Shown: positions 1-64,000 of the stretch, piece after piece
Layout of the letters: each line of letters begins with the position of its first letter
Numbering within the stretch: the stretch's first letter is position 1
Assembly (NCBI RefSeq): GCF_021130785.1
Contig: NC_060211.1
Coordinates: forward strand, 126,739,001 to 126,803,000
DNA: 64,000 nucleotides
DNA from: Homalodisca vitripennis
Lineage: Eukaryota > Arthropoda > Insecta > Hemiptera > Cicadellidae
Direction of reading: 5' to 3'
Translations under genes and position numbers: made by a program
Notes under the pieces: generated by a model
The model's input: the letters and a program-made list of their open reading frames with translations, nothing else
Database searches by the model: none
What the model was told of the DNA's origin: nothing

Positions 1-292
1 GATCATTACTCAGTTAACGGCGCACATGTTTAAGGTGATAAAAAACTAAATAGGTTTGTTCCCAACGTTACCCAATACGAGTGAGAGATACGTATATAAA
101 CACTCTACTAGAACCCTTGCTATTTTATGCATAAAATTGTAATCTTCCGTGACGTATTCGTCTTCCATCTTGGTTTCGTGCATAAACTTATTCATTTAAA
201 TACTAGTATGACAATTTATGATAACATTTTTAACTACTTATATTGTATAAAGTAAAGTTAACGTTGTATAAATCTGAGAAACTTTTCTTTAG

Positions 293-693
293 AAAACGCC
301 TGGGTGATGACGAGGGAGAGGAATCCTTCAGTGTCCACGCTGCAGATGGCCTACGCTGTCCTGGACAAATACAAGATCGGCAGAACCTTCTTCGTGAAGA
401 CGGACCAGACTGACTGCCAGATCGCCGAGCCTGCGGACAACGTTGTGGATGAAGAGTCGGAGAAGTCGGCGGAGGGTGTCCCCGTCGTCGAGGAAGCTCA
501 GCCCGAAGTAGAAGTGCCCGCCAAGCCTGTGGAGGCGGTGAAGCCCGTAGAACCCGTGAAAGTGGAGGATGGAGTCAGGAAGGAGGGAGTGGTGCCCGAG
601 GCGGAGAAGCCCGTGGAGGTAGCCCCAGCCCAGCCCGTGAACGAAGTAGACCCCGCAAAGCCCTTGAAGACTGTTCCTGCCAAGAGTCCGTGA
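293..693 (+). CDS. Lipocalin gene A, last exon only (ApoD/Lazarillo-like)
   Basis: This is the 3' terminal exon of a lipocalin whose earlier exons lie left of the window. The acceptor is TTTCTTTAG ending at 292. The exon is entered in phase 1, so that the readable protein begins N-A-W-V-M-T-R-E-R-N-P. The block continues to K-T-D-Q-T-D-C at about residue 43, the usual end of insect ApoD-like lipocalins, with the C-terminal disulfide cysteine. It aligns position for position with the last exon of gene B (N-A-W-I-L-T-R-A-R-N-P). Odd: after that cysteine the frame stays open for a further 88 or so residues rich in Pro, Glu, Val, Lys and Ala (repeated K-P-V-E motifs) before TGA. Lipocalins usually stop within a few residues here. 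Role inferred from the family: a secreted carrier of a small hydrophobic ligand. Confidence 0.85.
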
Positions 694-3417
694 TCGACCC
701 TCTATGACGGCAAATAGTCTCTCTCCGGGCATCCCCCCCTCTCACCCACCTGGCGGTCCTCAGGAGACAGTCGTATTTGCAATGGCAGGATTTTAACTTA
801 TTGTGCATATTATTTATTGTTAGTTGTTTTGTAATGTAAATTAGATTTTAAGTTTTAAAATGTGTTGCTTTCATTTCCCAACACTTCCCAACGTCATCTG
901 TTTCATTGATGATAGTTACATAATGATCATTCATATCATGCCCTTTAGTTAGCTGAACTGCACATATTTAATACGACTCGTCTATCAGTTTGTTGATAAT
1001 ATTGTTCTAGGAATTTCTGTATAATCAACAAACTTTTGTCAAATCACATTTGAAACGCATGGGCATTGTTACTCCAAATTTAAAAGATGTGAATTTTCGT
1101 ACCATATTGTACTACATATTTTGAGACAGCCTGTTACGTATATTTTAAATTAAAATCACAATTTATCATGGCCTTTTATTTAAATCAAGTTATAAAGAGC
1201 TTAATATCGAGGGTTGAATACGGTAAGGGAACACAGATAGAACGTATGTCCAAGTTGAACACGTTAACGACTATATAAATAGAAGCGATGAAGTAGTCTG
1301 TGAAAACAATCTGTTAATACAATAATAAATAATTTATTTTCCCAAAATAATAAACTGAATATTACAAACAAATATTATTGCCAGTGCATAAAATTAATAA
1401 TACCATGACATAACTTACTTACAATAGCAACAAATAACAAATACAAAAACATGTATTCTACTTATTTTATTTCCAATCAGTACGTGTGCATTAGAGTAAT
1501 AAAATATAAAAAGTAGGTTACAATTCTTTTAGGTTTTTCTTTCTTTGTTTAATACTAATAATTATACCAATACATTTTACACAATAAGGGAAATGTAGGT
1601 ATCCCATAAGGCTGTTGTCCCAAACGGGGTGTTGTTGGGTTTCAACGATATTACTTAGTCGTTCAGTTTTATTGAAATACGACTCGTATATAGTTGTATG
1701 AGTCATTTAACCTTTTCCAATCAACGCCAAGCAATATATAACACAATTATAAAATTGGAAAACTAGACTGTTAAACCTATCTAAAATATAAAAACATCTA
1801 ACCTAAATTGGAAGCTGTTACAGTTTTCTTTATTTTTGGAGATATTTTATTCCTATGGTCTTATCAATTTTCTCCGTATAGTAAATATTTTTTAAATCGT
1901 AGCCTAAATACTTAATCTCAAAAAAATTGCAAAAATTTTAAAAATATATGTCAAAATAAACGGCTGTTTAGGATTGTGCATGAATAAGAACCGTTCTGAG
2001 AGGAGGACACTGATTCGTACTCTTTATTGGGTTTTTGTATTGTTTACATATAAACTCATCCATGTAACCTATAATTTGTATAAAAACAGACATTTTTGTT
2101 AAATAGAGATTACTATAACAAATAATCTCCATTCGCGTCATATTTCAGGTCTTATTACAAATCGGAGTATTTAAAAACTGTGACGCCTATTTTCTTAAGA
2201 GATAGTAATTCCTATCTGCTTGACACATTACAGAAATTAGGGAAAGAGGTACGAAATGTTTGTTCGAAGTTTGAAAATGTAAAATGGTAGTGTACCGTAG
2301 TTATAAACATTCTGCTGAATCGCTCTTTGTTAACTAGACGTGGTACGTGGACATTATTTTGTTGGTTTGACCTCTCCAGCTGTTAGAGATGTCAACGGAG
2401 ATAGGTTCCCGAGCCGGTTGGTTTGAAGAGGGAGGAGTAGTCTTCAAGTCGAGTGCAGAGCGTCTACACGTGCAGTTCAGAAGCCATAGTACTTCCTCTA
2501 TTCCTATACATTTGGGATATAGAGTTAATTTTTACCCGGTGTGTTTTAAGTCAAGTTTTGAATTTCTTTTTTTCCTTTAGTGCGTAATAGTTTTTTAGCC
2601 TCCATAGTCTTCAAAGTAGTAAGTCCCGTACCAGCGTTTAGTTTAACATCTTTTGTTTTATACTGTTGTGTTAAATTTTCTAAATTTTGCCATATAACAG
2701 AGTCTGATAATTAATTCAACTTTTGAAGTATTGTAAATTAGACTTTGATCCTAAAGTTTACATCAAGCATTGTGTAATTTTGATTTTGAATATTTTGAGA
2801 AAAGAACCTTTTATTTTATTTTGTTAATTTAAACCTTTTTGGTGAAGTATACCTTTTTAGTTTCATTTTTAATTTTGATCAGACTCTAAATTAGATTTGA
2901 CCGATTGAGAGAAATTTTGAAGAAAAGCAAATCAAGATTTTGTAAAACTTTGTTAAATTTTGAGTGAAATTTAAATTTCGGAATAAATTAAGTATTTCCG
3001 AAAAGTTGTTCTGATTTATAGAAAATTAGCTCCAGACTTTATAAATAATATGTATTATAATAACGGTACAGTAGTGTATACCCATATTCTTGTTTAATAG
3101 CAACTGTATATGGATAATAACTTTTGTATAGCATATACAAAATCATATTAAAGTACAGTCCATATTCTTGTATCCAAGGTTTCTAAAACTACTTGAATTT
3201 CAAAATATCTCCAATTATGTTAAAAGATTTATCTTTTTTAACGAAAAACCAACTACCAGCTACCAGTTGTATTTATTATATTTCAGTTGTAATCCTATTC
3301 ATAATAAATTCGAAAGCTTGTGGAAATGCTTGGATATTTGGAATTTTTATACTTAATCACACAAAACCCAGTGGACAAATGTGGACGCATTTTCATATAC
3401 TTAGACAGAAGAATAAA

Positions 3418-3464
<47 letters not shown>

Positions 3465-6400
3465 CGAAATAGGCTTACAATACATAAATATTTTTTAAAG
3501 CAATTTAAAGTAAAATCATTTATTTTTTAGATAGGCAATATTATATCAGCTGACCGAGTCACAGAACGCAACGTGCCATGCAGTGTCCCAGTATATTGTA
3601 CTTTTATTTTACCTGTAAATTTTGTTCCAGAGGCCACATAGGCAAAACAAACACTCTTTTAAGAGATAAATGACTAATCATCGACTAAATATTTTCAACA
3701 AAATTCTGAGAGACTAATATTTGCACAGCAAAGTTCAACAAAACCAAAATTATAGCGAAACATTGCTTCAACGTAAAAGGTGTTTATTATTTAGAACTAA
3801 ACCCCAAACCTATCTTAAATCTAATAAAATTAATAATGTTGAAATCGCAAATTCACTAATTCTAAAACCAAGGTAAACTGACTGTGTAAGTATAAGATTT
3901 ACCTCTATGCCTCTTTTTTATATTTTAGTTTAGTACAAAACAAATTTATATTCTATATAACAACTGATGCCATATTTGTTATTTATAACATTTGTTCGTT
4001 TATTATTATTATTGGTCAACTAATTTGTTGAGATTAAGTTATATTTTTGTTGTTATTTCACTATAACTTATTGAACGACTAAGTAAACACTATGGTTTTA
4101 AAGAACCAATTTTTTTTAATAAAGTGGAAAATTTTGTTTTTTTTCATTTTTCAGGATCCTTTTCCTCTATATAATTCTTTTTGAAACATTATAATTACAT
4201 TTTTTAATTGTTATCTTACTGAAAACCACTTCGTTCATCTTGGTTTGTTAATAATGTTTTAAGAAACAAATCAATATAAAACTTAGTATACTATAACTCA
4301 TGTGATGATTTTTTAATAACAGTTTTATTCCAGGAATAAATTATCGATCACTTCTATCAATAATATTTATTTGAAATAACAAGTGATTGATTTATAGAAT
4401 TAGAGGTGTCAGAACTAAAGCTTCCAGAGTCTAGAGGTGTGGAATACTTACCAGAAAATAGAAGATCCAGGACCATCCTACAGAGAATTTTAAAACTATG
4501 AGGTGTTTTTTTGCAATCCATTGCTGAAGGGAGAGGTTTTCACTGAACCTAAACGCACTTTTTTTTCGGTGCATCCCATCTCAAATCGAGCCTTCTTTAT
4601 TGTTCCGTTATAATTGATGAAACTACACAGTCAGTGCGAACCTACACCATTAATACGTGAAATTTTGTTTTAAATTATGAACTATTCCATCGCGCAAAAA
4701 ATAATTCCAGTTGAGTCGACCCTGTAGAAACTTCAAAAACTTTTAGAATCTTATAACTCTTCGCGGATTTATGGGATGTGCCTGATTAAAAAAACCATTA
4801 ATATATTTTCAAAAATGTTTTATATATTTTTTTTCGATATTTCTATTGATTATTTTTTATTTGAAACTTTTTATTTCATCTTGAAGTATTCAAAATTATA
4901 CACTTTACTCCAAAGTGTAAGAACTCATATTATTCATGTCTTTAATATGAAACACCTCCCATTATTATACGAACAAAAATAGAGTGTAAACGTGGTTTAA
5001 CTTGAAGATTGTTCTTATGAGGTCTAACTTAAGGTCGTGTCACTCGTCGATGTATTTAGTTTTATACCCATCAATTGTTTCACTACAGCCAGCACTAAGT
5101 TGCTATTTTGGTGAAATCAGTTCAAATTCTTGAATAACTCAAAGGCGTATTTACCTGTTGTTCCAAACTCAAAAATCTGTATTAAAATTTTAAAATAAAA
5201 GTGAATATAAATACAGAACATTTGAAATCTTCTTAAATATCTCGTTGGATTTACTGATATAAATAGAAGTATATTTCAGTTCCACATACATATATTAGAC
5301 ACAGGATAGATGAAGAAATTTGTGAACATTGTTTACTAATATCTTTCATAGTTCTTTGGATATTACAAACAAACTCAAACAAAGGCCGTGGAACCATATG
5401 TAATGCTCTATTAGCTGAGAGCTAATTTGAATTGTATTTGTTTGCACAATAGCACTGAGATGTTTCTGAAATACATAGATCTAGTTGTTCTTGAAGTGTG
5501 TATAGAAATCTCTTCTATTAAGAAATCAAATGTCAGCCGCACTATGCTTGAGAGTATAAGAAATGTTAAAAATATCAAACGATAATTTTTTTCCCCAGAT
5601 CATATTGTTTCTTAACTTGACACACCTAAAATCGATCGTCAGCTATATAAATAATAGTTATATCACTGTCACACAACTTGATGAAAGGGTTGAAAATTGT
5701 CACTGTTCACCAAACAGTCTGCTTGTTTACGTTTGGTGTCTGACGGTTGGCTGTAAGTGTGACAAGCAGTAAAAGTATGATCTGAGAAACATTTTCGTTG
5801 TTTTTTAAACCAATTCAATACATACCCATTTACACCTCCAGGAAAACTAAAGCTTCTGAAGATCGATTTCTGTCTTAAAGGAAATTCATCGATTCCAACT
5901 AAAGTCAGATTGTGGGCTTATACAGTGCAAACTCTCATCTCATGGACCTCATAGGTTTTAACAATATAGACTATTAAAATTTCAGCAAATACTAAAACGA
6001 ACAACACTGAATTATGCAAAAATATTCATGTTCACTATTAATTATGATAACTAGTTGAAATGATTACTTGGCAGTATACCTGCATAGTGAGTGAGTCACA
6101 TGACTGAGCATGAAAATGTATTTAAATGGATACATGCTAAGTAAAGGGTTAATCATCGTTGTTCACTGAGAAATGACTGTATTCAGCTCAGCTTGACTAG
6201 CAACTATTAAGATCATAGAAACTACTCAGTGAAACGCTTTATAATTTGCATACCATTATTAATATACGTAATCTCGAAGTTACTCAATAAGAAATGTTTG
6301 GGAGCGATCTCACGATTCAACCACCATAGGAAAATTTATGGATTCTTTTTAAATCTGCAATTACTGAAATCTCAGAAATCGCTGAACTAAATACCGTGAA

Positions 6401-7339
6401 ATTTCGCAAAGAATTCATGTTGTTACTATAAAACAGGTTTGGCAATTTCAGGTCTCTGACCCACTGGCCTTCAAAGTTCGATTATCCAGAAGTGGTTCCG
6501 GACATAACGGTATCATCCAATGGCCATCATTAACTCAGAAATTTTTGAAATATCGTAAGAAAAGGGATTTCCTACAATTCCGACATTATAACATAGAAAT
6601 CATTGTAGGTGACACGTATGTATTATCACATAGAAGTCCAAAATGAGCAATTATGTAGGTAAACAACAGATTTCTAAATAAAATTAAGATTGGAAACCCC
6701 AAATACAATGTAAATAAACGTAAATGTAAATAAATTCAGCGGAATATTTAATGACCTGATAGAACGTAACGAATATCTTAACAACCAATGCAACAAAATA
6801 ATTTCTTCTTGTATGCTAGTATCTTACTGAAAAATGTAATTTATTTAATCAATTTGTTTATTTGAAATTTTCTTCTAATTATCATTATGGCTACGTATAA
6901 TACATGTGTAAAATTTTAGGATTATTTCCACCATAAATTTTGACTCTTGTATCCCAATATTAATTCAGTTCTTCCTATGCACCCAGTTTAAAGCATCTAT
7001 CGCGTATCTATAAAGAGTTATCGCACAGTCGGTCAGATACAAACACGGCTAATGGACCTGATTGGGTCATCAATAATTGCACTCAAAGCCAGTGATTATT
7101 TCTTCTATATTACTATTTGTCAATATTGTAATTCTAGATAGCTTCATAAAATCACATTTTAAATTTAACGAACCACGTTACTATATTGTGTTGCACATAT
7201 GCAGCATACAAAAGAGCTTTTAATTTTCACTTTTTGTATATTTTTTAAAAAGTAAATGATATTTTTCATGGCTGTAAAACATACTTTTTAATAAAACTTT
7301 TTTATGTAATTTTGACTTTATTTACTCAACAATACTATA
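694..7339. other. 3' UTR of gene A and AT-rich spacer
   Basis: No gene recognised. An AATAAA at 1324-1329 may end the gene A transcript. A TA microsatellite occupies 3421-3462. A less AT-rich stretch at about 2340-2520 has a 63-codon open frame that resembles nothing I know. A TATAAA at 7009-7014 followed about 25 bases later by TCAGAT could be a promoter, but no first exon could be tied to it. Confidence 0.5.
3421..3462. repeat. (AT)n microsatellite
   Basis: About 21 uninterrupted AT dinucleotides. Overlapping open frames that read Ile-Tyr repeats are by-products of it. Confidence 0.95.
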
Positions 7340-8279
7340 CCGGGTGTCCCAAAAGTCCCACCCCTCCCGTTCTAACTTTCGAACGGAATTAAACAAAACC
7401 AATATCCGTTGGGGGGTAGTTTTATAATGACAAATGATGATTTTTCCACTACATGAGAACTTAGCCTCTCAACCCAAAATGGGGGGTTGGGGGGTCAAGT
7501 CAAAAATTTTAAATGCAAACCCCCATCAATGCCACAGACTAGAGGTCTCTATCTCAATCCAGTACGAAACAACGGCTTGTTACAGTTTTATTGAAAAGTT
7601 ACGCTAAAATACACTATTTTTCTTAACTCATCTGTTCAGACTTATTCTTTTTTCAGCTCAAAGTAAATGCTCAAAATGGCTCCCATTTACTTCTTGGCAA
7701 AAATAATTGAATTGAGTGATTTGAATTGTATTTTTTATTAATTTTGACAAGTCGTTGTTTTGTATTTGAATTAAGACTTTATTTTGGCCAAGAAGTAAAT
7801 GGGGGCCATTTTTGAGCATTTACTTTGAGCTTAAAAAAGGTTGAGGTAGGATTTCAACGGTAATTTTAATTATTTTAAGTTTAATTTAACACTACTTAGT
7901 ATTAAGAATAAGTCTGAACAGATGAGTTAAGAAAAATAGTGTTTTTTTTTTTTGCGTAACTTTTCAATAAAACTTTGACAGGCCGTTGTTTCGTACTGGA
8001 TTGAGATAGAGACCTCTAGTCTGTGGCATTGGTCTTCTTTTATAAAGACCTTTAAATTGAAGTGTCATTTGATGTGGATTTGCATTTAAAACTTTTGACT
8101 TGACCCCCTACCACCCATTTTTTGGGTTGAGGGGCTAAGGTCTCATGTAGCGCAAAAATCATCATTTGTCGTTATAATGACTACATTTATATATAACTAC
8201 CCCCCAAAGGATATTGGTTTGTTTAATTCCGTTCGAAAGTTAGAAGGGTGGGGGGGGGTGGGACTTTTGGGACACCCGG
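7340..8279. mobile_element. Foldback/MITE-type DNA element with long terminal inverted repeats
   Basis: The left end begins CCGGGTGTCCCAAAAGTCCC and the right end finishes with its reverse complement, followed on both sides by the dinucleotide TA as a target duplication (7338-7339 and 8280-8281). The inverted similarity runs far inward. A block reading ACTCATCTGTTCAGACTTAT near 7625 recurs inverted near 7905-7930, and the AAGTAAATG/GCTCAAA blocks around 7665-7695 recur inverted around 7790-7830. Much of the element could therefore fold into one long hairpin centred near 7740-7790. It has no transposase frame, so it is non-autonomous. TA duplication suggests the Tc1/mariner group as the source of mobilisation, which is an inference. 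Confidence 0.88.
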
Positions 8280-8617
8280 TATATTTATTGACTTTATATA
8301 CTTCTTATTACTCTGTAATAAGTTTAATTAACTGATTATTCAAATCAAAAACAAAAAAAAAAACGACAGAAGATAATTATTCCCTAAAACACTTTGTTAC
8401 AATTTGAATGAAGATAACGCCTAATAAATTATTGGTTCTTGTACAACTCTCTTTATTTCCTTGAATAGTAGTGATACAAATAATCGCTAAAATATTACAA
8501 TTTGACCTATTTATAATGTTTATGTGCAGCCTACATTGAAGAAGTTGGAAAAAAATACATCAAAAGGTTACGTAGGTTTTAATTTAAACTGTTTATCAAA
8601 ACTTCTGGGTAAGAAAG
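8280..8617. other. AT-rich spacer without visible gene
   Basis: Nothing recognisable between the foldback element and the minisatellite. Confidence 0.5.
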
Positions 8618-9150
8618 TATATTTCTCAAACCTATCACCAATATTACTACTGAAGAGTGATCCAGATCCGCCAGGGGACACCCACCATGATGTGTTGTGA
8701 GAATGTTTCGCTGAGTAAGGAAAGCATATTTATTAAACCCATCACCAATATTTCTACTGAAGAGTGATCCAGATCCGCCAGGTGACACCCACCATGATGT
8801 ATTGTGAGAGAATGTTCCGCTGAGTAAGGAAAGCATATTTTTCAAGCCCATCACCAATATTTCTACTGAAGAGTGATCCAGATCCACCAGGGGACACCCA
8901 CCACTAGTTGTGAGAGAAAACGTTCTGCTGAGTAAGGAAAGCATATTTATTAAACCCATCACCAATATTTCTACTGAAGAGTGATCCAGATCCGCCAGGG
9001 GACACCCACCATGATGTGTTGTGAGAGAATGTTCCGCTGAGTAAGGAAAGCATATTTATTAAACCCATCACCAATATTTCTACTGAAGAGTGATCCAGAT
9101 CCACCAGGGGACACCCACCATGATGTGTTGTGAGAGAATGTTCCGCTGAC
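8618..9150. repeat. Minisatellite, about 5 copies of a 108-bp unit
   Basis: The unit contains CTGAAGAGTGATCCAGATCC, CACCCACCATGATGTGTTGT and GCTGAGTAAGGAAAGCATAT. Copies start near 8650, 8758, 8866, 8973 and 9082, with a few substitutions and one- to two-base indels between them. The last unit runs directly into a GC-rich segment (9150-9235). Open frames on the minus strand across this array are repeat artefacts. Confidence 0.9.
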
Positions 9151-9235
9151 CTACAAACCGCCGTTACTCGCCTCAGACCGCCTGCCGCGCCACCGCGTAC
9201 CTCTGCCCTCTGAGAACTCTCTGTCTCTACTACTG
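9150..9235 (+). promoter_or_regulatory. Candidate non-coding first exon (GC-rich) with splice donor
   Basis: A sharply GC-rich run (ACCGCCGTTACTCGCC, CCTGCCGCGCCACCGCG) in AT-rich surroundings ends in TACTACTG followed by GTAAGT, a strong donor consensus. It lies about 3.5 kb upstream of lipocalin gene B on the same strand and could be its 5' UTR exon. There is no direct evidence for the junction or for a TATA box. Confidence 0.3.
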
Positions 9236-12200
9236 GTAAGTTGCTTATGTTTATCACTTGGAATGACAGCTAATAGCATTCGTATGGATCAAGATATACT
9301 AAATATTCATTATAATATTTTTCTACTTCACGTAACCAGACGCTTTTTATCTCAATAATTGCAATATACACGTCACGTTTGGGTTTATAGGGTCGAAGTC
9401 ATCTGGTATACTTTATTAAAAATTACACAATTGAAATTAACACACCTAAGCCATTGTCACTATTCATTTTGTATGGAAAATTAAATGGACTGTATACGAA
9501 AACCACTGAACAGCTAAATTGCAGTTCGTTGTTTCATACTCAACACAACATACCGTTAATTTTCGGTAGCGACCGTGTACACAACTCTAGCTACATTATA
9601 CAATAATACAATATAATATACAAGTATTTAGGCATTAACTCTTTAAATTACTTTCTTCTTATTAAAAAATTGATTTATCATTAGTTACAACTGTATTTAC
9701 GGGTGTTCTACCTACGCTCGATGCATTTCAATCATTTTAAGTAAACGGTTTTCAGGCGAAATGATCCAAACCTATTTGTAAGTTTTTATTGACCTCCCCG
9801 AGACTCGATCCCGTGAAATTGGCTGATTTCCATTTTATTAAATTTATATGTATTTATGAAATTTTCTTTAGATACCGTTAATGCCAATTTAAAATATTTG
9901 GAATTTTTATCGCCCCAAAATGATGCTTATACTTCATAAATATAAAAACTATAATTATTATCTACAGCTAGTTTTGAATATCACAAATATTTTAATATTT
10001 TTTAGTATTAACCATACTGTCACAAATTTTGTTCTTACAATTTGTAAAAATAATTTCTGGTGAGTTTTAATGTTCAGTACTCACTCAAATACAACTTTAG
10101 ATCTTTCTCTCACAAACTGTTAGAAAATGACATAGTTTAAAAGTAAACTACAAGTTTTAAAGTAATTTGAAATGGATATCACATAGGGTAAATTTACTTA
10201 AACATTTTTACTTACAATTAAAATACCTTTATTTTTTGAAGTAAGGAAATTTTAGGTATTATGTTATGTGGAATGTCATTTTGAAGTAACTTGCAGATTA
10301 ATAAATTCGTTAGTCTATTTCTAAAACATACGCAACGACTGTCTAAAACCCAACTTTTTTATGTTATGGTCCATCATTTTTAAGCTGTGTACTATGTGAC
10401 ACAGGTATACATTTGAAACTTTTCAGAAATGTCTAGAGAATATGCTGATCAGTGTCCCGTTGATCCCTGAGAAGACATCCAGACACCTGTAACACTGAAG
10501 ATCAATGGGGTTAACACAGTCTGTTGTCCAACGAGCACGGGAACTCCAGTTTTGGCACACCCTGTGTATAAAATGTAACGGAAATATTTTAAACGGCGCT
10601 CTACATATTCTAGTTTGAACTTTTCACAAGATCCGTTATACAGTATTAGGTATAAACTAACCTACATAATAACCTGACCTAATCTACATAAATACCCAAG
10701 TTGGAAATTTCCCAGAAGAGGCATTAATTCCAACATTAATGTTTGCCTTATATCACCTCACCCTAACATTAACTTATCTCTAGATTACTCTGGAATATTT
10801 CATTTTAAAGGTAGGAAAAATTAGACTGATATTTTTTGTGTCGTATATTTTTATTAATCCCCTTAAGAAGTAAAGGTTGTTTGGTGGATTTAGGTTTGGT
10901 CTTATGTCTTGTTTCTGAGTATTTTTATTCAATAGTGTGTATTAGATTTTGGCAGTGAAGAACGTTTCTTATTGGAATATACAAGTAATTATGTTATGAA
11001 ACTTTCTTGAACAATAATATAAATAACTGTAAAATTATAGTTTTGTTTATGTTATTAGTATTATTACCATTATGTTTATTATAATGGTAATATGTTGGTA
11101 TTTCTTTACTATGGGTAAATAGTTACTTATTTTTACAGATAATACAACTCTTTTGTAACCTCATTTGGTATTTATGTACACTTTTCTACAACTTTGTTAC
11201 AATTAAATCATGTGGAGTTTAAATTTCCTCTTTAATATTCCAAATAGATAGGGATCTTTATGGCCACATGGATGGCTTGCGATTAACTTTTGGTACAGGG
11301 ATTCATATAGGATACTTGATTATATAAAATCAAAATGTAGGAAAATTTTTAAAATAATTGTCTTATAAACTGATCTAAAAATATAAATTAATAAAAATCA
11401 TTAGTAACAATTTAAAAGTAATTATAAGTTGTAACCTAATCTATGAAATTGATCGCAGTGCTGTAGAAGTTTTTACTGCTAAACAAGTCGTTAGTTCCAA
11501 CGAACTTGGCCTTGATTGGAATGACGGAACTGGGCCGATGAAAGTTTTTGTCACTTTCTCTAGAGGAGATGGTAAGAATGATGGGTGTCCGCTCGCATAT
11601 CCGATGTCCCTTGTTCGTCCTGTTGTAGCCTCAGGTCACTGACACTTCCAGCAGCTAGAAGAAACAGGAACGAAGTTATCGCTCCAACCATAACTACCCC
11701 ATTTGGTTTACAAGATACGTTTTATGGTTGTGAGGAATGTCTACCCAGAATTGTTTTGAAATGCTTAGTAACACTTTAAAGAAACTACGGCTAAGTAACT
11801 ATTATTAAATAATGTTTTCAGGGCGTTCCGTAACGGATAACCAATATTTTTTTTAAAAATGGTGTAAGGGCATCACAACAAGAAAAATCAAATGCCTTGA
11901 TTATCTTCAAAAATGTTTTATCTGTTTCTTCAAAAATGTTTTATCTGTTTCTTCAAATGTTTTCGTAATTTTTATTTTTTAAACAGCTTAAACTACAGCA
12001 TCGAAGATTTTAAAACACACTGTAAATACTCTTGAGCATAAATTTAGAAATAACAACTCTTTATCGGTAACAGTTTTATAATAGTGTAAGTTTTCAATTT
12101 TAAACAGAAAATTTAATAAAACTTGAGGTTTTTATTATCACACATTAAATTGATAAATGGGTGCAACACAATTACAGAATCCATAACAGTTTGTCAAATA

Positions 12201-12737
12201 TGTATTCAAATTTACTCTGTTGAATATTTATATTTCATTTAATGGCTGTTCTGGCATCCATCTTAATTCTAGTCCCATAAGAACAATACAATATAAAATC
12301 ACAAACACTCTTACGATATTATTTTACGTACGTAACGTTATGAGAAATGTCTCATTTTAAAGATATAAAATCAATACGCATCCAAACGCTGTTTTAGATG
12401 TTTCTATATTTTAATTAGTAGTCTCTTAAAAAACGCATTTTTTACACTAAAATATATATATACTTTAAAAGAAAAATTTAAAAGCATTTGGATGCATATT
12501 ATTTGCATTTTTAAAATGATAGCCTACATCAACCAGGATTGTACGCCAAAAAACATCCGCGTAAAGTTGTGTAAGGTCTCACATTGGTCTTGTAAGGTGA
12601 AATTCAAGTTCGTTTCACAAAATCTGATTCTTGAAGTAAATTTTAAAAAGAAACTCAAACCATTTTACTCTGTAAAACTCAGAAAACTACTCAATACAGT
12701 TGCTCAACAGTTGCTATTTGTTGTTACATTGTGGTTA
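9236..12737. other. Spacer upstream of lipocalin gene B
   Basis: Mostly AT-rich with no gene I can assign. A stretch at 10435-10575 ending GGCACACCCTGTGTATA resembles the edge of a degraded DNA transposon. At 11540-11690 the minus strand has a 42-codon frame starting M-V-G-A-I-T-S-F-L-F-L-L-A-A-G, which looks like a signal peptide but has no convincing donor or partner exon. A 22-24-bp duplication (CTTCAAAAATGTTTTATCTG) sits near 11907-11955. Confidence 0.4.
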
Positions 12738-14368
12738 ATGACACTACCTGATTCCTGTTGTCCCAGTCACATCATGCTGGTGCTAATCGCGGTCTTGTCG
12801 GGCACGATACACTTGGCTGCCGCCCAGGTGCCGTTCCTTGGACCCTGTCCACAGGTCACGACTGTAAAGGACTTCAACTTCACACGGGTAAGCGTATAAT
12901 CAGAGGTTACATCTCAGAAACATTCATGTCTCAATACTAAGTTTGTGCCAACATGTCTTGTTTACAAAGTGAGTTTACTTACTCTAACAATATCGTGCTG
13001 GTATGTATTTATTACATAATTTGTAATACTTACACTTTGAGATACTTAATTCATTATATCAAGGTGCCATATTGAATTAATTCTTGTGAATAACTGTGGT
13101 CAATGCATTTTAAACAATGAATTAAAAAAAAAACATATTTTTCTGCTGAACATTTTGGAAGAAAATGTGTGTTCATAATGTAGGCAATACCAAACTTAAC
13201 ATTAGTAATGACAAAACATTACAGATGGCTATCAAACAAACATCTCAGACTCTAGCGCGGAGAACTCTACTCAGCTGACCAGACTATGTTTGTCCGATTA
13301 TACATGTTCATGTTGCGTTGTATCTGGGCAAGTGGTTCGAGGCGGAGAGACACTTCTCGCTGATGGAGTTCGCCGGCAAGTGTGTGGTCGCAAACATCTC
13401 AGACTCTAGCGCGGAGAACTCTACTCAGCTGACCAGACTATGTTTGACCGATTATATATGTTCCTGTTGTGTAGTACCTGGGCAAGTGGTTCGAGGCGGA
13501 GAGATACTTCTCGCTGATGGAGTTCGCCGGCAAGTGTGTGGTCGCAAACATCTCAGACTCTAGCGCGGAGAACTCTACTCAGCTGACCAGACTATGTTTG
13601 ACCGATTATATATGTTCCTGTTGTGTAGTACCTGGGCAAGTGGTTCGAGGCGGAGAGATACTTCTCGCTGATGGAGTTCGCCGGCAAGTGTGTGGTCGCA
13701 AACATCTCAGACTCTAGCGCGGAGAACTCTACTCAGCTGACCAGACTATGTTTGACCGATTATATATGTTCCTGTTGTGTAGTACCTGGGCAAGTGGTTC
13801 GAGGCGGAGAGATACTTCTCGCTGATGGAGTTCGCCGGCAAGTGTGTGGTCGCAAACATCTCAGACTCTAGCGCGGAGAACTCCACTCAGTTGACAGTGG
13901 TCACGGACCAGACGAGCTGGCTGTAAGTTATGTTTAAAAAATACATGATACATACAACATACAATGATCTCTTTCATTCCTGGTACACTTTCGGTATACA
14001 TTTTCACAGTTATCAACATATATAACAAGCATATTTGGTTGTAAATTATTTATTTAGTTGTATCACGGAAATCTAAAAATATCGACTGATTCATGTTGAG
14101 TTTGTTCCGAGGAACGACGCGTTTGGGTCACTGTAAATAAGTATTAATTCAGCCCGCCGGTGTAACGTTGTTCTTTATCTATTACTGTACACTACTGAAA
14201 ACATATTCAAATGTTTACGGTAATGTTATTACGATTACATCACCTAGAAGAAAGGATTTAATACGGAGCTGTCAACTATACGTATGGAATTGAGGTTTAT
14301 TAATTAATATATTTGACGGTTTATTCGTTAAACACTGTTAAAACTAATATTTTTTACTTTTAAGTCGT

Positions 14369-14420
<52 letters not shown>

Positions 14421-17400
14421 TCTATAATAAACGTATAAATTAATTATTTACAAAAAGCTATTTGCGGTAGCAGTATGAATTATTTATGTAATATTATTTG
14501 TTTTGATACTTAAATCATTTGGTAACACTTAAAATTTTGGTTCAATATTGTTTGGATATTCTTTATCGACCACGATGGAGAAAATAAAGTTTAATTCGTC
14601 TAGACGAAAGTTAGCATACATGGTCGTTTCAACTAATTTGAAGTGAACTTGTCTCAAATAAATATGATGACTATTTGTTTTCTGTTTTGACAGAACTGAA
14701 ATACACTCATCGATGAGGGGACAACTGCGGCCTGTAGACCAGAGGAGTGACGTCTCCAAAATGTACATGCGATATCTTCCAAGTAAGTGTCTTACAAATG
14801 AATTATCTTCTAATCGGCAAATAAAAAAATTTTAAATTTTAAAATAAATACATTAAAATTTATGTCATTAATATTTCAAAGTCTTAAGAGAAAATATATA
14901 TTGGCATAAAAATAATAGGAAACTCATTATGTCATAGAGTAGCTTGTACTCGTAACTAAACTCATACTAAAATAATACTTTCAAAATTTTTATATCTCTA
15001 AGATACTAAGAAATTTGCTGAAAATTTTCAGTTCAAAATGGTATACAAAAAATATATGGTATCTTTCAAGTTATGCACGCTATCTAGAAAAAAACTACAG
15101 GAACAGTGGATATACACATATAACAGAGAAGTATTAAACATGTTATATTGGGTACAGTCTGGCAAAAAAACCCAAAAAATAAATTTAAATGTGGTCACTA
15201 CTTGAAGATTGAAATAAATTACATCAACTCCAAACAAAATATTTAGCATGAGATTGCTATCTACAAAGCACCGCACTAAGTTTATGCCACATACCCCTCA
15301 TGTAGATTGAGATCTATCTCTTTTATGTCAAAACTACAGCTCTAATTTCCTAACTTTTGAACACATATGTATTTGGAGACCTTTCATTCATCAAGGCCAT
15401 CCATTGAAGAAAATTCCAGTTGGCGAAGCCCAGCGTTAAAACATTCTAATTATTACTTTGACAATGATGTTATGACATTGAAGCACATCATCGCACTGTT
15501 GTTTTATATTCCTGCCGACAGATATGTATACTTATTCAGACACTAAATACTGCTGAAATTTTTTTTTTTAAATTATGTATTGTATCCAATTTTATATTTT
15601 AAATACGTAAGGCCATCGATTTTAATTATATTTAACTAATTTATTCTTTTAAAAATAAATAAATAAAAAGCCGTTCCTGAAACAGTAAAAAGATTTTTAT
15701 TAAGATAATACACTTTTTATATTGAACTAAATTCCTTCATTCACGTTTCAAAAAGTAATTCCTTCGAGCCGGATTTGAACCAGCGACCTATGGATATCAG
15801 CTTAAGTTTTCACTCTACAGTCCACCGCTCTACCAACTGAGCTATCGAAGGAGCTGAATGAGTATGAGTCATAGCTTACATACATGCTGATGCTGCGAAC
15901 ATTATATTATATTATATTTACAGTCACATCTTAAATAATATATACCAAATGTGAGCGAAAGTTAATGTTAATCATTTTTGTGGATAAGTAACGCTGATAA
16001 CTGTTAGTAAATTTCACACATTAAATTATTGTTCTCTATTTAGTAAGCGTAATCTATAAATTTTATTCTTTATTGATGTAAGATAGTAATAATAAAATGT
16101 ATATTATACCAGCAAAGAATCTGTTAATTTCTATTAATTTATAGCCTGGCTAGTATTATTTTTTAACTTAACACTAATTATGTCCACAAATTATTTCCAT
16201 CAAAATCAGTTTTCAAGCTCTACTTGTTTTTAGTTGAGCAAAGCAAAGACAGTATTGTATATGAGTACAGAGAAGAAATAAATCATGTTAAATTTGACAG
16301 TTTCTTTTTAGGCAAAAATAATAGGAAAATTGACTTTCACCACCAATTATTACTACGTTTTGCCTTAAATTTGATGTCCAAACTATTTAAACGTTGGTTC
16401 ATTAAAATTTAGATTCCTTTTTAATTTTTTTAATAATTTAAAAAGAAACAATGTAGTAAATAAGTTACATTTGTTCCATTAATAGTTGTATGTAATATAC
16501 TTTTCTATATTTTATACTTTATTATTAATATCATATTTTATATTATTACACAACAAAATACTTAACTCTAAACTTACTCTTAGAATCCTGTGCAATAAGC
16601 ATAGCAAAATATTATAATAAACTGAAACAGCTGGCTTTCGTTTTATTATCCTTTATTGAACATAATACTGGTAGAAAAAATATAAGGTATGGAAGAAAAT
16701 CGTACGATGTTGCAAAACTTATCTTTTTTGTGTATTTCTGTGTGTGTTGGGGGGGGAGGTTTCCATCCGTGGTCATTTATTGTGAGAAACTTCCTTATTA
16801 GTCTAAATTTCATTAAATTAGGCACACGTGTAAGTAGTTCATACATCACATTATTTTTATAAAGCTTTTGTATCCAATCATTTTTCCTTAAATGAGCCTA
16901 AAAGTAGTCAAATATTTGTAAATAAGGACCATAAAATCTATGTGTTACATCTAAAAATTACAGCTCAAAGCATAAAATTCAAAGTTACGTAAAAATGCAA
17001 TGTAAAGTAAATTACAGAATACAGTAATTACATTCTTTTTACTCCAAAATGAACACCTTCATTTTACCTAAATATTTCATTCATTTTTTTATTCACTGTA
17101 ATTGTTTAGAGATTTTTAAGAAACTTGTTATGAACCTGACAAGATGATGGACCGTGAAGCTGGCAGAGGCTATTCACTACTTGACATAGTGTTACACTTT
17201 CATCGTAACAGTGTGGGAATCAGGAATTGTTACTTGTTCAACGTTACAGGCCTCTTCTTCCTGCGAGGATATGAAAGGGTTTAATGTTAGTCTACATAAC
17301 ATGTATGTTACAGTGGATCTGACTGTAAACCACTGGGTTCTGGATACAGACTACGACAACTACGCAGTGGTGTTCTCCTGCGTGGATATCATCGGTTCTG

Positions 17401-18159
17401 TTCTCAGTACAAGTAAGTTAACTTTTCTTTCGTCTTCTCTGTTTCTAGAAATTTCGAAATTGGTAATATGTACAGATTAAAAAAATACTAATATTTTGTT
17501 AAAACCATATGTATTTTTTTTAGTTTTTACAGTTTTTGTATTATTGTTAATGATGAACTAGCATTTGGACTTCTTTATAATCTATATTACACTTCATTCC
17601 AAAATAGTATCTTTATTCTGTTTTGAATTAAATTGTGTTGTAATAATTCACCCACTTTAAATCTTCAAAAAGTCTATTTTCAACTTTTCAATTATAAAAT
17701 GTATTGTTCGAATGCCTTCACTCCTCGATAGGCAGAATTCATCCGCACCAGATATTACACGTATCCAAAACTGAAGGCGCACATGTTTGATGGAAATTGA
17801 TAATTCTTCTAAAAAATTCCCTTAAACATTTTCCAACACTACTGACAGTTTTACGATTAGCAGGCATTAATTCAAGAATACTTAATTGAACGGACGGTTT
17901 AGTGCGCCATCAGTGTTGGCAGAAATATATTCAAGAGTAAAACGCTCCAAAACCATGTTTTGTTGAAGGAAACGCATGGATCTTGACGAGGGCCCGAAAT
18001 CCAACGCTGGAGGTGATGGAGAAGGCGTACTCCGTCATAGACAAGAACAACATAAGCAGGGCGTACTTTATCAGGGTCGATCACTCGGACCGTAGTTGTC
18101 CGGAGTACGGCGGCACGGACGAGCAGCAGACTCCCGCACCAGCCACTTCGGCGGCGTGA
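12738..18159 (+). CDS. Lipocalin gene B, complete, five exons (ApoD/Lazarillo/bilin-binding-like)
   Basis: Exons by splice signals and phase: 12738-12887 (or from the in-frame Met at 12774), 13783-13922, 14694-14782, 17314-17412 and 17969-18159. Phases 0, 2, 1 and 1 join without a stop and give about 210 residues from Met12774, the usual lipocalin size. Exon 1 has a signal peptide (M-L-V-L-I-A-V-L-S-G...A-A-A-Q) followed by G-P-C-P. Exon 2 opens with Y-L-G-K-W-F-E-A-E-R, the G-x-W motif of the barrel's first strand. Exon 4 has W-V-L-D-T-D-Y-D-N-Y-A-V-V-F-S-C. Exon 5 has N-A-W-I-L-T-R-A-R-N-P and ends S-C-P-E plus a short tail. Four cysteines fit two disulfides, and N-F-T, N-I-S and N-S-T are glycosylation sequons. 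The last acceptor is an unusual GAAG. Met12774 is preferred because it gives a compact signal peptide. Confidence 0.9.
13232..13868 (+). repeat. Tandem duplication of the exon 2 acceptor region of lipocalin B (154-bp unit, about 4 copies)
   Basis: The unit runs from the 3' end of intron 1 (ATATGTTCCTGTTGTGTAG) through the first 100 or so bases of exon 2. Exon-start positions are 13321, 13475, 13629 and 13783, exactly 154 bases apart. The first copy has lost its AG (GTTG before the exon), the next two keep a good acceptor, and only the last is followed by the rest of exon 2 and a donor (13922/13923). Because 154 is not a multiple of three and the inner copies have no donor, choosing an upstream acceptor gives an early stop (at about 13717 or 13871). 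Confidence 0.93.
14371..14418. repeat. (TA)n microsatellite in intron 2 of lipocalin B
   Basis: About 24 TA units without interruption. Confidence 0.95.
15760..15851 (-). tRNA. tRNA-Tyr (GTA) with 19-nt intron, inside intron 3 of lipocalin B
   Basis: Read on the minus strand it has acceptor halves CCTTCGA/TCGAAGG, a D arm GCTC...GAGC, anticodon loop CTGTAGA (anticodon GTA) interrupted after position 37 by a 19-nt intron, and T arm GCTGG-TTCAAAT-CCGGC. The mature length is 73 plus CCA. The B box is GGTTCAAATCC. It is transcribed opposite to the host gene. Confidence 0.96.
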
Positions 18160-19861
18160 TCTCGGGAAGTTCAATATCTTCCTTCAGTTTCATACATAAT
18201 TTATTATTTGTGGCATGCTCAAGACGGAACGAATATTTGTATCAACATTCTGTAATAAAGTAAGAAAATGCAGCAGTTTATTTTAAAACGCAGTTCTGCG
18301 TGAGAATTATAAATAATAAAATGATAAAATTATAAATTACTTCCCTGATAGCTGGATCAATGTGCACTGAAATTATAGAAATCCATTTTAGAAGGGCTAA
18401 ATATACAGTTTATTCATTTGTAAAGAATGTTCATAACTTTTTATAATTTTATTTTATATACAGCAATTAGTTTATCGATTATAAAATATCCCCAGATGTT
18501 CATTTCTATTCCAAGTTCTAGTGTTCGTGTTAAGGAATATTTCAAGACAAAGTATTAGTGTAAGGAACATATAATTTGTGTTAGTGCAGCATATTAATTG
18601 TACTCTAGTTAATTACTCTAGTTGTAGCAATTACTGTAGCAAACGTGAATGTGCAAAAGAAAAATTATTTAATTATAATTGACAAAGTGTTTTGTATCAT
18701 CTACTCTCATAGCTTGATTGGTTACTTGTAATATTTGGTTACTTGATTGGTTATTTCCGAGTTTTTTAAACATATTGATATTTTCAACATTTGTATGAGG
18801 ATACATGTGTAGTAGATCTGAAGGAATATAGCAGTTTGTAGTAGCTTAACTGTCCGTTTAACAAACTTTTGTACATAAATATTATTTATTTAGCGTAGTA
18901 AAACGTTTATTTATTTTATTATTTAGTATTTATTGTGTATTATTGCTCTATGTGAGATATTTATTTTCAGTCAAATAGATTATAAGTTTTAGGTTTTATA
19001 TTAATAGTTGTTTTTAGTGTATAAGTTTAAATTATATACAAGTAAAGCTGTTAAATATGCAATACTTCTTTGTTCAATTAATAAAATCTGTTTCGTAAAA
19101 TTCTGATTTTTGCCCTTTGGAATTAATTTAACTTATTAAAATACTATGGATATTAAAACATTTAAGGTAATTATAATAATGTTTACTTATTCATTTAGTG
19201 TTTACTCATTCATTTCTCAGTGTTTGGAAGTTGTCACTGACATATGTAACCTAAACCGTCCCAAGTATGTGCGTAAAGAAAGATATATTTTTTTTGTTTT
19301 CCGTATCAAATTCGGCAAATAATATGGAGCGAAGTTTTACGTTCAATACAAGTTTAACTACCATTATCGTAATCTAATCTTTTACTATTCATACTCCCGT
19401 GAAAATGGTCTAAATATTTTGAATAAATGAAAAATGTGAAAGTATAAGTATACATTTTGTAAAAACTCGGTTTAAAGCAACATTGCAGGATAAAGCAGTT
19501 TAAACTGGAAGTAATAGAAAGAATAGAAAGCATTCTTAGAACCCTTTTTTATAATAAATACGTTATCCAAAATAATACAACTTTGTTTTAGTACACCCCA
19601 AATAAAATTCTACTCGATTATAGAAATTAATTTCTGAAGCTGTATTCTTTTGAATAAATTTTTGTCAAGACCTCTGTATATTAACGACGATAACCAGTTT
19701 CATGAATACCACCAGTGAACTCGCCATATATCATGCCAAATTAAAAATAGCTAATCGTTTCAACATTGAACAAAATGTTGTTTTAGGTAAATTAACGTTT
19801 TAATATAGTACAGAAGATGTTTTTGCATTAAATAAAAGTAAAGTTAACTTTAAAAAATATT
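18160..19861. other. 3' UTR of lipocalin B and spacer
   Basis: A good AATAAA lies at 18254-18259, about 95 bases after the stop codon of lipocalin B. The rest is AT-rich with no gene or element that I recognise. Confidence 0.55.
18254..18259 (+). terminator. Polyadenylation signal of lipocalin B
   Basis: AATAAA in the context CTGTAATAAAGTAAG, 95 bases downstream of the stop codon. Confidence 0.65.
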
Positions 19862-19953
19862 TCCTTCGAGCCGGATTTGAACCAGCGACCTATGGATTTC
19901 AGCTTTTACTCTCACTCTACAGTCCACCGCTCTACCAACTGAGCTATCGAAGG
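19862..19953 (-). tRNA. tRNA-Tyr (GTA) with 19-nt intron
   Basis: Mature part identical to the copy at 15760. The 19-nt intron differs in its middle (it contains GAGAGTAAAAG). It lies between lipocalin B and the Penelope-like element. Confidence 0.96.
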
Positions 19954-20358
19954 AGCTGGGTTTAAGTGAGTCATTGTTCATATGTATTCCTAGATAGTTT
20001 AATAAATTTAACAGTAATGTATGAACTCACCATATTATATTACATTGTCAAAGTAAATTGAGACAGATGAAATCTCAACAACTTTGTCTCTCTGAGAAAT
20101 TTTCTCGAGATCTTCAATCAAAAACTATTGTCCTCTATTATTTGGCACTTGGTGCTTCTTCCAAATGGCCCTTAAGCGTTTGAGTCATATAAGGTCATAC
20201 AATATAATTTAAAAAAAGCTTCCAATTCATTTTCGGATTTCACAAATGTTTCCTAAGATCTTATTTACAATAAGAGAGGCTGATCTTATGTCCTAAATTA
20301 CTTGGTTCAGTTTCAAAAAAGTGTATGTTTGTGGCTTTCATAATAATTATTTTTAAAT

Positions 20359-20411
20359 CTGATGTTATACTCGTATTTTTGGTATGTGTATGTAAAGTCA
20401 GGTGAGTGCAA

Positions 20412-20471
<60 letters not shown>

Positions 20472-22020
20472 CGTAAACAATAGAATTAGGTAATGAAATA
20501 CCAACAAAATGGAAATATATGTCACAATGTGATGTAAATAATAAAATGTCACAAACTGAATCGAAATCTTTTAACTACGAACAACTAAAAATTAAGTCAT
20601 CTAATTTAAATGATGAGCAGCAAGCGAAATGTACAAAAATCTCACTTCATTGTAAACCTTTCAAGTTGTGCTCCAAAAAAGGTAAAGGGTCTTACTTTTT
20701 GTCCGAGCCCTCAATTTAATCAAATTAATTTATTGAATGATGCTTTAGAATTTGCTAGAGATGTAAGAAATAAAATACTTTTTTTTCAGTAAACAGCAAG
20801 AAACATTAAACCCTGATATTATTCTATTTTTGAAAAAATTCAAAACAAAATTAAGTTGGGAACCTCCTCCTCTACCTCCGGATCACCCTGTTGAACAGTT
20901 TATCAACACCTATTTCTGTTTAATTTATCCAACCCTGATGTTATGCTCGTATTTTTGGTATGTGTTTGTAAAGTCAGGTGAGTGCAATTTAATATATATA
21001 TAGAACACGTAAACATAGAATTAGGTAATGAAATACCAACAAAATGGAAATATATGTCACAATGTGATGTAAATAATAAAATGTCACAAACTGAATCGAA
21101 ATCTTTTTTAACTACGAACAACTACAAATTAAAGTCATCTAATTTAAATGATGAGCAGCAAGCGAATGTACAAAAATCTCACTTCATTGTAAACCTTTCA
21201 AGTTGTGCTCCAAAAAAGGTAAAGGGTCTTACTTTTTGTCCGAGCCCTCAATTTAATCAAATTAATTTATTGAATGATGCTTTAGAATTTGCTAGAGATG
21301 TAAGAATAAAATACTTTTTCAGTAAACAGCAAGAAACATTAAACCCTGATATTATTCTATTTTTGAAAAAAAATTCAAAACAAAATTAAGTTGGGAACCT
21401 CCTCCTCTACCTCCGGATCACCCTGTTGAACAGTTTATCAACCTATTTCTGTTTAATTTATCCAACCCTGATGTTATGCTCGTATTTTTGGTATGTGTTT
21501 GTAAAGTCAGGTGAGTGCAATTTAATATATATAGAACACGTAAACATAGAATTAGGTTAATGAAATACCAACAAAATGGAAATATATGTCATAATGTGAT
21601 TTAAATAATAAAATGTCACAAACTGAATCGAAATATTTTAACTACGAACAACTGCAAATTAAGTCATCTAATCTCAACGATGAGCAGCAAGCGAATCTAC
21701 AAAAATCTCACTTAATTGTAAACCTTTCAAGTTGTGCTCCAAAAAAAGGCAAAGGGTCTTACTTTTTGTCCGAGCCCTCAATTTAATCAAATAATTTATT
21801 GAATGATGCTTTAGCATTTGCTAGAGATGTAAGAATAAAATACTTCTTCAGTAAACAGCAAGAAACATTAAACTCTGATATTATTCCATTTTTGAAAAAA
21901 TTCAAATCAAAATCAAGTTGGGAACCTCCTCCTCTACCTCCGGATCACCCTGTTGAACAGTTTATCAACCTATTTCTGTTTAATTTATCCAACCCTGAGT
22001 TTAAAAAGTCATTAAATACA
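20359..22020 (+). repeat. Three head-to-tail copies of the Penelope 5' segment
   Basis: Units begin with TGATGTTATRCTCGTATTTT near 20362, 20937 and 21469 and include a TA tract, AACACGTAAACA, the frame starting M-S-Q-x-x-x-N, and S-W-E-P-P-P-L-P-P-D. The first unit is longer (about 575 versus 532 bp) mainly because its TA tract is about 50 nt instead of 8-10. Only the third unit continues into the reverse transcriptase. Tandem partial copies of this kind are known for Penelope-like elements as pseudo-LTR arrangements. Confidence 0.88.
20417..20466. repeat. (TA)n microsatellite inside the first Penelope 5' unit
   Basis: About 25 TA units. The matching spot in the other two units has only four or five. 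Confidence 0.93.
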
Positions 22021-24048
22021 AAGTAACACCTCAGTCCACAACAATTTAAAGCAATAAAGTCATTAAAAAATAATACAGACATCATCATTGTACCTGCCGA
22101 TAAAGGGAACAAAATTGTTATTCAAAATTTAGAAGATTATATCAAAGAAGCAAAAAAGCAGTTGTCAGACCATGATACATATCAAACCTTAGATGAAGAC
22201 CCAACCGTTAAATTTAATGATAAAATCAAAGAATATTTGGAGGAAAATGGTTCAGAAAAAGATATATCTCCAAACAACATAGCATTGCTTTCACCAAAAA
22301 AAAACCTCGCACCCCCATTTTTTATACACTCCCCCAAATTCATAAGAGTATCCAAAAATTCCCCTGGGAGACGCATTGTATCCAGTTACTGGTCACCGAC
22401 TGAAAAAATATAGTCTTTTTGTTGATGATCAGTTGTAACAAATTCATTGCATTTCATTGATCAACTTTCCTCTATCAACCAACCTGATGACTCTATTTTA
22501 GTAACAGTGGATGTCAATTTCCTATACACTAACATTCCACATGAAGATGGAGTAAAAGCAGCAGAATATTTTTTAAATTCACGACCAAACAATACTAAAC
22601 CTACAACACAATTTATTATTACGTCAATCAGAATGATACTTACTATGAACAATTATAAATTCAATAATCAAAATTATCTACAAACTTCTGGTACTGCAAT
22701 GGGAACTAGAATGGCCCCATCTTACGCAAGTCTATTTATAGGTTTATTTGAAAAAGAATTTTTAGATACACAACGCTTAATACCTTTGAAATGGCTACGT
22801 TATATAGATGATATTTTGTTCATCTGGGATCATGGAGTCGATTTATTAACACAATTTCTTAATTATCACAAGAATTCTCTTCTTTAAAATTTTCTTGGAT
22901 ATATTCAAAATCTAAATTTACGTTTCTAGATTTAAATGTTTTTATTGAATCTGGATTTCTCCAAACTAAATTACACATAAAAGAGACTAACACTATGAAT
23001 TACCTACATTTCTCCAGCTGTCACCCAAGGTACGTCAAAAAATCCATTCCAAAAAGTTTGTCAGTAACAGCAGAGAAACTATGCAGCAGCCAATCTGATT
23101 TCTTAAACTACAGTGAAAAATTGGGTTTAAAACCTTCTAAGATTTGGATTACCCCGAAAAAATTGTCAAAAATCAAATTAATAAACCATAATGTTAAAAA
23201 ATTCATATGATTATTCAAAAGAACCTAAATTTATTACTCGATTCTTCGCTGGTCTACACAAAATTAATTCTATTATAAAAATTGGATTTAATTTACTTCA
23301 AAGTTCCCCTGACACTTCAAATTTTAGTTCAAAAGCACCAAGAGTAATTTTTAGAAGACCTCCAAATTTTAAAAACAAGCTTGTTAACACACTAGTTCTA
23401 AAATCTATCAACTATAAAAGAAATGGATGCGATCCATGTAAAAAACCACGATGTGGAACATGTAAAATTATGAGTTCTTCAAGAGAATTCAATAGTAGTA
23501 ATACTGGAATGACCTATCCTATAATTGGCAACATTGACTGTAATTCAAAAAATCTATTATACTAAATTAATTCTAAATTTTGCTCCAAACAATATGTTGG
23601 CCAAACATCGAACCATTTAAGAATTCGTATGACAGGGCATAAGTTTGACATATTCCATAAAGATGAAGATAAACCATTGGCAAGACATTGTCTAGAACAT
23701 GAACAAGACAAAATTGAGGAGTATTTTAAATTAAAAGGAATACAACAACTACCACCATGCTCTGATGAAAACTACAACAGATTAAAATTAAAGAAAAAAT
23801 CCATTTGGTCTAAATTTAAGATAACGTTTTAAATAATTTTAATAGATTCAAAATTTGTCATAAATTACAAGTTGTATTCCATCCTTTATAAAAATCAACT
23901 GTTCCAACAAGATTAAATTAAGATTAAAAACGTGAAAAATGTCACGTCAGCTGGACTTTATCAAATGTTATGCACTGTGTTTACATTTATTTTTTCTTAA
24001 TTCTTGTTTACGTGTTATAGTTTTGCACTAATTTTTATTTCAAACTTC

Positions 24049-24090
24049 CTGAAGACGGGGGTTTTAAATCCCCCGAAATATAGAAGTAAA
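24049..24090 (+). ncRNA. Hammerhead-like hairpin at the 3' end of the Penelope element
   Basis: CTGAAGA is followed by a perfect GGGGG/CCCCC stem with an eight-base loop (TTTTAAAT) and then GAAA. CTGANGA, stem, GAAA is the conserved core order of hammerhead ribozymes, which occur in Penelope-like elements. An unpaired C before the stem is irregular. I could not identify a convincing stem III or cleavage site, so this may be a degenerate or purely structural motif. Confidence 0.4.
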
Positions 24091-24131
24091 AAATGGTTCT
24101 TTTGTTTTCTGCTATTCAACACAATGATTAG

Positions 24132-24160
<29 letters not shown>
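24132..24160. repeat. (TA)n microsatellite
   Basis: About 14 TA units just beyond the Penelope 3' region. It may mark the element's tail. Confidence 0.9.
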
Positions 24161-24162
<2 letters not shown>

Positions 24163-24599
24163 CTAATGTGTACAGGCTGGGAACAGTTGAAATATGTAAC
24201 TCTCTGAAAAATAGCCTTAAAAAATGTCTGGCTCTCGGAAATACTTTTCATTCTTTTGTTGGCATGTTTGAATTCTATTTAAGTATATTTACAACAAAAA
24301 ATATAAGGCCAAATTGTTTAACTTAACAATGCTATCCATCTCAAGTACAGCAATGTGTATGTTTGCTGATAGCAGTTGTAAATCTGCAAACACAAACACA
24401 TTTCCTTCACACCGTGTAATGTCATACACGTACGCTAGAAAGAGAAGGAGCCCCAAAATAGTAGCCTACCTTGTGAAAACTCCACATTTAGTCAATATCT
24501 TATTTGATCTGATGGTCGTGATTTAGACCATTTTAATTTAGACGTCTTATTCAACCACAGTAGATGATCGATGATCGATTGCTCATAAATGTACTAACT

Positions 24600-25712
24600 C
24601 AGGCAAGGACAATTTCTTAAGCACAAAGTTCTCTGAATAAGAAATTTGCAGTAACACAGTCAAATGCCTTGCTAAAGTCTGCAAATGCTGCTATTCAATT
24701 TCAGCATCAACTTTTTCAATGCAATCATTGATGAAATCAAAGAGAGTCAATTTTCTTTGGGTTTTTCTGAACCCATACTGGCATTTTCCAGGTATACCAC
24801 AAGTTGGTCACAGAATGTCTTTTCTAACAATTTGGGAAAATAGGCAATATTGAGATTGGGCGATAGTTGCACACCTCCACATCATATCCTTTTTCGAAGT
24901 TAGGCCTAACTATTGGCACATTGCATCCCTTAGGAAAAAATGCTACTTTGATTCGATTTCATTAGGCTTATTGCTAGCTTCACCAATCTTTCTACTATAC
25001 CAGTTGGCCTTTGAAGTTCTGATTAATTTCCTGTGTTTAGATAGGGCAGTTTTATATTTTTTCTTCTCGTCATTTGTGTCTTCGTATCATATTAATTATA
25101 CATGTATTCGGTAAACTTTTTGAGTGACTGAACACTATTTATCTGCACATGTTATCTGCCATCCCAATAATTCTGATGAAATAAAAATTTGTTTTGAAAA
25201 AATGGTCTGCAAATGATGCAATTTTAAGTTAGACTATGATGTTCTTTATTTTCTTTAATCCACAGATCTTACTCAATTTATTTGATTCGTTATCTTACTA
25301 TCTTATCTTCGTGATGGATGCCATTTGTGTTTAAATTTCTACATGCAATGAGTGAAAACCGGTTTGAGTCCTATGTCTGCAAACGCACTAGATTATATAA
25401 CAGAGCCGCTGCTGTACTGGGCTTGATGCTGGTTTTACTTTAATCCTATTAACTATAGGGATGATATTTTATTTAAAATGCCCAGTACCCCGATAACCTA
25501 AGTATCATCCTTATCTCTCCTGAGGCTCGTATAAATGAACTCCAACAAATGCTGCTTCAATATATCATTGTAGCAGTTTAGTAGAATGTTAAGTGCGCGA
25601 AACGGGAGGTTTTTAATCTTAGTTTAAGTGACACCATCTAATCCTGGGGATGTATCTTTTTTACAAAGAATAGCATTGTTAAGTCCTTTTATATTAAAAT
25701 TATTCTCGAGAC

Positions 25713-25789
<77 letters not shown>

Positions 25790-26450
25790 CCTTGTTTTTT
25801 TACTCGCTGGATTACTTCCTTAGTCTTGAGTTGAGCAATCTCGTAACTTCTATAATTAAGTTCAGTTATACTATGTTTAATTATTTTAAAAGACGATCTT
25901 TTCGATCCAACACGTTTTTGAAACAAAACTCAATTTTTTCGTTATATTTGAGTCCTTTATATAAAGAGTTGCAATTTTTATTGTCTCATTCATCAAGTTG
26001 TATAATTCTGTTATTTGTACAGATGTATGGTCTAGCATATTAGAACAGACTGTATGTATTTTGTATAAATTTCGCAATTAGCTTTACTAACATATCTAGT
26101 TTACCTCTTTTGAGGATTTTAATAAGAATATATGTAATTAATTTGAAAGTTCATTGTAATTGGAAAATAATTACTCTCCCATTGGGTCCTGCACTATACA
26201 CCAACTAAGCATGGTTTTGTATAATTTAGTCTATAACACAATATTGGTGTAGATCTTGAATTGTAGTGGGGCTATTTGAGTTTGCAGGTATGAATAAAGA
26301 ATTATTGTAATAGTTTTATATATCATTACCCCTACTGTTAGCTTTAATGCAACCCCAAAAGGGGTGATGGGTATTAAAATTCCCGCAAACAATAGTATTT
26401 TCCTTGTCACCATAAAATATATTTTCAAACCAAAAACTCTGGTTTTATTT
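24600..26450 (-). mobile_element. Degraded jockey-like non-LTR retrotransposon fragments
   Basis: Minus-strand reading shows an apurinic-endonuclease block G-N-F-N-T-H-H-P-F-W-G followed by N-S-R-G-N-D (about 26400-26330). Next is D-T-S-P-G-L-D-G-V-T with N-L-P-F-R-A-L-N-I-L-L (about 25650-25570). Lower down are S-K-A-N-W-Y-S-R-K-I (about 25020) and N-Y-R-P-I-S-I-L-P-I-F-P-K-L-L-E-K-T (about 24870-24810). These are landmarks of the endonuclease and reverse transcriptase of jockey-clade LINEs. The K-A-N-W-Y block normally precedes S-P-G-L-D-G but here follows it, so at least two fragments appear joined. Frames are full of stops and shifts, and a GA microsatellite interrupts the reverse-transcriptase part. 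Confidence 0.8.
25711..25788. repeat. (GA)n microsatellite inside the LINE remnant
   Basis: About 39 GA units with one AAAG interruption near the left end. It creates spurious Ser-Leu and Arg-Glu open frames on the two strands. Confidence 0.95.
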
Positions 26451-27632
26451 TTTCTTATTGGTGCTATACAAGTGTATAATATTATTGTTTCCAGTTGCTG
26501 CTATGTGGACCACTACAATGGACGTACCTCTTTGGAAGTACACAAGCATCTGCATGATGCAGCAAAGCATCGATAATATCGCTTGACTGGAATCATACAT
26601 GGTTCTACTCTGATCCTAACATAGTTCAGCAATATTGATTCGGGTAAACTGTCTGAACGAAATTGGTTGTAAAATACTGAGTGTCAGTTAAATCACCACT
26701 TATTCGTGTTTAATCCTGTGGGCACTAATGATTGGAAAGTCTCTACAAGAGATTGTTTCTGATATGATTTCCTCTTCTGACACATCCCGTTCAACGTAAA
26801 CAGCAAAAAAAACTACAAAAATTAATATAATAAATCGTTCTTAGTTCACTAAATATTGTCATTTAGAAACTACAAAATATAAATAAAGCCGTCGTAAATT
26901 TCTTTTTATTTTAAATTGGCTGACTTGGTATTTATAAGTACACAAATCTTTTGAAACGACAGCGGCACCTCAGTTACTCCTAATTGGCCTTTGAAGATAT
27001 CTGTATTACCTTTGACACGGAGGTTGAATGTCATCAGACAAACTTAAAATCAATCAGTGCGTCTGACCCTAAATCTAGAGAGCAATAACAAATCTATTGA
27101 GTTTTATTTCAAGTAACCCGATAAACGTTTGCCAAAAATGTCAAACCATTTATTTCCATTTATCACCTAGTGGTTCCTGGGGTTTCAGTAATTTACCTAA
27201 TTAAGGTCAAGGAGGCAGAATCTGAAAGACGGAAAGTGAAACTGTATCGTAAAGTCATGAATTTTGTGTTGAGGTACTTTTTTCCATGAGAGACTTCAAA
27301 GATTTCTATTGAATATGTTAGGGACAGTCGATTTAACAGAGCCTTAAATCAGTCAGGATACCGTACATTGTAGGTGTGGGGCTGCCCACAATGTTCGTTA
27401 TTTCTTTGTTGTGATCTCTATTCTTTGTTACCAAAATCCAATTTCTTAAATACCTACAACGTATTAATTATATTTAACAATCTTTAATTATATTAGAACT
27501 AGTTTTAATTGTAGCTACTTACTTGAAAAGGTAACAAAATCGTGTTTATAGTTAACAAAAGTAATATTTTTTTTATGGGATAGAACATTTATGGGGGTCG
27601 ATTAAAATAATCATGTAACTTTCAAAAATAAT
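26451..27632. other. Spacer without visible gene
   Basis: AT-rich. No exon, RNA gene or element that I can support. Confidence 0.5.
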
Positions 27633-27724
27633 TCCTTCGAGCCGGATTTGAACCAGCGACCTATGGATTTCAGCGTTCATTTTCACTCTACAGTCCACCG
27701 CTCTACCAACTGAGCTATCGAAGG
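27633..27724 (-). tRNA. tRNA-Tyr (GTA) with 19-nt intron
   Basis: Same mature sequence as the copy at 15760. The 19-nt intron has its own middle (AAAATGAACGC). The flanks, TAATTC before the 3' end and AGCTGA beyond the 5' end, resemble those of the other copies. Confidence 0.96.
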
Positions 27725-28139
27725 AGCTGAGGTAGAGTAAGTCGATATTCTTACATAAATGAACATTGTAAATACTCGTACGGTGATAATTTTAATAGCC
27801 GTAACATTATTAAAATTGTATATGCATTGCAGCTTCTACACATACAAATCTCCAAAAATACAAATAGGAAAACACCAATTAGTTTAGTTTTCCTTTTACA
27901 TAAATCTATACATAATACATTCAAGGAATTACAGAAATATATATTTATATCTTCAGGTGTACAAATCGAAGGCAGGTAGTATAGGTGGGTTTGATTTTTG
28001 TTGACTATTTTATGTCATGGATTTTATAATTTGTTTAACCTCAGCTATCTTTATTACATTTTTTATATCGAATCAGTTCCTCAGATTTAAAGTTGCCACT
28101 GAATCTCTGAAGACGGTCGAGCCCTAAAGTAAGGGAACC

Positions 28140-29166
28140 CAGGGTGTTCAGAAAAGGGTGTAACAAACTTCTGTGGCTGATATTACTTATCATTTAAACA
28201 AAAAATGTCATATAAGCAAATATCGAGAAATGTGTCGTTTAGCCGCTACTCTTCATTTTGTATTTTTTTTACAAAAAATATTACCTCTAAAACTAGTAAA
28301 GTTCAGATACCAAATTTTGCACATGGGTTGTGATAAAAAAATGGAAACTTTAAATCATAATTGTGTGATTTGTTTTAATCTTAACAAAATTGCACCTGAC
28401 GATATGGTTATAACAGCTGTTGCCTCTCAAATTATAATTAATGACAGATGCTCCCGGTTTGTGCAAGCCTTTAAAGTAAACGTGCTCGCTTATACATAGG
28501 CGGATTGCGTTGAAAAAGAACCGTTGAAATTTCAATATAAATTCTTAAATAGTTGGTATGCAGTAAATTTTTAAAGCCATTTTTGTTATTAGCCTAAAAT
28601 GTTTTGACAGGTGCTATTTTGTTAATACTAAAGGAAATGTTAGTATGAAAGGAAAATGCTAATATTATTACTATTATTGTAATCCACATATTCTTGCTAA
28701 CGTTGTATATTTGTTAGTATTATAGTATTAAATATTATTCTTATTATCATACAATGTGTAAATACATTTCAAACCCTCTCTTTACTGCATTATCGTGTAC
28801 AATAAGCAAATATTCTTTGGGTATTAATATTACTGTAAGAGGGAATACAGAGTCATTCAATGATCCGTTAACATTTATGCAAACGAAAGACTCGATTTAT
28901 TTACTAAGAATATATTTATAAATTAGTGGTCGCATATTTGTGTCTACCATTTAGCAATTTAACGTAGTATTGAAATGCTCTATACTATTTAACATGATTT
29001 AAAAAAGTGTTTATTTGAGTGCTCCCTTCTTTATGATTAATTTCAAAAGTAAATTGTATTTTTATTAAATATAGTTGAAAATGAATTATATATAATTCAA
29101 GTACATTGCATTTTTAAATAAAAAGTTTACTAAAAGCCTAATTTCGATACAATTTGGAACACACTG
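28140..29166. mobile_element. Probable degenerate DNA transposon with short inverted ends
   Basis: The left end is CAGGGTGTTC and the right end is GAACACACTG, whose reverse complement CAGTGTGTTC matches at nine of ten bases. The left end continues AGAAAAGGGTGTAACAAACT, a style of terminus common in arthropod repeats. The interior has a 108-codon plus-strand frame (28173-28499) with no recognisable transposase motif, so it is either non-autonomous or badly decayed. Confidence 0.42.
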
Positions 29167-30247
29167 TATATTTCAATTTCTTAGTTTGACACACACACTT
29201 CTTATACTCTCAACGGACAAATAAAAAAAATCATGGATATATACAATTCAAAGAGGTTGAAATGTGGTTGCAACCCCTAAAAGAAATATATTTTTGTTTT
29301 TACAACTTCCCGACGTTCAAAAAAGGTGAAATTTGGACACGCGTGTTTATTATACACTCAACAGACTATATACACCGGAAATACCTTGCACTGGCTAGAT
29401 TAAAATTACCGGAAGTACTCGCTTTTTGACTGATATAGTTTTTCTTTCAAGACCAACGTATGTGTATCCTTTCTTAATTGGGACAACAATGCACCTTAAT
29501 TATGTAACATTCTATAATATTGCATCCGAAGATAAAATATGCTATCACTTGAAACGTTGCGGTTGCGTGCTATCATGCGGAAAAAAACTGATTAGAAATA
29601 TATGACAGATAAAAAAATCTCACACTGAGTAAACTCTAACAGTAACACAATTTTTCCAGTATTTGAAATTTACTTCATCAAAATGAAGACATTAATAGGA
29701 AATTTAAGTCGATTGCAGCTCAAAACAAAGATTTAGTACGGCAGCGCTATGTACGCGTTACCGAATAGAACTAGTCTTACTGGATAAAGCTTCAATTATA
29801 ACAAGCCCCATATGGATGCAATGTCTCTCTTAGTACAGCTTTTACTAGCCCAATGAATGACGGTGTTTTAATTCATTATAATATGACATGTTTGTTTCAC
29901 TTTTGTACTGTTGAACGAATTTTTTATACAAATAACACTAAAATATCTAATAGCATTTAAGTTATCAACTAATAAAGTTGTATAACATTACATATTTATG
30001 CAAAGTTTGCCGTTATAAACTCTTTACTTCTTTACGAAAATCTAATTTTTTAAATATTTTTAAACAATTGTATAACATAACAATTTAATTTTTAGTAAAA
30101 GTTAATACATTTTTGTGATAAAAATGTTGATCGGTTTGTTACACATTGTTCTAATAATTATATTTTTGTAAATGTAGAGCATTAAAAAAATATAAAGGGA
30201 GGTGTATGTTAATAAATAAAAATATTCATTGGAGATACAAAAATAAT
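29167..30247. other. AT-rich spacer
   Basis: Nothing supported beyond low-complexity AT sequence. Confidence 0.5.
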
Positions 30248-30339
30248 TCCTTCGAGCCGGATTTGAACCAGCGACCTATGGATGTCTGCTTTCGCTTTCA
30301 CTCTACAGTCCACCGCTCTACCAACTGAGCTATCGAAGG
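30248..30339 (-). tRNA. tRNA-Tyr (GTA) with 19-nt intron
   Basis: Mature sequence as in the other copies. The intron middle is AAAGCGAAAGCAGAC. It lies 1.8 kb upstream of lipocalin C on the opposite strand. Confidence 0.96.
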
Positions 30340-32174
30340 AGCTGAGGTTGTATGAGTCATAGTTCCTATATATGCAACTCAGGATATATAATAAGATAGT
30401 ATACGTAATCAAGGCATTATATATGTCATATTATAATAATGCGTTATTGTTGAACGTTTTTCAATTTCATCTCAGTTCACGTTAGGAATTTTATCTTGTA
30501 GAGAATAGAGTGTTTTGGAAAATTGATTGTATATACGTAGACCAGTTTAGAAAATTAATTTTCTATTACATAATTACTTTTTAGTAGATTTAAAATTTGG
30601 CGCCGTGTTAAAAAATTGTGGTATTGGCTTTGAGTAACTTTCAATTTGTGAAATTAAAATTATTTTTTACTTTTTAGTTCTTTGATTTTAGTGCAAGTAT
30701 ATTTAATTTTATTTAAAAAATTGTAATATTTTTTATTTAGTGACTCCAATAATTAGTAAATATATTATTTTACAAAAGAATGTGCCGATGCTTACTGATT
30801 CATTCATTTCATCAAGGCTAAGAACCTAGACTTCTTCCGATCTGATTTAATTTCTTGGCATCCGTGAGGTAATCGGTGGCAATAGCTTAAAAAGTAAAGG
30901 TCGGCAATATATTCTATCTCTTTGCTTTTTGCCATGTTTCAAACGCCTCTTGGAGGAATCCTGATACAAGTAGAAACACATGCCGTGTCTATGGGGTAAG
31001 CTATGTTTATTTGAGAGTTTTACTTTCTAGACTCCCTCCTATCTTACTGCTATAAGACAGATTGCCCATTCGTTCCAATATAAATTTCACTTCAACGATT
31101 AGTGTGTATGGACGTGAAGTGTATTCTCTTGCATCGGTGAGTTAAGAAGACAACGTCTCATCTCAGTAAGTAAGTCTATGTTTCAGTTATCACCGTCTCG
31201 TTGGTCCGGGCCATGATTCAAATGATTCCTATATGAACGTCATTTGGAATCCTGAAAATCTTACAGCAACTATGAGGTTTAAAATGGTGATTTCAAAAAT
31301 TTAAATTTCAGCACTGAACCTCTTTTATTGCTCTTGACAAATTCGACATTAACTTCTATTCGAAGTCAGTTAAAAGGATCAATTGTTTTATACACATTTT
31401 TTTTTATCTACACCACGTGTTGCTTAAAAGCCATCGCTGAGGTTGAATGTAAAATTTGAACTGTATACATCATTTCATTCTAGAGATGTCCTACAGTACA
31501 GACAATCATACAGAAAAGAAATTGTTACACTTCCGGCAGACAAAAGAAAAATTGTGTCAGCTTACTAGTGATAGATTTCAATGATGCACAGCCAAATGAC
31601 ATGACAGAGCATGCGCCATCATAGATACACAGACAACTCATTCTTGTCTATGTAGAAATGAGGTTTTATGTAAAGTGGAAAGTCTACAGACGAAGCCTTT
31701 CACTAAAAATCTTGTAACATGGTACATTGATAATTTGATTAATTAAGTTGCGCTTCATTGCAGTTTTTAAATACGATAAAAGTATACACGCCAAGTTACC
31801 AAAAGATGGTGTTGTAGGCATTTCACATGTTAAAACCTCATAAGATTGTGTTCTGTTTGTTAACAAATTCAGATAAACGTTCAACTATTATATAAATCAA
31901 TTTTAAGATGTTCAGAACTCCATATTTGGCTTCCTGGATAAGTAACTGACATTATGAACCGTACTAAATTCTTAGATGTATATTGATAACGTGATTAATG
32001 ATGATACTATCTCGGCATGATGACACTCAGAGCGATTGATGACTGAGATATGATGAGAACTATTTACCGCGCGTTGATTGTGTCACCGATATGATATATT
32101 CTCTCTTCAGTCCAGTCCTCCTCTGTAAGTTCTACTATTCACTGATATAGGGTTTCCAGTAATTAACTTTCAAC
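30340..32174. other. Spacer and presumed promoter region of lipocalin C
   Basis: No gene recognised. TTCAGTCCAGTCC at 32106-32118 contains TCAGT, the arthropod initiator consensus, about 65 bases upstream of the first lipocalin C codon. No TATA box lies at the expected distance. The rest is AT-rich. Confidence 0.4.
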
Positions 32175-35100
32175 ATGATTAATGGATACATGAGCATACG
32201 TATTATGTCAGCTTTAAGCTTGTTTTTCCTGCAAGTTCCACTTACATTTCCTCAGAAAATGTCAATGGGTTACTGCCCGATTGTATCGCGTGTGGCCGAC
32301 TTTGATTTAGAGAAGGTACTCTTATTGCCTAATTAGTTTGTACCAAAAGTATGTTTATGGCTAAATATATATGTCGAGTATATTATATTCCGTGAAAAGA
32401 AATACTCAATTTGTGAATAACGTTTTGGGTACTACGATTCTAAAAATGTTTACTCAAATTTGGCATGTATAGTTTGCTGTCTAATAGTATTTTTAATTTG
32501 GCAACACTATTAAATTATATAAGTAATTTCAGTACAAAAATATACGTTCAAAATGGCTCAAACTGTTTTGAATATAGTTCCTTTATAATCCCATTATGAG
32601 TTCAACAAACATTTTCAAAACGTGTATATACAATTTATTGAATAATTGTACATTTTTCCAATGTATCATCGAAGCCTCGAGCATACAACTGGTGATAGCC
32701 ACTGTATGGAATATGTAATTATTATGAAATTTACATATTGATCTATTCCTAAATTTGTAAGTATATCTATTAAACGTATAGGTACTTTTAATTTTTTGTT
32801 AATTTTATAAAATCCCGTTAGTAGCTTAATTGAAAATAATTCACTTCATTTCTCTATAAATATTTTTTAATATTGATAAAAGATTGAATTTTAATTTAGA
32901 TTACATGCGGATTCAAGACAGTACGGCGATATTACAGGGTTTAAATTGAAAAGTGATGATAAAATACGGTGTATAATTTATAAACATTTACATAAAACCT
33001 CTTTTTAACTTTTATGAGGTGTTAACACAAAAACCAACACTATTTGTACAAAAAACAAATGAGCTCATCCTTTATATTAAAGTATCATTTATCGAGTGAC
33101 AATAATATCATTAATAATATCCAGATAAAACTTCCTGTTTTAAAAATTACATTTATTTTTTTATTTAGTGCAAAGGTGTAGTTGAAGCCTTAAAGCCTAA
33201 ACGATGCACCCATCAAACTACACTTTCTGGTAATATTTGTTATTCTGGAAATGGCAAACTTCATAGAATGTAGGTGGAACCAGTTTTTATCATAGTTACC
33301 ATTTAATTGTTTTATTTTGTCACTCGCATTCTATTTTACATTTGGCACTATAGTCCGTATTACAGAATCATTGTGTATGAATAAGTTTTACGCCATTTTG
33401 CGCCAATATTTCAATAAATTAGTAGATTTAACCTCATATCCCTAGTCTCAGGGCCAAAGTGTTGTTATTGTCGCTTACAGATGGTAAGACGTCAACTTAA
33501 ATATTAAATTTCAAACAATTTCCAAAAATTAATTACTTCTAACACTGGTTCCGCCCCACAGTTTATGGGTGTCTGGTATCAACAAGCCACCGTGAGCTCG
33601 GTCCTGAAAGATGACGTCACTTGCACCAAGTACACTTATAAACCCGGTAAACACGGGTCTTTCATCATCGATTCCAAAATGACAAGTAAGTAAGTTTTGT
33701 TAAAAGTTTCTCAATCTGTTTTGAAATTAATACTGTTTTTACCTTACACATGGTTGTAATGTGTACTAAAAATTAGACGCATCTTGATTTTGAACAGTTT
33801 TTTATGAAATTTCATTAGCTGTCTAAAATAAAATATAACTGTTCTATATATGGCCTATGTTGATAAGTCAGACCTTTGAATTTCTAGGTAATCCCCATCT
33901 CTATGGTGATTGTATTACATAATTATTTTTTTTGTAAAGATATTTCTGTTCTTTAAAACATATATAGTTTAAATCAATTTTAATTTTATAGTAGTTATCT
34001 CATTGTTATGAATTAAATTTTATATGCTCAGTATTTTTCCATTATTTTCACAGTTTACTCGATATAAAATGTGTTTAATAGTTTTCTGTGTGTATAGCCT
34101 ATATATAATTCGATATTTCCTTTTTCGTCGCAGTGGCAAATGTTTCAGGTGGCAACAGATTTTAGCATTGGGTGCAATATCTTCTAACAGACTGTTACAA
34201 AACTAAATACTTAACTGTACTTTCTACCCTTTTATACCTTTTCTTCGTAGCTTCTAGACTTTCTTAATAGCTTAATATCATCTTTTTATATTAAATATCT
34301 TTTTTAAAATTGGCCATAAAAATAAACGCCAAAATAAATTACCACTTTAACACACATCTACTCGTACTTCATTTAATTAAGCCAATTATTTGTCTGCACA
34401 GAAGCGGTGAACCACTAGAAATCCATGGAGTAGCCAAACCCAAGAGACACAATCACGAGATCGAAGTCGGTCACTTCTCTGTGATCAGCAGAGATGGTGA
34501 GTATTTGAGATCTATGATCAAGCTTTCATACAGAAGCGATGAACTACTAGAAATACATGGAGTAGCCAAACCCAAGAGACACAATCACGAGATCGAAGCT
34601 GGTCACTTCTCTGTGATCAGCAGAGATGGTGAGTATTTGAGATCTATGATCAAGCTTTCATACAGAAGCGGTGAACTACTAGAAATACATGGAGTAGCCA
34701 AACCCAAGAGACACAATCACGAGATCGAAGCTGGTCACTTCTCTGTGATCAGCAGAGATGGTGAGTATTTGAGATCTATGATCAAGCTTTCATACAGAAG
34801 CGGTGAACTACTAGAAATACATGGAGTAGCCAAACCCAAGAGACACAATCACGAGATCGAAGCTGGTCACTTCTCTGTGATCAGCAGAGATGGTGAGTAT
34901 TTGAGATCTATGATCAAGCTTTCATACAGAAGCGGTGAACTACTAGAAATACATGGAGTAGCCAAACCCAAGAGACACAATCACGAGATCGAAGCTGGTC
35001 ACTTCTCTGTGATCAGCAGAGATGGTGAGTATTTGAGATCTATGATCAAGCTTTCATACAGAAGCGGTGAACTACTAGAAATACATGGAGTAGCCAAACC

Positions 35101-36831
35101 CAAGAGACACAATCACGAGATCGAAGCTGGTCACTTCTCTGTGATCAGCAGAGATGGTGAGTATTTGAGATCTATGATCAAGCTTTCATATTGTTGAATA
35201 AATTCAATTATACTTAGCACATACGTTGAATCAATAGTGTTGAATTGGTTAGAGAATAAAACGAATAGATATTGTAAATTACCAAATAAGGAAGAAAACT
35301 AATAAAGTACTATGCCAAAATGATGTACGAGTATAATGTGATGTAAAGATGTAAAGCACTCAGACGACTACAATGTGCTGGCCACGGACTACGACAGCTA
35401 CGCTCTCATATACAGCTGTTGGGAGCTCCGCAGTCTACTCGTATACAAGAGCCGTGAGTAGTTTATTATCATTATTATTACAGTGTATACAAATGTTAAA
35501 GATATTATGATTTGTTGATTCTCATCAATTTCTTGTAAGACTTGGTTGTGCAGAAGTATTTCCTTATATTCTTAAAAATAAATAGTACGACTATGTCATG
35601 ACAAATTGTTACAGAAACCGAAATCACTCATACCGAAGTACAGCTCATGTGTACAAAAGTACTTGTGTACAGAAATACTTTTCATGCTGATAAAAATACT
35701 ATTTCTATATATAAGTACTTTAGTAGATCATATCTCTAAATGATAAAATAATAAACTATTTCGTGTAATTTAAGTTTTTTATTGTAATAAGAGTTTTAAT
35801 TGAGATCTACATTTAAAGCAAAGAGATATTACGAAGTTAAAACATTTGTATTTATCCGTACTACCGTAAGAAAACAAATCTCCCAAAACTTTATTTGCTT
35901 AAAACATATTAAAACAAAATTAAACACTTACAACAAAAGCCGTTTTTCGAGATGAACTTTCAATGCCAATCAACTCCTTAAAAAACAATGTACAGAGTAC
36001 AGGTTTGCCTGTGGAAATCTTGTAAATTACGCACTCATACACAACATTATTATGAAATATCCAAGACATAAATCATCCTTGAAGAATTGTGTATAATTTA
36101 TTTATTTTTGGCACACTTCGAGATTGAGAACTAACTGCGTGAATGGAGAAGATAGCTTTTTTTTATAAATTCTCCTGATGCCTACAACTTTTATGCGATT
36201 ACATAAACTTCAACTTTTAAGGCAGATCCCATGGTTGTTATCCAATATACCGAATCAGCCGAATAAAACTCATAATCTCATTAAGGAAACTACGAATCAG
36301 CTATCACTGACTGCTCAAGGACAAAATGAATCCTAAAACACGAATTTAGCCAACTCACAACAAGACTTCTTTTGGTCCTTAATGGTCCCTTTAGTGACCG
36401 TAATAGTAGGAACACTTCTGAATGTGATTTTATATATCAGATTATCGCTAACGTAAACATTTCTTTCGCAAGACATGAACTCCGCAACACGGAGTTTAAG
36501 TATTTGTTTATATTTTTGTAGCCGATAATTCAGCTATCGGCAGTTACCTATTACAATTCCAAACCTGGGTTTGGAGGATTTATGTTCTTTTTAAATCAAT
36601 TTATGAATGGTTGTCCAGCAAGATGAATTGTATCAAATATTTTTTCCAGAATCACTGGAGATTCTAAGCAGGGAACGGATGTTTAACACGTCAGTGATCG
36701 TGAGCGCTTTCCCCGAAGTGCGCCGGCAGAGGCTGGAGGAGGTGTATGGAAGGATACACACTGTCGACCAGCTCAACTGTACCGATGTCCAGGAGGATCT
36801 CTCCAGCTTCTTCCCTCTGGAACATGTCTGA
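32175..36831 (+). CDS. Lipocalin gene C, complete, five exon positions with exon 3 repeated
   Basis: Exons: 32175-32315, 33562-33689, 34402-34496 (first of six copies), 35364-35453 and 36650-36831. Taking one exon 3 copy, phases 0, 2, 1 and 1 join cleanly into about 211 residues. Exon 1 gives a signal peptide and M-G-Y-C-P-I-V-S-R-V-A-D-F-D-L-E-K. Exon 2 begins F-M-G-V-W-Y-Q-Q-A, the lipocalin G-x-W motif. Exon 3 has G-E-P-L-E-I-H-G-V-A-K-P-K. Exon 4 has V-L-A-T-D-Y-D-S-Y-A-L-I-Y-S-C. Exon 5 has L-E-I-L-S-R-E-R and V-D-Q-L-N-C and ends in TGA. The four cysteines match gene B. Two donors stand four bases apart at exon 2 (after 33685 or 33689), and only the second keeps the frame. Exon 1 is only 47 codons, and the start could also be the Met at 32190. 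Role inferred from the family: secreted hydrophobic-ligand carrier. Confidence 0.88.
34402..35197 (+). repeat. Six tandem copies of lipocalin C exon 3 (132-bp unit: 95-nt exon plus 37-nt intron)
   Basis: Exon starts are 34402, 34534, 34666, 34798, 34930 and 35062. Copies 2-6 have the acceptor CTTTCATACAG, copy 1 has TTTGTCTGCACAG, and every copy ends GAGATG before GTGAGT. Copies 3-6 are nearly or fully identical, while copies 1 and 2 differ by a few codons (P-L versus L-L, E-V versus E-A, S-D versus S-G). The unit is a multiple of three, so the unspliced array reads as one open frame of about 44 residues per copy. The 37-nt spacers are shorter than introns normally spliced in insects. Confidence 0.94.
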
Positions 36832-38602
36832 TTCATAGACCGTTGATGACGTGTGAAAAATATATCAACCAGCCTTATTTTTTTCAATCTATTTCTTTGG
36901 CATCGACAATGGAAAGCACTTTTAATTCAAATGTACAATCTATCAATATAAGTTTTATAGTGTACTTACTTTTCCTCCTTTCACAACATAACTTTTGTAT
37001 ATGTTTTCTAATCAGAACATCATAATAATTAGTAATCAGGGCTTACTTCATTTATTAAATCGATATTTTTATGCGTAAAGCGTCAATAATGTAAGTCCCA
37101 GTTTTTGCCAAATTCTTAAAATGTTAATTGTAATTAATTATTTCTCCAAAATTAAATTTTCTTATACAAGTTCGGATCCTACGAGTAGATGAATGAAGAG
37201 TAGATGATGACGATATTAAATTCATGAATAATAAGATATATCAAAAAGTCTAAATAAAAGCAATTTTCTGGTCATATTTCCAGTATTCAATGAACGAAAA
37301 TATATATAGTTTAAAATATATAAGTTTAAAATGCATTAATATAGAAACCAAATAATTTAAACGTAATATAGAACAGCCAATCTATAACGAATTTATTTTA
37401 CTCATTATCAAGAAATTAACAGCAGAAAAAGTCATTAAACATACAACTAGGGTAGATGTTATAAAAGGCGTTGAGGTATACAGTATCTTTTGTGTTTTGA
37501 TGCCTAAACTTAGTACCAAAGTTTTTTAAAGTATATTTTAAAGGTAAAATTCTATGTTTTATAAATAAATGAAGGTCAAGAATGTTAAAACCTATATTAT
37601 GATATCAGTCTAATTAAATTTTGCTACACGTTTATTGAATTTAAATAAGATTCACAGGTATTACTCCCAAATATATGCGAGTTTGAATTAGGGAAAAATA
37701 TAACACTCAATACTCTTTCGTTACATAATCCCATAAAAATAAAAATACATTATTTATTTTACTTTGGACTCTAATTTACTTCACTATCCAAAAAAACTCA
37801 TAAATACTTTATTTCATTAGTTTTATTCAAAAGCTACAATTGGTTTTATGTACAGAATCTGGTTTCCCCTATACAATGCGCACATGTATAAAAACAATGG
37901 ATCGACAAATTTAATACTTTTTTATACTAAAATCAACATATCTTGTTTTTTCAGTACTTAGCAGCTTATGATTAACAGTAAACCACTGTTATATGAACTC
38001 AATGTTCATACAATTCAGCTACTTGAGCTTCTGAACTCATTGCTATCTAAACTTCTGTCTAATTTCTTTTGCAGTAACACCGAGCTGTATAATCTTTTGC
38101 AGAAGATTTGATATTTGCAAAAGATTATACAGCACATTACCTTGAAATCTGGCATTGCAAATCAACATTCCTTGCAGAAATGTAGGGCTACTATTCCCAA
38201 TTCCTGTTTTATGTCAGGAAAGCGACACCGTTAGTTAAAAGCTAGTTTTTTAGTAAAACAATTATTTTGCTAAGATGCTATGAATACGAGGGTAAAATAC
38301 ATTACTGATAGATCAGCATAATTTACTAAAGTAAAAACCCAGATTCTCTATGCAATAAAGCACGCGTCTCTCTATATAACATTATTACACTAAACTCGTG
38401 AAAGAATCCATTAAGAAGCAGTTAGTATCCAATGAGTGAGCAAGAGAACCGTATAATGGAAGTGGTGACAATGTCCCTAGCGCGTGGGATGCTGTGGTGC
38501 GCTGGGCTCAGCTGATAAGGGTAATGTCATCAGCGCACTCGTCTGTGGTATTGGCAGGATGAGATACGACCGCCACACCTGTGCCCAGATTGCTTCTGAG
38601 GG
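36832..38602. other. 3' UTR of lipocalin C and spacer with a perfect hairpin
   Basis: A candidate AATAAA lies at 37253-37258, about 420 bases after the stop codon. A perfect 18-bp inverted repeat sits at 38084-38133. GC content rises from about 38480 toward a possible promoter. Confidence 0.5.
38084..38133. repeat. Perfect 18-bp inverted repeat (hairpin)
   Basis: GCTGTATAATCTTTTGCA at 38084-38101 and its exact reverse complement at 38116-38133, separated by a 14-nt loop. Confidence 0.9.
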
Positions 38603-38672
38603 TATATAGACCAGGGTCCTGGGCCGGTCTTCTTCACTCGCTGGGATCCTCCACTTCGCAACAGTCGCCCAG
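38603..38672 (+). promoter_or_regulatory. Candidate TATA promoter and short first exon
   Basis: GGGTATATAGACC (TATATA at 38603-38608) is followed 33 bases later by TTCACTC as a possible start site. The GC-rich transcript stretch ends CGCCCAG before GTACAG (possible donor after 38672). The upstream 100 bases are GC-rich and contain GATAAG at about 38514. No downstream coding exon could be matched with confidence. The next plus-strand gene starts about 10 kb away. Confidence 0.35.
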
Positions 38673-41600
38673 GTACAGTATGCGAGTCTGTGTGTCTGCA
38701 ACTGCGAGTTCACTCCCTTTTTGTCATTCGATCGATTAAATCGCTCTGAATATTCCATTCAAAACCTTAAACTTCTTTAAAATTGTAGAAATAGTTCTTT
38801 AAGAAGAATCTTACAAAAATCACGATTTTATATCTCTCATAATATATTAACTTTATACACTATAACCATATTGTACTTTCCGTTTCTGGCCATTTTTAAG
38901 CTCAACCAGAATTATTATCATATCAAAACGTGACTTTGCATACTTTAATCTAGTTTTCCATTTGTTTAAAAAGGTTTAGCGTCTTCACTTGTAAAACTGC
39001 AGTTTATAAAATTGTAACAAATTAATAACAGACTAAACATAATTTTTATGTAAATATTTATTTGGATCTGTTTCCGGGGCTTGTGATATTAATCTACAAC
39101 TTGTAGTAATGAAATATCGATGCTATTGGTATACGGATTTAGCAATTATTGCAAAGAGTGCAAATATTATAAGAGGTTAAATAAGGGTTCTTCCAATCCC
39201 TCTGATGACATCATAAGCGTTCCAAATCACACAAAAAACTTTTTTTAATTCGCCTGCTCATAACATTGTTACCAAATTACATATAGCTTTAACTTCTCCA
39301 TGAGTAATTAAAAATCCCTATTATTTTTCCTACCTCGTAAAAAGTTCTCAAACAGCTATGACTCTAATACTTTAAAAAATATATAAAGATATTTATGTTC
39401 AGGAAGTGACAGATTTTGTATTGGCACTGTGGAACTAATTTTCTTCCCATTTACACAATATAACTGGAAACTAAACTATGTGTTGTAAATACTCTTTTTG
39501 TGATAAAATAATAGTACCTTTTCCTATTTTAGAGTAGGAAATTGATACGGACTTTAGTTCCAAGCTAATAACGTTTTGTAGCTTAGCTTCTAGAGTGTTG
39601 TTAACCAAACTTAATTCGTGAAATCAATGCAAAACGCTCGTACTTCTTAAACAGTGATACAAGTAACATTATTAAATTTTTGATAATTCATAATGTTTTT
39701 ATATTATTCGCATTTCTCTTATTGTTAACATAAGTACATATGAATAAGCTGTAACAAAAAGCTAAGCAAATATTTTTTGGTTAAAAAATGTGAATATATA
39801 ATTTATTAATATTATACTAAAATACGGTAGTATCAATTATGGAAATACGCAATTTTTTGATATGTTAAATGAAGAAGAATACATCGCCTTAACAGGAATA
39901 TGATGATCGAGCAACTGATTTTTATTTCCTGGTTTTACTTATTTAATTTACTTTTTTATTTTACTTAATAATTACTTCCAAGTTTATAAACATATGAATT
40001 CTGTCTCTTGCAGTAATTTCAAAACGACATCGTTGATCTAAAGATACTTTTTGTGAATATTGAGTTATTGAATTGAATTTTGAATATTTTAGGTTCATGA
40101 ACATATGACACTCTGTTTAAATAAATTTATTGTAGGTCTACTTATTTATTGTATTTAGTAATTTATTTTAACGTTAAAATCAGCAAACTATTATAAATAC
40201 AACAAACTAAAAACAAATTAGCCATTTTTAATCATTACACAATTACATTATTCTAATCTGACACAAGAAAAATAAACAAATGGCACTGAAACACTTACAT
40301 TTCGGAAAGGGTCGGAGTGGTCGGTCTCGTGAGCGCTATTTGAGATTCAACCCTTTAACTCAAAACTCAGTGGGCACGGCGATCGAGTAAGGGCAGACAA
40401 AGCTATCCGAAAATTGTGTGATAACTGTGTAAAGTTTATTTGCAAAAGATAACCTATATATAATATTTATAGTGACAATATATAAAAATATATAGCGCCC
40501 AATGTTTTTATTTCTCCTCCATAGAGAGTCACCCTCCCAGCATGTTTTGACATTATAGATTTTATCAGTATCTGAAATAGACTAATATTGATCTACTAGT
40601 CTAGAAATTAACCTTGTTCTTACAATGTTTAATGTCTTCCATCTTAGTATGTACAAAAAAGAATGCGTAAGTACTAGAGTTTAAGTTTCATGTTATATAA
40701 TTTAAGGTCTTTCTTTATGAGTTCTCAGCTTCCATATATTATACATATTCCAGTATGCTTTATCTATATACACAACACTATGTACACACTCATGTATTAA
40801 AAGAATTTCTTTTAGAGACTGTAACATCAAATGCATCTAAAACATTATGTTAGCTCCACTGTCAACTTTCTAATAATTAAAGAACGATTTGCTTATTAAC
40901 GCACCAAAAGAAACCAGCGGTAGCAACTTTGCTAATATTAAAAAAAATTCAAAATATTAATTAAAATAATTCATAAGCACATTTCAATAAAATTACATAT
41001 TAAGATTAAACCAACTTTCAAATTGTGGAAATCTTTGCGTTAAAAAATGAAATATTGCCGTACTTAAATTCGTTATTTTGTATCTGTTAACCTCATTTAA
41101 TGTAATTGTTATTAGTATGAATAACATCAACTTAACTAATTAACTGCAAATGTTATTTTAGAAAAATATGTTTATTAAATTCGGTGCATTATTTTTTATA
41201 TGGATCTGCATGTATTTTAAATAAATAAGTACCTATTCAAATTAGAACGTTTTAATGGAGTTAAATGTTTAATTGAACTAAGTTAAATAGAGATATGATT
41301 TCCAAAATTGAATAAAAGTTTGTATGTTAAAAATAATGAAATAACTGTAAATGCAACTGTATCCCCGACTGTGTTGAATGATAGATCCACAGGCATCCGT
41401 AGCATTATGCAAAATTGGTTCAAACCTTTTGGGAAAATTATAGAAATTGTAGTACAAATTCAGGGAATATAATGTGTATCCGCAAAATTATTTTGAACTA
41501 AAAAACCCTTTTTTCGTAACCACCACCAAAGGGAAAATTATAATAGGGTCTTTCAATAAAAACGCTCTCACGTTTAATTTATAGAAAACTACTGTATATA

Positions 41601-42949
41601 GCAACTAGTATTATTGTAATGACGAAAGCTCGTATGAGCAGATCTTTTCCAAGAATGCTTTTATGACAATATTAGTGTATTGTGGACAACGAAAATGAAT
41701 CACTATATGAAAGAAACTCTTTAGACTTTCAAATTAATATTTTCTCAATATTTTAAATGAAATTGTTTCACTCACTCCTTGTAATTATCAAAGTATAGTT
41801 GTCTCATAGTAAAACCTAACTTATCTTTTAAACAGTAAATAAACTGTCTTTTAAATAATTTATAAACTTAGGTTTAAAAAGTTATGCTTAATTGGTTACA
41901 TTTATATTTTAGTTGTAAACTAGTAAAAGTATTACAGTTGTTTGTTACTAAAGTTGTAAACTATAAGAATTTAAAAATTAATAAAAACTAAAATTATTTT
42001 TATTGTTTAAACATGTTATACTGATATTTTAACATGTCAAATCATTTGCGCAAGGTATTCGACAATATTTTATACTGTGAGGTAGGCCTAATAGGAACGA
42101 ACTCTTTAATATCAGCACATATTAAAGATAATTTTTAATTTTCCACTATTAACTATTAATCTACATCGTTATTGAATATTTTATTAATTAATTGTGCAAA
42201 CTTCAATAGAAATACAGTGAATAACTAACTGCTTCTGTAAGAATGCGAATAATAAATAATTTCAATTAGCAATGTCACTTATCACTAATGAATTTCTAAT
42301 GTCTACACACACAAAATTGTGAACACATGACAAAATTTGTGTTTTGTGTTCTAATTATGAACACAACCAGTGATTGTACAATAATAGAAATACAATTAGA
42401 ACTGTATTTGAGGTTTACAAAAATTCATCAATACTATAGTGATCAAGCATGTATATATTTGTTTACAATTTACAATATCTTTTTCTGATATCCTGAGAAG
42501 TTTCAAATACCTTTTACATAGATATGAATAAATACAATATTATAAAAATCGAGAGTGGCATTTTAACCAACTTTTAACCACAGCTTTTTAAATGTAAGTA
42601 TACATATGTTCATAAATAAATCCATTATTCCATTTTTCAGCCTACTTTAACAAGTTTATAACTTTTTAATTATCCCGCTGACAGTATGAGGTCAACGAAG
42701 TAAATCTTGAAAAAACGTTCCCTATTCCATATAAATTACATCAGAATCTTTGCCAAACTAAATTTATAATCCAAAAGAACCAACAATCGCACGATTTCAA
42801 AAGAAACTTGCATTTATAATTTCTAAAATTTATGCCAATAGTTGATTGACCATAGTAATACTATAATGGGTAGGTTACGCTGAGGCTACAATAAGTGGAA
42901 GGAGCCTATGTATATCATAATAGGAACAAAGACACACTACACTTCAGCT
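38673..42949. other. Spacer without recognised gene
   Basis: AT-rich. At 40281-40400 there is a GC-richer patch whose minus strand ends in a good donor (CCGAAAT before GTAAGTG), but no reading frame supports an exon there. Confidence 0.45.
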
Positions 42950-43041
42950 CCTTCGATAGCTCAGTTGGTAGAGCGGTGGACTGTAGAGTGAAAACTAAAG
43001 CTGATATCCATAGGTCGCTGGTTCAAATCCGGCTCGAAGGA
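42950..43041 (+). tRNA. tRNA-Tyr (GTA) with 19-nt intron
   Basis: The only one of the six copies on the plus strand. The mature part is identical to the others. The 19-nt intron contains AAACTAAAGCTGAT. It is convergent with the copy at 43470, about 430 bases away. Confidence 0.96.
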
Positions 43042-43469
43042 ATTACTTTTTGAAACTTTGGTGAACATTTTTATTAACTGGAATTACAATAAACGTCTCC
43101 ATGTAAATTAAATTCATCAATATTTTTATGAAACACGTTATACTGTTTATTTCAGAAACAACGTGTGTTTTAAAGTATTTCATACAAATATTTCTTGTTT
43201 TATTTAGATTGGAAAGTTTATTGCATTTTTAGTAAATAAAACTGTTCACTTCAATCTCAAAGAGTAATACATATGTATACATAATACAAATATACAATAA
43301 ACAAAAATTCAATTTCTGTTGAATACTATTAAGTAGCTCTTTAATTTGGAAACTTACAAAATGTTTCATCAAAATTATTATTTATAAAAATTTGAATTTA
43401 AATTTTATTGCAGTTACAATGAATAAATGTTTTACTTAAATTTCAAGTAATAAGTAAATTAAAAGTAAT

Positions 43470-43561
43470 TCCTTCGAGCCGGATTTGAACCAGCGACCTA
43501 TGGATTTCAGCTATTACTCTCACTCTACAGTCCACCGCTCTACCAACTGAGCTATCAAAGG
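43470..43561 (-). tRNA. tRNA-Tyr (GTA) with 19-nt intron, one acceptor-stem change
   Basis: As the other copies except for C to T at position 5 of the acceptor stem (CCTTTGA instead of CCTTCGA), which turns a C-G pair into a T-G wobble. It should still fold and may be functional. Confidence 0.93.
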
Positions 43562-46500
43562 AGCTGAAGTAGTGATTTTTTCTTCCTGTACAAAATGCTA
43601 CACAGACTAAAAATTCCACTTATTGTACCGCTTGTCTTATGATGCGTAACGGTTGGCTTTTTATTTTTAATTAGATTTTTGTGAATGGAAATTTTTATGG
43701 AAATCGTGCTAGTTAGTTTTAGTATATTCCGTTTTAGTTTCATAACAAGTACAGATTAAATTAATATTAACTATTGAGCAAAAATTGTGTTGCAATTTCT
43801 TTTAAATAAGGTATGTTTTATTAATGCTTACTTCGTTTACTTCATACTGTTGAAGACAGTTCAAACATTTTAAAACGTGTAAATGTCAGTTAAAAATGGA
43901 ATAGTCGATTTTTGCAATAACATAATGATTATACAGTAATATATATTATATTCTTACTTTTAATAAGTTATAATTAAAGGAAATACTTTTGGGACATATT
44001 AGGAAATATTTATAAAACTTAAATTTAAAAAACTAGTAGTCCATGAATCTTGAGTTTGTTTGCAACGTGTAGTTAAAATGTATTTATGTACGCTAATCTG
44101 CATACTTCTCACATTATGCGCATAACTTTGTTTCCATTTGAAAAGGTAAAAGTATTAAAATACTTAGTTATGATTAAACCAATTAATAATAACCCAACCC
44201 AATGACAACCTTAACTATATCATTATTTAGACAGTATTATCCAGCCAAATTCAACGAGTTTTCATTATTTTAAAAGGTAAGCAATCTTAGATTATGGAAT
44301 TTTACAAGGCCTAATTGTTTTAAGGCTGTATTTGTATTGACGAGTCTTCAATTGCTGGCATGTTAATAATAAATTGTAAAACTTCCACAACACTTAGAAA
44401 AGCCGTCATTTAACTAATAACTTAAACCTTCAATGTGGAAAGACATAAAAATTGTTTTTACGTTTCAAATGGAAAATAAAGAACACTTTTCCACATAAAC
44501 TCCATTTGAAGATTTAAAGGTACAAGTAACAGTTGATAAAATACACCCCCTCAAGCCGGCTACTATTATAACACAGTACAATTAATTTATATTGCTATTT
44601 TTATGGAAAAGAATCCACGTTAATTATCCCCGCTAGAGTTGTATTGTTTAAAATTTGCTTTAAATAATTTCAGTATTTACTATTATTTAGAGTTAATGGG
44701 ACGACATTTCGTGTTTGTACTTAGATTATGGTTGCTGAATGTTAAACAATAATGAAGAAGTACACTTACATATTATCTTATGATCTTTAAGAATCAAATC
44801 TTTCATAGCCCACTCAGTGGTGGTATAATTCCGTATTCCCACATATTTCTTAAACATTTTCCCTAAACTCTTACAAACTTCCTCCCTCCCCCCCCCCATC
44901 ATTAATGTTGGCCCTTTTGTATTAAAATGTGTATAATGCCACCTATACAATAAAACTTTCTATAGAAAGTCGATACAAGGTACTTAGCCACAAAATTAAA
45001 CATTACTTCTCCTTCCATTAAATAAAAGGACGATTTATTTCTTACCAAGATTGAAAATTCAGACGTGCATGTTCAGCTCGAGCTTATCACTCAAAACATT
45101 GTTATAATATTGATATTATCATTATATAGACAAGTTTTAGCACAGCAAATGTCAGAATTGAAATGTCGCTTGTGATGTAAGATGTGAACCCGTTCTCCTC
45201 TCGTACTCCGCGAGCAGCTGACCTTGGCTCCCCCTATCACACTTATCAGTTGATGCCGCAAACATTTCAATCGCCGCGCAATATCAAACCGTACAGTCTC
45301 GCCGACGCGACGTGTGGTCGGAGAAATGTCTGTCCCGTGAAACAGTAACGAATATAATTTTACAATGTGTCATGGTTAAAATGAATAATTTTGTATTATT
45401 TCAAAAGAGGTCATTATTGACGTTTAATACTTTATAAACGCCATTTAATTTTGTTCTCTCCTTTTTGCAGTGCAAACCTTTAATACATTGGACGTTGGTT
45501 AATTTACTCTTTACCTAAGGGCAAGGCTCCGTCCGAAATTCCAAATTCCAATATTAAATAATAAATTAATAAAAAATAGAAAGTTAACGTAAGCAATCAT
45601 TATTTGTAAACACTAATTTGTAAATTAAGTGATGCTTAGTAATTAACGTGTTTATTTAAGCTAAGTTTAATAGTAATTGTTTCAAGTTTTGTAATATATT
45701 ATCCGTTCGCAAATCGTAAAAACAAATTTAAAAGCTCATTTTTCGGTATTACTATCTAATTTTATTTTGTTTTGAATTACAATAGTTTTAGTTTTATTAA
45801 AATACTCAACTCCTAATAAAAATGTTTATCAAACTTCCTACTACCATAAAAATGGTTGAAAAAGTTATAAATAAGTAAAATTCTTAAAAATACAAAACAA
45901 GGTAGTCTTAACACATATATGTGATGAACAGGCTTGCACTAGCTGTTATATGGCAAAATAGCTTATTATTCCATTATATTAAGTCACAATAAACAATCCA
46001 GAGCTATGACTAATTTGGCAACCGACGTCGTTTTTATAAAATGTTACATAATGTAACGGCAACAACAATTAATTCTTATTACAATGTAGATTCCAGTAAA
46101 TTAATTAATTTTATAAGTTCCATGTGTCACTGTTACGAGTAAAAGACGATGTAAAATTGTCGTTGTAATTTCTAACAAATAATTTAGCCGCGCATATTGA
46201 CACCATTACGTGGCTTACGCCCTTCGGTTTTCCTTTCAAATATACATTTTCGTTCACTTACATTCCAGTTTTTCTATAATAGGAAATCTATTGACGTTTT
46301 GAGATTGTTCCAAACATCTGCACATATATAAACTATATTAAAAATAGTTAACGGTGTTTGTGAAGGCTCATGTATTTTGTGAGTTTGTGTATATAGAAGA
46401 GGAGCATTACTCCATTTTATATTTACTAATAGTATTTATTTCTCTAGACTACGTTGTTTTACAAAAATAAATTCAGTCAGTCGTTATTAAAAAAGTAACA

Positions 46501-46699
46501 CTTAATGATTTTTGCAGAACTAGGTTAGAGCCCCACTTAGAATAATTTACATATGCGTAACCTATGGAGAGGTGTGGACTGTGAGAGAAATTGAAATTTT
46601 ATTTTCTAGAAATCTTTGTTTTGGTTATATTGGTAAAATTTGTATCGGTTGCTGGGCTTCGTTCCAAATCCATTTGAAGTTCACAAAGTCACTTGACTC
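43562..46699. other. Spacer with one GC-rich island
   Basis: Mostly AT-rich. Between about 45185 and 45350 is a GC-rich island with ATCAGTTG (TCAGT initiator-like) and a 31-codon frame at 45253-45348 ending G-R-R-N-V-C-P-V-K-Q. It could be a TATA-less promoter or first exon, or chance. No partner exon was identified. Confidence 0.4.
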
Positions 46700-47340
46700 T
46701 GAGATTCTGTACTGTTCCATTCTCCGTGAACTCTCCAAATAACATACATGGTAGCATTGTCTGATTACCTTTATTTTTGTCAAAAGAAGATTCTTGAATC
46801 CGTCCAGTGGAAGTTTCTCAGGTCTGTTGGTATCCGGCAGTCGCTACCTTACGGAATAATGTCTGTTTTATCACTCCAATCTGACCTTGATCTTCAGGAT
46901 TTGCAGACAAGACGCTGTCAGTGATGTGTGTTATATAACTACTAAATAGACTCATCTGCAGTCCTGACTTGCATTGCGAGGTGTATATCGGAGTGCCCTG
47001 ACAGACTACATCTTAGGACGCCATTATGTCACAGTTCCAGATAGAACAAGGATGTTGCGATTGGGCAGATCTGAGTGTCGAGAAGTGGACATTTCCACGA
47101 AGGTGTCTGTGAAGTCAGAATATGTTCTCTTGCTTATCTGCGTCTGAGATTGATTCTGTCCTTGCCTGATAGTGGTTTTTTTTCTGTAGCTTCTGTATCT
47201 TATTTATGTTACTATTTTAATTGCATACTATCATGTTGCTATACAATTATTTATTTATTTTATAATAATTTATTTTAATACTTTATACGTATTAATTTTA
47301 AGTAGTTTTCTCCGTTGGAATGTAAATAAATAAATCTTGA
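46700..47340 (+). mobile_element. 3' end of a jockey-like non-LTR retrotransposon
   Basis: Plus-strand reading gives K-I-L-E-S-V-Q-W-K-F-L-R-S-V-G-I-R, the conserved region after the reverse transcriptase of jockey-like LINEs. It then gives further C-terminal motifs in shifting frames (L-I-C-S-P-D-L-H-C-E-V; R-T-R-M-L-R-L-G). The fragment ends near TAAATAAATAAATCTTGAA at 47325-47340, a typical simple-repeat tail. It is 5'-truncated and full of stops, so it is dead. Confidence 0.7.
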
Positions 47341-48395
47341 ACCATAGTCTGTCCTTATTTAGGTACTAGAATTCTGTAAAATGTTTCAGTATGGTTTCTT
47401 ACCATTTTTACCATTTCATGCTTATTTAGAAAAATAGTTCCTTATAGAATAAAATACATTAGGCAGTCAACTAGCTGATTAGTCAATGTCTCACTAGGGC
47501 ATCTCGTTCGTTTGAAGACGTTTTCCATACTAAGTTTCTCGTTATATAAATGCTGTAATTATTCGCTCAGGCAAAATAGTTAGACGTTTCCATGGGTTAT
47601 ATCTAATTTAATATGATACTTTTTCAAACCATTCAATTACCTCTGTTTGATCATAATGTTTTTGTGACTTGGAGACAAGTTGCATCGATTACGTTTGGTA
47701 TTACAAACAACTGCCTCACTCAGTGCTTAAAAATCAACTTCTCTTATGTAGATAAACAAAACATCTTCGAACTGTCTAAATACCATTTCAATTGTTTTCA
47801 GTTTTTTATTAAAACATAAAATGCTGACCATTGAGTATCAATAGGAAAAACAGGCAATCAAATAAACAATTTCCTTTATTCAAATGTTATATGAGCTCTC
47901 TATTTTTCATCTTCAGAAATTGTACACCCCTTTGAAAACTTTATAGGTTATTTACAAAATAAAAAGAAATTGTATTTTTCAGATGTGGTAATTTTAAAAA
48001 TCTTTGACACAGAATTGAAACTGTTTCTGTCTCTAAATAATATTAGAATGGACAACGCTAGTTTTTTATATCTAAACAATAAAATATAATAAAAAATTTT
48101 CTGTACAAATAATAAAAAATACATCGAAAAAACCAACAAGCGTATTGGTAAATTAATATTTTCAAAATGATATCTTTACCATAATTGTACTACTAAAAGT
48201 AAGGCGAAAAGTGTTTGAAATTTAAAATTGTTCTTATATGTCAAAAATTAAAATGACTCTCAAGTGCAGCTACTTGACAAAGTGTTATGCTGAAAAAACC
48301 GGTGATGCTGGTTGCTGATGATATTGGATATCGGATTTTGAATTTATACTTTAGATATATTTGGAAACCATCTTTCGACGGATCACATTTTATTA
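47341..48395. other. Spacer upstream of the repeat-protein gene
   Basis: AT-rich, with no feature supported until the TATA box at 48396. Confidence 0.5.
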
Positions 48396-48401
48396 TATAA
48401 A
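48396..48401 (+). promoter_or_regulatory. Candidate TATA box of the decapeptide-repeat gene
   Basis: TATAAA in the context TTATTATATAAAGTG, 77 bases upstream of the preferred start codon at 48478. This would put transcription start near 48425 and exclude the upstream in-frame ATGs at 48361 and 48421. Confidence 0.4.
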
Positions 48402-48477
48402 GTGTATAAGCATCCTTAAAATGCGCAAAAACTCTTTAAAATGCATTAGTTCAACTGGGTTTGTCGTGGTTGTAGAA

Positions 48478-51400
48478 ATGCGGCGAACTCGCTTAGTGAT
48501 CCTGCCCGGTGCAAAGTGTCTGACGCGGCTATGCTGCCTGCTGTTGTACCTCGCGTGTCCCAACATCTGCGCGTTGGGCCGCGAGCAGCCGCAGTGCATC
48601 ATTCCTGACCTCAACACCCCGCTGCTAGACAACATCGTACTGTAAGTTTCCTGAAGGTACTTTGTATTAGATATATCAACGAAGTGTGTATAGATATAGA
48701 GAGACTCTCAATTAAAACTATATGTTTGATTTCTTTCAGAGAAAATGATGACCCAGGAGAAAACAGAATATTCAGGACGACCGGATGTGATCTAACTTAC
48801 GCGGACCTGCTTATGACTAGGAACTCTACGTGGAAAGGAAGTGAAAGCAATGCATTTGTTTGTCTATCAAAAAACAAACTACCTCTGAAACATCACACTA
48901 CTGATACAATCGAAATTTTGAGTGTAGCAAACCCAAAACAGATTGATCGGAAGAACACATTGGTGAATTCCTCAATATTACGAAAAACAAGAATGCTGTC
49001 CAGTGGACGGTACGAAACAATGGAACAGCCGGCTGTTGACTCCAGAAAACGCCAGGATCTGCAATCTGAGCAACTAAGACGATCATCTAAATCAGAGCAA
49101 CGTCTGCCACAACTTACAGAGCGACTCCAAGCAATCCGAGTGGAGAATCGTGGTACCCAATCGCCCCAAGTTAGACGACATGAAACACAACTCCTAGCAG
49201 AACTTCGGGGAGACCGATCACATTCACTTGAACATCGTGACGTGCGAAGACTCATAGCACAGCGCCGAGACACACGATCACTCTCTTCTGGACGAATCTA
49301 TGCGCGAACGCTCTTGGCGGAACATCGAGACACACGACTATCTTCACCAGAACGCCGTGAAGATCGAACATACTTGACAGAACGTCGAGACATTGCTGAG
49401 CGGCGTGAAGCACGATCCCTCGCAAAACAACGACATGAAGTACGAATTTCACCAGCAGAGTGGCGTGAAGCACGCCCAATTTCAGTAGAACGGCGTGAAT
49501 CACGGTTACTTGAAGCAGAACGACGTGAAGTACAAGTGTCTCAAGCTGAACGACGTGATGTACGAGTTTCTCCATCTGAGCGGCGTGATACAAGGTCACT
49601 TGTATTCGAACGACGTGAAGGACGAATTTCTCCTGCTAAACGACGGGAAGTACGAGTTACTCCAGATGAGCGGCGTGAAGCACGATCAATCGCAGAAAAA
49701 CACCGTGAATTAAGACTGTCTCCATCTGAACGACTTGTAGTACGAATGTCTCCAGCTGAACGGCGAGAAGCACAGATACTCGCAGTTGAACAACATCAAG
49801 TACAAATTTCTCCAGCTGAACGACGTGAAGCACGGTCTCTCACAGAACAAAAACGAATGGTTCCAACTGAACGACGTGACGTACGAATGGCTCCAGCTGA
49901 ACGACGTGAAGCACGGTCACTCGCAGAACAACGTGAGTTACGAATGGCTCCTGCTAAACGACGTGAATCTCAATTGTCTCAAGCTGAACGGCGTGAAACA
50001 CGGTCCCTCTCAGAAGAACGACGAGAGTTACGAATGGCTCCAGCTGAACGACGTGAATCTCAATTGTCTCGAACTGGACGGCGTGAAACACGATCCCTCT
50101 CAGAAGAACGACGAGAGTTACGAATGGCTCCAGCTGAACGATATGAAGTCCGAGTTACTCCAGCAGAGCGGCGTGAAAAACGTTCCCTCTCAGAAGAACG
50201 ACGAGAGTTACGAATGGCTCCAGCTGAACGACGTGAAGTCAGAATTACTTCAGCTAAATGGCGTGAAGCACGATCAGTCACTGAAGAACGACGTGACTTA
50301 CGACTGGCTCCAGCTGAACGACGTGAATCTCAATTGTCTCAAACTGAGCGGCGTGAAACACGTTTCCTCTCGGAAGAACGACTTCATGTTCGTCTGTCTC
50401 CATCTGAACGTCGTGAAATACGAGTTACTCCAGTTGAACGCCGTGAAGCACGGTCACTCACAGAACAACGTGAGTTACGAATGGCTCCTGCTGAACGACG
50501 TGAATCTCAATTATCTCGAACTGAGCGGCGTGAAACACGGTCCCTCTCAGAAGAAAGACGAGAGTTACGAATGACTCCAGCTGAACGACATGAAGTCCGA
50601 GTTACTCCAGCAGAGCGACGTGAAAGACGTTCCCTCTCAGAAGAACGACGAGAGTTACGAATGGCTCCAGCTGAACGACTTGAATCTCAATTGTCTCGAA
50701 CTGAGCGGCGTGAAACACGGTCCCTCTCAGAAGAACGACTTCATGTTCGTATGTCTCCATCTGATCGTCGTGAAATACGAGTTACTCCAGTTGAACGCCG
50801 TGAAGCACGGTCACTCGCAGAACAACGTGAGTTACGAATGGCTCCTGCTGAACGACGTGAATCTCAATTATCTCGAACTGAGCGGCGTGAAACACGGTCC
50901 CTCTCAGAAGAAAGACGAGAGTTACGAATGACTCCAGCTGAACGACATGAAGTCCGAGTTACTCCAGCAGAGCGACGTAAAAGACGTTCCCTCTCAGAAG
51001 AACGACGAGAGTTACGAATGGCTCCAGCTGAACGACTTGAATCTCAATTGTCTCGAACTGAGCGGCATGAAATACGTTCCCTCTCAGAAGAACGACGTCA
51101 AGTTCATGTGTCTCCAGCTGAACGAAGTGAAATACGAGTTACTCCAGTTGAACGCCGTGAAGCACGGTCACTCGCAGAACAACGTGAGTTACGAATGGCT
51201 CCAGCTGAACGACGTGAATCTCAATTGTCTCGAACTGAGCGGCGTGAAACACGGTCCCTCTCAGAAGAACGACGTCAAGTTCGTATGTCTCCATCTGAAC
51301 GAAGTGAAATACGAGTTACTCCAGTTGAACGCCGTGAAGCACGGTCACTCGCAGAACAACGTGAGTTACGAATGGCTCCAGCTGAACGACGTGAATCTCA

Positions 51401-54400
51401 ATTGTCTCGAACTGAGCGGCGTGAAACACGGTCCCTCTCAGAAGAACGACGTCAAGTTCGTATGTCTCTATCTGAACGAAGTGAAATACGAGTTACTCCA
51501 GTTGAACGCCGTGAAGCACGGTCACTCGCAGAACAACGTGAGTTACGAATGGCTCCAGCTGAACGACGTGAATCTCAATTGTCTCGAACTGAGCGGCGTG
51601 AAACACGGTCCCTCTCAGAAGAACGACTTCATGTTCATATGTCTCCATCTGAACGTCGTGAAATACGAGTTACTCCAGTTGAACGCCGTGAAGCACGGTC
51701 ACTCGTAGAACAACGTGAGTTACGAATGGCTCCTGCTGAACGACGTGAATCTCGATTATCTCGAACTGAGCGGCGTGAAACACGGTCCCTCTCAGAAGAA
51801 CGACGAGAGTTACGAAAGACTCCAGCTGAACGACGTGAATCTCAATTGTCTCGAACTGAGCGGCGTGAAACACGGTCCCTCTCAGAAGAACGACTTCATG
51901 TTCGTATGTCTCCATCTGAACGTCGTGAAATACGAGTTACTCCAGTTGAACGCCGTGAAGTACGGTCACTCATAGAACAACGTGAGTTACGAATGGCTCC
52001 TGCTGATCGACGTGAATCTCGATTATCTCGAACTGAGCGGCGTGAAACACGGTCACTCGCAGAACATCGTGAGTTACGAATGGCTCCAGCTGAACGACGT
52101 GAATCTCAATTGTCTCAAACTGAGCGGCGTGAAACACGGTTCCTCTCAGAAGAACGACTTCATGTTCGTCTGTCTCCATCTGAACGTCGTGAAATACGAG
52201 TTACTCCAGTTGAACGCCGTGAAGTACGGTCACTCATAGAACAACGTGAGTTACGAATGGCTCCTGCTGAACGACGTGAATCTCGATTATCTCGAACTGA
52301 GCGGCGTGAAACACGGTCCCTCTCAGAAGAAAGACGAGAGTTACGAATGACTCCAGCTGAACGACATGAAGCCCGAGTTACTCCAGCAGAGCGACGTGAA
52401 AGACGTTCCCTCTCAGAAGAACGACGAGAGTTACGAATGGCTCCAGCTGAACGACGTGAATCTCAATTGTCTCGAACTGAGCGGCGTGAAACACGTTCCT
52501 CTCAGAAGAACGACTTCATGTTCGTATGTCTCCATCTGAACGTCGTGAAATACGAGTTACTCCAGTTGAACGCCGTGAAGCACGGTCACTCGCAGAACAA
52601 CGTGAGTTACGAATGGCTCCAGCTGAACGACGTGAATCTCAATTGTCTCGAACTGAGCGGCGTGAAACACGGTCCCTCTCAGAAGAAAGACGAGAGTTAC
52701 GAATGACTCCAGCTGAACGACATGAAGCCCGAGTTACTCCAGCAGAGCGGCGTGAAAGACGTTCCCTCTCAGAAGAACGACGAGAGTTACGAATGGCTCC
52801 AGCTGAACGACGTGAATCTCAATTGTCTCGAACTGAGCGGCGTGAAACACGTTCGCTCTCAGAAGAAAGACGTCAAGTTCATTTGTCTCCAGCTGAACGC
52901 CGTGAAATACGAGTTATTCCAGTTGAACGCCGTGAAGCACGGTCACTCGCAGAACAACGTGAGTTACGAATGGCTCCAGCTGAACGACGTGAATCTCAAT
53001 TGTCTCGAACTGAGCGGCGTGAAACACGGTTCCCTCTCAGAAGAAACGACGTCAAGTTCATATGTCTCCAACTGAACGCCGTGAAATACGAGTTACTCCA
53101 GTTGAACGCCGTGAAGCACGGTCACTCGCAGAACAACGTCAGTTACGAATGGCTCCAGCTGAACGACGTGAAGCACAATTGTCTCGAGCTGAGCGGCGTG
53201 AAACACGTTCCCCTTCAGAAGAACGACGTCAAGTTCGTATGTCTCCAGCTGAACGTCGTGAAACACGATCACTCACAGAAGAACGTGAGTTACGATTGGC
53301 TGCAGCTGAACGACGTGAATCTCAATTGTCTCGAACTGAGCGGCGTGAAACACGGTCCCTCTCAGAAGAAACGACGAGAGTTACGAATGTCTCCAGCTGA
53401 ACGTCGTGAAATCCGAGTTACTCCAGCAGAACGACGTGAAGCACGGTCACTCTCAGAAGAAAGACGTGAGTTACGAATGGCTCCTGCTGAACGACGTGAA
53501 TCTCGATTATCTCGAACTGAGCGGCGTGAAACACGGTCCCTCTCAGAAGAACGACGAGAGTTACGAATGGCTCCAGCTGAACGACGTGAATCTCAATTGT
53601 CTCGAACTGAGCGGCGTGAAACACGTTCCCTCTCAGAAGAACGACTTCATGTTCGTATGTCTCCATCTGATCGTCGTGAAATACGAGTTACTCCAGTTGA
53701 ACGCCGTGAAGCACGGTCACTTGCAGAACAACGTGAATTACGAATGGCTCCTGCTGAACGACGTGAAGCACAATTGTCTCGAGCTGAGCGGCGTGAAACA
53801 CGTTCCCCTTCAGAAGAACGACGTCAAGTTCGTATGTCTCCAGCTGAACGTCGTGAAACACGATCACTCACAGAAGAACGTGAGTTACGAATGGCTCCAG
53901 CTGAACGACGTGAAGCACAATTGTCTCGAGCTGAGCGGCGTGAAACACGGTTCCCCTTCAGAAGAACGACGTCAAGTTCGTATGTCTCCAGCTGAACGTC
54001 GTGAAACACGATCACTCACAGAAGAACAACGTGAGTTACGAATGGCTGCAGCTGAACGACGTGAATCTCAATTGTCTCGAACTGAGCGGCGTGAAACACG
54101 GTCCCTCTCAGAAGAACGACTTCATGTTCATATGTCTCCATCTGAACGTCGTGAAATACGAGTTACTCCAGTTGAACGCCGTGAAGCACTGTCACTCGTA
54201 GAACAACGTGAGTTACGAATGGCTCCTGCTGAACGACGTGAAGCACAATTGTCTCGAGCTGAGCGGCGTGAAACACGTTCCCCTTCAGAAGAACGACGTC
54301 AAGTTCGTATGTCTCCAGCTGAACGTCGTGAAACACGATCAGTCACAGAAGAACAACGTGCGTTACGAATGGTTCAAGCGGAACTACGTGAAGCTCAATT

Positions 54401-57400
54401 GTCTCGAACTGTGCGGCGAGAAACACGTTCCCTCCCAGAAGAACGACGTCAAATTCGTATGTCTCTATCTGAACGACGTGAAATACGAGTTACTGCAGTT
54501 GAACGCCGTGAAGCACGGTCACTCGCAGAACAACGTGAGTTACGAATGGCTCCATCTGAACGACGTGATGTCCGAGTTACTCCAGCTGAGCAGCGTGAGA
54601 CACGATCAGTCACAGAAGAACGAAGTGAATTACGATTGACTCCAGCTGCACAACGTGAAGTCCGAGTTACTCCAGCTGCACAACGTGAAGCTCAATTGTC
54701 TCGAACTGAGCGGCGTGAAAGACGGTCCCTCTCAGAGGAACGACGAGAGTTACGAATGGCTCCAGCTGAACGACGTGAAGCTCAATTGTCTCGAGCTGAG
54801 CGGCGTGAAACACGTTCTCTCTCGGAAGAACGACGTCAAGTTCGTATGTCTCCATCTGAACGACGGGAAGTACGAGTTACTCAAGCTGAGCGCCGTGAAG
54901 CACGAATTTCTTTGTCAGAACATCGTTACAGTCTAATAGAACGTCGTGTAACCCGATCTTCTTTGGCACACTTACTTGGATCAGAACAAAAAGAACTATC
55001 TTCTCTATTAGAACGTAGTCATGACCGATTTTCCGTTGCAGGACGCCATGAGGACCGTATTATACCGGTAACTCGACGTGCGTTATCCTCAGGACGACAT
55101 TATGCCAGTTCTGCTATTTCTAAACTACATGACACCCGACTATCCTCAATGGAACATCGAAATCGGCGATTTACCGTTGCAGAACACCGTATCTTATCGT
55201 CTCTGGAGTCTAAGAATTCGTTAATTTCGGACCTAAAGTATCAATCTCTGGTCTCCTATATCTTGGATTCACAAGTTATTAAAAGCTCATATGAAAACAT
55301 TTTGCACAATAACTGGCTTCAGGTTGTTACAGCAATCCTGTACGTTCTGGCAATTTCCTCGATGCAGTGGAACATTTACGAGGACGACTTGAAAAAACAA
55401 AAATCAGTAAGTGTCTAAAGTATATATTTGTAGATACAATAGTAAACTTTACGTTTTTTCTTATTTTTTTATTCGTTGTGTTCTTAAATCTGGCATATCC
55501 ATGATTTCACTAGTAGTTTTAAACATGAAAATAGTCCATCCAGTAATATCAGAACAATTCGTATCAGTTTAGTATCAAGAAACAGATCTAGTTGACCAGA
55601 ATTTATAGCTTGAAAAAATGTATTCAAGGAGAATTTCTTGCAAACTACGGTTCTTTTAAACCAGCTGATAACTTCAAGAACTGTTTATGGTTTTCAATGT
55701 ACAGTGACACGAACATCTATTTGTAATTTTATTGTAATGTGGCAGGTAACACCGCATAACAATGCTATTTATAAAAATATTTATTGTTTTACACAATTAT
55801 CTATATACATAAAACAAAGTTAGTGGGATTAGCTACACAATTTATAACTCAAGAATGGTTGTGCCGATTATAATGATCTCTGATTTGTTGGATTCCTCCC
55901 CGCCCCTAATAGCAAAATATATATTAAATATTGTAAAAGTTCACTAAACAAATTAAAAAACAAAAAAGAAAAACAGGTCAATAAGAAAAGAATATTTTTA
56001 TAACCGTTTAAATTGAAAGAGCCTGTTAATTGTAATCAACTGTTCTGTGTAAACGTCCTTTTATGACAGCACAACCACATGTTTAACGAAATTAACTATT
56101 TTCAATTTGTTTACATTTATAGTCTTAAATGTAATTTGACAATAGAAAACCATTAAACTTCGAATCCGGCATAGCTAAGACGCTGAGGCTTAAATGAGAA
56201 AAAAATCATACAGTAAGTAAGCTTAATAATTACAACACTTTAATTTTTTTGCAATCACCGTTGAGCACATAGTAAGAAAATATCCACATAAGAAAATTAC
56301 TTAAATTTTACTAAATATATACTTTAAACTTAAATATTGTTTATTACGTATGCAGTGCTTGGTCAGTACTGTAGTGCAGATGGCTAAGACAAAGTAACTA
56401 ACATTTACTTTAAATTTAAAGACATATAAAACCCATTTTAATTTAATTTTGGCAGAAATAGGCTTCTTAGACCTTTGTATATTGATTGGGGAAAAAGGCA
56501 AAATCAATATTGTCGCAGGAAATACAATTCACTCGAACCAGAAGTCATTCACGTGCAAAGCCTATGAAATTGCTTGCGAAGCCTCTTGTAACAGCTATTA
56601 TTGAGTAAATCTTAAATGTAATCAATAAATTTAATGTCCTTAATAGATTACAATATTTACATATTTTTACTCAATTGTTCTTAATAATGATAATCTTTAA
56701 TGTTTAGACGTTGGTTTATAACACTCTAAAAATCCAATGCCATATAAAATAAAGAAATGTTAATAGTAGAACTTTATTAATAATTCTATCTGTTACAGAA
56801 CAATTCTGGAACTGAAACCTTCAAATGGTAAGATTTTGTTGCCTTAATTTTTAACACACCTTAATAATGCTCAGAACTAAATACTAATCTACAATCTGAC
56901 CTCTATAAAAATATTGGCACTGCAAATTTTAAATTTGTATTTAAATATTGTGCAGACATCTTTCATATAATTACCTATACTTTTGTAACAAAATTAAGGG
57001 TGTTAGTTTTAGAATGCGATGATATAAACATGCGCTTGTGTGCACCACTCACTACACACTTAGCAAATAAGCTCTCTCCGTAGATGGGAAAAGATTTATA
57101 TCTCACTATGCTACTAAATACTAAATGTTTGCGGCGTTATCCAGTTCTCTAGACTCATTAGTTCTTTATGCTTTCAAGTTCATTAGACAAGCTAGAACAT
57201 ACAGTTGTCAGGGAAAGGACCTAGGAGACAGAGATGAAACCATGAGATTGTCGTTGAGATAGTTGGGTGGACTCAATGAGATGCCTTTACTTCTTTAGAA
57301 CATGAAAGCACTTCTTGATTGCTGTTTCAAATGAGAGAGTTTAAAATGAAAATGAAATAAGAGTTGCTTGGTATGGACTAAACCAGTTCCTCCTTACATT

Positions 57401-58638
57401 TTGGCGAGTTACGCTAACTTGATTAGTCGCTATTATAAAGATGATCGGATGACGATTGTTTCCTCTTTACGCTCCTCTTAAATTTGTCAATATATCTTTT
57501 TCCACAATCTACAGACGGAGGAAGATTGTGAAGGTGATTGTCTCGAGTGATGATAAGTCTCAAGTGGTTGTGCTTAGTTTATTCGATGGTAAACAGCTAG
57601 CAGCATGTCAATGTGTCTCTCACACAATCGATATAACAGCCGTCTTTGTCTGATTTTTCCAAAACCTATGTTGGATAGCGAGATTGTTAGAGGCCATGGA
57701 TGTTCAAGAACGAAATCGTACTTATAGAAGTGTAATCGAAGTTTTCTCGGTCTAGTCTTTCTGGGTCAAGTTGTCCTGAGAACTCAAAATAGTGTGGTTT
57801 TTGGCAGGTGACATTCTTGCAAAGAGAAATAAAGAGGTACAGTTTAAAATGCTGCATCCCAAGAATGATAAAAGAAGTTCCTGTATCATCTCATATCATT
57901 TTTGTGTCAGTCAGTGATCGACTGTCTTAAGGTGGTGCAATCGATTTTGGGTTAAGTCAAATTTTTTAAATATAATAGTCATAATCCTTCAAGGTATCCT
58001 TCCTGAAGACAGAAAAAGAACAAACACTTTTGTGGGTCGCTTTACGAGGAATTATAGACATTTGAGGTAGTCATTTTGGGTGTTTTATAACCAGGCCCAA
58101 TGGAAAACGTCTAATGATAAGAATTTCAAATTTTCACAGTAAGTATGTGAAATATGATCGGAGGGATTGAAATATTTTTTATTTTGAAAAACATGAGTTA
58201 ATGTTCTAATACGTTTAAAATGTTACGGAAAAAATATTAATTTTATATATTTTGGAATTGAAAATATGTTAATTCCTCTGGAAGAATGGTATCTGAAATT
58301 TGAAGTTTTTAAATTCTAAAAATCGTATTCATATGGAATCTGTGTAGATTCTTAAAAAGATATCGCACGCCTTCGGATCACTCGAGATCACTCTTGGATA
58401 CGATCCTTTTTGTTGATTTTGTTGATCCTGATTTATTGCTGTTCCTCTCACGGCCTTCACTTATCAATGTAACTTAGCTGTCTCCGTGAATATGGAAACA
58501 GCTCTAGCCAGATTCTATATACGTGTTTGGTATAGTTGGTTATTAAATTATATTGTAACAAATAATCATTTATTTCTGTGCAGGACTACAAGACTGGCTG
58601 GCTGTGTCTCTCGTGCCCTCTACACAACAAGTAACTAA
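48478..58638 (+). CDS. Giant decapeptide-repeat secretory-pathway protein, four exons, function unknown
   Basis: Not a family I recognise. Exons by splice signals and phase: 48478-48641, 48740-55406, 56799-56827 (a 29-nt micro-exon) and 58584-58638. The phases join without a stop and the product is about 2,300 residues. Exon 1 encodes a basic start and a hydrophobic run (L-C-C-L-L-L-Y-L-A-C) ending near I-C-A-L-G, a likely signal peptide. Exon 2 opens with about 150 unique residues including a few cysteines. It then has the ten-residue repeat (A/S)-E-R-R-(E/D)-x-R-x-x-P, and a unique end with a hydrophobic stretch W-L-Q-V-V-T-A-I-L-Y-V-L-A-I and an acidic patch E-D-D-L-K-K. The last exons give F-K-W-T-T-R-L-A-G-C-V and a stop. 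Single-base indels near 52497, 53030, 53042, 53369 and 53951 shift the frame, but the net change is zero. Alternative: a true pseudogene. Confidence 0.7.
49380..54910 (+). repeat. Coding 30-bp tandem repeat array (decapeptide), with higher-order units
   Basis: The basic unit is 30 bp. In the main frame it reads A-E-R-R-E-x-R-x-x-P with alternating partners such as R-R-E-T-R-S-L-S-E-E, R-E-L-R-M-A-P and R-E-S-Q-L-S-R-T. The left part (to about 49900) is divergent. The middle and right parts are homogenised into longer blocks of several decamers that recur almost unchanged, for example around 51100-51700. All three plus frames are open over long stretches because of the repeat's codon make-up. 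The main frame is chosen because it joins the unique N- and C-terminal parts. Confidence 0.93.
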
Positions 58639-58674
58639 TCTCTCTTCGACAATGTGGACATCCTATCGATACTC

Positions 58675-58680
58675 ATTAAA
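58675..58680 (+). terminator. Possible polyadenylation signal of the repeat gene
   Basis: ATTAAA, 36 bases after the stop codon at 58636-58638. An AATAAA further downstream near 59495 is an alternative. Confidence 0.3.
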
Positions 58681-61600
58681 TGTCTGTAGTCTAGTCGTCC
58701 ATTCCTATCGTAAAAAGTAGTGGCAGCTATACCTTATTGTAAATTCAATTTATTAAGTACTATCTTAATGTTTCAAAAATTAGCCAAACCTAGAAAAGAG
58801 TTTTCTTCTATTATGTGCTACACTATACACAGTTACCCTCACTTTCGACTGCTTTGACTCAACAATACGTTGTAAAAACTGTAAAATATTGTTATTTATG
58901 TAGTCCAATATTTTTGATAGAACCAAAATATATAGGAGAGAGGATTGAACAATGTGATATTAGAGTTAGAAGTTAAGATGTTGTACATCTACAGTTTACG
59001 GGATAAGGTAACAAGTTTAAGAATGTTTTAACCTATAACTGGTTTCAATGTTTTTAGCTTCAAGCAATATACTTCCCAAAGGAATCCAGTACCTAAACGT
59101 TAGATTAACCTTTGTTCTCTTTACTAATGTACACATTAGAACAGGTTTTATTCATAGACTCGTTTTATAAGCTGTTATATTTTAGTACCAAAATCAATAA
59201 GGATATGTTAATTTTGTAAACTTTAATACACGTATTGAAATTGTACTTAGAATTCAAATATTTATATATATTTATTCTTATAATAGTTCCTTAGCATGCG
59301 AACCTGCATAGTGTGTTACCCCAAGTTGATATAATAGTAGTATTTATATTAAATGTAAGCAAATTATAACCGTGTTCTTATTTCCACATACCCCGAACAT
59401 TTCAAATGTAGACTAAGCTAGTCCCTTAGTGGATAATAATATATTAAAGTTTAATTCCAGGATTTTCTTTCAAATATATCAAACTCAAATGCAGAATAAA
59501 TCTAGGCAGTCACTGGAGTAGGAGTTCACAAATGTTCAGACGGCCATCGACACTCTTAAAAGAGTAACAAATGTTTATAAAAACGACCGATTACACTCTT
59601 TTCCAACCTTCGACCGGTCCATTTAAGGAACGCATTAAGCACCTATGTTGGAGCACTGGAGTGACGATCACATATTTCTTCGTTTCAGTGTTTCCACTCA
59701 AGAACGTCAGCGCATAAACTTCCTTTTCGGGTGTTAACAGAAGTGGTCCTACTTGGATTCCTCGGCAGTACGTGATTTACAACCACTGTGACGAAGGCCA
59801 ATTTTCAATTTTTGTGAAGCTTCAAATACACTAATTTTTCTTTTACTTTTAAAGGTGGATTTGGATCCTGTCCACTTTGTACAAATGGCACCTGTCCACA
59901 TTAGAGCAACGATTGCCACGACCACGATATTGTCATACGAACATTCCTGTCAACAATACTCTTGCAAAATATTTCATTCAAATTACTTCCCTCTAGTTTT
60001 CCTTTAGAGGCATAAAATACAATCAGATCACTGGCACAACTTATAATCCATGCGCTCTTGTAAAGTTGAAACACTGACTCAATGGATTTCAGCAGAGAAA
60101 ATTATGCCTAAAATATAAACAAAGCACAGCTATGGTGGGAAAGGTTGATTTAATATGAGTGTTTAATTTAGCTCCATTTAGCGGAATGTGAAATGGGGCT
60201 AAATTCAACATTCACAACGACAAAAATTATATCATGTCAAAGAGCATCTTTGTCTTTTAATCTGCTTCCATGGATGATTAATTTTGTAATCAACCTAACA
60301 ATTCGTAATGGCATGATAAATTTTGAAATGACTCATATATCGTAGGCTTCACATAATTATACGAAGGAAGAGAACAGTTATGACCACTATTAAATTTCAA
60401 ACTAGTCCATAGGAAACAAGGAGGGATATATGGGACAGGAAACAAGTGTATAATCTATATTTACAATATAATTCACTAATACAGTAAAGTTTTTTGAGGT
60501 AACCATACACGTTACTGTTAATGAATCAACGCCGGCTGAAGTCGGCCATGTCAATACTAAAATAGAAACCACAAGAAAATAATATTTGGCTAATATTGTA
60601 TACTGTGTTTTCACTTCATTACTCAATTCGATTTAAAATTCCTAAACAATTCGTTGTCATTGCAAATATCTTGGTGGATATTCAACCATTGCTTTGAAGT
60701 TTAGATTCAATTTTAGATTTTCATCAATACACTTGTCAATCTATCAATACAATTGTTCTACTTTAAATATTTACGAATTGCTAGTTAAGACTTATCTAAC
60801 ACACTATAAAGTGTTCACCACTTTTCAAACACTGTTTATGTGAGTGTAAACATTCTTGATCGCAAGTAACTTTCATTTTAGTTACGTGATGCGTAAAACC
60901 AGACCTTTCAACATTCTCTTACAGTGCAAGGCTGTTAGCTTTTGAGAGAGAAACAAAACCAGCGTGATAACTTTTCGAACAGTGATCAATCATTTTTACG
61001 TAAACACTTTTACTATTTTTGTGAACAACATACAAGTTGTGTTTATAAAAAAAATAGGTGTATTTTTTAAATTAACAGGCAGTCTCATTTTTTGTTTGAA
61101 GGAGTCAAATCTAAATCTTACTAAGCATAATATAGATATAATAAGGGTTAATACAATGTGAATTTTCGGTTTAGCTCCAAAACACTTTCCTCTAAGTCCT
61201 TCGTCTGGAATCTGACTCGTCAACAACTTGTCTTCTGGAATTTGGAGCCATGTTCGCCTGAAGAGATCACATAAAAGGGCGTCAAAGAGGCTTGAAATCA
61301 ACTCGTTACATTCCCTTTACACCAAAGACACATAGACTCAAAAATGTTGCACAAAATATTGCACCTCCAGACGCTGTACTAAGAGGAAGGTGAACTGGAG
61401 CTAAACACAGCACTCAGATTAAATCCATCATTGCGAGTAACGAGTTTATACCCATCATTAGAATGATACAAATACTTTTTAAAAGATTTTAATTTGTTCA
61501 ACACTGACTTTACTGCTGATATAGCATACCTAAATAATATACAATTAATATTGTTAGTTCGATAATATTTAAGAGTATATTTTTATATCTCATTCAATTA

Positions 61601-63897
61601 ACGCTAAAGATGCAAACTTTATTCTAAAGAATTTAGAAGGTCTTCATAAGTTTTACTTTAAGATCCCACATCTCTCCGAAGGATTACATTGGGAACAACC
61701 TAGTGACGTAATATAACTAGATAAGTAGAAACTTTCTATTGGCCTGCATCAATTTTGCTAATTTGTAAATCAGTAATCATTTACCCTCCACACACACAAG
61801 CCTGTTCGAGTTCATTGATCAGAGAGAATGGTTCAGTTATTCCTTTTACAAAATATCCATGGCTAATCAACATATTTCAAGTGTGTAAGAATAGTTTGTA
61901 GCTATCAATATACTCTTTGAAATTTATGATACTCATTTTATAGACGGGTTCTTAAGCACATTAATGCAGTTATTTTTTTTAACACTGTCACACCCAAAGT
62001 AAGGTCTGTAAGATCTAGCATGGTACTCGTGATTCAATGGTGTAAAACATGAAGTTGCATTGTTCGGCAACAGCAAGGCTCTTTGTCTAGACAGGTCTGA
62101 GATGTGGTTAGGTAGCCTGTGATATTCAAGGGCTATTATTTTGTCCTCAATTACGTACTGCGGGTAATTATCATGACCTCATATTTGTGACTTCTTGTGA
62201 AATAACCTCTAACTAAATACCTCACTTACACATATCATTTAGTCTTTATTAAGGCTAAGAAAACTGACGTATAGTAAAATTTAAAAAGTACATTGTAAAC
62301 TTGTGTTTTATGTCATACATTTTTCTGTTATTATTTACATTTTTTTGTTGATATCTTTGTAAATACACAGTTCCTATTTTTTATGGTTATATAATGGAGT
62401 ACGGTAATGCACTTCAGTTAGTGATCTTATTCAGTTAATTTATTATCTACTCCAGATAACATGCCAAATAAACGCCAGAGTGATAAGGAAGAAGCAACTA
62501 ACTGCTTAAGGTCGTCAGCTACAGAGGTCCAATTGTTTGATCCGGTAAAGATCTCCATTAAGGTTTGGCATACTACATTCGTTACTGGTCTCCCACTATC
62601 CCAAATAATAGATGATATCACAAAAAGGTTAATGTTCATAAATTGGTTATGCCCGCATGTCTTAGGAACAAATTTATCATTGGAAATATCGTTAATTTGT
62701 GTAAATCCAATTCTGCCAATGATTCCTCTCTTGAAACATTATGTGAGATATTGTCATTGTCATAGGGTTAAAACAGTTGCTGATGCTGAAAGGGTTGTTA
62801 TTTTTAACGTAAGCAAAACTGTGAATCACTGATAATCTTTGCTAACAACTTGAGGTGTATGATCAGTGGCTATGATTTTCCAAACCACTTTTATCAGCAA
62901 GCATTAGTAACTAATTTTATAATGAGAATTACTGACCCCTTTATTGAAGAAAATGTACACCAAAGAGACTACGCATCGAATCGTTAACTGAGATTTTGGA
63001 GTTAGCAAAACCGCTATAGTGCATTCAAGTTGCATCAAGTAACTTACAGCGTACTGAATATCACATAGAACCAGAGTGTAATTCCAATGCAATGCCCCCT
63101 GTTTTGTATGTTGCGGTAAACGTTTAATGATAAATTGCAGGATAATATACTCTATTTCTTAAAGTATGAAAGTAACCGTAACATTACAAGAATTCTTTTT
63201 AATGAAACAGTTCTATAAGACAGTTGTCAATTAATTTAATGAATTTTGTCACAACTTTCCCACATCTAATTTAGTGGGTGGTATTCGTGAAGCTCTATCT
63301 ATTACCCCCTTTAATTCCAACGATCGTCGGTATATTTGCGAAGGTTGCCGATGATCGATATAGCGATCGTAAGTATTTTCGTGAACATTTCCGACAATCC
63401 TTATAACGATCGTTCTTTATTTTGTATCTTATAGGTACATGATTTCTATTAAATCTCATAAAACTGCGTAGGTCCCTTTTGAAGTCTCTAAGGAACGTAA
63501 TGAAACACGTTTGACCTTCTACGGAGTTTACTCTATGGATTATAATCTATGAGTCTGCATTTAAGACAAAAGAGGTCTAGCATTTTTTACATATCTACTG
63601 CATAATAGCTTGGAATTATGCGCTACACTACATAAAAATCACTCTGGCACTAAAAGGGTTAAGACCAGGTACATAACTTTCAACATGTTAATTTTAAAGC
63701 TAACCATTAATAAATACCCAGTCTCTATACAATTTACACGGGTCGTGGTCTTCCCGCGTACGCAGCTCGGCAAGCACAGAGAAAGTTCCTTGTTATTTGG
63801 CCACACTGCAAGTCACCTTGGACCTGAATATAAATGTCAAATTTGCCGATCCATTTCTAGACAAATCTTTTCTGCCTGCCGTCAACGATTTGTCGCC
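58681..63897. other. Right-hand spacer without assigned genes
   Basis: AT-rich and mostly featureless. Weak candidates: a minus-strand frame 60402-60626 that starts like a signal peptide (Y-Y-F-L-V-V-S-I-L-V-L-T-W-P-T-S-A); a short plus-strand Cys-rich frame near 59873-59923 (S-C-P-L-C-T-N-G-T-C-P-H then stop) after a TTTTAAAG acceptor-like site; open frames on both strands at 62427-62832; and a patch with several CGATCG-type palindromes at 63320-63412. None is strong enough to name. Confidence 0.4.
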
Positions 63898-64000
63898 ATG
63901 GACGGACAGAAACGATCACATAAAGCAGCAACGGTAAAACAAATAAAACACTTGATTCCACTTCTTCAGAATTTTCAACTTTCTGTAAACAGTTTGGCAT
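63898..64000 (+). CDS. Possible start of a coding exon running off the window
   Basis: An ATG in a good context (GTCGCCATGG) opens a frame M-D-G-Q-K-R-S-H-K-A-A-T-V-K-Q-I-K-H that stays open for the remaining 34 codons to the window edge. The 150 bases before it are GC-richer than the surroundings. A GTAAAA after A-A-T could instead be a splice donor. The product is unknown, and the frame may be chance given its length. Confidence 0.25.
   Translation, partial: MDGQKRSHKAATVKQIKHLIPLLQNFQLSVNSLA

Follow-up and report, generated by a model that had tools for sequence, protein, structure and literature searches.

The window, by which we mean the whole 64,000-nucleotide stretch of Homalodisca vitripennis DNA that was analysed, contains on its forward strand a candidate gene dominated by a very long tandem array of charged decapeptides, referred to here as the ERRE array (Table 1). 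If the TATA-like box serves as a promoter element, transcription would begin near 48424, and the start codon at 48478 would be favoured over the in-frame ATG at 48421. The splice signals of the model are good as judged by eye, with GTAAGT donors at 48642 and 55407 and acceptors ending at 48739 and 58583. Three C-termini are possible, according to whether the micro-exon is used, is skipped, or exon 2 is read on to the stop at 55416. A micro-exon had been claimed in the first-pass annotation of this DNA; candidate splice signals for it are present at 56799-56827, but its use is unproven and it provides one of these three endings. Aphid bicycle-type micro-exon proteins are encoded by many small internal exons, whereas here a single exon of 6667 nt dominates, with one possible micro-exon of 29 nt.

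Table 1. Features of the candidate ERRE gene (window positions).
Feature	Position	Strand	Remarks
TATA-like box TATATAAAG	48394..48402	+	Spotted by eye; putative promoter element
Exon 1	48478..48641	+	Start codon at 48478, putative signal peptide, predicted first luminal cysteine (residue 40)
98-nt intron, GTAAGT...TTTCTTTCAG	48642..48739	+	Splice signals only
Exon 2, 6667 nt	48740..55406	+	N-terminal part, decapeptide array, C-terminal hydrophobic segment
ERRE array, about 180 units, core E-R-R-E-x-R	49221..54950	+	Outer limits approximate
Stretch with four frame-breaking places	52488..53960	+	The four places share one repeat motif
Hydrophobic 19-mer, putative transmembrane anchor	55299..55355	+	From composite residue 2236; hydropathy only
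Stop codon for exon 2 without onward splicing	55416..55418	+	
Possible micro-exon, 29 nt	56799..56827	+	Splice signals only
Possible last exon	58584..58638	+	Stop 58632-58634 without the micro-exon, 58636-58638 with it

TRF reported 181.7 copies of a 30-bp (10-codon) unit at 49514-54905, and a relaxed motif recovered 177 units, 99 of which are distinct as DNA. Among 141 units recovered with a strict motif, arginine occupies position 2 in 125 and position 3 in 129, glutamate occupies position 4 in 135, and arginine occupies position 6 in 114; the motif fixed position 1 and restricted positions 2-4 (position 4 to E or D), so only the count at position 6 is unbiased. Many paired arginines downstream of a putative signal peptide would suit a precursor cleaved at each R-R pair into many short, neuropeptide-like products of very high copy number. 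We regard such a precursor as very improbable, given that the glutamates flanking the pairs are also kept (at position 4 as above, with positions 1 and 4 restricted by the motif), that the consensus has no amidation glycine before the pair, that the products would be heterogeneous, and that a C-terminal hydrophobic segment is unusual for precursors of this kind.

Higher-order repeats of 59 and 119 codons are superimposed on the decapeptide unit. The middle of the array is homogenised, with 16 of 18 sampled 120-bp segments (49941 to 54021) being 0.93-1.00 identical to another copy and the remaining two showing identities of 0.80 and 0.82, while the edges of the array are diverged. A homogenised middle with diverged edges is the usual mark of unequal crossing-over. 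The N- and C-terminal parts of the protein align with each other, from residue 124 to about residue 2210, at 29% identity (composition correction off). The array had earlier been described as flanked by unique sequence; this holds for the outer ends, but the unique part is shorter than claimed, as degenerate units begin at about residue 124 and continue to about residue 2210.

The array of about 180 charged ten-residue repeats is thus present as first described, but the 6.7-kb exon said to carry it is not one open frame as assembled, there being four phase changes within it. From 48741 to about 52.49 kb, some 3.75 kb that include the N-terminal part, the ERRE phase meets no stop. It then shifts four times before the first phase is restored at about 53.95 kb; read straight through, that first phase meets a stop at 52704. 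All four breaks lie in a recurring motif, of which 27 of 31 copies are of in-frame length and four are not (a further regex match, the 32nd, over-ran at 53459 and was left out of this count). Three of the four break copies carry both alternatives of sites at which other copies have one, and the fourth is without one base in a run. The presence of both alternatives looks like a consensus that has mixed copies or haplotypes. One published H. vitripennis assembly, not necessarily the one from which this window is taken, combined Nanopore data from three individuals with Illumina data from a single one; heterozygosity was 1.16-1.68% among the values shown (PMC8496328). We consider it likelier, though it is not proven, that the four breaks arose when repeat copies were mixed during assembly than that the gene has decayed. 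Real loss of the frame is possible, and the four breaks count against reading the locus as a working gene.

The E-R-R-E-x-R core is constrained at the codon level. In the ERRE frame pN/pS was 0.64 for 11 of the 13 higher-order blocks (two were left out) and 0.67 for the 141 units; the remaining two forward frames gave 1.01-1.39. When the 99 distinct units were compared with their consensus, the core codons showed 142 synonymous and 94 non-synonymous differences (142 of 236, a fraction of 0.602). The null fraction was 0.399 (sd 0.022), and the largest of 1000 shuffled values was 0.470. These units were chosen by a motif that contains the core, a bias in favour of the core test. The synonymous test became much weaker when all ten codons were used: the ERRE frame gave 0.346 vs a null of 0.318 (sd 0.010), the largest of 500 shuffled values was 0.352, and the ERRE frame did not stand out, one antisense frame being higher at 0.364. 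The core test is therefore the stronger of the two, yet the choice of motif favours it. A non-coding satellite or mobile repeat was rejected on the synonymous fraction of the core codons, the all-codon test on this point being weak.

No relatives were detected in the searches made. Neither the N-terminal piece (281 aa) nor the C-terminal one (183 aa) matched a Pfam family at E<=1; NCBIfam, a prokaryote library, gave nothing for the three pieces searched; and among PDB sequences there was no match at 0.01 for P0001 and none for the C-terminal part. A Pfam match of P0001 to Cas6_N (36.1 bits, cut-off 27) was rejected, as no stretch passes alone and the score sums over the repeats, and seven PDB matches of the N-terminal part of exon 2 (E 0.87-0.90) were set aside as being at chance level. 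The protein collection includes H. vitripennis proteins as well as those of a second leafhopper, Macrosteles quadrilineatus, and was searched over lengths of 166-526 and 726-2311 residues. Within these lengths the N-terminal region had no match at E<=0.1 among 2048 candidates, and the array had none at E<=1e-10 among the 7988 candidates sharing most words with it. A single query combining both gene ends with a lipocalin control gave 12 matches at E<=10 among 419 candidates; ten of these carry lipocalin Pfam domains and the other two, P0012 and P0013, match the lipocalin tail, so the control worked. Viral contigs scanned with a slice of the array and the N-terminal part of exon 2 yielded zero relatives, and no description of such a protein was found in the titles and abstracts returned by literature searches.

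The ends of the gene accordingly match no known family in Pfam, NCBIfam, PDB sequences or the protein collection in the lengths covered, which agrees with the earlier view of the protein as undescribed. To our knowledge this combination of repeat and charge pattern has not been met before, while fast-evolving giant repeat proteins of structural appearance are a known kind. An annotated protein for the locus was not found in the covered lengths, though same-species lipocalins were, and this counts against the reading of the locus that we prefer. The gene may be silent, its annotation may have been missed, or the protein may have a length other than the 166-526 and 726-2311 residues covered. Together with the four frame breaks, the lack of any protein record in the lengths searched would fit a decaying or never-expressed gene, that is, a coding minisatellite whose frame has been lost and which retains traces of past constraint. 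We consider this a real but lesser possibility, because the breaks affect just one motif (in 4 of its 31 copies), all but one of them look like assembly mixing as described above, and the core codons are constrained.

Read through the breaks as a composite, the product has 2287 residues and a net charge of +155 (R+K minus E+D). By hydropathy, its most hydrophobic 19-mer is residues 15-33 (1.74) and the second is residues 2236-2254 (1.49). The former is the highest peak in the protein and follows the start codon at 48478, which makes the previously proposed signal peptide plausible. The C-terminal hydrophobic segment, also proposed earlier, is found as the second-ranked 19-mer but is of borderline hydrophobicity, a value that counts against membrane anchoring in our preferred reading. 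The N-terminal part has cysteines at residues 40 (exon 1), 71 and 96 (exon 2) and N-glycosylation sequons at 83 and 131. Cysteine is absent from the array, whose 1860 residues include 11 lysines and which contains 76 [S/T/A]-P-x-E motifs. By analogy only with the giant charged repeat proteins of insect testis, such as mst101 of Drosophila hydei, the product might instead stay inside the cell as a structural protein, of sperm for instance, if its N-terminal hydrophobic stretch is not a signal peptide. This seems unlikely to us, as the two hydrophobic segments, the N-terminal sequons and the cysteines would suit the secretory pathway, as far as hydropathy and motifs can indicate.

The spacing of charges in the array is highly ordered. 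Over residues 201-2060, pairs of opposite charge greatly outnumber like pairs at i,i+2 (481 to 18), i,i+5 (325 to 19) and i,i+8 (482 to 20), and the reverse is seen at i,i+3 (43 to 319) and i,i+4 (69 to 173). Overall, opposite charges are in excess at separations of 1, 2, 5 and 8 and like charges at 3, 4, 6 and 7, far outside 200 shuffles, in which the corresponding difference was -13 (sd 20) at i,i+3 and -11 (sd 23) at i,i+4. A single alpha-helix (SAH) was rejected on this basis, since like-charged pairs at i,i+3 and i,i+4 are the reverse of the SAH rule. Hydrophobic power was 4.51 at a period of 3.33 (shuffled 1.74), 2.79 at 3.5 (1.78) and 1.23 at 3.67 (1.71). A canonical coiled coil was rejected too, as the heptad period of 3.5 is above chance without dominating, the hendecad period of 3.67 is below the shuffled value, and the peak in the helix range lies at 3.33. 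The hydrophobic moment exceeded that of shuffled sequences at 100 degrees (0.411 vs 0.350) and 108 degrees (0.445 vs 0.349) and fell below it at strand angles of 160-180 degrees, a pattern more in keeping with helix than with strand. Structure modelling of the array was uninformative (mean pLDDT 49.6). For the C-terminal part, one of five models, made from a single sequence, showed one helix over residues 55-170 of 172 with a mean pLDDT of 76.4, the other four scoring 33-42.

These data also bear on whether the array forms a rod, which could be a coiled coil or a single alpha-helix and might follow an uncommon 10-residue periodicity; a rod would be compatible with our preferred reading. The E/R-rich composition is in line with a rod, as are the modelled helices (with the confidences just given), the hydrophobic power above shuffled at 3.33 and 3.5, and the raised moment at 100-108 degrees. 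Against it are the mostly like charge pairs at i+3 and i+4, a top helix-range period that is neither 3.5 nor 3.67, and the 76 [S/T/A]-P-x-E motifs, which should break a continuous helix, and on balance we think a rod quite unlikely.

Several known systems can be set beside the ERRE protein. Trichohyalin and involucrin, proteins of the vertebrate cornified envelope, form structural coats with repeat arrays that are rich in arginine and glutamate or have ten-residue units, and the ERRE array is alike in its repeats. It differs from trichohyalin in having no S100-type head (its 281-residue N-terminal piece matched zero Pfam families at E<=1) and from involucrin in that the involucrin models of Pfam were unmatched by the three ERRE pieces. 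It differs from both in having few lysines (11 of 1860 residues), and so few donors for transglutaminase cross-links, and in its putative signal peptide and anchor. SAH proteins share long arrays dominated by E and R, but the charge spacing of the ERRE array is reversed. The mst101 proteins of D. hydei are giant charged tandem-repeat proteins of the sperm tail, and the likeness to these, as giant charged insect repeat proteins, is one of general description; repeat length and composition differ, and the ERRE protein has a putative signal peptide. Brochosomins and other leafhopper brochosome proteins (PMC10607721) are comparable by description, as lineage-restricted secreted structural proteins. 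Brochosomins are small.

We tentatively favour a genuine coding gene of H. vitripennis, or of a very near relative, for a strongly basic protein of ~2290 residues and ~270 kDa, putatively secreted or anchored and with a structural role through lateral assembly. Our best reading is that of an orphan, lineage-restricted structural protein, either secreted or of type I membrane topology. The array, the constraint on its core, the charge spacing and the absence of relatives from the searches made are observed, and secretion, anchoring, assembly and role are inferred. The putative signal peptide would direct the chain into the secretory pathway. In order, the chain would comprise a small N-terminal region, ~180 charged decapeptides, a hydrophobic segment that may tether it to a membrane, and a short tail. 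Were each unit to form a helix, helical-wheel geometry would place an acidic face opposite a basic face. Such opposed faces would form salt bridges between neighbouring chains and not within one helix, and the chains could associate side by side, like a zip, to build a coat, gel or fibre on a cell surface or within secreted material. Unequal crossing-over would lengthen the array and homogenise its middle while selection keeps the E-R-R-E-x-R core. The protein might be a fibre, a coat, or a component of saliva or egg, as had been suggested for it before; no data here choose among them. It appears doubtful at present that the locus represents a new class of sharpshooter structural protein. Such a protein would be a charge-zipper polymer, secreted or tethered to a membrane, whose chains adhere side by side through inter-chain salt bridges between ~180 copies of a palindromic E-R-R-E decapeptide, and unequal crossing-over would tune its length.

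If expressed, this would be a giant orphan structural protein in an economically important insect, and its charge pattern, which inverts the one seen in known single helices rich in E and R, would make it a test case for charged-repeat assembly. The locus may also exemplify genes that escape annotation where an assembly mixes near-identical repeat copies.

Upstream in the window there is a cluster of apolipoprotein D-like lipocalin genes (196-18156). The tail of P0006 (residues 118-279, 84%, one gapped match) lies at 196-690, and P0002, an apolipoprotein D-like protein of H. vitripennis, extends from 12774 to 18156. Five stretches of P0002 are present at 100%, namely residues 1-38, 39-85 and 149-210, and duplicated copies supply 39-76 two further times; the remaining matches of P0002 (43-97%) represent a further copy, exon edges or paralogues. 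The identical stretches place the window in H. vitripennis or a species very close to it, in line with the insect origin assumed in the first-pass annotation. A tandem repeat at 13237-13895 (154-bp unit, 4.3 copies, 98%) holds the second exon of P0002, with a donor, as judged by eye, in the last copy only. A weak lipocalin-like start lies near 32265 (E 0.29). At 34398-35190 a 132-bp unit is repeated 6.0 times (99%) and is open in one frame, its copies appearing by eye as exon-like segments of ~96 nt with acceptor and donor signals, ~36 nt apart. The resemblance of this repeat to part of a lipocalin is by eye only. None of its six Pfam matches is a lipocalin family and no stretch passes alone; the repeat is either a real exon multiplication or an assembly artefact.

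Six Rfam tRNA matches of 92 bp occur between 15760 and 43561, five at 61 bits and one at 58.8, of which ARAGORN reported two, without a clear anticodon. Retroelement fragments, which from their motif style may be Penelope-like in origin, are found at 22027-23565, where the ORF at 22429-22887 matches Pfam RVT_1 (E 2.9e-07). A further tandem repeat, of a 109-bp unit in 5.0 copies (90%), is located at 8605-9149.
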